Of a stretch of DNA of 64,000 bases, positions 1 through 64,000 are shown piece by piece. Position numbers and translations under genes: made by a program. Source of the stretch: Vescimonas fastidiosa (GTDB lineage: Bacteria > Bacillota > Clostridia > Oscillospirales > Oscillospiraceae); assembly GCF_018326305.1 (NCBI RefSeq), contig NZ_AP023415.1, forward strand, positions 310,001-374,000, written 5' to 3'. Numbering within the stretch: position 1 is the first letter of the stretch; the number at the start of each line of letters is the position of its first letter. The notes under the pieces were generated by a model. That model saw only the letters and a program-made list of their open reading frames with translations. It was not told the origin of the DNA and ran no database searches.

Positions 1-478
1 TGGTCGCGCCGTAGGTCAGCAGCAGCTCCGTCATCTCCACCCTGGCGGACTGCAGCCCGTCGTATACCGTGATGGTAATGGGGAAAAAGGTGATGAGTAC
101 CGTCACCAGCACCTTGCTCCAGATGCCGTAGCCGAACCACAGCACAAACAGCGGCGCAATGGCCGTGGTGGGGATCGTCTGGGAGGCCACCACCACCGGA
201 TAGATCGCCTTACGGAAAACCGTGCTGGCGTCCATCAGGATGGCAAGACCCAGGCCCAGCACCAGGGAAATGGCAAGGCCCACAAAGGTCACCAGCATGG
301 TGGCCGGCAGATGTACGGTAAACAGCACCGCCCGCAGCGCCCAAAGCTTTTGCAGGATCTGGATAGGTGTGGGCAGGATGTAGGCCGCGTTCACCTCCAT
401 TGCCCCCAGCTGCCACAGTATCAGCAGCGCAAACAGGAAAATCAGGGCCGGCAGATTGCCCCTGCAGGCTTTTTTCAT
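1..478 (-). CDS. thiX: ABC transporter permease, thiamin-precursor uptake (ThiX-like), 3' end beyond window
   Basis: Integral membrane permease of a small ABC importer, probably moving a thiamin pyrimidine precursor such as HMP or its formylated form. About 159 codons are visible from ATG 478; the rest lies off the left edge. The protein opens with a hydrophobic segment, followed by an extracellular stretch containing ILPTP, further membrane spans, and the motif region VASQTIPTTAIAPLFVLWFG, typical of the BPD_transp_1 family (SsuC/TauC/ThiX type). The start overlaps the stop of the upstream ATPase gene (ATGA), so the two are translationally coupled. Placement at the end of a TPP-riboswitch-controlled thi operon is what points to thiamin precursors; sequence alone would fit any nitrate/sulfonate/taurine-type permease. 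A ThiY-like binding protein is expected just outside the window. Confidence 0.8.
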   Translation of the reverse strand, partial: MKKACRGNLPALIFLFALLILWQLGAMEVNAAYILPTPIQILQKLWALRAVLFTVHLPATMLVTFVGLAISLVLGLGLAILMDASTVFRKAIYPVVVASQTIPTTAIAPLFVLWFGYGIWSKVLVTVLITFFPITITVYDGLQSARVEMTELLLTYGAT

Positions 479-1236
479 ACCGTCACCTGCTTTCTCAGCA
501 TGTCCACCAGCTGTTCCCGCAGGGCCACGATCTCCGGCCGGGTCAGATCCTGCCGTGTGCGCGGATAGTCCATGGGGACCGGGATCTCCCGCAGGGTGTG
601 GATGGGTGTTTTGTCCACCACCAATACGCTGGAGGACAGGAATACCGCCTCCTCCACGTCGTGGGTGATAAACAGGATGGTCTTCTTGTGGCGCTGCCAC
701 TGATCCAGCAGCCACTCCTGCATGGAGATGCGCGTCAGAAAATCCAGAGCCGAAAACGGCTCGTCCAGCAGCAGCAGGTCGCTGCCGGCCAGCATGGTCC
801 GGGCAAAGGCCGCCCGCTGCCGCATTCCGCCGGAAAGCTCGTCCGGCCGCTTGTCCCGGCAGCCGGCCAGCCCCACATCCGCCAGGGCCGCATCGATCAG
901 CCCCAGCCGCTCCGCCTTTGTGCCCCGCCGCTGGATCTCCAGCGGCAGCGCCAGGTTTTCCCCGATGGTCCGCCAGGGAAACAGCATGTCCTTCTGGGGC
1001 ATATAGCCGCAGTAGTGCTTTTGCCCGGAAACGGGCTTGCCAAGGACGGATATGGTGCCGGATTTCGGCTGCAGCAGGCCGTTGGTCATGCGGAAAATAG
1101 TGCTCTTTCCGCAGCCGCTGATACCGATAATGCAGTGAAAGGACCCCGGCTCCACGGAAAAGGAGAGCCGGTCAATGATGTCAAAGTCCTCACCGGGATA
1201 CTGAAAGGACACCTGGTCAAAGCGCAGAATACTCAT
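475..1236 (-). CDS. thiZ: ABC transporter ATP-binding protein of thiamin-precursor importer (ThiZ-like)
   Basis: Cytoplasmic ATPase that powers the adjacent permease. From ATG 1236 the product is 253 residues. It has Walker A GISGCGKST (38-46), a Q-loop near 81, signature LSGGMRQR (134-141), Walker B LLLLDEP (154-160) and the switch His in THD (about 192), so all catalytic elements are present. A longer frame starts at 1251, but ATG 1236 overlaps the tenA stop as ATGA and removes an unconserved five-residue tail, so I prefer it. The family is the nitrate/sulfonate/taurine type. The thiamin assignment rests on location between tenA and a permease in an operon behind a TPP riboswitch. Confidence 0.85.
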   Translation of the reverse strand: MSILRFDQVSFQYPGEDFDIIDRLSFSVEPGSFHCIIGISGCGKSTIFRMTNGLLQPKSGTISVLGKPVSGQKHYCGYMPQKDMLFPWRTIGENLALPLEIQRRGTKAERLGLIDAALADVGLAGCRDKRPDELSGGMRQRAAFARTMLAGSDLLLLDEPFSALDFLTRISMQEWLLDQWQRHKKTILFITHDVEEAVFLSSSVLVVDKTPIHTLREIPVPMDYPRTRQDLTRPEIVALREQLVDMLRKQVTV

Positions 1237-1898
1237 GTGCGTATTTCCCAAGCCATATCCCAGAAGCCCAGCTCATAGCGGCTGCAGTTGACGAAAATAT
1301 CCGTCAGGTAAGCCAGCTGCTCCTCCGTGGCACCGGCTGCCAGGGAGTCCATCAGCTCTATCAGCGCCCGGTTGGTGGCGGCGTATTCTTCGGAGGCATA
1401 GCCCCGGATCCATTCGCCGTAGAAGGGATGCTCCGCCGCACCGGGGATCTGGGCCAGGGCCTGTCCGATCTCGGCATAGCTCCAGGAGCAGGCCAGGATG
1501 GATGCCACGATCTCCGCAGGCCCTCTTGCCTCTGCCACGGCCAGCATGTAATGTGTATAAGAGAGGTTGTCGAGGGCAGGCTGCACGTTAAATACCTGCT
1601 CCTCAGAAATGCCAAGGCGTGCCATATAGGCCCGGTGGATTTTCATCTCACCGCCTAAAATGGCATCCACATTGGCGGAAAATGTCCGCATCAGCTCCGG
1701 GCTGCGAGCCTTGACCACCCCCAGGGCAAAGACCCGGGCATAGTCAAAAAGATAGAGATAATCCTGCAGCATATAGTGCTGGAATTTCTCCACCGGCAGC
1801 GTTCCGTCGCCGATACCGGTCACAAAGGGGTGCTTCAGGCATGCCTCCCAAATGGGGGCAGCTGCTTCACGAAGGCGGCAAGACACAGAATTCGTCAT
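1233..1898 (-). CDS. tenA: Thiaminase II / aminopyrimidine aminohydrolase TenA
   Basis: Salvages the pyrimidine half of damaged thiamin by hydrolysing aminopyrimidines to HMP, which ThiD then phosphorylates. The 221-residue product matches the usual TenA length. Diagnostic parts are the N-terminal helices with YMLQDYLYLFDYAR and the catalytic cysteine in ILACSWSYAEIG (Cys137, equivalent by position to the known TenA nucleophile). The start ATG 1898 follows a GGAGGCGGAG ribosome site lying in the end of thiD. It overlaps the next gene by ATGA. Its placement with an ABC importer fits a salvage route in which imported degradation products are recycled. Confidence 0.93.
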   Translation of the reverse strand: MTNSVSCRLREAAAPIWEACLKHPFVTGIGDGTLPVEKFQHYMLQDYLYLFDYARVFALGVVKARSPELMRTFSANVDAILGGEMKIHRAYMARLGISEEQVFNVQPALDNLSYTHYMLAVAEARGPAEIVASILACSWSYAEIGQALAQIPGAAEHPFYGEWIRGYASEEYAATNRALIELMDSLAAGATEEQLAYLTDIFVNCSRYELGFWDMAWEIRT

Positions 1899-1899
1899 T

Positions 1900-2706
1900 T
1901 TACTCCGCCTCCTTCATGTATTCGCTTTTCAGATCGAAAAGATGGTTCATAGGTCCGCGTCCGCGGCCCAGATCCAACATGGCCCCCAGGGCGCCGGAAA
2001 TATAGTCCTTTGCCCGGCGCACTGCTTCCTCCAGGTCCATGCCCTTGGCCAGATTGGACGCAATGGCGCTGGACAGGGTGCAGCCGGTGCCGTGGGTGTT
2101 GGGATTGTTGATGCGGCGACCCTTGAACCAGTGCCCGGTGCCGTCCTTCCAGAGAAGGTCGTTGGCGTCGTTCAGGTCGTGTCCTCCTTTGCAGAGCACA
2201 GCGCAGTGATACCGCCGGCTGATAAGCTCGGCCGCGCGCTCCATATCCTCCGGGCTGCTGATGGGCATTTCCGCCAGGATCTCCGCCTCGGGAATATTGG
2301 GCGTGGCCACCTCTGCCAGAGGCAGCAGCTCCGTTTTCAGGGCCTGTACCGCGTTCTCCTGCAGCAGGCGGGAGCCGGAGGTGGCCACCATCACGGGATC
2401 AACCACGATGTGCTGGGCCCCATACTGGCGCAACTTCTGCGCAATAACGGAGATCAGCTCCGAGGAGGACACCATACCGATCTTTACCGCATCGGGGAAA
2501 ATATCGGTAAACACGGCGTCCAGCTGCGCGGATAGAAACGCGGGTGTGGAATCCAAAATGTCTGTGACGCCGGTAGTATTTTGGGCAGTCAGGGCCGTGA
2601 TAGCGCTCATGGCGTATACTCCGTGAGCGGACATGGTCTTGATATCTGCCTGGATACCGGCGCCTCCGCTGGAATCGCTTCCAGCGATGGATAATGCTGT
2701 TTTCAT
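1900..2706 (-). CDS. thiD: Bifunctional hydroxymethylpyrimidine (phosphate) kinase ThiD
   Basis: Phosphorylates HMP to HMP-P and HMP-PP, one of the two substrates joined by ThiE. The 268-residue product shows the ribokinase-family N terminus SIAGSDSSGGAGIQADIKT, the substrate/anion region around TALTAQNT, VDPVMVATSG, and the C-terminal NTHGTGCTLSSAIA anion-hole/catalytic motif. The frame is open much further upstream, but ATG 2706 starts the conserved sequence and is preceded by AAAGGAG at good spacing, so the upstream extension is rejected. A gap of 116 bases separates it from thiE; no gene is visible there, so this is probably a spacer within the same transcript. Confidence 0.95.
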   Translation of the reverse strand: MKTALSIAGSDSSGGAGIQADIKTMSAHGVYAMSAITALTAQNTTGVTDILDSTPAFLSAQLDAVFTDIFPDAVKIGMVSSSELISVIAQKLRQYGAQHIVVDPVMVATSGSRLLQENAVQALKTELLPLAEVATPNIPEAEILAEMPISSPEDMERAAELISRRYHCAVLCKGGHDLNDANDLLWKDGTGHWFKGRRINNPNTHGTGCTLSSAIASNLAKGMDLEEAVRRAKDYISGALGAMLDLGRGRGPMNHLFDLKSEYMKEAE

Positions 2707-2822
2707 TGCTTTGCTCCTTTCTTCTTTCAGCATTACTTTTCTATAGCGGCAGAAAGTGGTGCCCCCGATCTGCCGCTTGAAGGCCCCGGCACAGAGGCCG
2801 AGACAAACTTCCGTATAGGGTT

Positions 2823-3458
2823 TTACAGAATATGCAGCTGCTCTGCCCGGGCGCGCAGGTCCAGGGCAGCCTGCCTGGGGTCGGCCGCCTTCATGATAGC
2901 GGAAACCACGCAGATACCGGCAATACCGGTTCCCTGCAGCACGTCGATATTGTCCCTGTTCAGTCCGCCGATGGCGTTGACCGCAATAGGAACCGCCTTG
3001 CAAATATCCCGCAGCGTGTCCGTGGAGGTAAGAACGGTTTTCACCTTAGTGGTCGTGGGATAAATCGCCCCTACGCCCAGATAATCCGCCCCTTGCTCAT
3101 AGGCTTCCAGCGCCTGAGGCACGGTCTTCGCCGTAGCGCCGACGATTTTATCCGGCCCCAGGATTCTCCTGGCAATGGCAATAGGCAGATCGCTTTGCCC
3201 CAGATGCACGCCCTCGGCGTCGATGGCCATGGCCACATCCAGCCGGTCGTCAATAAGCAGCGGAACACCGTATGGCAGTGCAAGCGCATGCACCTTTTCC
3301 GCCAAAGACATATACTCCCGGGTGGTTCTGTTCTTTTCCCGGATCTGCAGCAGGGTCACACCCCCCTGCAGGGCTGCCTGGGTTCTGCGCAGGAATTCCT
3401 CCTCGCTGAACCCTGTGCTGTCGGTGATAAAATACAGACTGGTATCAAGCTTCTTCAT
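2823..3458 (-). CDS. thiE: Thiamin phosphate synthase ThiE
   Basis: Joins HMP-PP and thiazole phosphate to give thiamin monophosphate. The product of 211 residues is a TIM-barrel enzyme with the family motifs in order: LLQIREKN, LLIDDRLDVAMAIDAEGVHLGQSDLP, GVGAIYPTTTK (pyrophosphate-binding loop), VNAIGGLN and the C-terminal phosphate-binding GICVVSAI. The start lies inside the 3' end of thiM (14-base overlap), so the two are coupled. No de novo ThiC or ThiG is visible in the window; the operon is set up for salvage. Confidence 0.96.
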   Translation of the reverse strand: MKKLDTSLYFITDSTGFSEEEFLRRTQAALQGGVTLLQIREKNRTTREYMSLAEKVHALALPYGVPLLIDDRLDVAMAIDAEGVHLGQSDLPIAIARRILGPDKIVGATAKTVPQALEAYEQGADYLGVGAIYPTTTKVKTVLTSTDTLRDICKAVPIAVNAIGGLNRDNIDVLQGTGIAGICVVSAIMKAADPRQAALDLRARAEQLHIL

Positions 3459-4254
3459 TTCTGATCTCCTCCCGATCCATATATCGTTCTATCTCCGCCT
3501 TTCCCACCGTGGAGAGCTTATCCATCAGATTCACCTGAAAGCTGCCGCTGCCGCGGTCCGTTTCCGCCAGCTGCCCGCAGATGCCCAGCACCACGCAGGC
3601 GGTGACGGCGGCGTCCATATCCGGCTGCACCGAGAGATAGGCCGCTGTCAGCGCCCCCAGCATGCAGCCCGTTCCGGTGATCCCGGAGAGCTGTGGGTTG
3701 CCGTTTTTCACGTGGACAAGGCGTTTGCCGTCGGTGATAATGTCCACCCTCCCACTGGCAAGGATCACTGTGTGGTACGCCCTTGCCAGCTCCATGGCCG
3801 TGCGATCCAGGGTCTGTACGTCCAGCGCCGCGTCCGCGTCCACCCCGGAGGAGCAGTAGTTCTCCCGGTACAGGGCATGGATTTCGGAGTAATTGCCCTT
3901 AATGACGGCAGGTGTCGCCTCTTGCAGCAGCTTGCGGATATACCCCCGGCGCAGCCTTGAGCAGGCAACGCCCACCGCATCCAGAAGAACGGGGATGTGC
4001 CTGTTCTGGGCCGTCCGGGCGGACAGGCGCATAGATTCCATACGCGCATCCGTTATGTTTCCCAGATTCAGCATCAGGGCCCGGGCGGTGGCGGTGATCT
4101 CCTCCACCTCGGCCGGATGCTCCGCCATAATAGGGCGGGCGCCCACGGCAAGGACGGCGTTGGCGCACTGGTTGATGGAGATGGGGTTCGTAATGCAATG
4201 GATCAGGGGGCTGTATTCCCTGACTCTTTGGCAAATATCAGCAATGGGCTGCAT
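3445..4254 (-). CDS. thiM: Hydroxyethylthiazole kinase ThiM
   Basis: Phosphorylates 4-methyl-5-(2-hydroxyethyl)thiazole so that ThiE can use it. The 269-residue product carries the substrate-binding N terminus PLIHCITNPISINQCAN, the stretch VLLDAVGVACS, KGNYSEI, and the C-terminal catalytic GITGTGCMLGAL. The gene overlaps the upstream thiW by 17 bases and the downstream thiE by 14 bases. Next to the ThiW transporter, it forms a thiazole import-and-trap pair. Confidence 0.96.
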   Translation of the reverse strand: MQPIADICQRVREYSPLIHCITNPISINQCANAVLAVGARPIMAEHPAEVEEITATARALMLNLGNITDARMESMRLSARTAQNRHIPVLLDAVGVACSRLRRGYIRKLLQEATPAVIKGNYSEIHALYRENYCSSGVDADAALDVQTLDRTAMELARAYHTVILASGRVDIITDGKRLVHVKNGNPQLSGITGTGCMLGALTAAYLSVQPDMDAAVTACVVLGICGQLAETDRGSGSFQVNLMDKLSTVGKAEIERYMDREEIRNEEA

Positions 4255-4966
4255 CCTTTGTTTTCACCTTCTTGATGACATAGTAAATGATTGCCGCGGC
4301 AACGCAAACGCCCGGCGCTGCATAGGCCAGAATGTTCCAGATAGAGCCGGTGAGCTTGAAGATGTTCGAGGCGATCTTGATGACCACGAACAGGATCGCG
4401 CCGAAGGCGGCGATGGTCAGCGAGTCGGAGAGCACCGTGCTCTTGTCGGTGTAGCTTGTGGAGTTCAGCTTCAGCTGGAGCTTGGTGAGCATCCCGTTGG
4501 ATGCGATCTTACGCAGAAATACATAGGCGATGCTGCCGCCGATGAGGGTGCCGCAGATAAAGGAGGGCACGTAGAACATCCAGCTCAGCCCGTCTCTGCC
4601 CCACAGGTAGCTCATCACCGGGTAGGATACAATGGCGCCGATGATGCCGGTGCCGATGACTTCGCCCACAACGGCGCAGATGATCTTACCCTTGGACATA
4701 CGGTAAAACACGCCGGACAGGAATGCCCCGAACACGGCACCTGTCAGGGCCAGGGGTGGGATCCCCATGGTCGCCATGCGGATAATGCCGATAAGGGTGG
4801 CGCAGAGCAGGGAATACCACGGCCCCATAAACACGGAGCAGACGATATTGATGAAATGTGCCATGGGGCACATTCCCTCCACCCGGAGGATGGGCGAGAT
4901 GACAACACCCAGAGCAACGAGCATGGACAGTACGGTCAGCTTCAGAATACCATTTGAGTTTTTCAC
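4238..4966 (-). CDS. thiW: Thiazole ECF transporter substrate-binding membrane protein ThiW, with C-terminal extension
   Basis: Predicted S-component of an energy-coupling-factor transporter for the thiazole moiety. The first 165 or so residues are hydrophobic and carry VLVALGVVISPILRVEGMCPMAHFINI and FSGVFYRM-like regions typical of ThiW. Unusually, about 75 extra residues follow, including a soluble stretch and two more predicted membrane segments (IAAFGAILFVVIKIAS and IWNILAYAAPGVCVAAAIIYYVI), ending in a basic tail. The product is 242 residues against roughly 160-180 for most ThiW proteins. The start is GTG 4966 with AGAGG about ten bases upstream; no in-frame ATG fits better. It is the first gene behind the TPP riboswitch. 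Confidence 0.85.
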   Translation of the reverse strand: MKNSNGILKLTVLSMLVALGVVISPILRVEGMCPMAHFINIVCSVFMGPWYSLLCATLIGIIRMATMGIPPLALTGAVFGAFLSGVFYRMSKGKIICAVVGEVIGTGIIGAIVSYPVMSYLWGRDGLSWMFYVPSFICGTLIGGSIAYVFLRKIASNGMLTKLQLKLNSTSYTDKSTVLSDSLTIAAFGAILFVVIKIASNIFKLTGSIWNILAYAAPGVCVAAAIIYYVIKKVKTKDAAHC

Positions 4967-5144
4967 TTGTAGTGCCTCTTTTCATATTTTTATACGAAGC
5001 GATGGCTTCGTTCGGTCGAGAATCCATTTTCTCCTCTCACCCCGAAACACGGGTTCCCTTCGCAAAAATACAAGATACAAGGCGCTCCCCTTCTATCCGC
5101 CCGAAACCACTCGGGATAGGTCTCGTCACATCCTTTCTCAAAAT

Positions 5145-5180
5145 ATAAAACGGAAGCTGCCCGGTTTGGGTAACTTCCGC
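5145..5180 (-). terminator. Intrinsic terminator, expression platform of the TPP riboswitch
   Basis: Reading the minus strand after the aptamer, a CGGAAG...CTTCCG stem with an inner CCC/GGG pairing closes on a short loop and is followed by TTTTAT. It lies about 15 bases after the aptamer and about 180 bases before thiW, the expected place for a transcription-terminating platform that works when TPP is bound. Confidence 0.75.
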
Positions 5181-5194
5181 GAAAGAATATACAG

Positions 5195-5278
5195 GTATCC
5201 CTACGTTGGCATTATCCAAATCAGGTTATCGGTCGAAGGTTTTGCCTTCCTCTCAGCCTGTAACACAAGCTCCCGTCT
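5195..5278 (-). promoter_or_regulatory. TPP riboswitch (THI element)
   Basis: On the minus strand the conserved cores are present in order: ACGGGAGCT at the 5' side, the box CTGAGAGG, the variable helix, then ACCTGATTTGGATAATGCC and AACGTAGGGA. These are the two TPP-sensing helices of the THI box. It precedes the whole thiW-thiX operon, so thiamin pyrophosphate should switch off salvage and uptake together. Confidence 0.97.
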
Positions 5279-5291
5279 AAAATGTGGTGTC

Positions 5292-5320
5292 ATTATACAC
5301 CTGTCGTCAGCCGATTGCAA
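5292..5320 (-). promoter_or_regulatory. Sigma-A promoter of the thi operon
   Basis: On the minus strand, -35 TTGCAA and -10 TATAAT are separated by 17 bases. The inferred start site lies a few bases before the TPP aptamer. Confidence 0.8.
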
Positions 5321-5400
5321 GTGCTATTCGGCAAAATATTTGCATTCCATTGTTGTTAAGACTGTCCTGCATCGTGGCGCGAGCTTTTTTGCCCCGATCA

Positions 5401-5429
5401 TTGACGAGGGAGGAAAATCATAGTACAAT
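5401..5429 (+). promoter_or_regulatory. Sigma-A promoter of the feo operon
   Basis: -35 TTGACG and -10 TACAAT with 17-base spacing, about 30 bases before the feoA start. No convincing Fur box was found by eye. Confidence 0.75.
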
Positions 5430-5457
5430 ACAGAAAAATCAACGTAGGGGGAGAAAA

Positions 5458-5688
5458 ATGACACTGAATGAGATGAAAATCGGCAGCACGGCGGTGATTC
5501 GCCAGGTGGGTGGTGAGGGGCCCCTGCGGTGCCGCCTTTTAGACATGGGGCTCATACCGGGCACGAAGGTCACGCTGCAAAAAGTGGCGCCCATGGGCGA
5601 CCCTATTGAGATTCGCGTACGGGGCTATGAGCTGACGCTGCGTGTGGAGGACGGACAGAAGATTCAGGTGGAGGAGGTAAAGGCATGA
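5458..5688 (+). CDS. feoA: Ferrous iron transport protein A
   Basis: Small SH3-like cytoplasmic protein that supports FeoB in ferrous-iron uptake. The 76-residue product shows GSTAVIRQVGGEGPLRCRLLDMGLIPGTKVTLQKVAPMGDPIEIRVRGYELTLR (written here only as a region, residues 10-65), with the family's RLLDMGL and GDP.E.R motifs. The start ATG 5458 has an AGGGGGAG ribosome site. It overlaps feoB as ATGA, so the two are co-translated. Confidence 0.95.
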   Translation: MTLNEMKIGSTAVIRQVGGEGPLRCRLLDMGLIPGTKVTLQKVAPMGDPIEIRVRGYELTLRVEDGQKIQVEEVKA

Positions 5689-7691
5689 TCTTTGCGTTGG
5701 CAGGCAATCAGAATTGCGGCAAGACCACGCTCTTTAACGCTCTTACCGGCTCTAACCAGCATGTGGGCAATTTCCCCGGTGTAACGGTGGATCAGAAGAT
5801 AGGGGAGATCAAGGACGGCAAGAGCGGCTCGGTGGTAGATCTGCCGGGCATCTACTCTCTGCGCCCCTACACCCAAGAGGAGATCGTGACCCGGGATTTC
5901 ATTCTCAAGGGAAAGCCCGATGGGATCATCAACATCGTAGATGCCACCAATATTGAGCGGAATCTCTACCTGACACTGCAGCTGCTGGAGCTGCGGGTGC
6001 CCATGGTGCTGGCCCTGAATATGATGGATGAGGTGCGCGCTAACGGCGGGACCATAGATGTGCAGGAGCTGAGCCGCTGCCTGGGCATTCCGGTGGTCCC
6101 CATCAGTGCGGTGAAGGGGGAGGGCGTGTCGGAGCTGCTGAATCAAGCAGTACACACCGCCCGCACAAAGACTTTGCCCAAGGTATACGACTTCTGCTCG
6201 GAGGAGTCTGCGGTGCATCGGTGTATCCACGCAGTGGTGCATATGATCCAGGACCACGCCGACAAGGCGGACATCCCGGCGAGATTTGCCACTACGAAGC
6301 TCATTGAGGGCGATGAAAACATCCTGCAGCAGCTGCAGCTGGATCAAAACGAAAAGGAGCTGCTGGAGCACTGCATTGTGCAGATGGAGAACGAGAGCGG
6401 CCTGGACCGCAACGCCGCCCTGGCGGATATGCGCTACAGCTTTATTGAAAAGGTAGTGGAAATCTGCGTGGTGAAGTGCCACGAGAGCAAGGAGCACCGC
6501 CGCTCTGTGCAAATGGACAAGGTGCTCACGGGTAAGTATACGGCCCTGCCGGTGTTTTTCGGCGTGATGTTTCTGATTTTCTACCTGACCTTCAACCTTA
6601 TCGGGCAGAATCTGTCGGATTTTCTGAGTCTGGGCATTGACAAGCTGACTATGCTGGCCGATAAGGGCCTCACGGCCTATGGCATCAATCCGGTGGTGCA
6701 TAGCCTCATTATAGACGGCGTTTTTGCCGGTGTAGGCAGTGTGCTTTCCTTCCTGCCCATCATTGTGACGCTGTTTTTCTTCCTGTCCATTTTGGAGGAT
6801 ACCGGCTACATGGCCCGGGTGGCTTTTGTCATGGACAGGCTCCTGCGGAAGATCGGACTTTCCGGGCGCAGCTTTGTGCCTATGCTCATCGGCTTCGGCT
6901 GCACGGTGCCGGCTATTATGGCCACCCGTACCGTATCCTCGGATCGAGACCGGAAAATGACCATTTTGCTGACACCGTACATGAGCTGCTCGGCAAAAAT
7001 ACCCATTTATGCGGTGTTTTCTGCCGCCTTTTTCCCAAATCATGCGGCCCTGGTGATGATCGGTCTGTATGTGACAGGTATCCTGCTGGGGATTCTTTTG
7101 GCGATTGTGCTGAAGGACACAGCTTTCCGTGGGCAGCCGGTTCCCTTCGTGATGGAGCTGCCCAACTACCGTATGCCCTCAGCCAAGAGCGTAGGTCTGC
7201 TGCTGTGGGAAAAGGCCCGGGACTTCCTGGAACGCGCCTTTACCGTTATTTTCCTGGCTACTATTATTATTTGGTTTCTGCAGACCTTTGACACAAAGCT
7301 CAATGTGGTCACAGACAGTGCCGATAGTCTCCTGGCCCTGGTGGGACAGTTTATCTCCGGCATATTCAGACCCCTGGGCTTTAACGACTGGCGGGTTGCC
7401 ACGGCACTGATTTCGGGCTTCACGGCTAAGGAAGCGGTGGTGTCCACCCTGGCTGTGCTGCTGAATACCAGCACAGCCAACTTGGGAGCGGCCCTGGGCA
7501 CCCTGTTTACACCGCTGTCGGCACTGTCTTTCCTGGTATTTACGCTGCTGTATACGCCGTGCATTGCGGCGGTGACCACCATTCGCCGGGAGCTGGGCTC
7601 CTTCTGGAAAATGCTCGGCGTGGTGGTGCTGCAGTGCTCGGTGGCATGGCTGATGGGTATGCTGGTGTATCAGATCGGAGGGCTGCTATGA
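5685..7691 (+). CDS. feoB: Ferrous iron transporter FeoB
   Basis: Membrane transporter that imports Fe(II) under anaerobic conditions. The 668-residue product has an N-terminal G-domain with G1 GNQNCGKT (7-14), G2 around VT in FPGVTVDQ, G3 DLPG (52-55) and G4 NMMD (112-115), then a GDI-like helical region to about 265. The rest is the membrane part with two Gate motifs, including VMDRLLRKIGLSGRSFVPMLIGFGC and the second around GFTAKEAVVSTLAVL. Its length is at the short end of the family, but no motif is missing. It is flanked by feoA and a FeoB-associated Cys-rich protein with four-base overlaps at both ends. Confidence 0.97.
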   Translation: MIFALAGNQNCGKTTLFNALTGSNQHVGNFPGVTVDQKIGEIKDGKSGSVVDLPGIYSLRPYTQEEIVTRDFILKGKPDGIINIVDATNIERNLYLTLQLLELRVPMVLALNMMDEVRANGGTIDVQELSRCLGIPVVPISAVKGEGVSELLNQAVHTARTKTLPKVYDFCSEESAVHRCIHAVVHMIQDHADKADIPARFATTKLIEGDENILQQLQLDQNEKELLEHCIVQMENESGLDRNAALADMRYSFIEKVVEICVVKCHESKEHRRSVQMDKVLTGKYTALPVFFGVMFLIFYLTFNLIGQNLSDFLSLGIDKLTMLADKGLTAYGINPVVHSLIIDGVFAGVGSVLSFLPIIVTLFFFLSILEDTGYMARVAFVMDRLLRKIGLSGRSFVPMLIGFGCTVPAIMATRTVSSDRDRKMTILLTPYMSCSAKIPIYAVFSAAFFPNHAALVMIGLYVTGILLGILLAIVLKDTAFRGQPVPFVMELPNYRMPSAKSVGLLLWEKARDFLERAFTVIFLATIIIWFLQTFDTKLNVVTDSADSLLALVGQFISGIFRPLGFNDWRVATALISGFTAKEAVVSTLAVLLNTSTANLGAALGTLFTPLSALSFLVFTLLYTPCIAAVTTIRRELGSFWKMLGVVVLQCSVAWLMGMLVYQIGGLL

Positions 7692-7825
7692 ACGCATGGG
7701 ACTGGTTGCTCCTGGCCGCTGTTCTGGTGGGGGCCGGGTTTGCCCTGGCGCATTTGCTAAAGAGCAAAAAGAGCGGCTGCTGCGGAAACTGTCACTCGTG
7801 CGGCGGCTGCTGCGAAAGAAAATAA
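7688..7825 (+). CDS. FeoB-associated Cys-rich membrane protein
   Basis: 45-residue protein with one N-terminal membrane helix (DWLLLAAVLVGAGFALAHLL) and a short cytoplasmic tail with seven cysteine-rich positions, GCCGNCHSCGGCCERK. It starts at ATG 7688, overlapping the feoB stop as ATGA. Small proteins of this type commonly follow feoB in Firmicutes and may bind metal or act in place of FeoC; that role is inferred, not shown. A strong terminator follows at once, so it is the last gene of the operon. Confidence 0.88.
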   Translation: MNAWDWLLLAAVLVGAGFALAHLLKSKKSGCCGNCHSCGGCCERK

Positions 7826-7828
7826 CGG

Positions 7829-7863
7829 AACGGGCGGATGCTTCGGCGTCTGCCCGTTTTTCG
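7829..7863 (+). terminator. Terminator of feoA-feoB operon
   Basis: ACGGGCGGATGC, a TTCG tetraloop, GCGTCTGCCCGT, then TTTTT. A compact GC-rich stem directly after the Cys-rich gene. Confidence 0.9.
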
Positions 7864-7920
7864 TGGGGACTGGCACAGTTTTGCCCCGGGAGACATAAAA
7901 TACCCAAAGGGGTGGATGCT

Positions 7921-8205
7921 ATGCTGAATCGATTTACACAACTGCGGCGCAAGGAGGTCATCAACCTCTGCGACGGCTGCCGCCTGGGCTGCGTGGGAGA
8001 TGTAGAGGTGAAGCTGCCGGAGGGAGAGGTCCGGGCGCTGATCGTGTTCGGCCCGTGCCGGTTTTTCGGCCTGTTCGGTAGGGGCGAGGACTACTACATA
8101 CCCTGGGACTGCGTGCAGAAATTCGGGGATGATATCATTCTCATTGACAAACCGTTCCGCCGTCCGGAGGGGCCGGGGGACCGAAAGCGCCGCCGGTGGG
8201 GATAA
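7921..8205 (+). CDS. YlmC/YmxH family PRC-barrel sporulation protein
   Basis: 94-residue product resembling the YlmC/YmxH family found in spore-forming Firmicutes, with a short PRC-barrel core (RRKEVINLCDGCRLGCVGDVEVKLPEGEVRALIV, residues 10-43; then IPWDCVQKFGDDIILI). The first ATG 7921 has AAAGGGGTGG upstream. The basic C-terminal tail (RRPEGPGDRKRRRW) is unusually arginine-rich. The function of the family is unclear, with a link to sporulation in some members. It is a stand-alone gene between two terminator/promoter regions. Confidence 0.8.
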   Translation: MLNRFTQLRRKEVINLCDGCRLGCVGDVEVKLPEGEVRALIVFGPCRFFGLFGRGEDYYIPWDCVQKFGDDIILIDKPFRRPEGPGDRKRRRWG

Positions 8206-8249
8206 GGCGGAAAAAACCGCAGAAAATATAGAAAATCAAGAAAAACCAC

Positions 8250-8278
8250 TTGCATTTTAGATTTGTATGTGGTATTAT
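8250..8278 (+). promoter_or_regulatory. Sigma-A promoter of rpsB
   Basis: -35 TTGCAT and -10 TATTAT with 17-base spacing, leaving a leader of about 100 bases before rpsB. The leader is GC-rich and may fold, but I see no known motif in it. Confidence 0.7.
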
Positions 8279-8387
8279 ATTTCAGCATTCCGCACAGGTT
8301 TGGACTCTCGGTCGGTGCCGAAACGGTTGGCCGGGGGGAGGAAAAGCCTGGAGGGTAAAACTAAATTTCAAAGGAGAACGAATCAAA

Positions 8388-9125
8388 ATGGCAAATCAGA
8401 ATGTTGTTTCCATGAAGGCTCTGCTGGAGGCCGGCGTACACTTCGGTCACCAGACCCGCCGCTGGAACCCCAAGATGGCTCCCTACATCTACACCGAGCG
8501 CAACGGGATCTATATCATCGACCTGCAGAAGACCGTGAAGAAGCTGGAGGAGGCTTACAACTTCGTGCGTGAGCTCAGCGAGTCCGGCCAGAGCCTGCTG
8601 TTTGTGGGCACCAAGAAGCAGGCTCAGGAGGCCATTAAGGACGAGGCCCTGCGCTGCAATATGTACTATGTGAACGCCCGCTGGCTGGGCGGCATGATGA
8701 CCAACTTCAAGACCATGCGTACCCGTGTGGACCGCCTGAACCAGCTCAAGACCATGCAGGCCGACGGCACCTTCGATATGCTGCCCAAGAAGGAAGTTAT
8801 CAAGCACCTGGGCGAGATCGAGAAGCTGGAGAAGTATCTGGGCGGCGTGAAGGAAATGAAGAAGCTGCCCGGCGCTCTGTTCATTGTGGACACCCGCAAG
8901 GAGCGCAACGCCATCGCTGAGGCACACCGCCTGGGCATTCCCGTTGTGGCCATTGCCGATACCAACTGCGATCCCGATGAGATCGACTATCCCATCCCCG
9001 GCAACGATGACGCCATCCGCGCCATCAAGCTGATCTCCTCCGTCATGGCCAATGCCATGATCGAGGGCCGTCAGGGCGAGCAGACCGAAGAGGCTGCCGC
9101 TCCCGCCGAGGAAGCCGCCGAATAA
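8388..9125 (+). CDS. rpsB: 30S ribosomal protein S2
   Basis: Ribosomal protein S2, needed for assembly of the small subunit and binding of S1 or its counterpart. The 245-residue product opens with [29 protein letters not shown] (residues 6-34, the family signature) and includes [12 protein letters not shown] and [24 protein letters not shown]. The start is ATG 8388 behind AAAGGAG, not the earlier in-frame codons at 8250. A glutamate/alanine-rich tail ends the protein. It is followed by a short terminator-like hairpin, then tsf, the usual gene order. Confidence 0.99.
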
Positions 9126-9152
9126 GCTGATTCCTTTTACCGCTGAACCAAC

Positions 9153-9182
9153 GGGGCAGGGCGTGTCCCTGCCCCTTATTTT
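9153..9182 (+). terminator. Hairpin between rpsB and tsf
   Basis: GGGGCAGGG / CCCTGCCCC stem followed by TTATTTT. It may attenuate rather than fully stop transcription into tsf, since no separate promoter for tsf is obvious in the 30 bases that follow. Confidence 0.7.
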
Positions 9183-9210
9183 ATGAATCATTGAACTGGA
9201 GGATATAAAA

Positions 9211-10137
9211 ATGGCTTTTACTGCTGCTGATGTTAAGAACCTGCGTGAAATGACCGGCGTGGGCATGATGGACTGCAAGAAGGCTCTGGTGGAGACTGAC
9301 GGCGATATGGACAAGGCCGTAGAGTACCTGCGCGAGAAGGGCCTGGCCAAGGCCGCTAAGAAGGCCGGCCGCATCGCTGCCGAGGGCATGAGCTATGTGT
9401 GCGTGGAAAACGGCGCTGCTGCCCTGGTGGAGGTGAACTGCGAGACCGACTTCTGCGCCAAGAGCGACGCCTTCGTGGCTTTCGTGAAGGATATTGCCAA
9501 GACCGTTCTGGAGTGCAATCCCGCCGATGTGGATGCACTGATGAACTGCAAGTATGTGGGCACCGATCTGACCGTGGCCGAGACTATGCCCGAGAAGGTT
9601 ATGTCCATCGGTGAGAACCTGCAGATCCGCCGCTTTGTCCGTGTGGACACCAACACCTCCGTGGGTTATGTCCATGCCGGCGGCAAGATCGGCGTGCTGG
9701 TGAATCTGGCGGTGGAGGGCGGCATCGACGCCACCGAGATCGGCAAGAATGTTGCCATGCAGATCGCGGCCCTGAATCCCCGCTTCTGGGATAAGTCCCA
9801 GGTGAGCCAGGAGGTGCTGGACGAGGAGAAGAAGGTGGCCCTGGCTCTCATGGATCAGGATCCCAAGATGGCCTCCAAGCCCGCACAGGTCAAGGAGAAG
9901 ATCGTCATGGGCAAGATGAACAAGTTCTATCAGGAGAACTGCCTACTGCAGCAGGAGTTCGTCCGGGGTGACCTGTTCACCGGCTCCGTAGAGGGCTACA
10001 TCGCCGACGCAGCCAAGAAGCTGGGCGGCTCCGTGAAGTTTGTGAACGCTGTGCGCTTCGCCACCGGCGAGGGCATCGAGAAGAAGCAGGAGGACTTCGC
10101 CGCTGAGGTCGCTGCCCAGATGAACATGGGCAAGTAA
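9211..10137 (+). CDS. tsf: Translation elongation factor Ts
   Basis: Exchanges GDP for GTP on EF-Tu. The 308-residue product has the N-terminal UBA-like motif LREMTGVGMMDCKKAL, the core ENGAAALVEVNCETDFCAKSDAF that contacts EF-Tu, and a full C-terminal dimerisation-type domain. ATG 9211 is preceded by GGAGG. It ends with a compact terminator. Confidence 0.99.
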   Translation: MAFTAADVKNLREMTGVGMMDCKKALVETDGDMDKAVEYLREKGLAKAAKKAGRIAAEGMSYVCVENGAAALVEVNCETDFCAKSDAFVAFVKDIAKTVLECNPADVDALMNCKYVGTDLTVAETMPEKVMSIGENLQIRRFVRVDTNTSVGYVHAGGKIGVLVNLAVEGGIDATEIGKNVAMQIAALNPRFWDKSQVSQEVLDEEKKVALALMDQDPKMASKPAQVKEKIVMGKMNKFYQENCLLQQEFVRGDLFTGSVEGYIADAAKKLGGSVKFVNAVRFATGEGIEKKQEDFAAEVAAQMNMGK

Positions 10138-10160
10138 TTCTTGCTATAATACAAATTGAA

Positions 10161-10191
10161 AGGACGGTTCCGAGAGGGACCGTCCTTTTTA
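10161..10191 (+). terminator. Terminator of tsf
   Basis: GGACGGT...ACCGTCC hairpin with TTTTT. Confidence 0.9.
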
Positions 10192-10364
10192 AGACTGGCG
10201 AAAATTCCTGCGGAATTTTCTGCCAAAAGGCTTGCAGTCTGCCGCCTGCGGGCGGCAAACTCTGCGAGTTTTTCTGTTAACAAATGAATCCTGTCATTCC
10301 GAGGGAGCGAAACGACCGTGAGAGTCCGTATTCTCCCTCGAAATGACAGGTTTTTTGCGCTTTA
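10190..10364. repeat. Intergenic hairpin cluster, including a REP-like inverted repeat
   Basis: No gene. The stretch holds a series of small palindromes (AAAATTCC/GGAATTTT, GCCGCC/GGCGGC, AACTC/GAGTT) and then an 18-base imperfect inverted repeat (arms 10290-10307 and 10333-10350, CCTGTCATTCCGAGGGAG and its near complement) around GAAACGACCGTGAGAGTCC. The second arm is followed by TTTTTT. It lies between convergent tsf and mocA and may be a bidirectional terminator or a dispersed repeat. Confidence 0.6.
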
Positions 10365-10931
10365 TCATAGCTTCTCCAGCTGCTCCGGGGTGTCGATGTC
10401 GATGAGCTGGGAGGAGGGGACATCCAGGAGCAGCAGATCGTCTTCATGGGCCAGGATCACCGAGCGGCCGCCGCAGTCACCGGTGAGGGCCATCAGCTCC
10501 GGAAAGAAGCGGGCAGGGAAGAGGCAGGGGTTTCCCCGACGACCGTTATGGCCCAGGCCCACGATACGGTCCGGGTGGGCGGCGGCAAAGTCCAAAAGCC
10601 GAGACACCGTCTCCTTTTGCAGCTTGGGTTGGTCCGCTACCAGAAAAAGCACCGCATCGCAGTCCTCCAGGGCCGCCAGACCAATGCGTATAGACTCGCT
10701 CTGTCCCCGCTCCGGGTGGGGATTGTGCAGGGGGGTGAAGCCGTATTTTTCCGCCGGTGCCGCCACCTGGGGGTACTGGGTCACTACCACCACCCGGTCC
10801 AGCTTATCTGCGGGAATAGTAGAAAGGGCACGGTCTATCAGCGTTTCCCCGCACCCCAGCTCCGCCGTCAGCTTGTTTCCGCCAAAGCGGTGGCCAAAGC
10901 CCGCGGCCATTAAAACACATCCGATTTTCAT
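10365..10931 (-). CDS. mocA: Molybdenum cofactor cytidylyltransferase (MocA-like)
   Basis: Nucleotidyltransferase expected to convert Mo-molybdopterin to the cytosine dinucleotide form used by xanthine-dehydrogenase-type enzymes. The 188-residue product has the NTP_transf_3 N terminus VLMAAGFGHRFGGNKL, the QSESIRIGL stretch, FLVADQPKL (metal-binding Asp) and GRRGNPCLFPARF. The frame is open to 11003, but ATG 10931 has AAGGAG upstream and begins the conserved sequence. It is divergent from the molybdenum hydroxylase operon. A role in selenium-dependent hydroxylase maturation is also possible for this family. Confidence 0.88.
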   Translation of the reverse strand: MKIGCVLMAAGFGHRFGGNKLTAELGCGETLIDRALSTIPADKLDRVVVVTQYPQVAAPAEKYGFTPLHNPHPERGQSESIRIGLAALEDCDAVLFLVADQPKLQKETVSRLLDFAAAHPDRIVGLGHNGRRGNPCLFPARFFPELMALTGDCGGRSVILAHEDDLLLLDVPSSQLIDIDTPEQLEKL

Positions 10932-10951
10932 AGGCAACACTCCTTTTCCGT

Positions 10952-10981
10952 AGTATACCCAAATTTCCTCTTTCCTGTCAA
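10952..10981 (-). promoter_or_regulatory. Promoter of mocA
   Basis: Minus strand -35 TTGACA and -10 TATACT with 18-base spacing, about 20 bases before the mocA start. Confidence 0.7.
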
Positions 10982-11022
10982 CGGAATGTATCATTATTTG
11001 CAAAATAGAATCACGGTGTCCC

Positions 11023-11051
11023 TTTTCAAAAGGCGTTTTTTATGGTACAAT
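11023..11051 (+). promoter_or_regulatory. Promoter of the xanthine dehydrogenase operon
   Basis: -10 TACAAT with a weak -35 TTTTCA at 17 bases. The weak -35 may mean an activator is involved. It is divergent from the mocA promoter in a 180-base gap. Confidence 0.5.
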
Positions 11052-11113
11052 GCATGATGGTAATATGTAATTAATATATCCTTTTATAAAAAATGCATAA
11101 GGGAGGCTATACA

Positions 11114-13255
11114 ATGCCAGCAACGAAAATCGGCGACAAGGTCATCCGCGTGGATGCCATCGAAAAAGCCCGGGGCGAGGCAACCTATGTCTGCGACATG
11201 ACCCTGCCGGATATGCAGTACGCCTACATGGTCCGCTCCACGGTCCCCAGAGGCACCATCGACGCCATCCACCTGCCGGAAATGCCCGAGGGGTATTATT
11301 TTATTTCCGCCAAGGATATTCCCGCCCAGGGGAAGAACGAGCTGTGGATGATCCTGAAGGACTGGCGCTGCTTTGCTGAGGATTATGTGCTGTATGTGGG
11401 TGAGACCATCGGCCTGGTGGTGGGCCCCGACCGGACTGTCCTGAAGGACCTGCGAGATCAGATCAAGATCGACTATACCGAGCAGACCCCTGCCGTGACC
11501 ATCGATGAGGGCATCAGCAGTGTGGGAGGCCCCATGTTCCCGGAGAAGGGCAGCAATGTCATGTGCGAGCTGTTCTGCCAGAAGGGCAGGCCCATGGAGG
11601 AGGTTTTCGCTGAGGCGGACGAGATCTTTGAGGAGACCCTGACCACCCCTTACCAGGAGCATGTCCACCTGGAGACCAACAGCGCCATTGCCGACTATGA
11701 GGATGGGAAGTTCGTGTTCTACGCTTCGGCGCAGTGCCCGTTCTACATCCGCAAGTCCATTGCCGGTCTGCTGGATATTCCCTATGACGACATTATCATT
11801 CGCCAGTGTACCACCGGCGGCGCCTTCGGCGGCAAGGAGCATTTCCCGGATGTGCTCTGCGGAGCGCTGCTCATTGCGGAAAACAAGATCCGCAAGCCCA
11901 TCAAGATGGTTTTCGACCGGGAGGAGGACACCCAGTTCAGCGTGAAGCGCCATCCCTCCAAGTGTATCTACAAGACCGCTGTGAAAAACGGCGAGATCAT
12001 CGGCACCGAGGGCCATATCTACTACAACTGCGGCGCCTACCTCTCCTCTTCCTTCGTGGTGCTGCAGCGGGGCGTGTTCCATGCCAACGGTGTATATACT
12101 ATCCCCAACACCTATCTCAAGGGTGAGGGCATCGGCACCAATACCTTCCCCACCTGCGCGTTCCGAGGATTCGGTGCGCCCCAGACTCTGTTCTGCTTCG
12201 AGACCCACCTGACCCACTTGGCCCACCATCTGGGCGTGGATCCTCTGGCGTTCAAGATGCGGTACCTGGCCAAGAAGGGCGACGAGACCACCACCAACGG
12301 CCACATCATCGAGGATGTGAAGCTGCCGGAGATGATCGATGTCATCACGAAGGAATCTGACTACTGGAATAAGATCAAGGAATATAAGCCCGGCTGCGGA
12401 CGGGGCATCGGCGTAGCACTTTATAACCACGGCGACGCTTTCACCGGCAACGGCGAGCAGGCCATTATCAAGGGCCACGCCCGGCTGACCAAAACCGGCG
12501 ACAAGGTGGAGATTTTCGTGGGCTCCACGGAGATGGGTCAGGGCTTCCGCACCACCCTGCGCAAGATCTGCGCCGCCACCCTGGGCATTTCCATGGACAA
12601 TATTGAGTATAAGAATCCCGATACCTCCAAGGTGGTGGATTCCGGCCCCACCGCCGCTTCCCGGTCTACGATGGTCGTGGGCCGTCTGGTGGAGCGGGCC
12701 GCGCTGGAGATGAAGGAGCGCTGGAACGAGGGCGATTTCTCCACCGAGGTGGAGTATGAGCATCCCGAGGGCTACCCCTGGGATCAAGCCACCTTCCGGG
12801 GCGATGCATACCTGGGCTACGGCTGGGGGGCTGTGATCGTGGAGGTGGAGGTGGACAAGCTCACCAATGAGGTCAAGACCCTGGGTGTGTGGTCCTCCCA
12901 TGAGATCGGCAAGGCCATTGACGAGCTCATCGTTCACGGCCAGGTCAACGGCGGAATCCTGCAGTCTCTGGGTTACGGCTCCATGGAAAAGCTGGAAAAT
13001 AAGAAGGGCTATTTCAAACAAAAGAGTATGTCCGACTATGTTATTCCCACCTCCATGGACTTCCCCAAGCAGTTCTGTCACATTCAGGAAAATCCTTATC
13101 CCTGGGGCCCCTACGGAGCCAAGGGTATGGGCGAGCTGGTGTTCAACGGCGCATCTGCGGCCTATGTGGATGCGGTGGAGCGGGCCTTGAACTGCAAGTT
13201 TACTTCCATCCCCATTCCTGCTGAAGATATTGAGGAGGCGCTGAAGAATGTATAA
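11114..13255 (+). CDS. xdhA: Xanthine dehydrogenase-type molybdenum-binding subunit
   Basis: Catalytic large subunit of a molybdenum hydroxylase, probably purine-directed. The 713-residue product contains the Mo-pterin motifs TTGGAFGGKE, CAFRGFGAPQ, GSTEMGQGFRTTL and the C-terminal GAKGMGELVFNG, which holds the catalytic Glu of the family. I take ATG 11114 (MPATKIG), which has AAGGGAGG upstream, instead of the codon at 11093. It is followed, with overlap, by the iron-sulfur and FAD subunits, giving a complete three-subunit enzyme. The exact substrate cannot be fixed: xanthine, hypoxanthine or another N-heterocycle are possible. Confidence 0.9.
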   Translation: MPATKIGDKVIRVDAIEKARGEATYVCDMTLPDMQYAYMVRSTVPRGTIDAIHLPEMPEGYYFISAKDIPAQGKNELWMILKDWRCFAEDYVLYVGETIGLVVGPDRTVLKDLRDQIKIDYTEQTPAVTIDEGISSVGGPMFPEKGSNVMCELFCQKGRPMEEVFAEADEIFEETLTTPYQEHVHLETNSAIADYEDGKFVFYASAQCPFYIRKSIAGLLDIPYDDIIIRQCTTGGAFGGKEHFPDVLCGALLIAENKIRKPIKMVFDREEDTQFSVKRHPSKCIYKTAVKNGEIIGTEGHIYYNCGAYLSSSFVVLQRGVFHANGVYTIPNTYLKGEGIGTNTFPTCAFRGFGAPQTLFCFETHLTHLAHHLGVDPLAFKMRYLAKKGDETTTNGHIIEDVKLPEMIDVITKESDYWNKIKEYKPGCGRGIGVALYNHGDAFTGNGEQAIIKGHARLTKTGDKVEIFVGSTEMGQGFRTTLRKICAATLGISMDNIEYKNPDTSKVVDSGPTAASRSTMVVGRLVERAALEMKERWNEGDFSTEVEYEHPEGYPWDQATFRGDAYLGYGWGAVIVEVEVDKLTNEVKTLGVWSSHEIGKAIDELIVHGQVNGGILQSLGYGSMEKLENKKGYFKQKSMSDYVIPTSMDFPKQFCHIQENPYPWGPYGAKGMGELVFNGASAAYVDAVERALNCKFTSIPIPAEDIEEALKNV

Positions 13256-13730
13256 CGATGTTCGATTTACGCTGAACGGCAAGCCTGTGGTCTACACCGG
13301 TAACCCCCTGCGGCGGCTGCTGGATGTGCTGCGGGAGGACTACGGTCTCACCGGCAGTAAGGAGGGCTGCGGCGAGGGTGAGTGCGGCGCCTGCTCCATC
13401 ATTAAAAACGGCAAGCTGGTGACCCCCTGCATCATCCCCGTAGGCGCTATTCAGGGAGCTGAGCTGCTGACCATTGAGGGTATCCGCGACACCGAAAAGG
13501 GTAAGTGCATCATCGAGGCCTATGCCGAGGGCGGCGCCGTGCAGTGCGGCTTCTGCATCCCGGGCATGGTAATGGCCACCTATGTGCTGCTCAATGAGAA
13601 CCCCGACCCCACAGAGGACGAAATCCGCCTGGGCATCAGCGGAAACCTCTGCCGCTGCACCGGCTATGACCTGATCGTGGAGTCTATCCATCTGGCCGCC
13701 GAGAAAGGAGCTGCATTATGGAAGAAGTAA
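13248..13730 (+). CDS. xdhC: Xanthine dehydrogenase-type 2Fe-2S subunit
   Basis: Electron-transfer subunit with two [2Fe-2S] clusters. The 160-residue product has the plant-ferredoxin cluster ligands Cys41, Cys46, Cys49 and Cys61 (motif GCGEGECGAC) and the second, helical-domain cluster ligands Cys100, Cys103, Cys135 and Cys137 (QCGFC...CRCTGY). All eight are intact, in contrast to the XdhD-type protein downstream. It overlaps the molybdenum subunit by eight bases and the FAD subunit by 13, so translation is coupled. Confidence 0.96.
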   Translation: MYNDVRFTLNGKPVVYTGNPLRRLLDVLREDYGLTGSKEGCGEGECGACSIIKNGKLVTPCIIPVGAIQGAELLTIEGIRDTEKGKCIIEAYAEGGAVQCGFCIPGMVMATYVLLNENPDPTEDEIRLGISGNLCRCTGYDLIVESIHLAAEKGAALWKK

Positions 13731-14587
13731 AATGCTATATGCCGCAAACCCTGGCCGAAGCCCTGCAAATTCGTAAGGAGACCGGGGCCCAGCCCCTGGC
13801 GGGCGGCTCTGACCTGATGGTGGCCAACAGCCGCGGCGCGGGTATCGTGCCGGGCTTTAAGAAGCCGATACTGATTATCTCCAACCTGCCGGAGCTGAAG
13901 GGCATCCGTCGGCTGGACGACGGCACCGTGGAGATCGGCGCTCTGTCTACCTCCTGGGAAATTCACACCTCACCTGTGACCCATCCGCTGCTGAAGGATG
14001 CCGCTTCCCGCATGGGAGCTGTGGCCCTGCGCAACAGTGCCACCATCGGCGGCAACATCGGCAACGCTTCTCCCAAGGGTGATATGCCGCAGCCGCTGAT
14101 CCTGCTGGACGCGGAGGTGGTGCTGCAGAGCGTGGACGGCGAGCGGCGGATGAAAGTGGATGATTTCATCATCAAGACCAAGGTCACCGCCATCCGGGGC
14201 GACGAGCTTATCACCAAGGTGGTCATCCCGCCCCAGGAGTTTACGCATATTTTCTTCCGAAAAATCGGTATGCGCCGCTCAAACGCTATCTCTAAGCTGA
14301 CCCTTTCCGCTGCCGCCAATATCCGGGACGGCATAGTGGCGGATTTCCGGGCCTCCTCCGGCGCTGCCGGCCCCAAGGTGGAGCGCAGCCGTGCGGTGGA
14401 GAGCTTGCTCATCGGACATGAGGTGGCGGAGCTTCCCGCCTTGAAGGGCGCATTTCTGGACGCCTGGTGCAACGATGTCATCGCGCCCCACGCTATGCCC
14501 GAGTACCGCCGCAACGCCACCCGGCGTATGCTGGAGTATTTTATCGATGCCCTGGTGGCCGGTCACCCGGAAGGCCGGGTAGAATAA
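13718..14587 (+). CDS. xdhB: Xanthine dehydrogenase-type FAD-binding subunit
   Basis: FAD subunit that passes electrons from the iron-sulfur subunit to an acceptor such as NAD+. The 289-residue product shows the two FAD-contact motifs of the family: PLAGGSDLMV near residue 26 and ATIGGNIGNASPKGDMP near 110. The C-terminal CO_deh_flav_C domain is complete. It overlaps the previous gene. Confidence 0.93.
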   Translation: MEEVKCYMPQTLAEALQIRKETGAQPLAGGSDLMVANSRGAGIVPGFKKPILIISNLPELKGIRRLDDGTVEIGALSTSWEIHTSPVTHPLLKDAASRMGAVALRNSATIGGNIGNASPKGDMPQPLILLDAEVVLQSVDGERRMKVDDFIIKTKVTAIRGDELITKVVIPPQEFTHIFFRKIGMRRSNAISKLTLSAAANIRDGIVADFRASSGAAGPKVERSRAVESLLIGHEVAELPALKGAFLDAWCNDVIAPHAMPEYRRNATRRMLEYFIDALVAGHPEGRVE

Positions 14588-14602
14588 GCAGGAGGAATGA
14601 AC

Positions 14603-15295
14603 ATGATCTATCATCCCACAACCCCGCTGGAGGCCGTGACGATGCGCAAGCAGAATGCTGATACCGCCGTGTATCTGGCCGGCGGCACCGACGACCTGCG
14701 CCTGAACGGAAGCGCCCAGGGAAAGGATCTCATTGATATTAACGGCCTGGGTCTGGACGATATTTTCGTGCAGGACGGCAAGCTCTACATCGGCGCCCGC
14801 TGCACCTTTAATCAGATCATCGAGAGTGACCTGGTGCCGGAGTTTATCAGGGAGGCCGCCCGTTTCTGCGCATCCTTCACCAAGCGCAACAGTGCCACCG
14901 TAGGCGGCAACATCGGCCTGCGCCGCCAGGATAGCTACCTGGCTGCGGCCCTGACGGCGGCGGATGCGGTGCTCAAGTCCATCACACCTCACGGCGAGGA
15001 GATGAAGCCCATCGGCGAGTACCTGCAGAGTGGCTGCAAGCGGCTTATCGAGTATGTGGTGCTGGACGCAGACCGTACCGGCTGGGTCAAGCGCTTCACC
15101 AACACCACCTCCAGCCATGCGGCTGTGACGGCGGCGGTGTCCGGGGGTATTTATGCCCTCAGCGTCTCCGGCAGTGACTTTGTCTATGGCACCACGCCGG
15201 ACCTGGCGGATTCCATGGAATTCACCGACGATATTTCCGGCAGCGCTGCCTATAAGAAGTACCTGGCAAAGATCGTATTTACACTGGGGAGGTAA
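14603..15295 (+). CDS. Second FAD-binding subunit of a molybdenum hydroxylase (YgfM-like)
   Basis: 230-residue FAD-binding protein. It has YLAGGTDDLRLNG and NSATVGGNIGLRRQDSYLAAAL. The second motif lacks the usual GNIxxASPxGD ending (it reads GLRRQD), as in the FAD proteins paired with XdhD-type enzymes. ATG 14603 is chosen over ATG 14597, because the AGGAGG ribosome site lies too close to the latter. By position and type it looks like the partner of the XdhD-like gene downstream (the ygfM-xdhD pair known from Escherichia coli), next to a separate canonical three-subunit enzyme. Confidence 0.85.
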   Translation: MIYHPTTPLEAVTMRKQNADTAVYLAGGTDDLRLNGSAQGKDLIDINGLGLDDIFVQDGKLYIGARCTFNQIIESDLVPEFIREAARFCASFTKRNSATVGGNIGLRRQDSYLAAALTAADAVLKSITPHGEEMKPIGEYLQSGCKRLIEYVVLDADRTGWVKRFTNTTSSHAAVTAAVSGGIYALSVSGSDFVYGTTPDLADSMEFTDDISGSAAYKKYLAKIVFTLGR

Positions 15296-15300
15296 GGCAA

Positions 15301-18180
15301 ATGGAAGTGAAATGCAGACTCAACGGTGAGAATATTATTCTGCGCGGCGAGCCTACGGACCGCCTGCGGGATGTGCTGTACCACACCGGGTGCTACTCCG
15401 TCCGCGACAGCGATGACGCCGAGGGCTTTGCCGGGTCCGACACCGTTATTTTTAACGGTCAACTGAAATATTCCAATTTTATCCTGCTCTATCAGGCAGA
15501 GGGCGCCGATATTAAAACGGCGGAGTCTCTGCTGGTGAAGGGCGAGCTGAACTATGTGCAAAAGGCCATGGTGGCTGCGGGCATCGTACAGAGCGCCTAT
15601 AATGCCCCGGCGGCGGCGCTGATCCTCACCTGGCTGCTGGAAAAGCATCCCAATCCCACCCGGGAGCAAATTAAAGATGTGCTCACCGGTATTTTCATCC
15701 GCGATGCGGGCTACGAGCACTACTATCTGGCTGTGAAGCTGGCCTGCGAGCTGCGGGATCAGGGCGAGTTTAAGACGGAGATCGCCCCGTCCTTCCGTCC
15801 GCAGCTGGACATCATCGGTAAGCCTGCCGGAAAGATCGACGGTGCGGCTTTGGTTTCCGGTGAGCCTGTATTTGTGGAGGATAAGGTTCCGGCCAATGCC
15901 TGGTGCCTCCATGTGCTGCGCAGCCCCTTTGCCAGCGCCTATATTAAGTCCATCGATACCAGCGAGGCGGAGAAGCTGGACGGTGTGGCCGCCATCATTA
16001 CGGCGGAAAACTGCCCGGATGTATACTATATGCAGGCCGGACAGGGTACCCCTGAGCCGTCGCCCCATGACCGCCGCCTGTTTAACCGGAAGGTCCGCCA
16101 TGTGGGCGACCGTGTGGCGGGCATTGTGGCCCGCACACCGGAAATTGCCGATAAGGCCGCGTCTCTTATCAAGGTGGAATACGAGCCTACGGAGGCGGTG
16201 TTCACCGTGGAGGAGGCTATGGCCCCGGGTGCGCCCCTGGTCCACAACGGCCCCGTGCAGTATAACGCCGGAGCCCCCGATGACCTGGAGGCATACAATA
16301 AGCTCCAGGGCGATCCTCGGGAGGGAAAAGTGGTTTATCAGTTCCCCCTGCACGCAGACATTCATAAGAACATCGCCGCGTCCAATAAGGGCGGCATCGG
16401 CGATATGGAGAAGGGCTTTGCCGAGGCGGATGCCATTGTGGAGCGGACCTACCAGACCAGCCAGATTCAGCACACACCCCTGGAGCCCCATGTGTGCTAT
16501 GCCCATGTGGAGAGCGGCCGACTGGTGCTGAACTGCGCCACCCAGGTGCCCTACCATGTGCGCCGCATTGTCAGCTGGGTTTGCGGCATTCCCGAGAATA
16601 AGATCCATGTTATCAAGGAGCGTGTTGGCGGAGGCTATGGCTCTAAGCAGGACATTTTGGTGGAGGAGCTTACCGGCTACGCCGCCTGGATCACCAAGAA
16701 GCCCGTGTATTACCGCAATACCCGGGCCGAGGAGTTCTACGCCAACTCTACCCGCCACCCCATGCGGGTCCATGTGAAGATGGGCGGCAAGAAGGACGGC
16801 ACCATCACGGCCCTGTTTATGGAGGTTTGTGCCAATACCGGCCCCTACGGCAACCACTGCCTGACGGTGCCTATGAATAGCTGCTCCAAGACTATGCCCC
16901 TGTTTAAGGTGGACAATATGGCCTACGACCTGAAGGTATACTATACCAACACACCTCCCGCCGGTGCCTATCAGGGCTATGGCACGCCCAAGGGCACTTA
17001 CGGCATCATGATGGCCATGGCGGAGCTGGCTGATAAGCTGGGCGTCGACTACCGTACCATGGTGGAGAAAAACCATGTGGAAGAGGGCTATATGCTGGAG
17101 ATCCTCAAGGGATTGGGCGAGGGCCGCGAGGGAGCAGTGGTTCCTGTGGGCTCCTGCGGCCTGGATGAGGCCATTGAGCGGGGCTGCGACATGATCGACT
17201 GGGGTAAGAAGGAAGTGTCTGATGATCCTGACTGGAAAATCGGCAAGGGCTTTGCCATGATTATGCAGGGCTCTGGCCTCCCGGGACTGGATCATGCTGA
17301 GGCTATTGCCAAGCTGGAGACCGACGGCACCGTCATCCTCAATAGCGGCGGCGCTGACTTGGGCACGGGCCTGGATACCATCTCTGCCAAGATCGTTGCG
17401 GAGGTGCTGAAGCTGCCCATGGACCGCATCACTGTGGTTTCCGGCGACACGGACTCCTGCGCCTTTGATACCGGCGCCTATGCCTCCTCCGGCACCTTCT
17501 TCAGCGGCAACGCATCTCTGGTGGCCACCACGAAGCTCAAGGAGCTGATTTTGAAGGAGGCCGCCCTGCAAATGGAGGAGAAGGTGGAGAACCTGGATGT
17601 CCGGGCCCCCGGCGAGGTGTATTCCAGGGCTTCCGGCGCCACCCTTTCTTACTACGACCTGGTGCATACCGCCACCAGCGGCACGGGCCGCGGACAAATG
17701 GTTGCCCACGGCAGCTTTGTCACCAACGCCTCCTCCGTACCCTACGGCGCACACTTTGCACAGGTGGCGGTGAATGTAAAGACCGGCGAAATTAAGGTGC
17801 AGAAGTTCTATGCCCTGCAGGATGCCGGCACGCCTATCAATCCGGAGATTGCCCTGTGCCAGATGTATGGCGCGGTGATGAAGTCCATCGGTCATTCGCT
17901 GTACGAGGACATGAAGCTGGATAAGAACGGCAAGTGCATCAACGCCAATCTCACCGACTATGGTGCGCCCATGATCGATGAGGCTCCGGAGGATTTCAAG
18001 TCCGTTCTCATTGATGTGGATGATAAGTTCGGCCCCTATGGCGCCAAGTCCATTTCCGAGATTGCCTGCAACGGCGCGGCGCCTGCCATCGGCATCGCCA
18101 TTCACGATGCCTGCGGCGTGTGGCTGCGCAGCTGGCCTATGACCCCGGAGAAAATCCTGAAGGCTTTGGGTAAGATCTGA
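15301..18180 (+). CDS. xdhD: XdhD-type molybdenum hydroxylase with cysteine-less ferredoxin domain
   Basis: 959-residue fusion. The first 165 or so residues align in order with a 2Fe-2S subunit, but every cluster cysteine is gone: the first site reads SVRDSDDAEGFAGSD and the second QSAYNAP...IRDAG. The rest is a complete molybdenum-binding subunit with VGGGYGSKQD, GAYQGYGTPKG, GGADLGTGLDT, GAYASSGTFFSGN and GAKSISEIACNG, which keeps the catalytic Glu. The size and the SDD..GFAGSD signature match the XdhD proteins (E. coli, about 956 residues). It is the last gene of the operon. Since it cannot hold its own clusters, it presumably takes or gives electrons through another subunit; its reaction is not known. 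Confidence 0.88.
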   Translation: MEVKCRLNGENIILRGEPTDRLRDVLYHTGCYSVRDSDDAEGFAGSDTVIFNGQLKYSNFILLYQAEGADIKTAESLLVKGELNYVQKAMVAAGIVQSAYNAPAAALILTWLLEKHPNPTREQIKDVLTGIFIRDAGYEHYYLAVKLACELRDQGEFKTEIAPSFRPQLDIIGKPAGKIDGAALVSGEPVFVEDKVPANAWCLHVLRSPFASAYIKSIDTSEAEKLDGVAAIITAENCPDVYYMQAGQGTPEPSPHDRRLFNRKVRHVGDRVAGIVARTPEIADKAASLIKVEYEPTEAVFTVEEAMAPGAPLVHNGPVQYNAGAPDDLEAYNKLQGDPREGKVVYQFPLHADIHKNIAASNKGGIGDMEKGFAEADAIVERTYQTSQIQHTPLEPHVCYAHVESGRLVLNCATQVPYHVRRIVSWVCGIPENKIHVIKERVGGGYGSKQDILVEELTGYAAWITKKPVYYRNTRAEEFYANSTRHPMRVHVKMGGKKDGTITALFMEVCANTGPYGNHCLTVPMNSCSKTMPLFKVDNMAYDLKVYYTNTPPAGAYQGYGTPKGTYGIMMAMAELADKLGVDYRTMVEKNHVEEGYMLEILKGLGEGREGAVVPVGSCGLDEAIERGCDMIDWGKKEVSDDPDWKIGKGFAMIMQGSGLPGLDHAEAIAKLETDGTVILNSGGADLGTGLDTISAKIVAEVLKLPMDRITVVSGDTDSCAFDTGAYASSGTFFSGNASLVATTKLKELILKEAALQMEEKVENLDVRAPGEVYSRASGATLSYYDLVHTATSGTGRGQMVAHGSFVTNASSVPYGAHFAQVAVNVKTGEIKVQKFYALQDAGTPINPEIALCQMYGAVMKSIGHSLYEDMKLDKNGKCINANLTDYGAPMIDEAPEDFKSVLIDVDDKFGPYGAKSISEIACNGAAPAIGIAIHDACGVWLRSWPMTPEKILKALGKI

Positions 18181-18253
18181 TTTTAGGGAAAAGCGCAGTA
18201 ATAGTGCCCCCTAAAAGCTAAAAAAGTGCAGCGAAAACCATTCCAAGCTACCA

Positions 18254-18294
18254 AAAGGGCTTGCCGTCTGTTTTGCACAGACGGCAAGCCCTTT
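18254..18294. terminator. Bidirectional terminator after xdhD / degV
   Basis: A 17-base perfect stem (arms 18254-18270 and 18278-18294) with a short loop lies between the convergent xdhD and degV genes, with a T-rich run on the plus side shortly after. Nothing else is visible in 18181-18393. Confidence 0.85.
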
Positions 18295-18393
18295 CACTTC
18301 TTTTTTCACAATGTTATCGTGGATATACAGTACTATACGCCGCCCTTTGGAGCTTGCCCGGAGTTTGGGACTGACCCGGCTCTTGTCCGGCTT

Positions 18394-19227
18394 TCAAGAC
18401 TCAAAGCCCAGCATAATCCCGCCGCGCTCGGCATAATAGCTGCACAGGCCCCGCAGCGGATAGCTCTTTACCTCTACTCCCGGGAAGCGGTGCTGAATCT
18501 CGACGCAAAGCTCCAGTGCAAGGGCTGGATTCTGACAATGTCCGATCCGAACGCTCCCGCCCTTGCAGCCAAGCCGTTCCATCTCGTGCAGCATGAATTC
18601 CTGGGTTTTCCGCTGCCCCCGGCATTTCCCCAGCATCTCAAGGGTACCTTCAGAGCTGGCCTGCCCAACGGCACGGATACCCAAAACGCCGGCCATGGTG
18701 GCTGCCAGCTTGTTAACCCGCCCATTCTGCGCAAGGTTGTGCATGGATTCCAGGGCAAAGAGCAGATGAGTGCGCTCGCGATATGCTTGGATGTCCCTGC
18801 ACACATCGTCGAAGTCGGCTCCGGCGCACATCGCAGACTGCGCTTTTTCTATGAGAAGTGCGATCTCCGGCCCGGCCGACAGGGAATCCACAACACAAAT
18901 ACGGCGTGATGGATCGAGCTCCTCACAGTGCTTCTTTGCGGCACAGGCCGTGCTATAGCTGCCGGAAAGACTGCTGGTGATGGTGAAGGCGATCACATCG
19001 CCGCTGTCACCAAAGGCCTCTGTCCAGTCAGCAATATTCGGGCATGCACTGTAAGACCGTCCCTTAGTGCTGCGCAGTACAGTGACCATCTCGTTCACAT
19101 CCAGAAAATCGTCATCACGAAATTCCTCCGTGTCTGTGCGAATAGTAAGCGGAACACTGACGAAGTCTGCTCCGTCCAGCGTGAGAATGTCGCAGCTGGA
19201 GTCTGCGACGATACGAAACTGATTCAT
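18394..19227 (-). CDS. DegV family fatty-acid-binding protein
   Basis: 277-residue EDD-fold protein. DegV proteins bind fatty acids and some serve as FakB subunits that present them to the kinase FakA. Seen here: RIVADSSCDI at the N terminus, the loop FTITSSLSGSYSTA that contacts the carboxylate, VVDSLSAGPE, and a domain ending with GPRGLCSYYAERGGIMLGF-like (here YPLRGLCSYYAERGGIMLGF). The frame is open to 19272, but ATG 19227 is preceded by CGGAGG. It is monocistronic between convergent and divergent genes. No fakA is in view. Confidence 0.92.
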   Translation of the reverse strand: MNQFRIVADSSCDILTLDGADFVSVPLTIRTDTEEFRDDDFLDVNEMVTVLRSTKGRSYSACPNIADWTEAFGDSGDVIAFTITSSLSGSYSTACAAKKHCEELDPSRRICVVDSLSAGPEIALLIEKAQSAMCAGADFDDVCRDIQAYRERTHLLFALESMHNLAQNGRVNKLAATMAGVLGIRAVGQASSEGTLEMLGKCRGQRKTQEFMLHEMERLGCKGGSVRIGHCQNPALALELCVEIQHRFPGVEVKSYPLRGLCSYYAERGGIMLGFES

Positions 19228-19352
19228 GGCGTGGCCTCCGAATAGCAAGAAGTATTTCACCCGATTTTGCAAATCGACACAGGCATTCTACCAGGTTTTT
19301 ATCATTCCGTCAACAGCTTTTGAAAAACCTTTAAAAGAATTTCATAAAACTG

Positions 19353-19381
19353 TTGAAAGGGCAACGGGAGCTGTGTATAAT
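19353..19381 (+). promoter_or_regulatory. Sigma-A promoter of the DUF1836 gene
   Basis: -35 TTGAAA and -10 TATAAT with 17-base spacing. It overlaps an upstream in-frame ATG (19388), which shows that translation must begin later, at 19409. Confidence 0.85.
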
Positions 19382-19408
19382 AACTGCATGGAAAAGGAAG
19401 TGAAGACT

Positions 19409-19927
19409 ATGATAGAGGATATTAATGGTTTCCGTCTGCCGCGGTATACACAGATACCGGATGTCGGACTTTATCTGGAGCAGGTGGTGCGCTATGTCAA
19501 CGCCCATCTTGCGCCGCTGGGAGAGCCGGAGCTGACAAGCTCCATGGTGAGCAATTATGTGAAGCAGGGCCTGATACCCTCTCCCGTAAAAAAGTCATAC
19601 ACAGCGGAGCACCTCGCGCGGCTTCTGTTCATAGCCGTAGTCAAACCCGTTGTTCCGCTGGAGGGGCTTCGCTTGATGTTCGGTATACAGGAGGACAATT
19701 ATCCTCTTCAAACCGCCTATGACTATTTCTGCGATGAATTTGAGAATATGCTCGGTGCCGCGTTCGGTATATCCCCTGCAAGAGATGGGATTGGCAAGAC
19801 ACAGTCCGACGCAAAGGATCTTCTTCGCAATACGATCCTGGCCACCGTCAATAAGGTCTATCTGGATCGATACCTGGAGGATTATCAAAAGCGACGGGAG
19901 ATAAGGAATGCACGCAGTATCTGCTGA
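19409..19927 (+). CDS. DUF1836 family protein, MerR-like HTH
   Basis: 172-residue protein of the DUF1836 family, small predicted regulators in Firmicutes. It contains LPRYTQIPDVGLYLEQVVRYVNAHL, then a winged-helix-like SSMVSNYVKQGLIPSPVKKSYTAEHLARLLFI, which is the conserved core of the family. I choose ATG 19409 because it has AAGGAAG upstream and because the promoter lies across the longer candidate starts. Its targets are not evident. A very strong terminator closes the gene. Confidence 0.85.
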   Translation: MIEDINGFRLPRYTQIPDVGLYLEQVVRYVNAHLAPLGEPELTSSMVSNYVKQGLIPSPVKKSYTAEHLARLLFIAVVKPVVPLEGLRLMFGIQEDNYPLQTAYDYFCDEFENMLGAAFGISPARDGIGKTQSDAKDLLRNTILATVNKVYLDRYLEDYQKRREIRNARSIC

Positions 19928-19982
19928 ATTGGTGCAACGATTGAACCGTAATTGAATAAAAATCCCTTTACAGACACTGAGC

Positions 19983-20041
19983 AGCGCCCCATTTGTCAGA
20001 CAAGTATGGAAAAATACTTGTCTGACAAATGGGGCGCTTTT
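19983..20041 (+). terminator. Terminator with 25-bp perfect stem
   Basis: Arms 19983-20007 and 20014-20038 pair perfectly around a six-base loop (GGAAAA) and are followed by TTTTG. Stems this long are unusual for a simple terminator. Confidence 0.85.
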
Positions 20042-20328
20042 GTATGTCATAGGGAGGACCTATCGTGGTCGAGCCATAATTGATCCGCGGAGGCCGGGAA
20101 GAAAATGATCCACGCCCAATAAACAGCTATCCTTTAAGTGTGTTGAAAACTGGAGAGGAAACAAGCCGAATAATTAGGAGTGGGCTAATACTTGTGGTAA
20201 AAGATTCTGCGGAAAAAGGCGGGACCGCATATGCGATCGGAAAAGGATTCTCAACGATCATTTGACAGTATTGGCCAACTGCGTGAGAGCGAAAGATTTA
20301 TGACCGGTAATGGTCGGACAGGGGGGAT
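20042..20328. other. Non-coding stretch, nothing recognised
   Basis: About 290 bases between the DUF1836 terminator and the end of the TetR gene. Short open frames exist, but none has a ribosome site together with family features. No RNA motif was recognised. Confidence 0.5.
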
Positions 20329-20949
20329 TTACTCCTCCTCGGCTTTTGACAATCCTGACCGCAGAAGGATGCGCAGAGTTTGGCGTATCTTTTCCATCTG
20401 CTCTGGTCCGGCGTCGTTTTCTGCCAGAACCTTCAAGCCGATGAAATTGCCGATACCCATGTTGATGAAGGACCAAAGCATAGGGTCCATTCCTTCGGGC
20501 AGGGCGCGGCTTTTGGTCAGTGCAGGCACATATCGCTGGGCGTACTGGTAGTAATATTGCAGGAAAAGATCCCGGTCAATGTACAGGGACTCGAAGATCA
20601 AGTTATAGCAGGCGGGATTTTTATAGGCAAAGCCAATGAACTCCATAATGTACTCCACCTGGCGCTCAATGAGATCTCCGGTGATCTTTCCGGCCCGGGA
20701 ATCCAGATAGTTCTGAAGGCGGAGGGCAAAGCTTTGCATAATATAGACATATATTTGATACTTACTGCGGAAATAAATGTAAAACGCCCCCACGGACAGT
20801 CCGGCGCTTTGGGCGATATCCTTGATGGTGGTGCTGCGATACCCTTGCTGACTGAAAAGCTCCTCAGCGGCCTTGACCAATCGATCAAAACTGCGGCGGC
20901 CTTCTTCACTTTCTGGGATAACTACTACCAAGTCCAGCTTGCTGTTCAT
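20329..20949 (-). CDS. TetR family transcriptional regulator
   Basis: 206-residue repressor with an N-terminal TetR HTH (about residues 18-65: LVKAAEELFSQQGYRSTTIKDIAQSAGLSVGAFYIYFRSKYQIYVYI, the last part being the recognition helix) and an all-helical ligand domain. It lies divergent to the Liv transporter operon with a 277-base AT-rich gap, so it probably controls that operon and itself. Start ATG 20949 has AAAGGAG upstream. The ligand could be the transported compound or its CoA ester. Confidence 0.9.
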   Translation of the reverse strand: MNSKLDLVVVIPESEEGRRSFDRLVKAAEELFSQQGYRSTTIKDIAQSAGLSVGAFYIYFRSKYQIYVYIMQSFALRLQNYLDSRAGKITGDLIERQVEYIMEFIGFAYKNPACYNLIFESLYIDRDLFLQYYYQYAQRYVPALTKSRALPEGMDPMLWSFINMGIGNFIGLKVLAENDAGPEQMEKIRQTLRILLRSGLSKAEEE

Positions 20950-20983
20950 CGGCTATGCTCCTTTTCTGTGTAAAGCTGTGTAT

Positions 20984-21012
20984 AGGATAGCGTGTTTTGA
21001 GGCTGTTGTCAA
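20984..21012 (-). promoter_or_regulatory. Promoter of the TetR gene
   Basis: Minus strand -35 TTGACA and -10 TATCCT with 17-base spacing. Confidence 0.75.
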
Positions 21013-21139
21013 CAAAATAACCTAAAAAACAAGCAAAATACATAAACTCCAATTCACTTGAATTATTTGTCATATTATGCAATTACTTAACAAAAATTTG
21101 TGCAAAAATTAAAAAAATCACAATGTCATTAAATTGATG

Positions 21140-21175
21140 TTGACAAAAGCGCTATATACAATATATTATAAAGCC
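21140..21175 (+). promoter_or_regulatory. Promoter of the liv operon
   Basis: -35 TTGACA followed by an AT-rich run with overlapping -10 candidates (TATATT at 16 bases, TATTAT at 18). The region between is rich in TATA-type dyads that could serve as the operator of the divergent TetR protein; that operator is inferred only. Confidence 0.65.
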
Positions 21176-21226
21176 ACAACAGGTGAATTATGATTCACCA
21201 CATGAAGAAAAAGGAGGGGCGCACTC

Positions 21227-22162
21227 ATGTTTGCCGCATTTTTGTCTACGGTTTGCGGATCGCTGCTGAGTATCTGCGTGACGGCGCTGTCGGCGTTCTC
21301 TGTAACCATCATTTTTCGGACATCCACCACGGCCAATTTTGCCCAGGGATCTATCGCAGCCTTTGGCTGCTATGTGGTGGCAGAATGTCTGAACCGGTGG
21401 GGGGTCCCGGTTTACCTGGGCGTGCTGCCCGGCATGATCGTGGGTGTCGTTATCGGCCTTTTTATCGACCTGATGGTGTTCCGCAAGGGACGCCATGTGG
21501 GAGAGCTGGGAAAACAGATTATCACCATGGGATTTGTGTCCCTGTTCTACGGCGGCATTCCGCTGGTGTTCGGCAATCCTGAGTTCATTCCCTTTGAATC
21601 CTTTTATAATACCACCAAGGCCGGTGTGGAGTCTAATGTGGTGCTTCGTGTCTTTGGCGGGGAGATCGTGCTGACAAAACATGCGCTGATCTGTGCCGCT
21701 ATTACCGCCGTGGTGCTGGCAGCCCTGTTCCTACTGCTGAAATACAGCAAGTGGGGCCTGGGTGTTCGCTGCACAGCCTCCAGTGAGTTTACCGCCGAGC
21801 TTATGGGGATCAATACCCATGTCATCACGGCCATCTCCTGGGCACTGGCCTGTGCGTTAGGCGTGCTGGCCGCCGTGATGTATGCCGGCGGCGGCGCCAT
21901 GATCAGCACCTCTTTTATGGGTACCATCCAGGTCAACGCATTCCTTGCCTGCATTCTGGGGGTATTTGCCACCTTCTACGGCCCCATTGTAGGAGCGGTT
22001 CTGATCCCGGTTCTGTCCAACTGTGTGGGCTTTTTGGCGAATTTCCCTGCCTTTTATGACATCAGCCGCTGGCAGATGGTCATTGTGTATGTCCTTCTGC
22101 TGGCCATCATCCTCCTCAAGCCCCAGGGCCTGTTTGGGAAGAAAGTGGTAAAGAAGGTGTGA
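21227..22162 (+). CDS. livH: Branched-chain-type ABC transporter permease LivH
   Basis: First membrane subunit of a Liv-type importer. The 311-residue product is hydrophobic throughout, with NFAQGSIAAFGCYVV near residue 36 and the conserved cytoplasmic coupling region LGVRCTASSEFTAELMGIN, then GGGAMISTSFMGT and LGVFATFYGPIVGAVLIP. ATG 21227 follows AAGGAGG. Although named for leucine/isoleucine/valine, this family also moves aromatic acids, urea and short hydroxyacids. The downstream genes suggest a hydroxyacid ester or similar. Confidence 0.9.
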   Translation: MFAAFLSTVCGSLLSICVTALSAFSVTIIFRTSTTANFAQGSIAAFGCYVVAECLNRWGVPVYLGVLPGMIVGVVIGLFIDLMVFRKGRHVGELGKQIITMGFVSLFYGGIPLVFGNPEFIPFESFYNTTKAGVESNVVLRVFGGEIVLTKHALICAAITAVVLAALFLLLKYSKWGLGVRCTASSEFTAELMGINTHVITAISWALACALGVLAAVMYAGGGAMISTSFMGTIQVNAFLACILGVFATFYGPIVGAVLIPVLSNCVGFLANFPAFYDISRWQMVIVYVLLLAIILLKPQGLFGKKVVKKV

Positions 22163-22164
22163 TT

Positions 22165-23265
22165 ATGACGGACTTGAATGTTAAAAAGGAATATCTGAAT
22201 CTGATTTACGCCGATTGCGGCAAGGTGAGCGCTGGAGAAAAGATAAAGAAGCTGTTGGCAGTTCCCGGGACCCAATATTTGATCTTTGGGGTGATATTGG
22301 GCGTTTTTCCGTTGCTGGCGCAGCTGGGCGTTCTGACCAGCTCCTTCGTCTTTGCCGTGGGAAACACCATGATTTATGCCATTATGGCCATTGGCTTCTG
22401 CCTGCTCATGGGCTACTCCGGTCTGGCTTCCCTGGGTACGGCAGGTTTTGTAGGGATCGGCGCATACATTGCCTACTATTTCATGCAGGTATACGGAGCA
22501 CCTTTCGGCATCGCCTTTATCGTTACGGTGATGATAAGTCTGTTCAGCGGCGTGCTGGTAGGCTTTATCTCCCTGCGGATCGAGGGAATTTATCTGGCAA
22601 TCCTGACGCTGGGTCTCTCGGAAATTCTGCGCAACACCTTCATTTCTCTGAAATCCTCTATCAAGCTGGATATGTCCAAGGTGCGGCTCTTCGGTGTAAA
22701 GATCGGAGAGGAGCAGGTGTATCTGCTGATCCTGGCGCTGTTTGTCCTGCTGCTGTTCATTACCTCCAACCTTATCCGCAGCCCTATCGGCCGGGCTCTG
22801 CTGTCGGTGAAAAACAGCACCTCCGCCGCCCAAGCCATGGGTATTAATCTGATGAAGTACCGTGTGCTGGCCTTCGTGATCTCCACGGTGTATGCCGCTA
22901 TTGCGGGACTTATGTACATGATGCTCCTGCGGAACATGACTACCTCTACCTCCACGCTGCTGAGCATGGCAACCTCCCTGAACATTTTAGGCGCTGTGGT
23001 CATCGGCGGAGCCAAGTCTCTATGGGGCACCACTTTCGGGGTGTTCATCATCTACGGACTGCAGTCAACGCTCCTGAGCAAGATTCCCTTCTTCGTGGAG
23101 AACCCGGCGTTCATCACCATGATTACGGGTCTGCTTATCATCCTCATCGTAATGTTCTTTCCCGGCGGCATAGCTCAGATGATGGGGAACCTTATGCAAA
23201 AGAGAAAAACAGCAAAATTCGCTGCCAATACGCAAAGGAGGGTGGACGGTTATGGCCAGAACTGA
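22165..23265 (+). CDS. livM: Branched-chain-type ABC transporter permease LivM
   Basis: Second membrane subunit, 366 residues, with LLMGYSGLASLGTAGFVGIGAYIAYY near residue 73, the coupling helix GRALLSVKNSTSAAQAMGINLMKYR and GGAKSLWGTTFGV. About 45 soluble residues precede the first membrane span. ATG 22165 is preferred. A GTG at 22159 that overlaps the livH stop would add two residues. It is co-transcribed with livH. Confidence 0.9.
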   Translation: MTDLNVKKEYLNLIYADCGKVSAGEKIKKLLAVPGTQYLIFGVILGVFPLLAQLGVLTSSFVFAVGNTMIYAIMAIGFCLLMGYSGLASLGTAGFVGIGAYIAYYFMQVYGAPFGIAFIVTVMISLFSGVLVGFISLRIEGIYLAILTLGLSEILRNTFISLKSSIKLDMSKVRLFGVKIGEEQVYLLILALFVLLLFITSNLIRSPIGRALLSVKNSTSAAQAMGINLMKYRVLAFVISTVYAAIAGLMYMMLLRNMTTSTSTLLSMATSLNILGAVVIGGAKSLWGTTFGVFIIYGLQSTLLSKIPFFVENPAFITMITGLLIILIVMFFPGGIAQMMGNLMQKRKTAKFAANTQRRVDGYGQN

Positions 23266-24658
23266 CAGAGCGTACAGAAAAATGATGCGCAGAAAAACTA
23301 TGCTCTGCGCCGAAAAGGACTACAGGGACATTCTCCTGCGGGACTGTCAGGAGCAGGCCCGGAAAAAAACGGACGCTTACCGCACACAGCTTATGCGGGA
23401 GCTGTATACCGCGCATCCCGATTGGATTCCGGCGGAGGAGGCCGGCAAGATCGTGTTCGACAGCCGCATGGCGCAATTCGATGCCGACATGGCATTTGTT
23501 CGGAAGCAGGCCTCCACCCGGGCGGCTAAGGCTATCTCGAAGGATCCTGCCTGTGCAGAGCGAGAGGAGGAGAAGCTGCAGCAGCTGCAAAAGGAGCATG
23601 AGGAGCTTCGGAATCAGTACAGCTGCCGATTACAGCGGGAGATCAGTGCCCAGTTGACGGATATGCCCGGTGACGGGGCAGAGCGGGAAGCGGCTGTTTC
23701 CGATATTGAGCGGAAGGTAGATGCATTTCGGGCAGAGCAGGAGAAGGCGGCACAGAAGCAGATGGAAACGATCCGGCAAGCGGAGGATAGCAAGATCCAA
23801 AAGCTCTCAGACGCCTTGGGAAAACTGCAGCTCACTCCGGCTGACAGACCGGGGCTGCCGGAGGGCGTGGTGCTGCGAGTGCAGGATCTGTGTATGTATT
23901 TCGGTGGTGTCCACGCTGTAGACGGCCTTTCCTTTGATGTGAAAAAGGGTGAAATTTTCGGCCTCATCGGTCCCAACGGTGCAGGTAAAACCACTGTGTT
24001 CAACTGTATCACCCAGTTTTATAAGCCTACCTCCGGCACACTGCTGTTTGAAAACAAGGCAGGCGAGGTCATCTCCTTGCCGGAGGAAAAGGTACACGAT
24101 GTGGTACTGCAGGGTATCGTCCGCACCTTTCAAAATGTGGAGGTGATTCGGGAGGTCTCCGTACTGGATAACCTGCTTATTGCGGGGCATCGGCAGTTTA
24201 CGGCGGGGATTTTGTCTCAGGCTCTACACCTGCCGACGCTGAAGAAGCAGGAGCGCATTATAAGGGAGAAGGCCCTCCGTGTGCTGGAATTCATGGGCCT
24301 TACGGAGTACAGAGATTGGTATGCCGCAGGCCTGCCCTACGGAATCCTGAAGAAAATCGAGATCGCACGCACACTGATGTGCGACCCCCAGCTGATTATA
24401 TTGGACGAGCCTGCCGCAGGTCTGAACGACACGGAAACTTTGGAGCTGGCGGAGCTGATTCGCCGCATCCGGGATACCATGGGCTGCACCATTTTGCTGG
24501 TAGAGCATGACATGGGACTTGTGATGAACATTTGTCAGACCGTATGTGCCATTTCCTTCGGGAAGCTCCTGGCAATCGGGACGCCGGAGGAGATTCAGAA
24601 GGATCCGCAGGTACAGAAAGCGTATTTGGGTGAGAGCGATGAGGAGGTGGAGAAGTAA
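23252..24658 (+). CDS. livG: LivG-type ATPase with a 200-residue N-terminal coiled-coil extension
   Basis: ATP-hydrolysing subunit of the Liv importer. The 468-residue product is about 210 residues longer than a normal LivG. Residues 1-205 are highly charged and helical (many E/K/R/Q, e.g. CAEREEEKLQQLQKEHEEL) and look like a coiled coil. The ATPase follows: VQDLCMYFGGVHAVDGLSF, Walker A GPNGAGKTT near 240, signature region LPYGILKKIEIAR (not LSGGQ, but LivG proteins often have the PYG.x form) near 360, Walker B LIILDEPAAGLN, then EHDMGLVM. ATG 23252 has AAAGGAGGG upstream and overlaps livM, so the extension is very likely translated. Confidence 0.88.
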   Translation: MARTDRAYRKMMRRKTMLCAEKDYRDILLRDCQEQARKKTDAYRTQLMRELYTAHPDWIPAEEAGKIVFDSRMAQFDADMAFVRKQASTRAAKAISKDPACAEREEEKLQQLQKEHEELRNQYSCRLQREISAQLTDMPGDGAEREAAVSDIERKVDAFRAEQEKAAQKQMETIRQAEDSKIQKLSDALGKLQLTPADRPGLPEGVVLRVQDLCMYFGGVHAVDGLSFDVKKGEIFGLIGPNGAGKTTVFNCITQFYKPTSGTLLFENKAGEVISLPEEKVHDVVLQGIVRTFQNVEVIREVSVLDNLLIAGHRQFTAGILSQALHLPTLKKQERIIREKALRVLEFMGLTEYRDWYAAGLPYGILKKIEIARTLMCDPQLIILDEPAAGLNDTETLELAELIRRIRDTMGCTILLVEHDMGLVMNICQTVCAISFGKLLAIGTPEEIQKDPQVQKAYLGESDEEVEK

Positions 24659-25371
24659 TGGCGCTGCTGGAAGTCAGAAACCTCCAGGTCAATTACGGAC
24701 CCATTCAGGCAGTAAAGGGAATTGATCTGGATGTGGAGAAGGGGACCCTTGTGGCGCTGCTGGGAGCCAACGGCGCAGGAAAGACCACCACACTCCGGGC
24801 CATCACCGGTATGGTAAAGGCGTATGGCTCCGTTCATCTGGGTGAGACGGAGATATTGGGCCAGCGAGGATACAAAACCGCCCGTATGGGCGTGAATATG
24901 TCTCCGGAGGGCCGGCTGATCTTTGCCGGACTGACCGTGGAGGAAAACCTCAAGGCCGGAGCCTATTGCATCAAAAGTGCCAAGCAGTATCAGAAAAACA
25001 TGGATCGAGTGCAGGAACTGTTTCCCATTTTGAGGGAGCGGCGGCGCCAGCAGGCGGGAACCCTCTCCGGCGGTGAGCAGCAGATGCTGGCCATTGGCCG
25101 GGCGCTGATGGCGGACCCGGAGATTCTGCTGCTGGATGAACCCTCCTTGGGTCTGGCTCCGCTGATCATTCAGGATATTTTTAAGACCCTCCAGGCCATC
25201 CGATCCGAGGGGACGACCATCCTCATGGTGGAGCAAAACGCTTTGGCCACGCTGAAAATTGCGGATTACGGCTATGTGCTGGAGCTGGGCAAGATCAGCA
25301 TGCACGGCCCTGCCAGCCAGCTGGTCCGGGACGAGCGACTTATTGAAGCCTATTTGGGCAATAAAAAATAA
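24658..25371 (+). CDS. livF: Branched-chain-type ABC transporter ATPase LivF
   Basis: Second ATPase of the Liv importer, 237 residues, normal size. Walker A GANGAGKTT (36-44), signature LSGGEQQ near 136, Walker B LLLDEPSLGLAP near 157, VEQNALATLKIADYGYVLE. It starts at ATG 24658, sharing one base with the livG stop (TAATG). Confidence 0.93.
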   Translation: MALLEVRNLQVNYGPIQAVKGIDLDVEKGTLVALLGANGAGKTTTLRAITGMVKAYGSVHLGETEILGQRGYKTARMGVNMSPEGRLIFAGLTVEENLKAGAYCIKSAKQYQKNMDRVQELFPILRERRRQQAGTLSGGEQQMLAIGRALMADPEILLLDEPSLGLAPLIIQDIFKTLQAIRSEGTTILMVEQNALATLKIADYGYVLELGKISMHGPASQLVRDERLIEAYLGNKK

Positions 25372-25428
25372 ACGGCTTACCGCTCTGAAAAGAGCCTGAG
25401 CATATAAAACAAAAAAGGAGAATGAACC

Positions 25429-26748
25429 ATGAAAAAGTTTCTTTCCCTGCTACTGGCAGCAGCGATGCTGTGCACCCTTCTGGTGGGCTGCGGCAGCAAG
25501 AGCGACGATTCCAACGGCGATTATAAGCCCTTTGTAGAGGTACAGGGTGTCAGCGACGACACCATCCTTGTGGGCAACACCGCCGCCACCACCGGTGCCT
25601 ACGCCACCGTGGGCGTACCCTTCAATGCCGGCATGGAGGCTGCCTTCAAGGCCTATAACGATGCCGGCGGCTTCCAGGGTAAGAGCATTGTCCTCAAGCA
25701 CTATGACGACGGCTTTGATGGTGCGCAGGGCATGACCTACACCAAGCAGCTGGTGGAAACCGATAAGGTGTTCGCCATTGTGGGTCACTTTGGCACCAAT
25801 ACCGTGGGCGCAACCCTGGATTATCTGAAGGAAAAGGGTGTCCCGATGGTCTATGCCGCCACCGGCATTGACGATCTGTATCAGGAGGGCGCCAAGGGCA
25901 ATGATGCGGTCATCTACTCCGTACAGCCCATTTACAGCGCTGAGGGCCGTGTGCTGCTGGCCCGGGCTGTTGCCCCCAAGGCGGACGGCATGGGTTTGGG
26001 CGGCACCAAGGTGGGTGTCATTGCCACCACCGATGACGCAGGCGCCGGTCTGTTGGCAGGCGTGAAGCGTGAGAACGAGGACCTGAAGGCCCAGCTGACC
26101 GTGCAGGAGGTGGAGGCCTCCGCCACCGATTTCTCCGCCGCTGTGAATGTGCTGAAAAACGCCGGGTGTGATGTGGTGATCGCCTGCATGAATCAGAACC
26201 CCCTGGCTACGCTGATGAACACCATGCGGGATGTGAACTACAATGTGAATGTAGTCACCTCTTATGTTAACGCTTCTGCCACTACCCTGGGTGCCTTTGT
26301 GGACAGCGGTGCCATCACCGACAGCCGTATGGTTTACTGCACCGCCTGGCTGGATGTAACCACCGAGGCAGGTATGGCCGATTATACCACTTTCTATACC
26401 GCCATGAGCGCCTGGGAGCTTGCCAACGGTGAGTCCGGCAGTACCTACGCACTGAACTCCTATGCCATGGCCGGATACATTGCCGGCAGTATCTTCGTGC
26501 AGGCTTTGCAGGCTGTGGATAAGGCGGGCCTGGAGCTGAACTATGCCAACTTTGCCAAAATCATGGAGGAGACCGAGTTCTCCATCCCCATGGGCGGAAC
26601 CATCAGCTATGCCGGCGGCGACCGGTTGGGCGTTACCGCTCTGGCACTGAACTGCGTGAGCCTGAGCAAGAATGACGCCGGGGTATATGCCCTGACGCCC
26701 GTGAGCCCCATCCTGTCTCTAGCGGATGTGGTGGCTGCCATCAAGTAA
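25429..26748 (+). CDS. livK: Liv-type ABC transporter substrate-binding lipoprotein
   Basis: Extracellular binding protein tethered by lipid at Cys21 (lipobox LLVGC after a hydrophobic signal). 439 residues, Peripla_BP_6 fold: TILVGNTAATTGAYATVGVPFNAGMEAAFKAYNDAGG at 45-80 and GATLDYLKEKGVPMVYAATG at 125-144. These fit amino acid/amide or hydroxyacid binders. Its place at the end of the transporter genes, directly before hydrolases, suggests the ligand is a substrate for them. Confidence 0.92.
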   Translation: MKKFLSLLLAAAMLCTLLVGCGSKSDDSNGDYKPFVEVQGVSDDTILVGNTAATTGAYATVGVPFNAGMEAAFKAYNDAGGFQGKSIVLKHYDDGFDGAQGMTYTKQLVETDKVFAIVGHFGTNTVGATLDYLKEKGVPMVYAATGIDDLYQEGAKGNDAVIYSVQPIYSAEGRVLLARAVAPKADGMGLGGTKVGVIATTDDAGAGLLAGVKRENEDLKAQLTVQEVEASATDFSAAVNVLKNAGCDVVIACMNQNPLATLMNTMRDVNYNVNVVTSYVNASATTLGAFVDSGAITDSRMVYCTAWLDVTTEAGMADYTTFYTAMSAWELANGESGSTYALNSYAMAGYIAGSIFVQALQAVDKAGLELNYANFAKIMEETEFSIPMGGTISYAGGDRLGVTALALNCVSLSKNDAGVYALTPVSPILSLADVVAAIK

Positions 26749-26765
26749 TCAATATATTATAGAGG

Positions 26766-26796
26766 TCAGCGGCCGCCATGCAGGCGGCCGCTGATC
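26766..26796 (+). terminator. Hairpin between livK and the hydrolase gene
   Basis: GTCAGCGGCCGCC and its complement form a GC-rich stem without a good T run, so it probably attenuates or protects mRNA and lets some transcripts continue into the hydrolase genes. Confidence 0.6.
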
Positions 26797-26821
26797 GGAA
26801 AGTGAAAGGATGGTGTCCCTT

Positions 26822-27637
26822 ATGCCTACATTTGAAATGGACGGCAGACACATCTATTTTGAATCCCATGGCCAAGGCAGGCCCCTGGTCCTGCTCAACG
26901 GTATCATGATGTCCTGCGTAAGCTGGCAGCCCTTTATTGAGGCCTTGTCCGCAAACAATCGACTGCTTCTGGTGGATTTTTTGGATCAGGGAAAGAGCGA
27001 AAAAATGGTGGGCCAGACCTACGACCACGGCATCCAGGTGCAGGTGGTTCGGAGACTGTTGGAGCATTTAAACCTGCAAAGCGCCTGCGTGGCGGGCATT
27101 TCCTACGGCAGTGAGGTAGCGCTGGAATTTGCTGTTACCTATCCGGAAATGACCGACCGCCTGATTCTCCTCAACGCCACGGCCGCTACCGGATGGTGGC
27201 TGGGAGATATTGGCCGGGCATGGAATTTGGCTTCCGGCAGCGGTGAAGCGTATTATCACACCGCTATTCCGGTGATCTATTCGCCGGACTTTTATACTAA
27301 GCGCCATGCGTGGATGGAAAATCGAAAAAAACTGCTGATCCCGCTGTTTGAAAATCCGGATTTTATCGGCGCCATGCGTCGCCTGACGGACAGCTCCGAA
27401 AGCTATGATTTGCGGGACAGACTGGATCAGGTGCGGTGTCCCACTTTGGTGGTGTCCTGCCAAGAGGATTATCTCACCCCCCTGAAGGAGCAGGAGTATT
27501 TGGCCGCCCATATAAAGGACTGCCATCATGTGATCCTGCCGAATTGCGGTCATGCCTCCATGTACGAGCAGCCTGCGCTGTTTGCCTCGCTTATTGCGGG
27601 CTTTGCGGGACTGCCGCAAGTGAAGTTTGACATCTGA
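26822..27637 (+). CDS. Alpha/beta hydrolase
   Basis: 271-residue alpha/beta hydrolase. It has the nucleophile elbow GISYGS (Ser94), an oxyanion region in LNGIMMSCVSWQ, and a C-terminal NCGHASM with the likely catalytic His; the acid is probably the Asp in SCQEDYLTPL. ATG 26822 has AAAGGATGG upstream, so it is preferred to ATG 26810. It sits 70 bases after livK and 11 before a second hydrolase, so all are one operon. Substrate unknown; a small ester, lactone or C-C bond are all possible. Confidence 0.85.
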   Translation: MPTFEMDGRHIYFESHGQGRPLVLLNGIMMSCVSWQPFIEALSANNRLLLVDFLDQGKSEKMVGQTYDHGIQVQVVRRLLEHLNLQSACVAGISYGSEVALEFAVTYPEMTDRLILLNATAATGWWLGDIGRAWNLASGSGEAYYHTAIPVIYSPDFYTKRHAWMENRKKLLIPLFENPDFIGAMRRLTDSSESYDLRDRLDQVRCPTLVVSCQEDYLTPLKEQEYLAAHIKDCHHVILPNCGHASMYEQPALFASLIAGFAGLPQVKFDI

Positions 27638-27648
27638 GGAACGAAGCT

Positions 27649-28671
27649 ATGAGTTTATCCTATCGTACAATTACAACGCCCCGGCTTACCACTGCCTATC
27701 TTTCGGCCGGCACACCCGGTAAGCCTCGCCTGTTGCTGCTCCACGGCAATGTTTCTTCCGCTGTTTTCTATGAGCATCTGATGGAGCGTTTGGCAGATGA
27801 TTTTGAAATGCTGGCACCGGACTTCCGCTGCTTTGGCCATTCCTCTGCTCTGCCCATTGACGCTACCCGAGGAATGCGGGATTTTTCCGACGATATTGCC
27901 GAGTTTTTGCGTGCTGTGGGCTGGGATCGGTTTCATCTTTTCGGCTGGTCCATGGGTGGAGGCGTGGCTATGCAGTATGCCATTGACCACCCCCGGCAGG
28001 TGCAGAGTCTGATCCTCCAGGCACCGCTTTCGCCCTTCGGCTTTGGCGGCAGCTACGGGGAGGCGGGCACTCCGGTGGAGCCTGCGGGACTGGGCAGCGG
28101 GGCGGCCTGCACAAACCAAGCCTTGCTGCAGGCTATCCGCACCGGTGACCGCACTCTGCCCGGTCAGGTCATTGACAGTGTGTATGTGGCCGCCGGGTAT
28201 AAGCTCCCGGAAGCGCAGCGGGAAAAATACATTGACTCTATACTCCTGTGCAAGACGGGAGATGATATGTGCCAGGGCGACAGCGTTCCCTGCACCCAAT
28301 GGCCATACGCTAAGAGCGGCGGCAAGGGCGTGTCCAACACAATGTCCGTGCAATACTGCAACCTTTCCGCCCTGGCGGATGTACAGCCCCAAATGCCCAT
28401 TTTGTGGATTCGGGGCGACAAGGATGTGATGGTATCCGATCACAGTGTCTGCGATGTGGCGGTATTGGGGCAAATGGGAGTTCTGCCCGGCTATCCCGGA
28501 GCGGATCAATTCCCCTCTCAACCCATGGTGGAACAGATGTGGTATGTGCTGGAGCGGTATCGCGCAGTTGGCGGCCGGTACGAGGAGCAACTGATCTCCG
28601 GCAGCGGCCACGGCTGTATGTTGGATCACGAGGATCAGGTGGTGGCTCTGCTGCAGCAATTTATTCTCTGA
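27649..28671 (+). CDS. Alpha/beta hydrolase, larger type
   Basis: 340-residue alpha/beta hydrolase unrelated in detail to the preceding one. Oxyanion motif LLHGN near residue 30, nucleophile elbow GWSMGG (Ser101), acid in IRGDKDVMV, His in SGSGHGCMLDH. A large insert (residues 130-230) forms a cap domain. It lies 11 bases after the first hydrolase. Two hydrolases with an importer and a hydroxybutyrate-dehydrogenase-like SDR fit stepwise hydrolysis of an imported ester. Confidence 0.85.
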   Translation: MSLSYRTITTPRLTTAYLSAGTPGKPRLLLLHGNVSSAVFYEHLMERLADDFEMLAPDFRCFGHSSALPIDATRGMRDFSDDIAEFLRAVGWDRFHLFGWSMGGGVAMQYAIDHPRQVQSLILQAPLSPFGFGGSYGEAGTPVEPAGLGSGAACTNQALLQAIRTGDRTLPGQVIDSVYVAAGYKLPEAQREKYIDSILLCKTGDDMCQGDSVPCTQWPYAKSGGKGVSNTMSVQYCNLSALADVQPQMPILWIRGDKDVMVSDHSVCDVAVLGQMGVLPGYPGADQFPSQPMVEQMWYVLERYRAVGGRYEEQLISGSGHGCMLDHEDQVVALLQQFIL

Positions 28672-28688
28672 ACACAGGAGGAATACAT

Positions 28689-29450
28689 ATGTTATTTGAA
28701 AAGACTGCTATTGTTACCGGCGCTGCCAGCGGTATCGGCTATGCGGTGGCTCAGGCGCTGCGTCAAGAGGGCGCGCAGGTCGTCATGGCCGATGTGAACG
28801 AGGCTCTGCTCATTGAGTCTGCCCGCAAGCTGGGCGGCGTACCCTTTGTGGGCAACCTGACCCGGCGGGAGGATTGCCGCCGTCTGGTGGATTTTACCGT
28901 GGAGCGTTTCGGCGGTGTGGACATTCTGGCCAATGTAGCGGGCGTGCAGCATGTGTGCCCCATTGAGGAGTTCCCGGAGGATAAGTGGGACTTCATCATC
29001 AGCCTTATGCTCACAGCACCGTTCCTGCTGACACGGTACTGCTGGCCCTATATGAAGGAAAAGGGCTGGGGACGCATTATCAATATGAGCTCTATCCACG
29101 GCCTGGTGGCCTCGGAATTCAAGAGCGCCTATGTGTCCGCCAAGCACGGGCTCGTCGGCTTTACCAAGACGGCAGCCATGGAGGGCGGCCCCCAGGGCAT
29201 CACCTGCAATGCCATCTGCCCTGCCTATGTTATGACTCCCCTTGTGGAAAAGCAGATCGCAGCGCAGGCTCAGACCCACGGCATCCCTGAGGAGAAGGTC
29301 ATTTCCGATATCATGCTCTCCAAGGCGGCCATTAAGAAGATGGTTCCGGCGGAGAATATCGGCGCTATTGTGAAGTTTCTTTGCTCCGACGCGGCAGCGT
29401 CCATCACCGGCATCGCTTTGCCCATCGACGGCGGCTGGACAGCCAACTGA
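28689..29450 (+). CDS. Short-chain dehydrogenase, 3-hydroxybutyrate dehydrogenase-like
   Basis: 253-residue SDR with TGAASGIG (10-17), NVAG (82-85), the catalytic Ser135, Tyr148 and Lys152 (SAYVSAKHG), and C-terminal IDGGWTA. Overall it resembles (R)-3-hydroxybutyrate dehydrogenases: GRIINMSSIHGLVAS, GITCNAICPAYVMTPLVEKQI and the short C terminus are all shared with that group. It would oxidise 3-hydroxybutyrate or a near analogue to acetoacetate with NAD+. ATG 28689 has AGGAGG upstream. It is the last gene of the operon. Confidence 0.87.
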   Translation: MLFEKTAIVTGAASGIGYAVAQALRQEGAQVVMADVNEALLIESARKLGGVPFVGNLTRREDCRRLVDFTVERFGGVDILANVAGVQHVCPIEEFPEDKWDFIISLMLTAPFLLTRYCWPYMKEKGWGRIINMSSIHGLVASEFKSAYVSAKHGLVGFTKTAAMEGGPQGITCNAICPAYVMTPLVEKQIAAQAQTHGIPEEKVISDIMLSKAAIKKMVPAENIGAIVKFLCSDAAASITGIALPIDGGWTAN

Positions 29451-29476
29451 ATCGTTTGATTTCACTCTCTTTTATA

Positions 29477-29516
29477 GACAAGACCCGGTGCCGAAGCACC
29501 GGGTCTTGTCTTGGTA
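29477..29516. terminator. Bidirectional terminator after SDR / CoA-transferase
   Basis: AGACAAGACCCGGTGC, CGAA loop and a perfect complement, lying between two convergent genes. Confidence 0.88.
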
Positions 29517-29528
29517 TAGAGGGGTAAA

Positions 29529-30851
29529 TCACCAGATATGATTCTTCTCTGCTTCCTCCAGCAGCCAGGCTCGGAAGTCTGGGTGGGCGATTTTCGTGAG
29601 CGCCTGCACACGCTCGGCGATAGTCAGACCCCGAAGCCAGGCAATGCCATACTCGGTGACCACATAGTCCACATCATTGCGGGAGGTGGTCACGGCAGCG
29701 CCGGGTGTCAGCATGGGGACAATCTTGGAATGGAGCTTGCCGTCCCGATCCGTGTAAGTAGAGTGCATGGCAAGAATAGACTTGCCGCCGGGAGACATTT
29801 GTGCGCCCTGAATGGTCTCGGCCTGGCCGCCGGAGCCGGAGAACTGCACCGGGCCCACGGATTCGCTGGCAGCCTGACCAGTTAGATCCATCTCCAGTGT
29901 GGCATTGATGGACACGAATTTATTGTTGCGGCCGATGGTATAGGGGTCATTGGAGTAGGTGCTGGACTTGAAAAGTACCATGGGGTTATCATCCAAAAAG
30001 TCATACAGGCGGCGGCTGCCCATGGTGAAGGAGCATATACTTACGCCGTCATTAAAGCCCTTTTGGGTGTTGTCCACGGCACCGCACTCAATAAGGTCCA
30101 CCATGGTTTCGGTGAACATCTCTGTGTGGATGCCCAGATGCTTTTTGGACTTCAGCTCATTGGCAACGGCGTTGGGAATGTTGCCGATGCCCAGCTGGAT
30201 GGTGGAGCCGTCCTCTACCAGGGAGGCCACATATTTGCCGATGGTGGCATCCACCTCCGTATAGGGGGCGGGGTCTACGCAGAGGATGGGACGGTCAGAC
30301 TCTACCAGCGCCGTTACCTGAGAGATGTGCACCATGGTGTCACCGAAGGTGCGGGGATAGTTGGGGTTCACCTCCACAAGAAGGACAGCTCCGGCCCGCA
30401 CCACATCCATTTCGTAGATGGAGCTGATGGAAAGGGACATATAGCCCCGTGCGTCCATGGGAGATACGGTCGTAAGCAGCACCGGGCGGCGGCCTTCATA
30501 GCGGATGCGGTCCAGAGTCTTGCGCAGGATGCTGGTGGAGTGCTGAGGTACGGCACTTACCAGACGCTGGGCGTTGGCCTTGCGCAGACCCGCGGTGAAG
30601 AACCAGCCGTGGTGTGCCATGACAGCCTTCATTTCCGGGTCGTGGAACACGGGATAATCCACCGAGGGGATGCAGCTCTGCAGAATAACATCTTTTACAC
30701 CGGTGTCCTTAAGATGCTGCAGCTCACCCATCAGAGCGTCCGGGCAGGAGGCGGCCATGGGCGTGAAAACAAAGTCTCGGCTCTGAATGTTCTCCAGCAC
30801 CTGCCGGGCGGACATTTTTTTGCGGTTGTATTCTTCCTGATATCTGTTCAT
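29529..30851 (-). CDS. Acetyl-CoA hydrolase/transferase family CoA-transferase
   Basis: 440-residue class I-type CoA-transferase of the AcH family (4-hydroxybutyrate / butyryl-CoA:acetate CoA-transferase type). GIHTEMFTE (about 240-248) holds the likely catalytic Glu (E244), and GIGNIPNAVA near 221 and the glycine-rich GSGGQAETIQGAQ are the CoA-binding parts. It could activate the acid made by the preceding genes, for example acetoacetate or a hydroxybutyrate, at the expense of acetyl- or butyryl-CoA, or make butyrate. It is followed on the same strand by no other gene. A LysR gene upstream shares operator half-sites with its promoter. Confidence 0.88.
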   Translation of the reverse strand: MNRYQEEYNRKKMSARQVLENIQSRDFVFTPMAASCPDALMGELQHLKDTGVKDVILQSCIPSVDYPVFHDPEMKAVMAHHGWFFTAGLRKANAQRLVSAVPQHSTSILRKTLDRIRYEGRRPVLLTTVSPMDARGYMSLSISSIYEMDVVRAGAVLLVEVNPNYPRTFGDTMVHISQVTALVESDRPILCVDPAPYTEVDATIGKYVASLVEDGSTIQLGIGNIPNAVANELKSKKHLGIHTEMFTETMVDLIECGAVDNTQKGFNDGVSICSFTMGSRRLYDFLDDNPMVLFKSSTYSNDPYTIGRNNKFVSINATLEMDLTGQAASESVGPVQFSGSGGQAETIQGAQMSPGGKSILAMHSTYTDRDGKLHSKIVPMLTPGAAVTTSRNDVDYVVTEYGIAWLRGLTIAERVQALTKIAHPDFRAWLLEEAEKNHIW

Positions 30852-30900
30852 AAGCGATCCTTTCCCTGCTTGGCAGAATTTATCGGTTTTTGTCCCTTTT

Positions 30901-30936
30901 AGAATACCCGGTTTTGCTTCGCCTGTAAAATACCCG
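30901..30936 (-). promoter_or_regulatory. Candidate LysR operator at CoA-transferase promoter
   Basis: Two copies of A(G/A)AATACCCG at 30901-30910 and 30927-30936, 26 bases apart, with the same half-site (GAATACC) as in the dyad at the lysR start. They lie about 50 bases before the CoA-transferase gene. Confidence 0.5.
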
Positions 30937-30968
30937 TTATTTATTACCTATAACTTGAATTTATGAAG

Positions 30969-30999
30969 CAAAAAACGGCCTCGATACCGAGACCGTTTT
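30969..30999 (-). terminator. Terminator of the LysR gene
   Basis: AACGG..CCTCG / CGAG..CCGTT stem with a run of T on the minus strand. Confidence 0.75.
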
Positions 31000-31005
31000 C
31001 TGAGC

Positions 31006-31878
31006 TCATGGTTTGCATAGCTCCAAAAAGAGCTGCATAGGGGTCGATAGAAACCGCTCCTTTCGATACGCCACCGACAGTATCCAGGGGGCGGCAGGGT
31101 CCTGCAGATGCAAGCATACGGACTCTGACCGGGGATGCTTGTCCATAAGCGCTTTCGGGAAGAAAGCCACGCCCCGGCCGTCCAGAGCCATCTCATAGAG
31201 CAGATCCCACTGGGAGCTTTCAAAGGCCACTTGGGGCGCAAAGCCCGCCTGACGGCACAGGCTCTCCACCACGCCGCTGAACATGAAGTCCTGGGAGATC
31301 ATCAGTAGAGGCTCATCCCGCAGCCGGGACAGGCTGATCGTTCCGCAGCCGGCCAGCGGGTGATCCCGGGAGACCACCGCCACGATCTCCGACCGCACCA
31401 CCGGCCGGGTCACATACGCTTCCCGGGATATGGGCTCCAGTACAACACCCAGGTCCAACTGCCCTTCATCCAGAAGGGAGAGGATGCGTCGGGACGGTAC
31501 CTCCGTGATCTGCAGAACAATATCCGGGTAGGTCGCCTGAAACTGGCTGATGAGGGTGTGATAGTAAATGGAGCCGGAGGTGGGAGGAATTCCGATGTGC
31601 AGGGTGTCGGCGGCGCTTTGAATGCGCTGCCGGATCTCCCGGGTTTGGGCGTCTGTAAAAGCCAGCAGCTTTTGCGCGTACTCGTAAAACAAGGCGCCGC
31701 TGTCGGTGAGCGCAAAGTCCTTGGCGTTTCGGTCGATGAATTCGGCTTCAAACTCCTGCTCCAGCAGGCGCACGCTTTTGCTCAGTGCGGGCTGGCTGAT
31801 ATGAAGCTGCCGGGCAGCCCGGGTGAAGCTGCGCTGACGCACAATCTCCGCGAAGTATTGCAGCTGGTGTAAAGTCAC
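31006..31878 (-). CDS. LysR family transcriptional regulator
   Basis: 290-residue LysR protein: winged HTH at residues 1-60 (LHQLQYFAEIVRQRSFTRAARQLHISQPALSKSVRLLEQE) and a LysR_substrate domain that opens with DTLHIGIPPTSGSIYYHTLI. GTG 31878 is the start, with AAGGAGG upstream. It runs in the same direction as the CoA-transferase, 154 bases upstream of it. Shared half-sites (GAATACC) at both promoters point to control of the transferase and itself. Confidence 0.92.
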   Translation of the reverse strand: MTLHQLQYFAEIVRQRSFTRAARQLHISQPALSKSVRLLEQEFEAEFIDRNAKDFALTDSGALFYEYAQKLLAFTDAQTREIRQRIQSAADTLHIGIPPTSGSIYYHTLISQFQATYPDIVLQITEVPSRRILSLLDEGQLDLGVVLEPISREAYVTRPVVRSEIVAVVSRDHPLAGCGTISLSRLRDEPLLMISQDFMFSGVVESLCRQAGFAPQVAFESSQWDLLYEMALDGRGVAFFPKALMDKHPRSESVCLHLQDPAAPWILSVAYRKERFLSTPMQLFLELCKP

Positions 31879-31896
31879 AGCTCCGCACCTCCTTAG

Positions 31897-31935
31897 AATA
31901 CCTATATGTGTAGGTATTTATGAGATAAGAATACC
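31897..31935. promoter_or_regulatory. LysR autoregulatory operator
   Basis: Dyad AATACCTA-N6-TAGGTATT (31897-31918), containing a T-N11-A-like core, followed by a further GAATACC half-site (31929-31935), just upstream of the lysR start. Confidence 0.55.
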
Positions 31936-31974
31936 ATATGCCGAAGCAGAAGACAAGACGAACTCGAGGCCTCT

Positions 31975-32101
31975 TAAAAATTACTTCCTCAGCGCTTAAT
32001 TGACGGGGCTAAAGCGTTTCAATTTCGGCTTTTCATTTCGTTAGAATGAGTTTAGTTATAGTGGCATTATTGCTTTGCGTCAAGAAGTCAAAGGAAAGAG
32101 A
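31975..32101. repeat. Dispersed repeat, copy 1 (also at 46396-46527)
   Basis: About 125 bases that recur at 46396-46527. Shared parts are the stretch TTTCGGCTTTTCATTTCGTT, the middle TTATAGTG, and the 3' part ATTGCTTTGCGTCAAGAAGT followed by CAAAGGAAAGAGA. Both copies contain a short frame beginning AGAATG that would give M-hydrophobic-LLLCVKKSKERDK, without a ribosome site. The rest of 31880-32212 shows nothing else, apart from a fragment GAACTCGAGGCCTCTT at 31960 that also occurs in the tRNA-like remnant at 45547. Confidence 0.7.
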
Positions 32102-32212
32102 TAAGACGCATTAGTGAATGCCGCTTCTATATATATCCGCTGGGATACATTTGCTGCTATATACAGGCAGCCGCTCATTCAGAAACCGCCGCAGTTTATA
32201 GCAAATTGACAT

Positions 32213-33961
32213 TTACTTTTCTTTGCGCTGCATTCGCCACAGAGTGGAGCGGCTCACACCGAGCCTCATCGCCGCCTGACTTTGATTGCCGTGGGCTCGG
32301 CGCAGGGCAATCTCTACCAGTTCGCGGGTCATCTCCTCCAGCGTACGATTTGTGTCAAATGTCGGAGCCTTGGCCGCAGGCTGAGGGGACTCTAACAACA
32401 ATTGCTGTCGGACGCTTTCGGCGGAAATATAGGATCGCTCCGCCGTCAGCGTTAACTGTCGTATGACGCGTTTTAACTGGTCCATATTTCCGGGCCACGG
32501 ATAGCTTTGCAGAAGCTCCATCGCCTCCGGAACAAAACCGATGACTTGATGGGCGCTTTCAGCATTAAACTCGTTGAGGTAGAGGCTGCACAGAGCCGGG
32601 ATTTCAAAGACGCGTTCCCGCAGAGGAGGCATTCGCAGCGTCAAACAGGAGTATTGCTGGCGCAGAACCCGACAGATGGGACAGTCCTCAGCTTGAGGAG
32701 TATCTGTAACGACCGAAAACAGAAATCGATTGTTTCCTCCCGATAGGATATGCCGAGCCAGAGAGTCTGACTGTTCCTTCGTAAGACAGTTGCAGTTTTT
32801 AAAATAGAAAGTGCATCCGGCGTCGTATAGCGGGGAGTCCGTTCGCGTTAGAAAGCTCTTCCAGAATTTGCTGTCCGCCCGGTCGCAATCCACCACACAA
32901 AGGGGGTGGTCACGATGCAGACCGTTGGAATACAGAACATTTGCGGCCCGATCCTTGTGTGTGCTGATCTCACCAAGGATTAGCACAGGGGAACGGGATA
33001 CCGCATAGCGCTGCAGATTTTGGTGAAGGGTGGAGTTGATGTACTTTTTGAAATACTGCGGCGAAATATCTTCGCAGCTGAAAAAGCTTACGACCTCACT
33101 GCGGGACATGTCCTCCGGCAGGGGCTCGGCCTGCAGAAAGAAATAGGAGGAACCCTCCAGAAATACTCGCTGACAGGAAATTTTCCACGGCTGTTCCTGA
33201 ATTCGCCGGATTTGCACGCCGCCCTCCGCATCGTCCGCTTGTGCGGCGATTTTTTGCATCATCTTCCGCAGCCGGGGCTTTCGGGCAAGAGAGGGACTCT
33301 CCCAAAATGCCGTTAGGTCCTCCTGCAGAACAGCCAGCTCCCATTGGTGTTGACGGGCTTGACGCTCCAGCAGTGCGTCCCGGACACGAACTGCGGTCAT
33401 CAGATGATGCAGCTGCAGCGCTTGACGGATCGAGTTTTCCAGACTTTCCACGCCGGAGGTGATCAGAATAGCGTCCAGAGAATGCTGCTTGGCATACTGC
33501 GTCGTCACCATATCACCTATGATCAGGGTGACGCCTTGCTGAATCAGTTCATCTACCGTTTTTTCCAGCGTATCTCCCTGCGAGATCGAATAAATCGGCA
33601 CTTCATATTGCAGCACGCTGCACAGGAGCGTTGCCATACGAGCAATGTTGGGATAGGCGACCAGGGCATAGCGGCCGGTGTAGTTTTCCGCCAGCTTTAA
33701 GGCGGACAGCACATCATAGCTGGATAGCTGGATCTCCACCACGGGGATGGAAACAACGGACCGCAGCACCTCCGCCGTGCCGCCGCGGGAGATGACAATA
33801 TCAAACTCTTCCTCATCGATTTCCTGCACCAGACGCGCACCCTCGCCGAGGTCGCCGACCATCACCGTCAGGCGAACCTCCGGCCTGTCCTTGCAGATAA
33901 ACAGCAGTATATTCTTCATACTCTCATAGGGCGCTATGACCAGGATCCTGCACGGGATCAT
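32213..33961 (-). CDS. PrpR-type regulator with degenerate AAA+ domain
   Basis: 582-residue regulator. Residues 1-195 form a PrpR_N sensor (ILVIAPYESMKNILL; SRGGTAEVLR; GRYALVAYPN; DTLEKTVDELIQQGVTLIIGDMV), residues 200-290 include a PAS-like linker, 300-520 an AAA+ region and 535-582 a Fis-type HTH (RAHGNQSQAAMRLGVSRSTLWRMQRK). The AAA+ part keeps the overall family pattern but has lost its working parts: Walker A reads GEISTHKDR, the GAFTGA loop is absent and Walker B reads FYFKNCNCL. It should not act on sigma-54. ATG 33961 is chosen, with AGGTGGTG upstream. The frame runs on to 35044 but overlaps the divergent dapA-like gene. Confidence 0.87.
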   Translation of the reverse strand: MIPCRILVIAPYESMKNILLFICKDRPEVRLTVMVGDLGEGARLVQEIDEEEFDIVISRGGTAEVLRSVVSIPVVEIQLSSYDVLSALKLAENYTGRYALVAYPNIARMATLLCSVLQYEVPIYSISQGDTLEKTVDELIQQGVTLIIGDMVTTQYAKQHSLDAILITSGVESLENSIRQALQLHHLMTAVRVRDALLERQARQHQWELAVLQEDLTAFWESPSLARKPRLRKMMQKIAAQADDAEGGVQIRRIQEQPWKISCQRVFLEGSSYFFLQAEPLPEDMSRSEVVSFFSCEDISPQYFKKYINSTLHQNLQRYAVSRSPVLILGEISTHKDRAANVLYSNGLHRDHPLCVVDCDRADSKFWKSFLTRTDSPLYDAGCTFYFKNCNCLTKEQSDSLARHILSGGNNRFLFSVVTDTPQAEDCPICRVLRQQYSCLTLRMPPLRERVFEIPALCSLYLNEFNAESAHQVIGFVPEAMELLQSYPWPGNMDQLKRVIRQLTLTAERSYISAESVRQQLLLESPQPAAKAPTFDTNRTLEEMTRELVEIALRRAHGNQSQAAMRLGVSRSTLWRMQRKEK

Positions 33962-34013
33962 GCGATTCACCACCTGTCTTATTTTGAAACATTTTTTTCT
34001 TGTTGCAGAATTA

Positions 34014-34050
34014 ATTATACACCAATTACAAAAGTGTTGCAATATGAAAC
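34014..34050 (-). promoter_or_regulatory. PrpR-type regulator promoter with overlapping operator
   Basis: Minus strand -35 TTGCAA and -10 TATAAT, 17-base spacing. The -35 lies inside an imperfect palindrome GTTGCAATATGAAAC (34036-34050). A second pair of the same half-sites (TGAAAC and GTTGCA) lies at 33985-34006. The plus-strand operon has only a weak promoter (TTGATT-N17-TAAAAA near 34075), as expected if it needs activation from these sites. Confidence 0.6.
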
Positions 34051-34147
34051 TTACTTTTTTGATTTCGCCATTGATTTGATTGAACCGCTGTGATAAAAAA
34101 GGGACAGAAAGTAAAAATATGGGGCGCAGACCCCAAGGGAGGTATAT

Positions 34148-35041
34148 ATGGAGATCAAAGGTATCATTGCCGCCATGGCCACCGCCATGTACGAGGATGG
34201 AAGCATCAATGAGTCCGAGATCCGCAATCAGGTGAACCGGCATATTCGAGCCGGGGTAGACGGTATCTTCTGCCTGGGTACCAACGGGGAGTTCTATATC
34301 CTCAGTACAGAGGAGAAGAAGCAGGTCATGCGCATCTGTGTGGATGAGGCACGAGGACGGGTACCTGTCTATGCAGGGACCGGCTGTGTGGGCACGCAGG
34401 ATACCATTGATCTGTCGCTGGCGGCGCAGGAGATCGGCGTAGATGTGCTGTCCGTTATCACGCCGTATTTCGCAGCGTTGAATCAAGAGGAGCTGTACCG
34501 TCACTATGCAGATATTGCCGCCGCGGTGACCCTGCCTATCGTGATGTACAACATCCCCATGCGCACCGGCTGTGCCATTGAGCCGGAAACGGTATCCCGG
34601 TTGGCGAAAGACTTCTCTAATATCCGGGGCGTAAAAGACTCCAGCGGAAAGTTTGAAAATATTCTGGCATACATACACGGTACAGATCCGGAGCATTTCT
34701 CCGTCCTTTCCGGCAACGATGCACTGATTCTGAAAACACTGCAAAATGGAGGTAAGGGCGGAATTACCGCAGTTGCCAATATTCTGCCGGAAATGATGGT
34801 GAGTATCTATCAGAATTGGAAGAAGGGCGACATGGCTGCCGCTGAAGCTGCCCAGCAGGGTATTCAGCCCATCCGTGACTGCTTCAAGTACGGCAACCCC
34901 AACTCGATTGTTAAGCGGGCAGCCAACCTGATCGGACAGCCCCTGGGTCCATGCCGCAAGCCGTTTGGAATGGTGAGCGAGGAGACGGACAGAGCCATTT
35001 TGGATACCATTGACCGATACTATGCGGCCTACAAGCGCTGA
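34148..35041 (+). CDS. Dihydrodipicolinate synthase/N-acetylneuraminate lyase family aldolase
   Basis: 297-residue TIM-barrel lyase of the DHDPS/NAL family: GTNGE (44-48), the catalytic Tyr134 in MYNIP and the Schiff-base Lys163 in GVKDSSGKF. It is the first gene of a catabolic operon controlled by the divergent PrpR-like protein, so a 2-oxo acid aldolase or dehydratase role is more likely than lysine synthesis. Substrate not known. A ribosome site GGGAGG precedes ATG 34148. Confidence 0.87.
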   Translation: MEIKGIIAAMATAMYEDGSINESEIRNQVNRHIRAGVDGIFCLGTNGEFYILSTEEKKQVMRICVDEARGRVPVYAGTGCVGTQDTIDLSLAAQEIGVDVLSVITPYFAALNQEELYRHYADIAAAVTLPIVMYNIPMRTGCAIEPETVSRLAKDFSNIRGVKDSSGKFENILAYIHGTDPEHFSVLSGNDALILKTLQNGGKGGITAVANILPEMMVSIYQNWKKGDMAAAEAAQQGIQPIRDCFKYGNPNSIVKRAANLIGQPLGPCRKPFGMVSEETDRAILDTIDRYYAAYKR

Positions 35042-35058
35042 CAAGGAGGTAAGGAGAT

Positions 35059-36201
35059 ATGATTAGTCTGAAGCTGCCTGTGTGTACCCACTTGGGGGAG
35101 GGCAGTGTGAAAGTTGTCCCGGAGATTATTCGCCGGGAGAACGCGAAAAAGGTTGTCGTGTTCACCGATCAGGGTGTGCGGCAGTCCGGCGTATGCGATG
35201 TGCTGCTTCGTGAGCTGGCAGATATTTCCTATGCGGTGCTGGACGATATACCGCGGGAGCCGAGCTACTTGGATGTAGAGAAAATCGCCGGGCAGCTGGA
35301 GGCAATGGCGTGCGATTTGATCGTAGCGATCGGCGGCGGCAGTGTGATGGACACAGCTAAGCTATGTTCCATTCTCAAGGGCGCCCCCTATACCATTCGA
35401 GATCTGCTGCAAGACCCTGCACAGGGGCGCAAGCAAGTAAAGACAGTGTTCCTGCCCACCACCTGCGGCACCGGGTCTGAGGCCACCTGCAACGCCATTG
35501 TAGCCATCCCGGAGGAGAGTGTGAAAAAGGGCATCGTCAACGATGCCATGATCCCGGACTATGCGGTTTTGGATCCGCTGACGATCCGCCGTCTGCCGAA
35601 ATCCATTGTGGCAGCTACCGGTGTAGACGCGCTGGCACATGTAGTGGAGTGCTACACCTCACTGAAGGCTACAGATTTCAGCAATATGTTTGCCGTAACC
35701 GGCGCCAAGCTGATTTTCAAAAACCTGGTACGCGCCTATGAGGACCCGGACGATATGGAGGCCAAGACTGCCATGATGCTGGGTGCATTTTACGGAGGCG
35801 TGGCTATTACCGCCAGCGGCACCACCGCTGTGCATGCACTGAGCTATCCGCTGGGCGGCAAATTCCATATTGCCCACGGCGTATCCAATGCCATCTTGTT
35901 TGCGCCGGTGATGCGCTGCAACCGTCCCGCCTGCGAAAAGGAGTTGGCGCAGTTGTGTGACGCGGTGTATCCCGAATGCCATGGGCAAAGTGCCGAGGAA
36001 AGATCTCTGCGTATCATCAGCGCCATCGAGGATGTTATCCGCCGCACGGATATCCCCACGGATCTCAAGCCCTACGGTGTGCAGCCGTCGGACATTGAGT
36101 TTTTGGTCACCTCTGGCAGCCAGCAGCGGCGCCTGCTGGACAACAACCGCAAGGAACTGACGCTGGAGGAGATCCGGGCTATTTATCAAAGCGTCCTGTA
36201 A
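35059..36201 (+). CDS. Iron-containing alcohol dehydrogenase
   Basis: 380-residue group III alcohol dehydrogenase. NAD-binding GGGSVMD (92-98), TTCGTGSEAT (134-143) and the iron ligands Asp190, His194, His259 and His273 (GVDALAHVVE; AVHALSYPLGGKFHIAHG) are all present. It lies 17 bases after the aldolase gene. In this context it may reduce an aldehyde produced by the pathway (for example glycolaldehyde or lactaldehyde) or oxidise a hydroxyacid. Confidence 0.9.
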   Translation: MISLKLPVCTHLGEGSVKVVPEIIRRENAKKVVVFTDQGVRQSGVCDVLLRELADISYAVLDDIPREPSYLDVEKIAGQLEAMACDLIVAIGGGSVMDTAKLCSILKGAPYTIRDLLQDPAQGRKQVKTVFLPTTCGTGSEATCNAIVAIPEESVKKGIVNDAMIPDYAVLDPLTIRRLPKSIVAATGVDALAHVVECYTSLKATDFSNMFAVTGAKLIFKNLVRAYEDPDDMEAKTAMMLGAFYGGVAITASGTTAVHALSYPLGGKFHIAHGVSNAILFAPVMRCNRPACEKELAQLCDAVYPECHGQSAEERSLRIISAIEDVIRRTDIPTDLKPYGVQPSDIEFLVTSGSQQRRLLDNNRKELTLEEIRAIYQSVL

Positions 36202-36236
36202 GGGCTGCGAAAGAATCACAAGGAGGCGTTAAGCAT

Positions 36237-37286
36237 ATGAACCGTCCGATTTTGGGGATCACCATGGGAGATCCCGCCGGCTGCGGTCCTGAGATCACCG
36301 TCCGGGCTTTGTCCGACGCCACGGTGTACCAACGGTGCCGGCCGTTGGTGATAGGCGACATCAAGTGCATCCGCGACGCGTTGCGGGTGACGAACCGACC
36401 GGAGCTGAAGCTCCATCAGGTGGATAGACCCAGCCAGGGGCTATATGAATTCGGTACCATAGATGTGCTGCATCTGGAGCTGGTGGACTGGGACAAGTTT
36501 TCCTATGGTAAGGTAGATCCCATGTGTGGAAATGCCGCTTTTCAGTGTGTGAAAAAGGTCATCGAGCTGGCTATGGCGGGAGAGGTAGACGCTACCGTTA
36601 CGAACGCGCTGAACAAGGAGGCCATGAATCTTGCCGGACATCATTTCAACGGTCATACTGAGATCTACGCCCATTACACCGGGACGGACAAGTACACCAT
36701 GATGCTGGCACACGATGATCTGCGGGTGGTACATGTATCCACCCATGTATCTCTGCGGCAGGCCTGTGACCTGGTAAAAAAGGAGCGGGTGCTGGATGTT
36801 ATCCGCATTGCCCACAAGGCATGCCTGGAGCTGGGTATCGCAGCGCCCAAGGTGGGCGTATGCGGTCTGAACCCCCATGCAGGAGAGGACGGCATGTTCG
36901 GGCGGGAGGAAATCGAGGAGATTGCTCCTGCTATTGAACAGGCCAAGGCCGAGGGTATTCAAGCGCTGGGCCCCCTCCCACCGGACACCGCCTTTTCCAA
37001 GGCGTTGGGCGGCTGGTATGATATCGTGGTCTGTATGTACCACGACCAGGGGCACATCCCTTTGAAGGTCGTGGGCTTTGTATACAACAAAGATCTGGGC
37101 CGCTGGGATGCAGTGGCAGGTGTAAATGTAACATTGGGCTTGCCCATTATCAGGGCCAGTGTGGACCACGGAACCGCTTTTGGACACGCCGGAACCGGCG
37201 TTGCAAATGAGCTGAGTCTTGTAAATGCTATGGATTACGCCATCCGTATGGCAAATGCCAAAAAAAATGTATCCGCCGTAAAGTGA
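36237..37286 (+). CDS. pdxA2: PdxA2-type 4-phospho-sugar-acid dehydrogenase
   Basis: 349-residue PdxA-family dehydrogenase. Substrate-binding TMGDPAGCGPEI (9-20), and metal ligands His170, His214 and His269, equivalent to those of PdxA. It neighbours a DUF1537 kinase and not pyridoxine genes, which marks the PdxA2 type: it oxidises D-threonate 4-phosphate or D-erythronate 4-phosphate, with loss of CO2, to dihydroxyacetone phosphate. ATG 36237 has AAGGAGG. Confidence 0.88.
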   Translation: MNRPILGITMGDPAGCGPEITVRALSDATVYQRCRPLVIGDIKCIRDALRVTNRPELKLHQVDRPSQGLYEFGTIDVLHLELVDWDKFSYGKVDPMCGNAAFQCVKKVIELAMAGEVDATVTNALNKEAMNLAGHHFNGHTEIYAHYTGTDKYTMMLAHDDLRVVHVSTHVSLRQACDLVKKERVLDVIRIAHKACLELGIAAPKVGVCGLNPHAGEDGMFGREEIEEIAPAIEQAKAEGIQALGPLPPDTAFSKALGGWYDIVVCMYHDQGHIPLKVVGFVYNKDLGRWDAVAGVNVTLGLPIIRASVDHGTAFGHAGTGVANELSLVNAMDYAIRMANAKKNVSAVK

Positions 37287-37295
37287 GGGGCCTAT

Positions 37296-38516
37296 ATGTA
37301 TTTCATCATCGCCGATGATCTGACCGGCGCAACCGATACAGGCATTCAATTCCAAAAGCGTGGTATTGCCACCACGGTTCTGGTGGAACCGCCGAAGGAA
37401 ACATGGCCCTGTCTTGGCGAGAACACTGCGTTGTCCATCAATGCAAGCTCCCGGGAGCTGCGCCCACAGGAGGCGGCGGTCCGCACACGGGAAGTCCTGC
37501 AACATATAGTCCTGTGCGATCAAGATACACTCTTTAAGAAGGTCGACTCGCTTATGCGGGGAAACCCCGTGGAGGAGTTGGAGGCTGCGCTGGAGGCTGC
37601 CGACCGCCGGATCGCGTTGGCGGCGCCCAGCTTCCCGAGGATGGGCCGTACCGTAGACGGCGGCGTACTCCATCTGCCGGATGGTTCTGCTAAAGACCTG
37701 CTGACCTTGTTCAAGAACCGCGCACACATGACTGTTTGCCACATCCCACTGGCACGCCTGCGGACAGAGGGGGCGGGTCTGGCTTCCGCCCTTGCCCGGA
37801 GGGAGGCACCGCTTCTGTGCCTGATCGATGCTGTGACAGAGGCGGATCTGTCGCTGGTGGCGGAAATCGGGCAGGCGCTGGATGCGCCTCCTGTGTACTG
37901 CGGCAGCGCGGCGCTGGCAGAGGCGCTGCCTGTGAGAGGCGAGCTGCCCAATGTACCGTGCCGCCCGGCTGCCAAGCGTGTTTTAGTTGTTACCGGCTCC
38001 CGGAAGAAGGAGACGGCGGCACAAGTTCGGCGCTTGGAGGCTGTCTGCGGACTGCACAAGGTCTTACTGGATTCCGAGTGCTTACTGCACGGGCCTGCTC
38101 CTGCGGAGATTTCCCGCGCTGCACAGAAACTATCAGAGCTGCTGCGGCAGGAGTGCAGTGCGATACTGGCCTTTGACAGCTTGTTTTGCAGCCAGACCGG
38201 ATTTGCGGATGACGATGTTGCCGCACGGCAGGCGGGTAGGAGTCTGGCCTCCAAACTGGGTGAGGTACTGAACGGTATCGACCGCACGCTGTATGATGGA
38301 TTGATTTTAGTTGGCGGTGACACCGCCGTGGAGGTGTGCCGCAGCTTGCATACCACGCAGCTCCTGCTTTTGGAGGAGGTGCAGAGCGGAACTCCTGCCG
38401 GACTGTTGGCTGACGGTCAGCTCCGGGGGATGCCGGTCATCACAAAATCTGGTGCATTCGGGGATGAAGATACCCTGCTGCACACATGGAAATATATCAG
38501 GAGAGAAAGCGAATAA
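37296..38516 (+). CDS. DUF1537 four-carbon acid sugar kinase
   Basis: 406-residue ATP-dependent kinase of the DUF1537 family. Substrate-binding IADDLTGATDTGIQF at the N terminus (residues 4-18), KKVDSLMRGN (about 81-90), and the C-terminal ATP-binding VVTGSRKKETAAQV and LVGGDTAVEVC. Such kinases phosphorylate D-threonate, L-threonate, D-erythronate or related acids. Next to PdxA2, the most likely acid is a tetronate. The start is ATG 37296, nine bases after pdxA2. Confidence 0.9.
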   Translation: MYFIIADDLTGATDTGIQFQKRGIATTVLVEPPKETWPCLGENTALSINASSRELRPQEAAVRTREVLQHIVLCDQDTLFKKVDSLMRGNPVEELEAALEAADRRIALAAPSFPRMGRTVDGGVLHLPDGSAKDLLTLFKNRAHMTVCHIPLARLRTEGAGLASALARREAPLLCLIDAVTEADLSLVAEIGQALDAPPVYCGSAALAEALPVRGELPNVPCRPAAKRVLVVTGSRKKETAAQVRRLEAVCGLHKVLLDSECLLHGPAPAEISRAAQKLSELLRQECSAILAFDSLFCSQTGFADDDVAARQAGRSLASKLGEVLNGIDRTLYDGLILVGGDTAVEVCRSLHTTQLLLLEEVQSGTPAGLLADGQLRGMPVITKSGAFGDEDTLLHTWKYIRRESE

Positions 38517-38610
38517 GGAGGAGATCACACAAGAATAGCAGAGCATATGTCCCGAAAATCAAAAGTCGCGTTACCTTAAACAATCATTCTAAAAGAAAGA
38601 AGGAGTCACT

Positions 38611-39903
38611 ATGGCAACCCTCGAAAGTAAAAAAGCCGCTACCCTGGGAAAGAGATCTATTATCGGTATGATTATTGGCCTGGCACTGGGCGCGATCCTG
38701 TGCTTTGTCCCGAACGGCTATGTCCGTGATGATATCATCATCAATACCATACTGAACATTGTCGGTAATGGATATCTGAATCTGATCAAGATGACCATCA
38801 TCCCCTTTGTTTTTGCATCCCTGGTCATGGGCATCTCCAGTGCTACCGATGTCAAGCAGGTGGGACGCATCGGCGGCAAGATCCTGATCATCTATGTAGC
38901 TACCACAGTGGTCGCTTCCGCCTTTGGTATTTTGGGCGGCATGATCCTCAAGCCCGGCGTAGGCGTGGATCTCGGGTCTTTTGACCTGTCCAACACCTAT
39001 GAGAATGTTAACACCTCGTTTGCAAGCGTTATCCTTGACTTTATCCCCACGAATATTGTGGAGTCCTTTGCGAAGGGTAAAATGATCCACATTGTGGTCT
39101 TTGCCGTGTTCTTCGGTATTGCCCTGAGCCTTATCGGCGAGAAGGCAAAGGCCGTGAAGAAGTTCAACGAGTCTCTGGCCAACACCATGCTGAAAATTGT
39201 GAACATTGTTATGCAGCTGACCCCCTACGGCGTGTGCGCCCTGATGGCTAAGACCGTTGCCAATCTGGGCTTCACAATCATTGTGACGCTGGCCAAGTAC
39301 TGCGCCTCCGAGATCTTCCTGCTCTTCCTGTTCGGTCTGCTCGTCTATGGCCTGATGCTGAAGCTCTTCACCGGCCTGAGCTATGGCCGCTTCCTCAAGA
39401 AGTACAGCCGTATTGCGCTGGTGCCTTTCTCCACCTCCTCCTCCAACGCAACCCTGCCTTATTCCATCGAGTTCTGCCGCAGCATCGGCGTTTCCGAGAA
39501 GGTGGCATCCTTCACCCTGCCTCTGGGTGCCACGCTGAACATGGACGGCAGCGCCATCATGCAGGGCATGACCGCTGTGTTCGTGGCGCAGCTGTACAAC
39601 ATTGACCTGACCTGGCCCATGATCGTTACCATCGTGATCGCCGCTACCCTTGGCACCATCGGCTCCCCCGGTATGCCCGGCGTGGTCATGGTCACGCTGA
39701 CCGTGGTGCTGCAGTCCGTGGGCTTCCCGCTGGAGGCAATCGCCATCATTGTGGCAATCGACAAGTTCCCCGATATGTTCAAGACTGTACTGAATGTGCT
39801 GGGCGACTCTGTGGATACCGTGATCGTTGCCAAGTCCGAGGGCGAATTTGACGCGGATGTGTTCAACGGTCTGAAGGAAGCGGATGTCAATGTGGGCGAA
39901 TGA
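38611..39903 (+). CDS. Dicarboxylate/amino acid:cation symporter (DAACS family)
   Basis: 430-residue secondary transporter with eight membrane helices and two re-entrant loops. The diagnostic parts are the serine-rich STSSSNATLPYSIEFC and the cation/substrate site GATLNMDGSAIMQG, then GTIGSPGMPGVVM. It usually takes up dicarboxylates or acidic amino acids; within this operon it probably imports the sugar acid or a related hydroxy-amino acid. The start is ATG 38611 behind GAAGGAG. Confidence 0.9.
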   Translation: MATLESKKAATLGKRSIIGMIIGLALGAILCFVPNGYVRDDIIINTILNIVGNGYLNLIKMTIIPFVFASLVMGISSATDVKQVGRIGGKILIIYVATTVVASAFGILGGMILKPGVGVDLGSFDLSNTYENVNTSFASVILDFIPTNIVESFAKGKMIHIVVFAVFFGIALSLIGEKAKAVKKFNESLANTMLKIVNIVMQLTPYGVCALMAKTVANLGFTIIVTLAKYCASEIFLLFLFGLLVYGLMLKLFTGLSYGRFLKKYSRIALVPFSTSSSNATLPYSIEFCRSIGVSEKVASFTLPLGATLNMDGSAIMQGMTAVFVAQLYNIDLTWPMIVTIVIAATLGTIGSPGMPGVVMVTLTVVLQSVGFPLEAIAIIVAIDKFPDMFKTVLNVLGDSVDTVIVAKSEGEFDADVFNGLKEADVNVGE

Positions 39904-39945
39904 TCCCGCGAAACCTTTTCACTTTATATGTAAGGAGTATCCGTT

Positions 39946-41151
39946 ATGGTTATCAGTAGTAAGTTTCTGGATGCACTGACCCCCTCATCCATTCGAAGCA
40001 TTACGGCCAAGATCCGCGACAAGGCAAAAGACGGTATTCAGGTAGTGTCCTTTGCCGGTGGTCTGCCCAGCAAGGAGTTTTTCCCGCTGGAGGATCTGCG
40101 CCGCATCACCGACCAGGTTTTTGAAGAGGAGGGCGGCGAAGCTATTCAATATGCCGCCTCTGACGGCTACGATCCCCTGCGTCAGTATCTGGTGGAGTTT
40201 ATGAAGCGCTATCAGGTCAACAATATCGACTACAAGAATATCCTCATCACCAGCGGTGCCCAGCAGGGCTTAGCTTACCTCTCTAAGGGCATGATCGAGC
40301 CGGGGTCCGTGGTCATCGTGGAAAATCCGTCCTACCCGGGTGCACTGGACACCTTCCGTTCCTACGGCGCGGAGATCGTGGGCGTCAGCATGGATGATGA
40401 TGGTATGAAGATGGATGTGCTGGAGCAGATGCTGCAGCAGCAGCACAAAAAGGTGGCGTTCATCTACACCATTGCGGATTTTCAGAATCCCACCGGGCGC
40501 TGCATGTCCATTGAACGGCGCAAAAAGCTGGTAGAACTAGCAGAAACATACGACACCTTCGTTGTGGAGGATGGTCCGTACAGCCTGATCTCCTTTGATG
40601 GACAGGTTATGCCGGCTATCAAGAGCTTTGATACGTATGGACGGGTCATCTATTCCGGGTCAACCTCCAAGACCATTGCTCCGGGACTCCGCATAGGTTG
40701 GCTGATTGCCGATCATGAGAGCATTACCAAGCTGGTATATCTGAAAATGCGGGATGATCTGCAGGTGAACAACATTGCCCAGCGTCAGGTGTACCACTAC
40801 TTGAAGGATTGCGATTTTGACGGCCATCTGAAAACGGTAATCGATGTGTATCGCCGTCGGCGGGATGTGATGGCAGAGGCTGTCCGCGCCAGCTTCCCGG
40901 AGGGCACACGGGTGATTCTGCCCGGCGGCGGTCTGTTCATGTGGGTGGATCTGCCCGAAGGCACAGATGCGTTGGAGATGTTTGACTTTGTCTTTCAAAA
41001 AAATATCGCCTATGTGCCAGGTCAGTTTTTCTGCTGTGATGGAAGCGGCAAGAATGCCATGCGGCTGAACTTTTCCACCACAGGAGAGGAGGATATTGCC
41101 CGCTGTATCCCCATTCTTGGTGAAATGATAAAGCAATATCTGAAAAAATGA
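39946..41151 (+). CDS. PLP-dependent class I/II aminotransferase
   Basis: 401-residue fold-type I aminotransferase of the 2-aminoadipate/LysN type without the MocR DNA-binding domain. Seen: SFAGGLPSKEFFP, ITSGAQQGL, DFQNPTG (178-184), VEDGPYSLISF with the PLP-nitrogen Asp (near 209) and the PLP lysine 242 in SGSTSKTIAPGLRIGW. It ends the six-gene operon. Its presence next to the symporter suggests the imported compound may carry an amino group (for instance a hydroxy-amino acid) that is removed before aldol cleavage. Confidence 0.9.
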   Translation: MVISSKFLDALTPSSIRSITAKIRDKAKDGIQVVSFAGGLPSKEFFPLEDLRRITDQVFEEEGGEAIQYAASDGYDPLRQYLVEFMKRYQVNNIDYKNILITSGAQQGLAYLSKGMIEPGSVVIVENPSYPGALDTFRSYGAEIVGVSMDDDGMKMDVLEQMLQQQHKKVAFIYTIADFQNPTGRCMSIERRKKLVELAETYDTFVVEDGPYSLISFDGQVMPAIKSFDTYGRVIYSGSTSKTIAPGLRIGWLIADHESITKLVYLKMRDDLQVNNIAQRQVYHYLKDCDFDGHLKTVIDVYRRRRDVMAEAVRASFPEGTRVILPGGGLFMWVDLPEGTDALEMFDFVFQKNIAYVPGQFFCCDGSGKNAMRLNFSTTGEEDIARCIPILGEMIKQYLKK

Positions 41152-41228
41152 TCTTGCGCAAATAAGCGATGCTGCTTTGCTGCTGCGAAAAATCTCCGCG
41201 ATTCCGGAGCGCGCGTGAAGTATATGTT

Positions 41229-41322
41229 TATGAGAGGGGGCGAACCTATACAGGTTCGCCCCCTCTCAGTCTGTCAATTGCGCCGCTCTGTAAAGGCGGC
41301 TACCGTTTCCGATAGCCGCCTT
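41229..41322. terminator. Two terminators between the operon and the surface-protein array
   Basis: First hairpin 41232-41267 (GAGAGGGGGCGAACCT and complement), second hairpin 41294-41322 (AAGGCGGCTA / TAGCCGCCTT). The first closes the aminotransferase operon, the second the minus-strand anchor fragment. Confidence 0.8.
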
Positions 41323-41339
41323 GAGACCTATTCGCTTTG

Positions 41340-41633
41340 TTATCTGTTGTACTTTTTCTTTCGGCTTACAACCGTTGTGCCGATAACAGCGCCGCCGCTG
41401 ATGAACAGAAGTGCGATCCATAAAACGAGATTGCTGCTGTCACCGGTTTTGGGCGAGGTAGTATTTCCAAAATTGTCGGTCTGATCAGTCGGCTTCGCCG
41501 CAGAACCCGTTGCGGGAATTTCAGCGGCGGCCTTCTTATAGCCACAGACGGTGCATTCCTCGTGTTTGGAGCCTCTCGTGGTTGCGGTGGCTTCCTTATC
41601 GATGACCCACTTGAAGGTCACCCTGCCGGAGGG
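41340..41633 (-). pseudogene. 3' fragment of cell-wall-anchored surface protein (deletion remnant)
   Basis: Only the last 95-98 codons remain: WVIDKEATATTRGSKHEECTVCGYKK (a CxxC spacer as in the 1545-residue protein at 52,901), then a sortase-type anchor SPKTGDSSN, a hydrophobic stretch WIALLFISGGAVIG and a basic tail RKKKYNR. The frame has no start: upstream it runs straight into sequence of another gene on the opposite strand near 41,620-41,640. The tail is nearly the same as those of the complete genes at 43,180 and 52,901. Confidence 0.85.
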
Positions 41634-41635
41634 TT

Positions 41636-42589
41636 GGACCCACCACCATCCGCAACTGCACCATTGAAGAGGGCGTGACCATCGGCTATGACGGCACCCA
41701 GAGCGAGATCGGCTCCATCGCCGGGCGTATGCAGGGCACGGTGGAAAACTGCGTCAGCTACGCCACAGTCAAGGGTGTCAACTATGTGGGCGGCATCATC
41801 GGCACCCGGGACAACGCGATGGGCATCTGTACGGTGAATAACTGCACCTTCGGCGGCACGGTGGAGGCCACCGGCAGCTATGTCGGCGGCATCATGGGCG
41901 GCGGCTACGGTGTAAACAGCAGCGCACCCAACGGAATTCGCACAACCGTTACGGATTGCAAGGTGACCGATACCGCCTCTGTCACGGGTCAGGAAAATGT
42001 GGGCGGTATTCTCGGCGGTGATGGCTTTGTGGCCCAGGCGTGGAATGGCTATTCGTTCAAGAACAACACCTTCCTGGGTAAGATCAAGGGCGAGAGCAAT
42101 GTGGGCGGCATCATCGGCTACTACCGCAGCCTGAATAAATTTGACAATATTTCCAATAACATCTATGCCGCCGACTGCGGTGCGACCAAGGGAATTGCCG
42201 CCGTGCAGTATGTGGACACAAATCAGTTCGCAAACCTGACCGAAAAGGACGGCACGACCTACTTTAACACCTCAAAAATGGAGATTAACATGCGGGACAC
42301 GAATACGCTGTATCTCTATGCAAACGATGGGACGCTGATGAAAGGTCCTACTGTCCGGGGGTGCGACTGGAAAGCCGACCACAACCGCACCGACGACCCC
42401 CTGGGGAAGGATGCAGTGAAGCTCTGCCGCAGCACCAACGAGAGTCTCCTGCCCGATGATAACGGCGCAGGTACCCCCGGCAATACCCCCGCCACCGGCG
42501 ATACCGGCGTGCTGGTTTGGGTCATCGCCCTGCCCGTGACGATTCTCGCCGCCGCCTTCGTCCTCAAGCGTAAGGAGCGGGAGGCGTAA
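41636..42589 (+). pseudogene. 3' fragment of cell-wall-anchored beta-helix surface protein (deletion remnant)
   Basis: About 318 codons in frame up to the junction, without a proper start. It encodes GLUG-type beta-helix repeats (TIEEGVTIGYDGTQ, VGGIIGTRDN, VGGIMGGGYG, VGGILGGDG, VGGIIGYYRS, spaced about 35 residues) and ends with PATGDTGVLVWVIALPVTILAAAFVLKRKEREA-type anchor (last 33 residues), the same tail as the two giant cobalamin-riboswitch proteins. It is joined head-to-head with the preceding minus-strand fragment. The first likely in-frame start codon is GTG 41675, without a ribosome site. Confidence 0.85.
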
Positions 42590-42604
42590 GCCAAAAAGAA
42601 AAAC

Positions 42605-42751
42605 CTAAGCGGCAAAATAAAACAGCACCCCGGGGTCTCTTGCATGACAAGAGCCCCCGGGGGTTTTTCGTTTTACGGGTAAATGTGCTGAAATCTCGCT
42701 TGCCTTGATGATTTCCAGCTTTGCGGGAATGTTGTTCAGATAGTCTGTCAT
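42605..42751 (-). pseudogene. Truncated small ORF (MTDYLNNIPAKLE type), copy A
   Basis: Begins at ATG 42751 with AAAAGGAG upstream and runs MTDYLNNIPAKLEIIKASE...LPVKRKTPG, after which the frame enters the terminator of the opposite gene. It looks like the first 30 or so codons of a gene cut off by recombination. It overlaps the stop of the next small ORF as ATGA, a sign of a former operon. Family not recognised. Confidence 0.45.
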
Positions 42752-42912
42752 TGTCTTGTTCTCCTTTTCGATAGAAAGTCTGGGCATTGGATAACGGCGG
42801 CACGGAAGCTCTGCTTGCAGCTCCTTTCACATTTCCTGCAAAGCTCGTTATATTTCTTCCTGTCACGCTCATCAAGAAAGAACGCCCATTCTCTCTTGAG
42901 GTATTTCGGCAT
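42748..42912 (-). CDS. Small basic Cys-containing protein, copy A (start codon damaged)
   Basis: 54 residues from ATG 42912: PKYLKREWAFFLDERDRKKYNEL, then CRKCERSCKQSFR, which may bind zinc. In copy C the start is an ATG nine bases further upstream behind AAGGAGG; here that codon is ATA (42921), so translation may be weak or use another start. Family not recognised, though the sequence is conserved between copies. Confidence 0.5.
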   Translation of the reverse strand: MPKYLKREWAFFLDERDRKKYNELCRKCERSCKQSFRAAVIQCPDFLSKRRTRQ

Positions 42913-43179
42913 ACGGGGTATAACGGACACCTCCTTTTCACTGCCGAATTGCCGATTTGCTCCCGAAACGCAGAAACGCCCAAAACCGTTTCCCGCTGTA
43001 TAGTTTCGGGGCGATTTTGGGCGTTTTCCTTCGATATGAACGGCGTTGTTTTAGCGGCGGAATCCTTACCGTCCGTCATTCAAAAACCGCTGTTTGTCAC
43101 TTCCTGGTAACAAAAAAGCGCCGTATTGCTACGACGCTTTTGTCTTGCTCGGAAGCTGGAGCAAGGGAACGCTATTCAA

Positions 43180-44739
43180 TTATCTGTTATACTTTTTCTT
43201 TCTGCTTACAACCGTTGTGCCGATGGCTGCACCGCCGCTGACAAACAGCAGGGCAATCCACAGTGCAAGGTTGCTTGTATCGCCGGTCTGCGGACTCTTA
43301 TCGGATGTTCCCGGTTTGGTACTGGCAGGCTTTTTTTCAAGAGCCGAAATCGCATCTTCGATAGCCTTCGCCATTGCGTCAACTTCGCTCTGTTCAGTGA
43401 TGTTCTTGTCACGGACAACAGCCTTGACAGCAGTTTCTACAGCAGAGAAGTCCTTGTAGTTGTCCTTGTTCAGTGCATTTGCTTTGGCAATGGCTGCATC
43501 TACCTTTGTGTAATCAGCGGGGATGTTATTGTCATCCCACACAAAAGTTGGATGACCGATTCCGGCAACCCATTCAACGCCCGCACCGGCATTGGTTTGC
43601 AAGCCAGCAAGGACATCTGCGGAGGTGAAGTTGGAGACGGCAGTGCCGCACGATGACTGGTCAAAGGTCGGATCGGCACTCGCAGTACCTGCATCCCAAT
43701 CAACCACCAGCTTAGCAACGGCTAAGTAATTGCCTTTATTATCAGGATATTTTTCTTCATCAAGCGTTACACCATCAGGAGGGGTATCCGGCCAAATGCA
43801 GTCGGTAACATGGGTCTTTACAACAGCTGTAATCCAAGTGATATTGCCAGGCTCAGCGCCAGTGATGTTTTTTGTCGCAACTATGCAATTTTTGATTATT
43901 ACGCCAGGCTTGTTCCCAGAGAAGTTTTCAAAGTTTGCACCGAGAATACCACCTACAGCTGAATAGATATTATTGCAGGAAACAGAACCGCCAAACCAAC
44001 AATCGGTAATCGACGAGCTGTCCGCAGAGTTTTCCCACTGACCAATCAGCCCGCCAACGGTATCAACATGATCTTCATCGGATTCTGTACTGATAACCGT
44101 GGCGTCTGAGCCGCAGCCTTTTACTTGTGTGCTCCCAGTGCATTGGCCAATCAGTCCGCCGACCATCTTGTCGCCAACATTGTTTTCTATCTTTCCGCTT
44201 GTATAGCAGTTTTCAACTGTGCCGCCATCGACCCAATCTGCCAAAATGCCGGCAAGTAACGAACCATCATTTGAGGCAATATCAGCGTCTATAACAAGTA
44301 AATTCTTTAATGTACCACCGTCAGAAACAACTCCGAATAGTCCGTTTCGAATAAGTTCGTCACCAGTAGAGTGATGATGCAAATTCGTGATTTTGTGATA
44401 CTGCCCATCAAAAGTACCAGCAAAATATCTGCCAAAGTTGCTGCCATTTCCAATGGGGGTCCACTGGCAGCCGGATAAGTCGAGGTCATTATCTAAGTAA
44501 ATCGTTTTCCCTTCAAATGATACAGATGCAGTTTTGTCATTGACTAACTGCGCTAAACCGGCCAACTGTTCGGCAGTGGTGAAACGGTATTCAGTGTCCG
44601 TCTCATGGTCGGTGTACCAGCTTATATCTGCCGTACCGTCCCAATTATCTACTGAAGTTCCTTCAGCAAACGCTGTCATCGGAACAAGTGCCATCACAAG
44701 GCACAACGCAAGCAGAAGACTTAGAAGTTTCTTCTTCAT
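43180..44739 (-). CDS. Cell-wall-anchored GLUG/beta-helix surface protein with FIVAR-type domain
   Basis: 519-residue secreted protein. Signal peptide 1-25 (MKKKLLSLLLALCLVMALVPMTAFA). Residues 30-330 form GLUG-type beta-helix repeats (GLFGVVSDGGTLKNLLV; AGILADWVDGGTVENC; GGLIGQCTGSTQVKG; GGLIGQWENSADSSSI; GGILGANFEN). Residues 415-475 resemble a FIVAR domain (YTKVDAAIAKANAL...AVVRDKNITEQSEVDAMAKAIEDA). A sortase-type anchor SPQTGDTSN, membrane stretch and RKKKYNR tail end the protein. ATG 44739 follows GGAGG. Its long leader contains a (GCCGA)17 tract. A role in adhesion is likely; the ligand is unknown. Confidence 0.87.
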   Translation of the reverse strand: MKKKLLSLLLALCLVMALVPMTAFAEGTSVDNWDGTADISWYTDHETDTEYRFTTAEQLAGLAQLVNDKTASVSFEGKTIYLDNDLDLSGCQWTPIGNGSNFGRYFAGTFDGQYHKITNLHHHSTGDELIRNGLFGVVSDGGTLKNLLVIDADIASNDGSLLAGILADWVDGGTVENCYTSGKIENNVGDKMVGGLIGQCTGSTQVKGCGSDATVISTESDEDHVDTVGGLIGQWENSADSSSITDCWFGGSVSCNNIYSAVGGILGANFENFSGNKPGVIIKNCIVATKNITGAEPGNITWITAVVKTHVTDCIWPDTPPDGVTLDEEKYPDNKGNYLAVAKLVVDWDAGTASADPTFDQSSCGTAVSNFTSADVLAGLQTNAGAGVEWVAGIGHPTFVWDDNNIPADYTKVDAAIAKANALNKDNYKDFSAVETAVKAVVRDKNITEQSEVDAMAKAIEDAISALEKKPASTKPGTSDKSPQTGDTSNLALWIALLFVSGGAAIGTTVVSRKKKYNR

Positions 44740-45103
44740 TTTTATTCCTCCAAAATAATTCTATCCGCTATTTTCTTCCTCCGACAGCGGACACGCCGGA
44801 GAAGATAGAAGGTTTAACCGGAAAAGATCGATTTGCCGGTCGTGGTTAGGACTTCAATATCAAACCACCATCCTTCCGGCAAACGCAAAAAGCCGAAGCC
44901 AAGGCATAATGCGCCCTGTCTCCGGCAACTGGTTCGCTATAAATTGTATGAAATAAGACTTGACACGCTGAAAAAACGGCGCTATGCTCCTGCCGAGCCG
45001 AGCCGAGCCGAGCCGAGCCGAGCCGAGCCGAGCCGAGCCGAGCCGAGCCGAGCCGAGCCGAGCCGAGCCGAGCCGACAATAATTGTCGCATTTCCGTTTG
45101 CCA
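44740..45103 (-). promoter_or_regulatory. Long leader of the 519-residue surface protein
   Basis: Transcribed from the promoter at 45304-45332. It contains a small reading frame that crosses a pentanucleotide tract, a palindrome GACAATAATTGTC (45075-45087) and no other gene. No riboswitch class was recognised. Confidence 0.5.
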
Positions 45104-45104
45104 T
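44985..45104 (-). CDS. Leader peptide ORF across pentanucleotide tract
   Basis: Starts at ATG 45104 with AAGGAGG eight bases upstream, so it has a better ribosome site than any other small ORF in this stretch. With 17 tract units it reads MANGNATIIVGSA, then SARLG repeats, and stops at TAG just past the tract (about 39 codons). Gain or loss of one unit moves translation to either of the other two frames, which run on to 44860 or 44846. Short, repetitive and unlike any known protein; it may be a regulatory leader. Confidence 0.45.
44992..45076. repeat. Pentanucleotide microsatellite, (GCCGA)17
   Basis: 85 bases of perfect GCCGA repeats in an otherwise AT-rich stretch. The unit length of five means every gain or loss of a unit shifts the reading frame. 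It lies in the transcribed leader of the 519-residue surface protein. Confidence 0.97.
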
Positions 45105-45303
45105 AGTCAAGTCCTCCTTCCATAATTTCTAAGGCAAAAGGATATGAATTCCCCTACCCCATAGATATACAAAAGTATTTTAGCAGATTTTCCCCAAAAT
45201 CTCAAGTAGTTTTCAGAATATTACTCTCTTGAAGCCATAACAGATTCTTCCGAAAAGTCGGGATTCGATTAATGATAATTTTATAGATTTTGTTTCCTTT
45301 CTA

Positions 45304-45332
45304 ATTATAATATGTTTGAAGTAAGGTTTCAA
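45304..45332 (-). promoter_or_regulatory. Promoter of the 519-residue surface protein
   Basis: Minus strand -35 TTGAAA, 17 bases, -10 TATAAT, giving a leader of about 560 bases. Confidence 0.7.
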
Positions 45333-45423
45333 TATAAAACACAAATATTAGTGGGATTGCAAAAAAGCAAAACCTGCATATTAGTGAGTTAGTTCAGTTG
45401 ATCTTTGATTTAAACATAAAAAC

Positions 45424-45450
45424 GGAGCGATTTTCTATTAAAATCGCTCC
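45424..45450. terminator. Hairpin in AT-rich intergenic region
   Basis: GGAGCGATTTT and its complement around a short loop. Direction not clear. Confidence 0.55.
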
Positions 45451-45485
45451 AAAACACATAATATTTGATTATTCGTGGGATAAAA

Positions 45486-45525
45486 AAGAGACAAACAAGC
45501 TTTTTAGACTTGTTTGTCTCTTTTG
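45486..45525 (-). terminator. Terminator after tRNA remnant
   Basis: AAAGAGACAAACAAG stem with complement (loop CTTTTTAGA on the plus strand). On the minus strand it directly follows the CCA end of the tRNA-like remnant and ends in TTTT. Confidence 0.8.
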
Positions 45526-45577
45526 GTCCGAGTGTCGAGATTCTCGAACTCGAGGCCTCTTGAACCCCATGCTACCC
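45525..45577 (-). pseudogene. 3' remnant of a tRNA, probably tRNA-Pro(GGG)
   Basis: Minus strand: GGTAGCATGGGGTTCAAGAG, then GCCTCGAGTTCGAGAATCTC, then GACACTCGGACCA. The anticodon loop ATGGGGT with TTCAAG 3' stem, the T-arm and an encoded CCA are recognisable. The 5' half is missing, about eight bases of the D/anticodon stem are deleted (GGTAGC joins ATGGGG directly) and the T-loop has two extra bases. It is followed by an intact terminator. Not a working tRNA; it may be an insertion-site scar. Confidence 0.6.
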
Positions 45578-45822
45578 GATATTTAAAAAAGTTGGAAAAA
45601 TAGATTTAACAAGCAAAATACGGGAATATTTCGGGTGTAAATACCCTTATTATGCACGCTTTTATTTCATATTTTTCTTATTTTTGTATTTCTATTATGC
45701 ATGAATTACGGAATAATGCGCTGAATTTGTTATAAAATAATGGAATGTGAATTTCTAACAAAAGTGAACGGATTCGGAAAATAAAAAGTGAAAAAATTCT
45801 GTGTTTTTTCAATTGGTTTGAA
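45578..45822. other. AT-rich non-coding stretch
   Basis: No gene with family features. Holds AT-rich sequence between the tRNA remnant and the phosphatase terminator. Confidence 0.6.
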
Positions 45823-45866
45823 AAAAATTCCGTGTTTTTGGGCTCAGGAACAAGCACGGAATTTTT
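45823..45866 (-). terminator. Terminator of the tyrosine phosphatase gene
   Basis: AAAAATTCCGTG / CACGGAATTTTT stem, 20-base loop, T-rich on the minus strand. Confidence 0.7.
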
Positions 45867-45913
45867 AACAAAAAACACGCAAAAGTTTCGTGCCTCTAAG
45901 TTGTTCGGACGAA

Positions 45914-46387
45914 TTATACGCTCCGCTTTGGGAAGTCGCCAGCGAACTCGGCCAGCAGGCCTTGGCAGCCCGCCATCACATCCAGCCATGTTGCCTGGAA
46001 GTCGCCGGTGTACCAGGGGTCTGCCACATTGCCGGGTCGGGCGGTGTGGTCCAGGAGCAGGGAGATTTTCCCATCCGGGTCGCCGCCGCATATACAGTGC
46101 ATATCCCGAAGATTGGCGCTGTCCATGCCTACCAGGAAGTCGTAGTCGGCATAATCCTGTCTGGTGAGTTGACGGGCGGCGTGGCCCGCACAGGAGATGC
46201 CGTGCTCGGCCAGCTTGCGTCGGGCCGGTGGATAGACGGGATTGCCGATCTCCTCGCGGCTGGTGGCGGCGGAGGCGATATGGAATTGGTCGGTCAGTCC
46301 GGCCTTTTGCACCAGGTCCTTCATAACAAACTCGGCCATGGGACTGCGGCAAATATTGCCATGGCAGACAAATAGAATTTTCTTCAT
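45914..46387 (-). CDS. Low-molecular-weight protein tyrosine phosphatase
   Basis: 157-residue LMW-PTP. The P-loop C8-HGNIC-R14-S begins the protein, and the general acid lies in VADPWY near residue 122. Cytoplasmic; in Gram-positive bacteria often paired with a tyrosine kinase for capsule control or acting in stress response, but no kinase is nearby. ATG 46387 has AAGGAGG. It stands alone amid surface-protein genes. Confidence 0.93.
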   Translation of the reverse strand: MKKILFVCHGNICRSPMAEFVMKDLVQKAGLTDQFHIASAATSREEIGNPVYPPARRKLAEHGISCAGHAARQLTRQDYADYDFLVGMDSANLRDMHCICGGDPDGKISLLLDHTARPGNVADPWYTGDFQATWLDVMAGCQGLLAEFAGDFPKRSV

Positions 46388-46395
46388 GTGTGGCC

Positions 46396-46527
46396 TCCTT
46401 AAAAATTACTACATCGCCAGCTAAAATGACGAGGATAAAGCGATCCAATTTCGGCTTTTCATTTCGTTAGAATGTGTTTAATTATAGTGAGATTATTGCT
46501 TTGCGTCAAGAAGTCAAAGGAAAGAGA
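46396..46527. repeat. Dispersed repeat, copy 2 (also at 31975-32101)
   Basis: Same element as at 31975, roughly 80% alike. In this copy the short frame after AGAATG continues on the plus strand through DKAVIRVIEAPAVTPTAEVAAPKP and stops near 46600; the other copy stops at once. The reading may be the end of a lost gene. Confidence 0.65.
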
Positions 46528-46632
46528 CAAAGCCGTTATCCGTGTGATAGAGGCTCCGGCAGTCACGCCGACCGCTGAAGTTGCCGCGCCGAAGCCGTAA
46601 AAGCGCACAGAGCAGCCTATATTTTTTTCCTG

Positions 46633-46661
46633 TTGAAATATGGCGCATTGCGTAGTATAAT
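46633..46661 (+). promoter_or_regulatory. Promoter of cobalamin-riboswitch gene 1
   Basis: -35 TTGAAA, 17 bases, -10 TATAAT. The same promoter, including spacing, is at 58358-58386. Confidence 0.85.
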
Positions 46662-46669
46662 AAAGAAAA

Positions 46670-46830
46670 CCAAATAACGGGACAGCGTGAGCCGGGTTTA
46701 TCCCGGCGGCGGAATGGGGTGAAAATCCCCGCGAGACGGTCACTGTGATGTCGATTTATTCGGCTAAGCCAGATACGCAATACGCTGCTCCCGGGTCGCT
46801 GCCAGTACCGGGGCCAAAGCTGTTATACGA
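46670..46830 (+). promoter_or_regulatory. Cobalamin riboswitch 1
   Basis: Core motifs of the cobalamin aptamer in order: GGGACAGCGTGAGCCGGG, GGGGTGAAAATCCCCGCG, GTCACTGTGATG, CTAAGCCAGATACGC, then a GC-rich arm. The sequence is about 95% the same as riboswitch 2. A terminator follows at 46836. It controls the giant surface protein starting at 47081. Confidence 0.93.
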
Positions 46831-46835
46831 ACGCT

Positions 46836-46871
46836 TCACCCGGCTGCTTTTTGGCAGCCGGGTGATTTTTT
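46836..46871 (+). terminator. Riboswitch 1 terminator
   Basis: TCACCCGGCTGC / GCAGCCGGGTGA stem followed by TTTTTT, the likely off-state platform. Confidence 0.9.
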
Positions 46872-46877
46872 GCTGCC

Positions 46878-46915
46878 AGGCACCATGGTGCCTCATGCTT
46901 TCCATGGAAAGCATG
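46878..46915 (+). repeat. Paired palindromes after riboswitch 1
   Basis: Two adjoining perfect palindromes: AGGCACCATGGTGCCT (46878-46893), then a 22-base one centred on TTTCCATGGAAA (46894-46915). In the second riboswitch copy the first palindrome reads AGGCAGTACTGCCT, also perfect, while the second is identical. Confidence 0.8.
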
Positions 46916-47080
46916 ATAGCCATTTCAAGCCGCCGGGGCGGGGGAGGACGGCAGACCCCTCCGCCCCGCTTTCCATGAGCCGGACGGGACGATGTAGGCA
47001 TCGCCCCAATGACAGCAAAAGCAACAGCCGCAAGGCGTTTACATAGAGAGAAGAGAAATAATTACAAGGAGGAAAAAGAA

Positions 47081-50000
47081 ATGAAAAAACGAATTCTTTC
47101 GTTTGTCCTGGCGCTGGTGATGGCGGTCTCGCTGCTGCCGGTCAGCGTGCTGGCGGCGGAGGATACACCTGCGGTGAAGTCCGAATACTCGCCGCCCGAC
47201 TCTGATGTGAAAGTGATTGGAACATACCAGGTTGACGAAGATACAACGTGGGATGTTCGACTGGTCACGGTGAATTCGACAAAGTATAATTATATTCAAA
47301 CACCTCTTGACACAAAGACAGGCGTGATTTCAACCGAGATGCACAAGGTTGGCGACCTTGTGTCCGGCAAATATGAGACGAGTCATTACAAAGGCTCGGA
47401 GACTTACGAGAGCGGAATCCGTCTCTACGATCAGATGAAAGACCATTTGAACTTGACTGTTGCTGACGCATTAGAAAGCACCGCAACGCAGACATGCTTC
47501 TATAACTTCAAAATAACGGGGCGGCCTAATAAAAAAAAAGTAAAGGAAATCTATGGACTTCTCATCATTCAGTGGACGGCAGGCGAGTTTGTTGCTCTGG
47601 ATAAGACGAAATTACAAGAGGCGATCGAAACTGCCCCCACTGCCGATAGCGGGAAGTATTACACCACTGGAGATAAGTTCAACGGAAAGAACACCAACCC
47701 AAAAGGCTTTTGGGCAGAATACCAAACGGAACTGAAAAGTGCAAAAAGAATCAATACAAGCACAAGCGTAACACAAGAGAAAATCGACAATGCCGTTGCC
47801 GGGCTGCAAGCCGCCATCGGCAACCTGATTCCCACCACGCAGGTGAACCCCACGATTCTCCATGAGACGTTGAGAATAATGCATGCCAGCGGATTCTACG
47901 AAGACGCAACAAAATACACTCCGAACACGTGGGCGCCCTTTGACGCGGCGCGCACGGCAGCCCATGCGCTGCTTGACGGGCTCTTCGATGAAAACGGAAA
48001 TGCCACCGCCGCCAATACAGCGGAAAAGCAGAGTGAGATAGACGCTGCGGCTGCTGCACTGACGGAGGCGGAGAAAAATCTGTATGGAACCTCTGAGGTG
48101 GAAGTAAATAAAAAGACCATCGAACGAATCAACACGTTTTTGGCGGACGTGATCGCACTGGCGGATACCGTTAAGCAGAGCGATTATACCGCCGAAAGCT
48201 GGGCGAAATTTGCCGCCGCCCTGACCGCCGCCAGGAACGCCAAAGCCCCCGTGCTGACGGACACCAAGGCGGACGATGCGTCTGTTGCCGCCTATAAAAA
48301 GGTGTATGAGGATCTGTATCATGAGTTCTACTGTGGTCTGACCCCGGTGGGCGAGATCACCGTCTCCCTCACATATCTTGACCCGGAGAAGGCGCGTCAG
48401 GGGAACGGTACAGGCTCTCGCGCCGGTGCCACCCAGCAGGTGACGCTCAGCGGCGACTACTCCCTCTATGCGGCGGTGGACTCGCTGAAAAACAAGCCGG
48501 CGAATCGAATTATCTGGCCGCATGCCAAGATATTTATCAACGGCGTCTACGTCACCGAGTGTTATATCAAGCAAGAAAGTTATGACTGGCGGAGCGATAC
48601 TGTATCCAAAAATTTGCGGCTGCACCCCGGTGACACGGTCGTGGTGGATCTCAATCTGGACCCGCAAACTGAGAACCAGCCCACCATCTACGACAGCAGC
48701 GCACACCTGTGGCAGTATATCGACAGTATAAAGACATCGCAGTTTGTCCAGAGCAACGGGCTGGAGGTGAAGGCGGGCGAACCGTTTACCCTGACCGTCC
48801 GGCAGGCAAAGGCGGCGTTGGGTCGCAGCCGTGCTGTCGAGGCGGGCGCAAACATGACCCTGTTTATCAGTGACATGGCGGAAGCCCCCGCCGATAACCA
48901 CCCCACCACGAAGCAGATTACTCAGAATGAAAAAGCGGTTATCACCGATGCAGACGGCAGTGCCAGTGTGACGCTGTACCGTGAGGGCTGGTATCTGATC
49001 GCTGCCTATGACCTGCGGGAGGACGAAAAGGGCAACATCGATAGCGGCGGTGACGGCAAAACCCCCAGCTACGCAGGTAAATACTATTCTGCAAACAGCG
49101 GCGCAGCCATTTGGGTTCATGTGAATACGCCCGACGACCTGTCCGCCGTGAAAAATACTTTGCAGTCCCAGCTGGACAAGGTGTATGCCGCCTATGCGGA
49201 AAACTATTTCCGCCCCGCTGTCTGGAGCGAACTCAAGAGTGCCTATGATACCGGCACCGCCGGTATCAAGGCTGCCGCCACCTCCGGCGATGCCAGTGAT
49301 GCCCAGCAGACGGCCATTGAAACCATCAGAAAGCTGCAAAACAACACCACCGCGGAGAATAAACAGAACCTGACCACCTTCCGCACGGCGCTGAACAAGC
49401 TGCCCGACGATGCCAGCCTGCTTTCCGCCGGTGTCAAGTCCACCGTGGACAAGCTGATCGCCTGCTATGAGGGCATGAGCGACTACCAGCGCAGGCAGCT
49501 GACCGGCGTGGAGCAAACCAAGTACAACAGTATCAAGGCTTTCGCCGATACCCACGAGACCTTCCCGGAGGACAAGGCGTTCAAGCTGACGGTGAACGTG
49601 GTGGGTGACACCGACGAAGTTACCGCCGCGCTGAACGATATGACCAAGTACCTGCGGGAGCATCCTGCCACCCAGGATCGCGGCAGCGGCGGACGCCGTG
49701 ACAACCCCATCCAGACCGAGCCGTTCTGCGTTTTCACGGCAGCCATCCCGGATAGCACGGAAGTGACAACGGCCGCCGCATGGACCACGGTGCGCTTTGT
49801 CTCCAGTATCGACTATGCGGCGTACTTCCAGACCCGTGCGGCGAAGGGGACGTTTACCGTGGACGGTGCGAAATGGAGCATCAGCAATGAGAACCTGCAC
49901 TTCACTACCGATGGCCTCGGTTATACCGTCAATGGCGGCTTGACTGTCACTATTGGCGGCCAAGCCTATGAGATCAAGAGCATTACCTATCAGGGAATTG

Positions 50001-52699
50001 ATCCCGGTTCTATAAAGTCCGGAAGGATGATTGCCTACGATGACACAGAGTATCTGGGCAAGAATAAGGACTATATCAATATGCGCTTTGAGGATGCGGT
50101 GCAGAGGTTCACCATGCCCTACAACGATGTGGCCGTGACCGTCACCTGGGGGCCTGTCAGCGAGAATGTGAACGCCACCAGGACTGCCGCTCTCTCCCGC
50201 CTGCAAACGCTGTATAACAGCCTGGGCGACAAGGCCGAGGCGACCTATCAGGACGGTGTCAAGGCCATCCAGGCTGCCACCTCCGTGGCCGCCGTGGAGA
50301 CTGCCTATCAGTCCGCTGTGGTGGCGATGAAGAAAGCCGCCAATAACTACGGCAAGGTGCAGGTCATTGTGGAGAACACCACCTATTCCAAGAAGGACGG
50401 AGCACCTTGGGACGGCACGCTGGTGAACACATGGGTCGATCTGTCCGCCGACAGCACCATGATGTCCTGTGTGGTCGATGCGCTGAAAACCAAGAACGCC
50501 ACGGTGGTGGGTGCAGAGAGCAACTACATCTCCTCCATTAACGGCCTCAAGGAGTTTGACGGCGGCAAGTCCTCCGGCTGGATGGGCACGCTGAACGATT
50601 GGTTCACCAACGAGGGCTTCGGTGCGTTCACGGTGAAGAGCGGCAAGCTGGCAAGCGGCGATGTGATCCGCATTATGTTCACCTTGAACGGCTATGGCGC
50701 CGACCTGGGCGGCACCTGGGGCAATTCCGACACTACCCTCAGCGCCCTGAAGGTCACCGGCGGTAAGCTGACCCCCAATTTCGTCTCCGGCGAGGCCGGC
50801 GGGCGGTATGACTATACTCTGGTCATCGATGGCGACAGCGGCAGCATCCGCCTGAGCCCCACCGCCGCCAACAAGAACTTCCAGGTCAAGGCCTTCCTCA
50901 ACGAGAAGGTTACCGATAAGACCGAGGGCAGCAGCTTCTTCAAGCGCACGGAGAGCATCCCCGTGAAGGTGGGCGACACCATCTATGTGGGCTGCGGCGC
51001 CAAGGGCTGGCTGAGCATGAATAATCAGAGCGGCAATACCCAGAGCAGCGACGGCACCTGGTATGTCCTGCATGTCGTCAGCGCCGACACCGGTGCGGAC
51101 TATGTCGTTGGGCTCATCGACGACCTGCCTGCCGCCGTGAAGTACGAGAACTATTCCGCCACCGAGGACGCCGTTTCCGCCGCCCGGGCTGCCTACGGCA
51201 TCCTCAGCAAGGCCGAGCAGTCCAAGGTGAGCAACCTCACCAAGCTGGAGAAGCTGGAGCAGGCCATTGCGAGCTTCCGCTCCGTGGACACTCTCAAGGC
51301 TCAGATTTCCAACCTGCCGGAGGCCGATAAGCTGTCCGTGGCCCACAGCCAGACAGTGGCCGCCGCCGAAAAGATGTTCCTCGCCCTGACGGCAGAGCAG
51401 AGGGACTGCCTCACCATCGCAGAGGTGGAGAAGGCCGAGGCCGTGTTTGCCGAGATGAAGAGAATCCTGGAGGCACCTATCAAGGACGCTGAGGCCAAGA
51501 TCGACGCCATCGGTGAGGTTACCCTGGAGAGCGGCGAGGCCGTCCTCACCGCCCAGGCCGCCTTCAACGCCCTGACCCCCGAGCAGCAGGCGCAGGTGAG
51601 CAACGCTGACAAGCTGCAATCTGCCGTCACCAAGCTGGCTGCCCTCAGAAAGGCAGTTTTGACCGAGAAGCTGGACGAACTCTATAAGACCACCGGCGAC
51701 TTCATGGCCACCCTGGGCACCCCCACGGTGAACTCCATCGGTGGCGAGTGGATGGTCATCGGCCTGGCCCGCAGCGGCCGCCCCGTGCCCGCCGGGTACT
51801 ATGACAATGTGGTAGAGTATGTGAAGGCCAAGGCTGACGCCAATGAGCGTCTGCACCCGGCCAAAGTCACCGACAACGCCCGGGTGATCCTGGCCCTCAC
51901 CGCCATCGGCAAGGATGTCACCAATGTGGGCGGCCACAACCTGCTCAAGGGCTTGGATAACATGGCCTATGTGCAGACTCAGGGCATCAACGGCCCCATT
52001 TTCACCCTCATCGCCCTGGATAGCCACAACTATCCGACCTCCGGTGATGTGACCCGGGAGAAACTGATTCAGGTCATCCTGGATGCCCAGCTCACCGACG
52101 GCGGCTGGGACCTGAGCGCTGAGAACGCCGACACCGATATGACCGCTATGGCCATCCAGGCTCTGGCACCTTACTACAAGACCAACGAGACCGTGAAGGC
52201 TGCTGTGGATAAGGCTCTGGAGGCCCTTTCCGCCCTGCAGCGCAATGACGGCGGCTTTGGCAGCTGGGGCACCGTGAACAGCGAGTCCTGCGACCAGGTC
52301 ATCGTGGCCCTTACAGCCCTGGGCATCGACCCCATCGCGGATAGCCGCTTTGTGAAGAACGGCAACACCGTACTGGACGCTCTGGCCGGGTTCTATGTAA
52401 CCGGCGGCGGCTTCCGGCACACCGCTGGCGGCGACCTGGACGGTATGGCCACCGAGCAGGGCTACTACGCCCTGGCATCGTACTACCGCTTCCTGAATGG
52501 CCAGACCAGCCTGTACGACATGAGCGATGTGGCCGTTCAGACCGCCGGCACCTCCGGCGGCGACAATAGCGGCAACGGCACCAACAACGGCGGCACTCCC
52601 GCCACCAGCGATACCGGCGTGCTGGTTTGGGTCATCGCCCTGCCCGTGACGGCCTTGGCCGCTGCCTTCGTCCTGAAGCGTAAGGAGCGGGAGGCGTAA
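47081..52699 (+). CDS. Giant cell-wall-anchored protein with transcobalamin-like modules, B12-riboswitch controlled
   Basis: 1872 residues. Signal peptide 1-26 (KKRILSFVLALVMAVSLLPVSVLAA). Residues 30-1080 are long helical and beta repeats with several FIVAR-like segments (DKTKLQEAIETAP...; NLIPTTQ; SDYTAESWAKFAAALTAARNAK). About 1090-1205 is a DUF4430 domain (VQVIVENTTYSKKDGAPWDGTLVN...SSGWMGTLNDWFTNEGFGAFTV), the fold of the C-terminal part of transcobalamin/intrinsic factor. A cadherin-like beta domain (about 1207-1330) follows, then helical spacers, then an alpha/alpha-barrel (about 1533-1810) with NDGGFGSWG and DTDMTAMAIQAL repeats like the N-terminal barrel of the same animal proteins. 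It ends with a TPATSDTG anchor and KRKEREA tail. ATG 47081 has AAGGAGG. A surface cobalamin-capture role is inferred. Confidence 0.87.
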   Translation: MKKRILSFVLALVMAVSLLPVSVLAAEDTPAVKSEYSPPDSDVKVIGTYQVDEDTTWDVRLVTVNSTKYNYIQTPLDTKTGVISTEMHKVGDLVSGKYETSHYKGSETYESGIRLYDQMKDHLNLTVADALESTATQTCFYNFKITGRPNKKKVKEIYGLLIIQWTAGEFVALDKTKLQEAIETAPTADSGKYYTTGDKFNGKNTNPKGFWAEYQTELKSAKRINTSTSVTQEKIDNAVAGLQAAIGNLIPTTQVNPTILHETLRIMHASGFYEDATKYTPNTWAPFDAARTAAHALLDGLFDENGNATAANTAEKQSEIDAAAAALTEAEKNLYGTSEVEVNKKTIERINTFLADVIALADTVKQSDYTAESWAKFAAALTAARNAKAPVLTDTKADDASVAAYKKVYEDLYHEFYCGLTPVGEITVSLTYLDPEKARQGNGTGSRAGATQQVTLSGDYSLYAAVDSLKNKPANRIIWPHAKIFINGVYVTECYIKQESYDWRSDTVSKNLRLHPGDTVVVDLNLDPQTENQPTIYDSSAHLWQYIDSIKTSQFVQSNGLEVKAGEPFTLTVRQAKAALGRSRAVEAGANMTLFISDMAEAPADNHPTTKQITQNEKAVITDADGSASVTLYREGWYLIAAYDLREDEKGNIDSGGDGKTPSYAGKYYSANSGAAIWVHVNTPDDLSAVKNTLQSQLDKVYAAYAENYFRPAVWSELKSAYDTGTAGIKAAATSGDASDAQQTAIETIRKLQNNTTAENKQNLTTFRTALNKLPDDASLLSAGVKSTVDKLIACYEGMSDYQRRQLTGVEQTKYNSIKAFADTHETFPEDKAFKLTVNVVGDTDEVTAALNDMTKYLREHPATQDRGSGGRRDNPIQTEPFCVFTAAIPDSTEVTTAAAWTTVRFVSSIDYAAYFQTRAAKGTFTVDGAKWSISNENLHFTTDGLGYTVNGGLTVTIGGQAYEIKSITYQGIDPGSIKSGRMIAYDDTEYLGKNKDYINMRFEDAVQRFTMPYNDVAVTVTWGPVSENVNATRTAALSRLQTLYNSLGDKAEATYQDGVKAIQAATSVAAVETAYQSAVVAMKKAANNYGKVQVIVENTTYSKKDGAPWDGTLVNTWVDLSADSTMMSCVVDALKTKNATVVGAESNYISSINGLKEFDGGKSSGWMGTLNDWFTNEGFGAFTVKSGKLASGDVIRIMFTLNGYGADLGGTWGNSDTTLSALKVTGGKLTPNFVSGEAGGRYDYTLVIDGDSGSIRLSPTAANKNFQVKAFLNEKVTDKTEGSSFFKRTESIPVKVGDTIYVGCGAKGWLSMNNQSGNTQSSDGTWYVLHVVSADTGADYVVGLIDDLPAAVKYENYSATEDAVSAARAAYGILSKAEQSKVSNLTKLEKLEQAIASFRSVDTLKAQISNLPEADKLSVAHSQTVAAAEKMFLALTAEQRDCLTIAEVEKAEAVFAEMKRILEAPIKDAEAKIDAIGEVTLESGEAVLTAQAAFNALTPEQQAQVSNADKLQSAVTKLAALRKAVLTEKLDELYKTTGDFMATLGTPTVNSIGGEWMVIGLARSGRPVPAGYYDNVVEYVKAKADANERLHPAKVTDNARVILALTAIGKDVTNVGGHNLLKGLDNMAYVQTQGINGPIFTLIALDSHNYPTSGDVTREKLIQVILDAQLTDGGWDLSAENADTDMTAMAIQALAPYYKTNETVKAAVDKALEALSALQRNDGGFGSWGTVNSESCDQVIVALTALGIDPIADSRFVKNGNTVLDALAGFYVTGGGFRHTAGGDLDGMATEQGYYALASYYRFLNGQTSLYDMSDVAVQTAGTSGGDNSGNGTNNGGTPATSDTGVLVWVIALPVTALAAAFVLKRKEREA

Positions 52700-52870
52700 G
52701 CCAAAAAGAAAAACCTAAGCGGCAAAATAAAACAGCACCCCCCCGGGGTCTCTTGCATAACAAGAGACCCCGGGGGTTTTTCTTTTTTACCGCCAACCGT
52801 TCAAAAGCCGCTGTTTTTCGCTTCCGGGTAACAAAAAAGCGCCGTATTGCTACGACGCTTTTGTCTTGCT
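52700..52870. repeat. Surface-cassette 3' block, copy B (internally deleted)
   Basis: Terminator of the 1872-residue gene (52737-52779) joined directly to the second conserved hairpin (52832-52862). The inner 330 bases present in copies A and C, with the small ORFs, are absent. Confidence 0.9.
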
Positions 52871-52900
52871 CGGAAGATGGAGCAAGGGAACGCTATTCCA

Positions 52901-55900
52901 TTATTTGCTGTACTTTTTCTTCCTGCTTACAACCGTTGTGCCGATGGCTGCACCGCCGCTGACAAACAGCAAAGCAAGCCACAAAGCAAAATTGCTGGAA
53001 TCGCCGGTCTGGGGAGGTTTGGAATCGTCCTTCAGCTTCGTCGTTACGGTGTCTGTTTTTTTGATTTCCTTTGTACCATTCTTGTCGCTGTAATATTTAC
53101 CGCAGTCGTCGCAGTACCAATACTCGATATTGCCCTCGGTGGCCTTTGTCGCCGCCTTTGCCGGGATGTGCTTTAAGTCGGTGTGGTTCTTCGCATCAAT
53201 CTCGCCGTATTCCGCACCACAGAACTCACACTTTGCCTTATCCTTGCAGGTCGCTTTCCCGCCGGTGTGCTCAGTCAGCTTCTTGCCGCAATAATCACAC
53301 TTGTGGTCTTTGTTATCGTCTGCACACTCGCTGATTATATAATCGCAGATATCACATTTGTGGTCTTTGTTTGCATCGATGCAATTCTCCGTTTGCGTGC
53401 CTGCAGAGCATCCGTCAACGGTGCAGGTGCGGGTATGGGTGCCGTCTTCGTTGGACGTCCAAGCGCCCCAGTCGTGATCCAGCGCATTGCCGGAGAAGAA
53501 GGTCGCCTCATCCGCCGTGCCCTCAGAGCTCAGACCGCAGACTGCGCAGGACTTGTAGTAGACCGCCTTTTCCGTGCAGGTGGCGGCGGATTTCAGGTAC
53601 TTTGCATCCACGGTCTCCGCCGTGAAGTCGTGCGCCGCCAGCTCGCCATAGGCTGCGTTGCAGTCCTCGCAAATAGCCTTTTCCGTACAGGTCGCCGTGC
53701 CGCCGTGGCAATCTTCGGTTTCCGTATGCGTCGCGTCGTGAGTGCAGACGCGGGTGTGTGTGCCGTCTTCGTTGGATGTCCAAGCGCCATAGTCATGGCT
53801 GAGCGGTTCGCCATTGGTAAAGGTTTCCGTGCCCTGCGCGCCGCAGGTGGAGCAGGACTGATAATATACCGCCGGGCTTGTGCAGGTGGCGGCGGATTTC
53901 AGCCGGTACTCGTTCACCTGATCGACGAAATGGTGCGGGCCAAGCTCGCCGTACGGGTGCTGGCAGACCTCGCAGAGCGCCGGGGCAAGGCAGTCGGCCG
54001 TGCCGCCCTGATGCGCGCCGCGATCCACCTCCAGATGGCAGCAGGTGTAGAATCTCCAGTGGCTGTCGGCATCGGTCTGCCAAGCGCCCGGATATTCGGC
54101 GTGACGGTTCGGATTCTTGTCCCCGCTTGCAAAGGTCGCTTCGCTGGCCGTTCCCTTGGAGGACAGCATACAGATCTTGCAGGATTTGTAATAGAGCGCG
54201 GGAGAGAGGCAGTTTGCTTCCTTGTACAGAAGTGCAGTGATTGCAGTTTCTCCCGTGAAGTCGTGCTCAGTCATTTTGATGCCGCAGGTGTCGCAGAAAT
54301 GGTTGCAGTCCGGGTCGGCGTGTTTGAGCCGCTCAGCCTCTCCGCCGCAGACGGTGCAGGTCTTCCAGTGACTGTCTTGGTTTGTGCTCCAGTCGCCGTA
54401 GGTGCAGCCGGCCGTTTCAACATGGCTGGCATCGTGGGTGCAGACGCGCTTGTGCGTGCCCTCCCCGTCGGGCGTCCAAGCGCCCCAGTCGTGATCCAGC
54501 GCATTGCCGGATTCAAAGGTCGCTTCGTCCGCCGTCCCCTTGGAGCTGGTACCGCAGACGGCGCAGGACTTGTAATACACCGCCTTTTTGGTGCAGGTCG
54601 CGGTGGATTTCAGATACATTTCTTCGGCCTTTTCCGCCGTGAAGCTATGCGCCTTCAGCGCGCCGTAGGGCTGACCGCAGTGGTCGCACACGGCCTGCTC
54701 CGTGCAGGTCGCCGTGCCGCCGGAGTGCTCGCGGAGGGTGATATCCTTGGAAACGCTGAAGCGGTAGCCCTCCGCCGTCGTGGCAGAGGCGATAAAGCGA
54801 AAGCCGGTTTCCTTCGCACTGTAGTACTTGGCCGGGATCGTTCCCGCGCAGACGCCGTCGACCGGGGTGATGGGTTTGCCGTCGCCAGTGTATTTAAACT
54901 CATAGCTGTAGACGGGATTCGTGCAGCCCTCCGGCAGGTTGAAAGAGAATTCGAAGTCCTGCGTGCGGCAGACGGCATCCGGCGCGGTGATGGTCAGGGT
55001 GGGGAGGTCCTTCTTTTCGACCTTATTGCCGCAGAATTCGCATTGTCCCCAATACTGGCCGTTTCCTGTCTGCCATTTGTAGGAATGGGACGAATGGACG
55101 GTCACGGTGAGCGTCGTGGAATTGCCCGCCTTGTCCGTGGCGACGACGGTCTGCGGGGTTCTCGCGTCGGTGAGGGTGATCTGATCCTGTTCGTTGGGGG
55201 TCACGGGCGTGCCGTTGACCGTCACGGTGTCCAGATACAGGTCGGTCACGGTGAGGGTCTTGTCGCCCTCGCCGCAGAAAACGTCGCCATTCTTCGCGCC
55301 GGTGATCGTCGGGGCGGTCTTGTCGATGATGATTTTCTCCGTGCATACAACGCCGTAGCGAGCAAGGAGCTTCGTCCCCAACTGTGCATAGATCACATAG
55401 GGCTTTCCCTCCTCCAGATTCAGAGATGCCGTATTGAAGGCGCCGGTATAAGGATAGTGATCGTGCCCGCTGCTGAAAAGGACATCCGCAGCTAGGCCAT
55501 TCGAGTAGAACTGATCGCCGACGGCGTACTCAAAATACGACAGTTCCTCCGGATGGGCGGTATTGATCTGTACGGTCTGATCTTCGTTGAAGAAGTGTTC
55601 CGTACCTTCGGAGCGGAAGCCGGTCCACTGGGAATCGCCCACGGAAATGGTGCTGTAATCAATGAAAACGCCGCTCCAAAAAGCAATGAAGGTAAGGCTG
55701 TCCTCGCCGCCCGTAGCAAAGTCGCCGTAGGTTTCTCCGCCCATGACTCTCCTATTGCCGATCAGCAGTGCTTGCAGCCTTTCATCATTTTCTCTTGTCG
55801 GCCTTGGCGTCAGGAGCTTCCAAATTTCATCCGTCCATTTGACGTTCTTCAATTCCGTGACCGTCGAGCCGTCCTGGTTGACGATACGGACGGTATAGTC

Positions 55901-57538
55901 GCTGCGCTCCTCCCAGACGGGGTAGAGCGTAAGCGCCTCGTTTTGCTCATAAATCGCGTTCAGGGAATAGTCCCTCTCGCCGCCGTCGTGCTTCGACCAG
56001 CCGACCTGGGTGTAGCCGAGGCGGGTAAAGAGCGCGCCTTGCAGCTCCAGCGCGTTGTTGTACTCCTTGTTCACCGTCTTGCTGTCGCCCGTGCCGTTTG
56101 CGCCGGGGGCGTAGGTCACGGGATAGGTCTTGGTTTGCAGCTGGAGCTGCTGCGCGGCGTTATAGCCGATGCTGTAGCCCGCGCTGTCCGGGGTAAAGCG
56201 GCTGGTGTAATCCGTGCCGTTGGCCTCGGCGAACACCACAGGAACTGCCGTGCTCTCGGTGGTCAGGCCGATCTCGGCGGCGCTGCCGAGATTATCCAAT
56301 GTAACGGTTTTTCCGTTGGCAAGATAGAGATTCGCGCCGGTGTTTCCGGTGATCTTCACGTCGCCGGTAAGGGTCAGGGAGCCTGCGCTCAGCGCGACCG
56401 CGCCCTTGCCGCCGGAGTTTCCGGTAATCCGGCCGGTGCCGAGGTTGGCGGTCGAGCCGTCCCGCGTCAGCGAGATCGCGCCGCCCTTGTTGTTCTTGAT
56501 TTCGACGGGAATGGCGCTGCTCTGCTGCGCCATCGTCACTCTGCCGTAGGCCGCGTCGATGCCCGCGCCGGTATTTTCCGAGATGGTGCCGCCGTAGAGG
56601 TTGACATTGGTATAATAGTCGCTTGTCGCGATGGAGGGCATGGGCCAGTGGGTGGCCGAAATACCCGCGCCGGTATTGCCGGTGATCGTACCGCCGTAGA
56701 GGTTGATGGTATCATCTGACGGGGTGATGGTGGACATCACGCCGTTCCTCTCGTTGCCGGAGATGATGCCGTCGTACATGTTGAAGGTTCCTCTGTTAAT
56801 TACACCGGGGCCGTACTTGGTGTTGCGGATGCTGCTGATGACCGGGCGATCTGTGGGATAGTCGGAGCTTTTTTGATAGTAGCAGCCGCCGTACATATTG
56901 AACGTGCCGCAGTTATAAACGCCGCAAACCGGGTCGTTGTAAACATCGCGGATGCCGTCCGTTTCCGAGCTGGTCATGCAGATGCTCACGCCGTAAAGGT
57001 CAAAGGTGGCAGTTCCGTCAACAGAAACAGCGGCGCAGCTGTCGCCGGTGATGAGGCCGCGGTCGCCGGAGAGCTGGCAATCCGTAAATACCAGACGCGC
57101 GTTATTCATCACATAGAAGGCGCTTTGTGCATCCGGCACATTGCAGGTAAGGGTATGGCCATGCAAACAGATCACAAACGTGCAGCCCTCCCAAACATGG
57201 ATTCGTTTCGTGAGGGTGACATCATTGGCAAGGTAATAGTAGAACGTTTTTCCCTTGTTGTTCGATGCTTTATAGTTGATCTCCTTAAGGTCCTCTTCCG
57301 ATCGGATCACGTTCATTTTTGAAATATCGCCGGAGGTATTTTCCTTCCCGTCCTTGGTGAAGTAGACCCCTTCATAGGCCGTGTGTCCGTTCATGGCTTT
57401 ATGATTGCTGATTCCTCCTCCGCAGACGCAATGCGCCGACGGATGCGGCCAATTAAGGCGAACCGCGCTTGCCGTGAGCGGGAAGAGCAGCGCGAGCAGG
57501 CAGAGCGCCAGCAGAATGGCGAACAGTCGTTTTTTCAT
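52901..57538 (-). CDS. Giant cell-wall-anchored beta-helix protein with Cys-rich repeats
   Basis: 1545 residues. Signal peptide 1-25. Residues 80-440 form a right-handed beta-helix (repeats like GTFNMYDGIISGN, TINLYGGTITGN, NLYGGTISENTG). About 473-560 resembles a Listeria/Bacteroides-type repeat (YAPGANGTGDSKT...GYTQVGWSKHDGG). Later beta domains include TVTDLYLDTVTVNGTPVTP. From about 830 to 1490 run roughly ten imperfect repeats of AxCTxxAxCxxCGxxYGxLxxH-F...YLKSxATCTxxAVYYKSCxxCGxSSxGT, with paired CxxC. It ends with a PPQTGDSSN anchor and RKKKYSK tail. It overlaps the preceding TetR gene (ATGA). Probably an adhesin; metal binding by the CxxC pairs is possible. Confidence 0.87.
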   Translation of the reverse strand: MKKRLFAILLALCLLALLFPLTASAVRLNWPHPSAHCVCGGGISNHKAMNGHTAYEGVYFTKDGKENTSGDISKMNVIRSEEDLKEINYKASNNKGKTFYYYLANDVTLTKRIHVWEGCTFVICLHGHTLTCNVPDAQSAFYVMNNARLVFTDCQLSGDRGLITGDSCAAVSVDGTATFDLYGVSICMTSSETDGIRDVYNDPVCGVYNCGTFNMYGGCYYQKSSDYPTDRPVISSIRNTKYGPGVINRGTFNMYDGIISGNERNGVMSTITPSDDTINLYGGTITGNTGAGISATHWPMPSIATSDYYTNVNLYGGTISENTGAGIDAAYGRVTMAQQSSAIPVEIKNNKGGAISLTRDGSTANLGTGRITGNSGGKGAVALSAGSLTLTGDVKITGNTGANLYLANGKTVTLDNLGSAAEIGLTTESTAVPVVFAEANGTDYTSRFTPDSAGYSIGYNAAQQLQLQTKTYPVTYAPGANGTGDSKTVNKEYNNALELQGALFTRLGYTQVGWSKHDGGERDYSLNAIYEQNEALTLYPVWEERSDYTVRIVNQDGSTVTELKNVKWTDEIWKLLTPRPTRENDERLQALLIGNRRVMGGETYGDFATGGEDSLTFIAFWSGVFIDYSTISVGDSQWTGFRSEGTEHFFNEDQTVQINTAHPEELSYFEYAVGDQFYSNGLAADVLFSSGHDHYPYTGAFNTASLNLEEGKPYVIYAQLGTKLLARYGVVCTEKIIIDKTAPTITGAKNGDVFCGEGDKTLTVTDLYLDTVTVNGTPVTPNEQDQITLTDARTPQTVVATDKAGNSTTLTVTVHSSHSYKWQTGNGQYWGQCEFCGNKVEKKDLPTLTITAPDAVCRTQDFEFSFNLPEGCTNPVYSYEFKYTGDGKPITPVDGVCAGTIPAKYYSAKETGFRFIASATTAEGYRFSVSKDITLREHSGGTATCTEQAVCDHCGQPYGALKAHSFTAEKAEEMYLKSTATCTKKAVYYKSCAVCGTSSKGTADEATFESGNALDHDWGAWTPDGEGTHKRVCTHDASHVETAGCTYGDWSTNQDSHWKTCTVCGGEAERLKHADPDCNHFCDTCGIKMTEHDFTGETAITALLYKEANCLSPALYYKSCKICMLSSKGTASEATFASGDKNPNRHAEYPGAWQTDADSHWRFYTCCHLEVDRGAHQGGTADCLAPALCEVCQHPYGELGPHHFVDQVNEYRLKSAATCTSPAVYYQSCSTCGAQGTETFTNGEPLSHDYGAWTSNEDGTHTRVCTHDATHTETEDCHGGTATCTEKAICEDCNAAYGELAAHDFTAETVDAKYLKSAATCTEKAVYYKSCAVCGLSSEGTADEATFFSGNALDHDWGAWTSNEDGTHTRTCTVDGCSAGTQTENCIDANKDHKCDICDYIISECADDNKDHKCDYCGKKLTEHTGGKATCKDKAKCEFCGAEYGEIDAKNHTDLKHIPAKAATKATEGNIEYWYCDDCGKYYSDKNGTKEIKKTDTVTTKLKDDSKPPQTGDSSNFALWLALLFVSGGAAIGTTVVSRKKKYSK

Positions 57539-58239
57539 GAGGCTTCCTCCGTTTCGCTGCCTTTCGACAGCTTAAAGTCATATTTCATTTCCAGCATTGC
57601 AAACAGCTTATACATAACCTCTGTGGCAATTGCCTTGATATCCAGTGATTGAATAAAGGCAAGCACCTTTGCCTGCTCCGCCTCCGGCACCCGATACACC
57701 CGCATCGCCGCCGTCAGAAAACGGCTGAGCTTGCGTTCCAGCGGAAAATGAATATCGCATTTTCTCGCCATATAGCTGCGCATCAGTCCTGCCGTGCCGA
57801 TTTCCATCTCGTAAAAGTCGCTGTCGCTGTAATCCGGGAAATTCCCGCCGAAGATCTGCTTCAGCTCTGCCGTGGTATGCAGATAGATATACTCCGATGT
57901 TTCAGGCAGGGAGTAGGCTTCAATGTAGATTTCCCGCAGGTTCTCGTTCAGCTCGGTCAGTGTCAGTTGGATCGCCGTTTCCACCGCATAGGCGTAAACC
58001 GGCGGCAGCTTGCTGTCTGCAATGCTTCTTGCCACGCCGAACTGTCCGCCGAACATCGTTTCGGTCAATTCCAGCAAAACTCTGTCCTTGGTCGGAAACA
58101 GATTCAAATAGCTTCCCCTTGCCACGCCTGCTTCCTCCACGATCTGACTGACAGAGGTGTTTTTATACCCCTGCTCCAGAAAGAGACGGACGCACACGGT
58201 CAGTATTTTCCTCTTTGTTTCACTGCTGTCTCTCCGCAA
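57535..58239 (-). CDS. TetR family regulator, coupled to the giant adhesin gene
   Basis: 234 residues. N-terminal TetR HTH (KRKILTVCVRLFLEQGYKNTSVSQIVEEAGVARGSYLNLFPTKDRVLLEL). TTG 58239 is the likely start, seven bases after GGGGAGG; a GTG at 58248 sits within the ribosome site itself. Its stop overlaps the start of the adhesin (ATGA), so both proteins are made together and the regulator probably controls its own transcript, divergent from the cobalamin-riboswitch gene. Confidence 0.85.
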   Translation of the reverse strand: MRRDSSETKRKILTVCVRLFLEQGYKNTSVSQIVEEAGVARGSYLNLFPTKDRVLLELTETMFGGQFGVARSIADSKLPPVYAYAVETAIQLTLTELNENLREIYIEAYSLPETSEYIYLHTTAELKQIFGGNFPDYSDSDFYEMEIGTAGLMRSYMARKCDIHFPLERKLSRFLTAAMRVYRVPEAEQAKVLAFIQSLDIKAIATEVMYKLFAMLEMKYDFKLSKGSETEEAS

Positions 58240-58357
58240 ATATATCACCTCCCCTCAAGCGTTTTAGTATGTATACCAATAATATCATAACAAGAACAAA
58301 AAGGCAAGTAGAATTTGAAACTTTACCTCCGTAAAGAGCAGCCTATATTTTTTCCTG

Positions 58358-58386
58358 TTGAAATATTGTGCATTGCGTAGTATAAT
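58358..58386 (+). promoter_or_regulatory. Promoter of cobalamin-riboswitch gene 2
   Basis: -35 TTGAAA, 17 bases, -10 TATAAT, as at 46633. Confidence 0.85.
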
Positions 58387-58394
58387 AAAGAAAA

Positions 58395-58552
58395 CCAAAT
58401 AACGGGACAGCGTGAGCCGGGTTATCCCGGCGGCGGAATGGGGTGAAAATCCCCGCGAGACGGTCACTGTGATGCCGGTTTATTCGGCTAAGTCAGGAAC
58501 GCAATACGCTGCTCCCGGGCCGCTGCCAGTACCGGGGCCAAAGCTGTTATGC
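58395..58552 (+). promoter_or_regulatory. Cobalamin riboswitch 2
   Basis: Same aptamer as riboswitch 1: GGGACAGCGTGAGCCGGG, GGGGTGAAAATCCCCGCG, GTCACTGTGATG, CTAAGTCAGGAACGC. It precedes the second transcobalamin-like gene. Confidence 0.93.
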
Positions 58553-58559
58553 GAACGCT

Positions 58560-58596
58560 TCACCCGGCTGCTTTTGGCGGCTGGGTGATTTTTTGC
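58560..58596 (+). terminator. Riboswitch 2 terminator
   Basis: CACCCGGCTGC / GGCGGCTGGGTG stem followed by TTTTTT. Confidence 0.88.
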
Positions 58597-58598
58597 CG

Positions 58599-58634
58599 AG
58601 GCAGTACTGCCTCATGCTTTCCATGGAAAGCATG
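58599..58634 (+). repeat. Paired palindromes after riboswitch 2
   Basis: AGGCAGTACTGCCT (58599-58612) then the 22-base palindrome (58613-58634) that is identical to the one at 46894. Confidence 0.8.
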
Positions 58635-58794
58635 ATAGCCATTTCAAGCCGCCGGGGCGGGGGAGGACGGCAGACCTTTCCCGTCCTGCTTTCCAGAAAA
58701 ATTTTTGCGCTATTTGTCGTTCCTTTCATGTTCCCGAGACCCGGGCCGTGCTGCAAAGAGTGCGGCCCGGGGGGAGGAAAACAGGGGGCGTGAG

Positions 58795-58980
58795 ATATAG
58801 GGTATTACAGATTGCCACGGGCGCGGTGCGCCCTCGCAATGACAATTCTCAAGAGGTCTGGCGTGGGCGGACAGGGTCGTCCGCCCCTACCGACGCGTTC
58901 AGGAAATGCGTAGGGGAGGGGCTCTGCCCCTCCCGCGGGCGGGGTAGAACCCCGCCCCTACGGAGGACAGAAAAAATTGT
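58795..58980. repeat. GC-rich intergenic hairpin elements
   Basis: A chain of short inverted repeats: GGGCGCGGTGCGCCC, GGGCGGACAGGGTCGTCCGCCC, GGGGAGGGGCTCTGCCCCTCCC-type and GGGCGGGGTAGAACCCCGCCC-type. No gene. Probably dispersed repeats of the REP kind within the 400-base leader. Confidence 0.6.
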
Positions 58981-59031
58981 GTGTGATTGCTTCGGCATTT
59001 ACATAAATAAAAAGAATGAAAGGAAAAAGAA

Positions 59032-62000
59032 ATGAAAAAGAGAATCATTTCTCTGCTGCTGGCGCTTATCATGGCGCTGTCACTGCTTCCCGTGAGCGTG
59101 CTGGCGGCAGACGACCACACAGGTCAGGTCCATGTGACGGTGGAAAACACCACCTGGGCCAAGGCCGACAACGCACCCTGGGAGGGGACGCTGGTGGACG
59201 AATGGGTCACCCTCCAGGCTGACTCCTCCATGATGAGCTGCATCAAGGCAGCGCTGGAGAAGAAAAACATCCCCTCCACCATCAATTCCAGCAGCTACGG
59301 CGGCGAGTACATCAGCGCCATAAACGGCATAGGTGAGTTCAGCGCGGGCAGCGAATCCGGCTGGATGGGTACGCTGAACGACTGGTTCACCAACCTCTCC
59401 TTCTCGGCCTTCACCGTGCAGGGCGGCACCCTGGCCGCCGGGGACGAGATTCGCGTCCTATACACCAAGACCGGCTTCGGCAAGGACCTCGGCAACGACT
59501 GGAGCACAGCCGGCAACACCGCCCTCTCCGCCCTGTCCTTCAGCAGCGGCACCCTGTCCCCGACCTTTGACAAGGCCACCACGGCCTACACCCTGACCCT
59601 CACCGCTCCGGCCAGTGTCAAGGTCTCCGCCACGGCGGACAACAAGTGCAACCAGGTCTATCTCTCCGTGGGCGCCACCAGCTATCGCCGCAGCGCCTCC
59701 GTCCCCCTGGAGAGCGGCACGGTGCTCACCGTCCGCTGCGGTGACGCCGCCGAGGCCAGCGGCAGCACCCCCGCCGTCACGCCCACGGTCTACACCGTCA
59801 CCGTGAAGGTAGACGCACCCCAGACGCCCCCGGCCCGCCGGGAGGGCGTACCCGCCACAGCGGCGAAAAATGTGTCTGTGAACAAGCCCTACACCCTGGA
59901 CCTGAGCACGATTTTCGCGGACATCAACGGCGACCCCCTGACCTATCTGGTCAGTGTCAACGGCGGCGCGTATGCCAAGGCTGATGCCAACTATACCTAT
60001 ACCCCCACCACGACGGGGGCCACCACCCTGACCTTCAAGGCCAACGACGGCCACGCAGACAGCACCGACACCTATACGGTGACGCTGACGGCGTATGACA
60101 AGATCAGCGTGGTATTCAAGGGAATTAAAACAAACGGGCTGACAAGCTTCAAGCTCTATGACTATGAGGCTGAACGCACCGAGAAAAACAATCTGCTCGC
60201 CAATGTGAGCCTGACAAACAAAACATATAAAGTCAGTCTCCCTATCGGTGCGTACTGGATTGAAGCATACGATAAATATGAACATAAAGTCGGCGCTATG
60301 GTTGTGACCGTAGAGCCGGGCACCACCGCATTTAATATACACGCAGTTTTCGGCTTGGGTAAATCTGGCTGGGTTTTCGGAACGGATTATGCGCTTTCTG
60401 TAACAGAGAAAAGCCCGGACGGGAAGGTAACTCGACAAATCGAACTTGGCGAAACCGGCGGCATGAATATGGCCGCAAATAAAAATATTATGCCCAGCAT
60501 TATCTACCTGGATGGGGACAGCATAAAAATCACGGCGACCCCCATCGGAGATAAAGCGTGGGACTATGAGGCGGAAACATGGAGCCCGATCAGAAGCACA
60601 CAGGACTGGAAATGTAGTTTCCGTTTCCCTAAATCTGCACAGCCGACCTACTCCTTTACCGTAAATGCCCCGGCTGGTTCTACCATCACCGGCGGCAGAT
60701 TTGATGTCTCGTATGAATATAACTATAATGTTATGAAGCGTGAGGTCATTAAGGACGATGAAACCGGCGTGACGGTAAAGTTTACCATCAAAGAGTCTGA
60801 TACTACAAAAGGAAACGCTTTCTTCCGGGTGCAGCATCCCGATGGCGTCACCTATTGGGACTTCTCGGGCATGAAACCTAAAGAGCTAACGGCGCACGGG
60901 TGGGAGTTTTTGACGCAGGCTGGAGACAACATCACGGTCACGGCAAAAGATCTGCACATTGGGGACAGCAGCTTCACCAAGAGTACGATTACCCGCTTTG
61001 AAAAGAGCCCCCAAGATCGCGGTGATATTTACCTAAACATCAATAGTAAGGGCTATAAGAACATGACCGTGGGCGAGACCTTTGGCTTGAATGTGTTCCG
61101 CAATTGGCAGGCCACCGATAGCTTTGCAAACGCCTATATCGCGCTGCCTGATATGCATTATCAGGTGGTCGATGTGAATGGCCAGCCCAGCGATGTGGTG
61201 TCCATCGTGCCGGAGGAGCTGAATAGCTGCTCTGCCACCATGACCGCCAATAAGCCTGGCACGGCCATCGTCCTGGTGACCTATGATACCATGTCCCATA
61301 TCCGAAGTGTGGACGGCACCGGCACCAAAGACTACACCGCCATCTGGCCGGAGTGTACCGGCGTGTTCGTGGTGACGGTGGATGCCGACGGCACCGCCAT
61401 CCAGACCAACATGGTTTTGGACCGCATGGACAGCACGGTTACGGACAAATCGTCTCTGGCACTGGATGCGGAGTTTGATATTCTGTTCTACCTGGGCGAC
61501 GACGGCGCGACTTACAGCTTCAAGCCCGAGGATGGCTGCACCGTCAGCGTGGCCCGCTCCACCGTCACCGACAAGATGACCTTCAGCGGCTTCACAACCC
61601 AGGGCGTCTCCGTAGCGGCGGACGGCACCGTCACCCTCAGCGGCCTCACCACCGGGCGGCACATCGTCAAGGTGGAGAAGGGCGGCGTGGCCACCTACCA
61701 GGTCATCACCGCCCGCCAGGTCACTTTGACCCTCCTGGACAAGGACGGCAACAAGCTGCCTGCGGACACCGCCTTTAAGCCCGGCGATCGGGTGACCCTG
61801 CAATTCTGGGGCCTGCTCAGCCCCCAGGAGAAAATGGCTACGATTTATAACAATAATTTTGCCCTGTACTATGAGGGAACGGACGGCAGCTATTTCCGCA
61901 CCTTTAAGGACGGCGATGTTTTCGGCGGCATGTATGACTTCTCCGGCAACCCCAATAACCAGCGCGTTACCATCACCATCCCCGAGAATTGGACGGGCAA

Positions 62001-63156
62001 GACTTACGACTTGACCGGTGGAATCAGCTTGGGCGGCTTTGGCGGCAAAGCCGGACACCGCGCCGTTTCGTATAAGTACGGTAGAGACCCCGTTTTTGAC
62101 GCGGGTAGAACCAGCGGCGTTCTCGCCCGCCTGCCTGCTGTGACCCTGCGTGTGCAGACCACCGTCCTGGACGAACTCTACAAGACCACCGGCGACTTCA
62201 TGGCCACCCTGGGCACCCCCACGGTGAACTCCATCGGTGGCGAGTGGATGGTCATCGGCCTGGCCCGCAGCGGCCGCCCCGTGCCCGCCGGGTACTATGA
62301 CAATGTGGTGGAGTATGTGAAGGCCAAGGCTGACGCCAATGAGCGTCTGCACCCGGCCAAAGTCACTGACAACGCCCGGGTGATCCTGGCCCTCACCGCC
62401 ATCGGCAAGGATGTCACCAATGTGGGCGGCCACAACCTGCTGAAGGGCTTGGATAACATGGCCTATGTGCAGACTCAGGGCATCAACGGCCCCATTTTCA
62501 CCCTCATTGCCCTGGATAGCCATAATTACCCCACTATGGGCGATGTGACCCGGGAGAAGCTGATTCAGGTCATCCTGGCCGCCCAGCTCAACGACGGCGG
62601 CTGGAACCTCAGCGGCGAGAACGCCGACACCGATATGACCGCTATGGCCATCCAGGCCCTGGCCCCCTACTATAAAACCAACGAGACCGTGAAGGCTGCT
62701 GTGGATAAGGCTCTGGAGGCTCTTTCCGCCCTGCAGCGCAATGACGGCGGCTTTGGCAGCTGGGGCACCGTGAACAGCGAGTCCTGCGCTCAGGTCATCG
62801 TGGCCCTGACGGCCCTGGGTATTGATCCTACCACCGACAGCCGGTTCATCAAGAACGGCAACACCGTACTGGACGCTCTGGCCGGGTTCTATGTCACCGG
62901 CGGCGGCTTCCGGCACACTGCTGGCGGCGAGCGGAACGGCATGGCTACCGAGCAGGGCTACTACGCTTTGGCTGCCTACTATCGCTTCGTAAACGCCCAG
63001 ACCCGGCTCTATGACATGAGCGATGTGACCATTCAGACCGGCGGCAGCAATACCCCCGCCACCGGCGATACCGGCGTGCTGGCTTGGGTCATCGCCCTGC
63101 CCGTGACGATTCTCGCCGCCGCCTTCGTCCTCAAGCGTAAGGAGCGGGAGGCGTAA
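59032..63156 (+). CDS. Cell-wall-anchored transcobalamin-like surface protein, B12-riboswitch controlled
   Basis: 1374 residues. Signal peptide 1-26. Residues 30-128 are a DUF4430 domain directly after the signal (VHVTVENTTWAKADNAPWEGTLVDEW...SGWMGTLNDWFTNLSFSAFTVQ), then a cadherin-like beta domain (about 130-245) and Ig/cadherin-like domains (260-350 and beyond). A prealbumin-like stretch (IKTNGLTSFKLYDYEAERTEKNNL, 365 on) and further beta domains follow. The alpha/alpha-barrel lies at about 1043-1320, nearly identical to that at 1533-1810 of the first protein. NTPATGDTG anchor, membrane stretch, KRKEREA tail. A weak ribosome site GAAAGGAAAAAGAA precedes ATG 59032. It lacks the long N-terminal half of the first protein. 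Predicted to bind cobalamin at the surface. Confidence 0.88.
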   Translation: MKKRIISLLLALIMALSLLPVSVLAADDHTGQVHVTVENTTWAKADNAPWEGTLVDEWVTLQADSSMMSCIKAALEKKNIPSTINSSSYGGEYISAINGIGEFSAGSESGWMGTLNDWFTNLSFSAFTVQGGTLAAGDEIRVLYTKTGFGKDLGNDWSTAGNTALSALSFSSGTLSPTFDKATTAYTLTLTAPASVKVSATADNKCNQVYLSVGATSYRRSASVPLESGTVLTVRCGDAAEASGSTPAVTPTVYTVTVKVDAPQTPPARREGVPATAAKNVSVNKPYTLDLSTIFADINGDPLTYLVSVNGGAYAKADANYTYTPTTTGATTLTFKANDGHADSTDTYTVTLTAYDKISVVFKGIKTNGLTSFKLYDYEAERTEKNNLLANVSLTNKTYKVSLPIGAYWIEAYDKYEHKVGAMVVTVEPGTTAFNIHAVFGLGKSGWVFGTDYALSVTEKSPDGKVTRQIELGETGGMNMAANKNIMPSIIYLDGDSIKITATPIGDKAWDYEAETWSPIRSTQDWKCSFRFPKSAQPTYSFTVNAPAGSTITGGRFDVSYEYNYNVMKREVIKDDETGVTVKFTIKESDTTKGNAFFRVQHPDGVTYWDFSGMKPKELTAHGWEFLTQAGDNITVTAKDLHIGDSSFTKSTITRFEKSPQDRGDIYLNINSKGYKNMTVGETFGLNVFRNWQATDSFANAYIALPDMHYQVVDVNGQPSDVVSIVPEELNSCSATMTANKPGTAIVLVTYDTMSHIRSVDGTGTKDYTAIWPECTGVFVVTVDADGTAIQTNMVLDRMDSTVTDKSSLALDAEFDILFYLGDDGATYSFKPEDGCTVSVARSTVTDKMTFSGFTTQGVSVAADGTVTLSGLTTGRHIVKVEKGGVATYQVITARQVTLTLLDKDGNKLPADTAFKPGDRVTLQFWGLLSPQEKMATIYNNNFALYYEGTDGSYFRTFKDGDVFGGMYDFSGNPNNQRVTITIPENWTGKTYDLTGGISLGGFGGKAGHRAVSYKYGRDPVFDAGRTSGVLARLPAVTLRVQTTVLDELYKTTGDFMATLGTPTVNSIGGEWMVIGLARSGRPVPAGYYDNVVEYVKAKADANERLHPAKVTDNARVILALTAIGKDVTNVGGHNLLKGLDNMAYVQTQGINGPIFTLIALDSHNYPTMGDVTREKLIQVILAAQLNDGGWNLSGENADTDMTAMAIQALAPYYKTNETVKAAVDKALEALSALQRNDGGFGSWGTVNSESCAQVIVALTALGIDPTTDSRFIKNGNTVLDALAGFYVTGGGFRHTAGGERNGMATEQGYYALAAYYRFVNAQTRLYDMSDVTIQTGGSNTPATGDTGVLAWVIALPVTILAAAFVLKRKEREA

Positions 63157-63316
63157 GCCAAAAAAAACCCAAGCGGCAAAATAAAACAGCACCCCCGGGG
63201 TCTCTTGCATAACAAGAGACCCCGGGGGTTTTTCGTTTTGCGGGTAAATGTGCTGAAATCTCGCTTGCCTTGATGATTTCCAGCTTTGCGGGAATGTTGT
63301 TCGGATAGTCTGTCAT
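63131..63316 (-). pseudogene. Truncated small ORF (MTDYPNNIPAKLE type), copy C
   Basis: ATG 63316 with AAAAGGAG upstream; about 32 codons of conserved sequence (MTDYPNNIPAKLEIIKASE...LPAKRKTPG), then readthrough into the terminator and back of the opposite gene. Overlaps the upstream small ORF as ATGA. Confidence 0.5.
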
Positions 63317-63720
63317 TGTCTTGTTCTCCTTTTCGATAAATAGCGTGGGCAGTGAATAACGGTGGCACGGAAGCTCTGCTTGCAGTTCCTTTCGCATTTT
63401 CTGCAAAGCTCGTTGTATTTCTTCCTGCCACGCTCATCAAGAAAGAACACCCATTCTCTCTTGAGGTATTTCGGCATACGGGGCATAGCAGGCACCTCCT
63501 TTTCGCTGCCGAATTGCCGATTTGCTCCCGAAACGCAGAAACGCCCAAAACCTGACCTCGCTGTATGGTTTCGGGGCGATTTTGGGCGTTTTCTTTCGAT
63601 ATGAGCGGCTTTGTTTTAGCGGCGGAATCCTTACCGTCCGTCATTCAAAAGCCGCTGTTTGTCACTTCCGGGTAACAAAAAAGCGCCGTATTGCTACGAC
63701 GCTTTTGTCTTGCTCGGAAA
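63157..63720. repeat. Surface-cassette 3' block, copy C
   Basis: Same as copy A (42,590-43,160), with terminator 63190-63233, small ORFs, inverted repeat and the conserved hairpin 63676-63705. It breaks off at about 63,718 and joins the hsdR-like gene, where copies A and B instead lead into a surface-protein gene. Confidence 0.9.
63313..63486 (-). CDS. Small basic Cys-containing protein, copy C
   Basis: 57 residues from ATG 63486, eight bases after GGAGG: MPRMPKYLKREWVFFLDERG, KKYNELCRKCERNCKQSFR, then ATVIHCPRYLSKRRTRQ. Five cysteines, three in CRKCERNC. Compared with copy A it has its start codon intact and differs at several residues, so it may be the working copy. Family not recognised; small basic proteins of this type are seen in mobile elements. 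Confidence 0.6.
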   Translation of the reverse strand: MPRMPKYLKREWVFFLDERGRKKYNELCRKCERNCKQSFRATVIHCPRYLSKRRTRQ

Positions 63721-63747
63721 ACTTTATTTCCTTGTGCTTGCTTACGG

Positions 63748-64000
63748 TCAACTTCCGCTTGGCTCAGTCTCATAGACGGCAGGTTGCTCCTGCTCCTCTG
63801 CTTTAATCTCTGCAATTCCCAGCCCGAAGTATTTCTCAAAGAACGCTTTCAGCTTTTCAATGATGCCCTGCATCTTCTTGGCTCTGCTGCCACCGCCGAA
63901 GCGGGATACCGGGGGCATGAGTTTGTCAATCTCCGTTCCTGTTGTTTTCAATGCCCCATCACGGAATGCATTGGCAACGAATTTGCGCGTTTCCTCATTT
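63748..64000 (-). CDS. hsdR: C-terminal end of probable type I restriction enzyme R subunit
   Basis: About 83 residues visible; the gene enters from beyond the right edge. The sequence RKFVANAFRDGALKTTGTEI, then DKLMPPVSRFGGGSRAKKMQ and IEKLKAFFEKYFGLG, is typical of the C terminus of HsdR proteins. An acidic tail of 20 residues ends the protein. No other restriction gene is inside the window. Adjacent to the break of cassette copy C. Confidence 0.65.
   Translation of the reverse strand, partial: NEETRKFVANAFRDGALKTTGTEIDKLMPPVSRFGGGSRAKKMQGIIEKLKAFFEKYFGLGIAEIKAEEQEQPAVYETEPSGS

Follow-up and report, generated by a model that had tools for sequence, protein, structure and literature searches.

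Two giant secreted proteins are encoded in a stretch of 64,000 nucleotides from the genome of Vescimonas fastidiosa (contig NZ_AP023415.1, positions 310,001 to 374,000), called the window here. Each gene lies behind a leader that resembles a cobalamin riboswitch, which raises the question of what the proteins might bind at the cell surface and on whose behalf. An earlier note on this DNA had proposed that they capture corrinoids at the wall and hand them to a membrane importer. Our analysis makes it likely that both genes are members of a cobalamin-repressed surface-protein family and candidate corrinoid catchers. The family probably catches vitamin B12 for the cell.

Leaders and proteins of the two window genes

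Both genes are preceded by the same series of elements, all on the forward strand. The leader of gene 1 comprises a promoter-like pair, TTGAAA-17-TATAAT (46633..46661; 11/12 matches, shuffle mean 0.4), a cobalamin-riboswitch-like aptamer (46679..46823) and an intrinsic terminator with a U run (46836..46871, stem-loop match 46836-46865, stem -26.1 kcal/mol). The corresponding elements of gene 2 are found at 58358..58386 (11/12 matches), 58404..58547 and 58560..58594 (terminator match 58560-58588, -22.0 kcal/mol). The aptamers score 183.8 and 182.3 bits, respectively, against R1, a covariance model made in this analysis that includes the window leaders among its building sequences. The core of the AdoCbl riboswitch was also matched in both leaders, with 20.3 bits at 46706-46778 and 23.9 bits at 58438-58497, against an Rfam cut-off of 50 bits. 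Across 49 copies of the R1 RNA, 29 of 35 pairs show changes on both sides, with a covariation score of 0.621 compared to 0.164 after shuffling. The leader is thus a conserved RNA by both model and covariation, and the promoter, riboswitch and terminator units described in the earlier note were confirmed before both genes.

At gathering score, Rfam finds a TPP riboswitch alone in the window and no cobalamin-type match. This blank was not read as absence because the AdoCbl core matches and R1 indicated otherwise. The R1 leaders share with RF00174 and RF01482 the conserved core and covarying helices, the CACTGTGA and AAGTCAG boxes, and a position before B12 genes, but differ from RF01482 in reaching just 17.5-24.9 bits in their own genome against the cut-off of 50. 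No leader in the window or its genome attains the gathering score of either family, and no cobalamin match at cut-off was obtained in 12 loci of relatives with R1 matches. Rfam cut-offs therefore miss the switches of this clade in the window, the genome and these 12 loci. A separate RF00174 match at C1:1440767 (25.6 bits) was set aside as likely chance because no clear gene follows it in the stretch read.

Seven of the eight leaders in the genome were folded. In three of the seven (W1, W2 and C2_30), a transcript cut in mid-terminator pairs the sequence after P1 with the 5' arm of the terminator; in the other four it folds differently. When cobalamin is low, the leader would let transcription proceed; when it is sufficient, the aptamer would bind cobalamin and the terminator would stop the message.

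Gene 1 (47081..52699) encodes a protein of 1872 aa and gene 2 (59032..63156) one of 1374 aa, both with signal peptides recognised by eye. Each contains a DUF4430 domain of the transcobalamin C-terminal type, at residues 1125-1188 of gene 1 (50453..50644) and 30-148 of gene 2 (59119..59475). A check against PF14478 upheld both assignments, with scores of 37.1 and 29.0 bits above the curated Pfam cut-off of 23.8, which places them in the DUF4430 / transcobalamin-like SLBB clade. An alpha/alpha toroid follows at about residues 1528-1808 of gene 1 (51662..52504), recognised by a sub-cut-off profile match and likeness to gene 2, and at residues 1043-1323 of gene 2 (62158..63000), where a sub-cut-off profile match is joined by a confident model. 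The order of beta domain first and toroid after thus holds for both proteins, and the toroids share 84.7 percent identity over 367 aligned positions, tail included.

A sortase-type anchor had been assigned to both proteins and is retained for gene 2. This protein ends in an xPxTG motif (TPATG, 63052..63066), a hydrophobic stretch and a basic tail, as expected of a sortase-anchored surface protein; five sortase-family matches occur in the genome, and TPATG is present in seven of eight paralogs. Gene 1 carries TPATS instead (52595..52609), before a tail of hydrophobic and basic residues, and its missing motif glycine counts against a wall-anchored corrinoid catcher.

Association of the leaders with DUF4430

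The two genes are members of a larger set rather than a pair: seven loci in the genome combine DUF4430 and a toroid, and all seven have the leader. Other observations in the genome count against a strict link to corrinoid capture. The eighth leader controls a surface protein that lacks DUF4430 and toroid alike (L067:6471-8894). No riboswitch was found near two of the ten DUF4430 matches (C1:190116 and C1:1464885), and for a third (C3:96948) an RF00174 match below cut-off lies 15 kb before it. The DUF4430 of paralog C1_234 scored 24.1 bits in one scan, above the cut-off, and 18.7 bits in another, below it.

When 150 genomes of the family, including that of the window, were scanned with R1, 73 matches turned up in 44 of them and in 37 of 106 sampled genera. 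Among these 44 genomes, picked for having R1 matches, a same-strand DUF4430 lies within 8 kb downstream of 35 of the 73 matches, compared to about 0.5 expected and 4, 0 and 2 in controls; the count is 28 of 65 when the own genome is excluded. The remaining 38 matches count against the corrinoid-catching reading, although in at least two of these cases (G057:C237, G029:C56) the contig runs no further than about 3 kb.

The association extends beyond R1. In 36 genomes of the phylum, picked for having DUF4430, the Rfam RF00174 model gave 126 above-cut-off matches. In 40 cases a DUF4430 follows the match on the same strand within 8 kb, where about 0.5 would be expected and controls gave 5, 1 and 0. 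Linked in this way are 65 of 81 DUF4430 matches (17 of 121 matches in a Big_2 control), two of the 81 falling below the Pfam cut-off, in 29 of the 36 genomes; the other seven genomes count against the reading. This count left out the 10 DUF4430 rows of the own genome and five of 131 RF00174 rows that were below cut-off. The chance figures are rough because they assume an even spread and genome sizes of 2.3 Mb for the R1 scan and 2.5 Mb, with one of 6.8 Mb, for the phylum scan. Taken with the R1 leaders and their covariation, the two associations support cobalamin-type control of the genes.

What the surface proteins may bind

While a PDB search with the DUF4430 sequence profile returned no significant chain, the predicted structure of the gene 2 domain (E7-14, E27-35, H42-52, hairpin E57-61/E67-72, E85-90, E114-120) agrees with the transcobalamin fold that had been claimed for it. 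On overlay, each of its top 14 matches is one of the B12 carriers haptocorrin, intrinsic factor and transcobalamin.

As PF00432 the toroids score 21.5 and 26.4 bits, under the cut-off of 26.5. The gene 2 toroid models confidently (pLDDT 91.8), and its best structural matches are class II terpene cyclases, with transcobalamin and other B12 carriers absent among the best 50 matches listed. Likewise, a sequence profile of the toroid matched squalene cyclases among PDB chains, as well as S-layer proteins through SLH segments in the alignment, and no B12 carrier. Both results count against corrinoid catching.

It is conceivable, at rather low probability, that the ligand is a glycan, host protein or polymer and that cobalamin merely informs the cell, for instance of its location in the gut. 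The long and differing middle regions of the paralogs would fit such a role, as would the leader whose protein lacks both domains and the nearness of the toroid to terpene cyclases among the matches listed. Against this stand the specific overlay of DUF4430 on B12 carriers and its occurrence phylum-wide after cobalamin riboswitches and with ECF importer genes.

On the corrinoid reading, the protein would be secreted and the gene 2 product joined to the wall by sortase. DUF4430 would hold one face of the corrinoid, and the toroid, which lies at the opposite end of the protein, or one from a neighbouring chain, would close on the other side. The separately made domains of human transcobalamin are reported to join when cobalamin is added (PMC5599065), and a long spacer or separate chains should therefore be no obstacle. 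The next recipients of the corrinoid would be a DUF4430 protein held at the membrane and an ECF importer.

Such a hand-over partner is likely. In the host, the DUF4430 protein at C1:190116 (locus L021) adjoins a double ECF ATPase and S component. In relatives, such genes stand behind one riboswitch: locus L084 has, in order, the riboswitch, a LysM protein, a toroid, a DUF4430 lipoprotein, CbiQ and a 902 aa protein that consists of two ABC ATPases and an S component. Slightly less probable still than another ligand is that corrinoids are bound but kept at the wall, as a store or in denial to competitors, with no importer fed. No importer gene was recognised by eye adjoining the seven giants, and no riboswitch was found for the host ECF genes, as this would predict; the single-riboswitch arrangement of L084 speaks against it, as does a host with a B12-dependent enzyme (lysine 5,6-aminomutase) and no match to CbiD.

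Relatives' loci without DUF4430 bear on corrinoid capture in both directions. Outside the own genome, 42 of 65 R1 matches fall in 40 fetched stretches, in which genes were called as simple longest frames and chosen ones scanned. Twenty of the fetched loci lack a DUF4430 downstream of the R1 match, and chosen genes of 16 were scanned. Six of these partly scanned loci contain B12 genes: CbiD (L092, L097), CbiF/CbiG (L097), a CbiF fragment (L101), CbiK with a BtuF-type protein (L094), CbiK (L096), and CobN 8.6 kb downstream of the R1 match (L103). No B12-specific gene was seen among the chosen genes of the other ten, which included iron hydrogenase, sensor kinase and oligopeptide transporter genes; this counts against corrinoid catching.

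DXDD is the acid motif of class II terpene cyclases. That the toroid is such an enzyme, with DUF4430 delivering or holding its substrate, is very improbable: cyclases are its best sequence and, among the matches listed, structural relatives, and all 43 toroids aligned share an unchanging D-x-D-x-T stretch, but the last aspartate of DXDD is missing (DTDM in gene 2, with M as fourth residue) and, to our knowledge, no prenyl substrate is expected outside the cell.

Relation to known B12 binders

The candidate corrinoid catchers differ from haptocorrin, intrinsic factor and transcobalamin in several respects. Their domain order is reversed relative to the alpha-then-beta order of these carriers, hundreds of residues separate the domains, and wall anchoring is predicted. 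Their toroid is nearer to terpene cyclases among the matches listed, and no B12-carrier family occurs among their Pfam matches.

BtuG and BtuH of Bacteroides belong to an outer-membrane system. They bind B12, the role proposed for the window proteins, lie in cobamide-riboswitch loci and help an importer, but are built from other domains, a beta-propeller being named for BtuG in a 2022 paper (PMC8941943). That paper describes B12 uptake as less known in Firmicutes and Gram-positive gut bacteria than in Bacteroides (PMC8941943). RUMGNA_00854 of Ruminococcus gnavus (PDB 3u7z) is listed simply as a putative metal binding protein.

The suggestion that little has been written on such a Gram-positive counterpart is weakened by Burroughs et al. 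2007 (PMC1796856). Sections of that paper describe secreted or wall-anchored bacterial proteins with a transcobalamin C-terminal domain and a toroid, in either order, and propose B12 scavenging with CbiO/CbiQ-like genes. The window proteins resemble these transcobalamin-like SLBB proteins in being secreted and in joining a DUF4430-type domain to an alpha/alpha toroid. They add cobalamin-riboswitch control, seven giants in one genome, a leader clade missed by Rfam and phylum-wide counts; the word riboswitch is absent from those sections. Beyond this paper, the open-licence PMC literature yielded nothing that connects a riboswitch with DUF4430 or transcobalamin-like proteins of bacteria. The prediction of such proteins dates from 2007, and the switch and family size are new evidence.

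A wider picture is offered tentatively, at somewhat less than even confidence. The sub-cut-off riboswitch clade may control modular, recombining, wall-held split transcobalamins, to which a related operon would add cohesin and dockerin proteins, a beta-propeller and a transglutaminase, giving a docking-assembled Gram-positive surface complex whose harvest of corrinoids would feed an ECF importer. At locus L076, the 318 aa protein between propeller and DUF4430 has no match to the toroid profile.

With the riboswitch link, the 2007 prediction becomes a regulon that can be tested, and DUF4430, which Pfam continues to name as unknown, gains a likely function. In addition, the family supplies relatives of those bacterial proteins that, as proposed in the 2007 paper (PMC1796856), were the source of the B12 carriers of animals.

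Surface proteins behind riboswitch-like leaders in the window

The host genome is 2.5 Mb in size, and the window covers positions 310001-374000 of its contig 1. Two giant surface proteins are encoded on its forward strand, gene 1 (47081-52699; 1872 aa) and gene 2 (59032-63156; 1374 aa), each starting with a stretch that by eye resembles a signal peptide. A profile check bore out the assignment of DUF4430, the transcobalamin C-terminal beta-type domain (PF14478), which exceeds the Pfam cut-off in both proteins. The alpha/alpha toroid matches below its cut-off in both; judged by toroid identity, the nearest named relatives of the host in a genome contig search are uncultured Oscillibacter records (91 percent). 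Both C-termini consist of TPATx, a hydrophobic stretch and a basic tail. The earlier note had read these as sortase-type anchors; the motif is TPATG in gene 2 and TPATS, lacking the glycine, in gene 1. The host genome contains five sortase-family matches. Upstream of each gene, an aptamer stands between a promoter-like site and a terminator, in agreement with the near-identical units first described. The observation of two riboswitch-led DUF4430 and toroid surface proteins is upheld.

Other features were noted nearby. A 1545 aa PQTG-ended surface protein (52901-57538, minus strand) lies between the two genes and adjoins a TetR-like gene (57535-58248), both families being assigned by eye. A perfect array of 17 GCCGA units (44992-45076) is situated about 250 bases ahead of the start of a minus-strand surface protein (43180-44739) and could confer phase-variable expression on it. 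The window also encodes a TPP riboswitch (5181-5283, minus strand; 58.3 bits).

A probable variant clade of cobalamin riboswitches

At cut-off, Rfam returned zero cobalamin-like matches in the window; its AdoCbl matches in the two leaders are sub-threshold (20.3 and 23.9 bits). Across the host genome, the Rfam cobalamin family RF01482 (E up to 5) gave six matches, all below cut-off and all upstream of a same-strand DUF4430 match. We built a covariance model, R1, after aligning seven host leaders. It identifies eight host copies, seven of which went into the model and owe their scores to its construction. Seven copies precede seven host loci combining DUF4430 and toroid. The eighth, a near-identical leader at C2:21370-21514, drives an 807 aa protein (L067:6471-8894) with a similar signal peptide and anchor and neither domain. 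A C-terminal piece in the window (41675-42589), with an end much like that of this protein and no R1 leader upstream, is apparently a decayed copy. One of the seven loci combining DUF4430 and toroid, C2_30 (L023:990-5712, minus strand), is broken into two overlapping frames, one holding DUF4430 and the other the toroid.

Among 150 genomes of the family, host included, R1 matched 73 times in 44 genomes and 37 of 106 genera. In 49 aligned copies, the host's included, 94.1 percent of paired cells hold standard pairs, and 29 of 35 pairs show changes in both partners. Covariation scores 0.621, compared with 0.164 in shuffles and no more than 0.072 in slid versions; these figures are favoured by the fitting of the alignment to the model. 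Predicting the fold afresh from this alignment gave 27 pairs, of which 20 show double changes.

Twenty R1 loci lacking DUF4430 within 8 kb were fetched, and chosen genes were scanned in 16. B12 genes were found in six: CbiD (L092, L097), CbiF/CbiG (L097), a CbiF fragment (L101), CbiK-SLH with a BtuF-type protein (L094), CbiK-SLH (L096) and CobN, 8.6 kb downstream (L103). The chosen genes of the other ten included zero B12 genes; L089, for example, has an iron hydrogenase, L102 a sensor kinase and L107 an oligopeptide transporter. In the 12 R1-holding loci searched, of 40 fetched, Rfam at cut-off found no cobalamin switch. R1 is therefore read as marking a variant clade within the cobalamin riboswitch class, one that escapes Rfam's thresholds and whose predicted ligand is cobalamin.

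Two gene fusions were observed at these loci. In L094:2322-4205 and L096:6466-8445, behind R1 riboswitches, the cobalt chelatase CbiK is fused to three S-layer homology repeats and appears to be located outside the cell. Just after the riboswitch at L101, a 2-hydroxy-3-oxopropionate reductase shares a single open frame (8713-9879) with about 40 residues from a CbiF-type methyltransferase.

Association of riboswitches with DUF4430

A same-strand DUF4430 lies within 8 kb downstream of 35 of the 73 R1 matches, where about 0.5 are expected; controls gave 4 upstream on the same strand and 0 and 2 on the opposite strand. Leaving the host genome out gives 28 of 65. For an independent check, we applied Rfam's RF00174 to 119 genomes of the phylum. 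DUF4430 is present in 37 of them, and the association was counted in 36, the host being left out. RF00174 exceeded its cut-off 126 times, in 33 of the 36; 40 of these matches are followed within 8 kb by a DUF4430 on the same strand, where chance would give about 0.5 and the controls gave 5, 1 and 0. They account for 65 of 81 DUF4430 matches, in 29 of 36 genomes. For comparison, Big_2, another surface domain, gave 17 of 121 matches, some of which share contigs and stretches with DUF4430 matches.

Likely importers, host requirement and predicted role

Host locus L021 encodes a DUF4430 protein of 471 aa. Its neighbours are a double ECF ATPase (TIGR04520, 361.7 bits against a cut-off of 315), an S component and a further protein, 294 aa long, with zero family matches; a search of this locus found no riboswitch. 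Among relatives, the riboswitch at L084 is followed by a LysM protein, a toroid, a DUF4430 lipoprotein, CbiQ and a protein combining two ABC ATPases with an S component. L076 encodes a PQQ-type propeller, a 318 aa protein (no match to the toroid profile), a DUF4430 lipoprotein, a 293 aa membrane protein (no Pfam match) and an ABC ATPase. L087, with the weakest R1 match (33.6 bits), holds a toroid and DUF4430 giant, a second toroid protein and an ECF ATPase with S component.

A same-strand run from C3:81664 to about C3:107300 in the host (L026, L027), with kin in five relatives' stretches (L189-L192, L195), combines DUF4430 and toroid-like proteins. Several such runs add secreted dockerin, cohesin-like, transglutaminase and propeller proteins; further members are DUF58 and a propeller-dockerin protein. 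In L190, the run extends into DUF4430, CbiQ and an ATPase. A cobalamin riboswitch reaches cut-off in two of the five relatives' stretches (L189, 49.1 bits; L192, 36.6 bits), and that of the host run scores 28.7 bits, below the 31.5 cut-off.

CbiD was sought and not found in the host genome, rated 97 percent complete. Both subunits of lysine 5,6-aminomutase are present, one at 410.9 bits (cut-off 280) and the other at 730.4 bits (cut-off 600), as is a corrinoid-protein-like gene under its cut-offs.

The beta domain of transcobalamin binds cobalamin even when isolated, and the ligand brings the two domains together (PMC5599065). According to PMC11107200, transcobalamin has a histidine that binds cobalt and is missing from most IF and HC. 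The Bacteroides proteins BtuG and BtuH have an analogous role (PMC8941943). The accessible portions of PMC2667541 and PMC5997447 make no mention of bacterial carriers of this type. Burroughs et al. 2007 (PMC1796856) described Gram-positive secreted and anchored proteins in which the transcobalamin C-terminal domain is combined with a toroid, either one coming first, with CbiO/CbiQ-like neighbours and B12 synthesis missing. They suggested that these proteins scavenge B12 and that the domain pair was transferred to animals. This weakens the earlier note's view that such a Gram-positive counterpart would be little described. The word riboswitch is absent from that paper, and what the present analysis adds is the evidence on riboswitches, the variant clade of the switch and the family size. 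The surface proteins likely serve in a putative capture of corrinoids and their hand-over to an importer.
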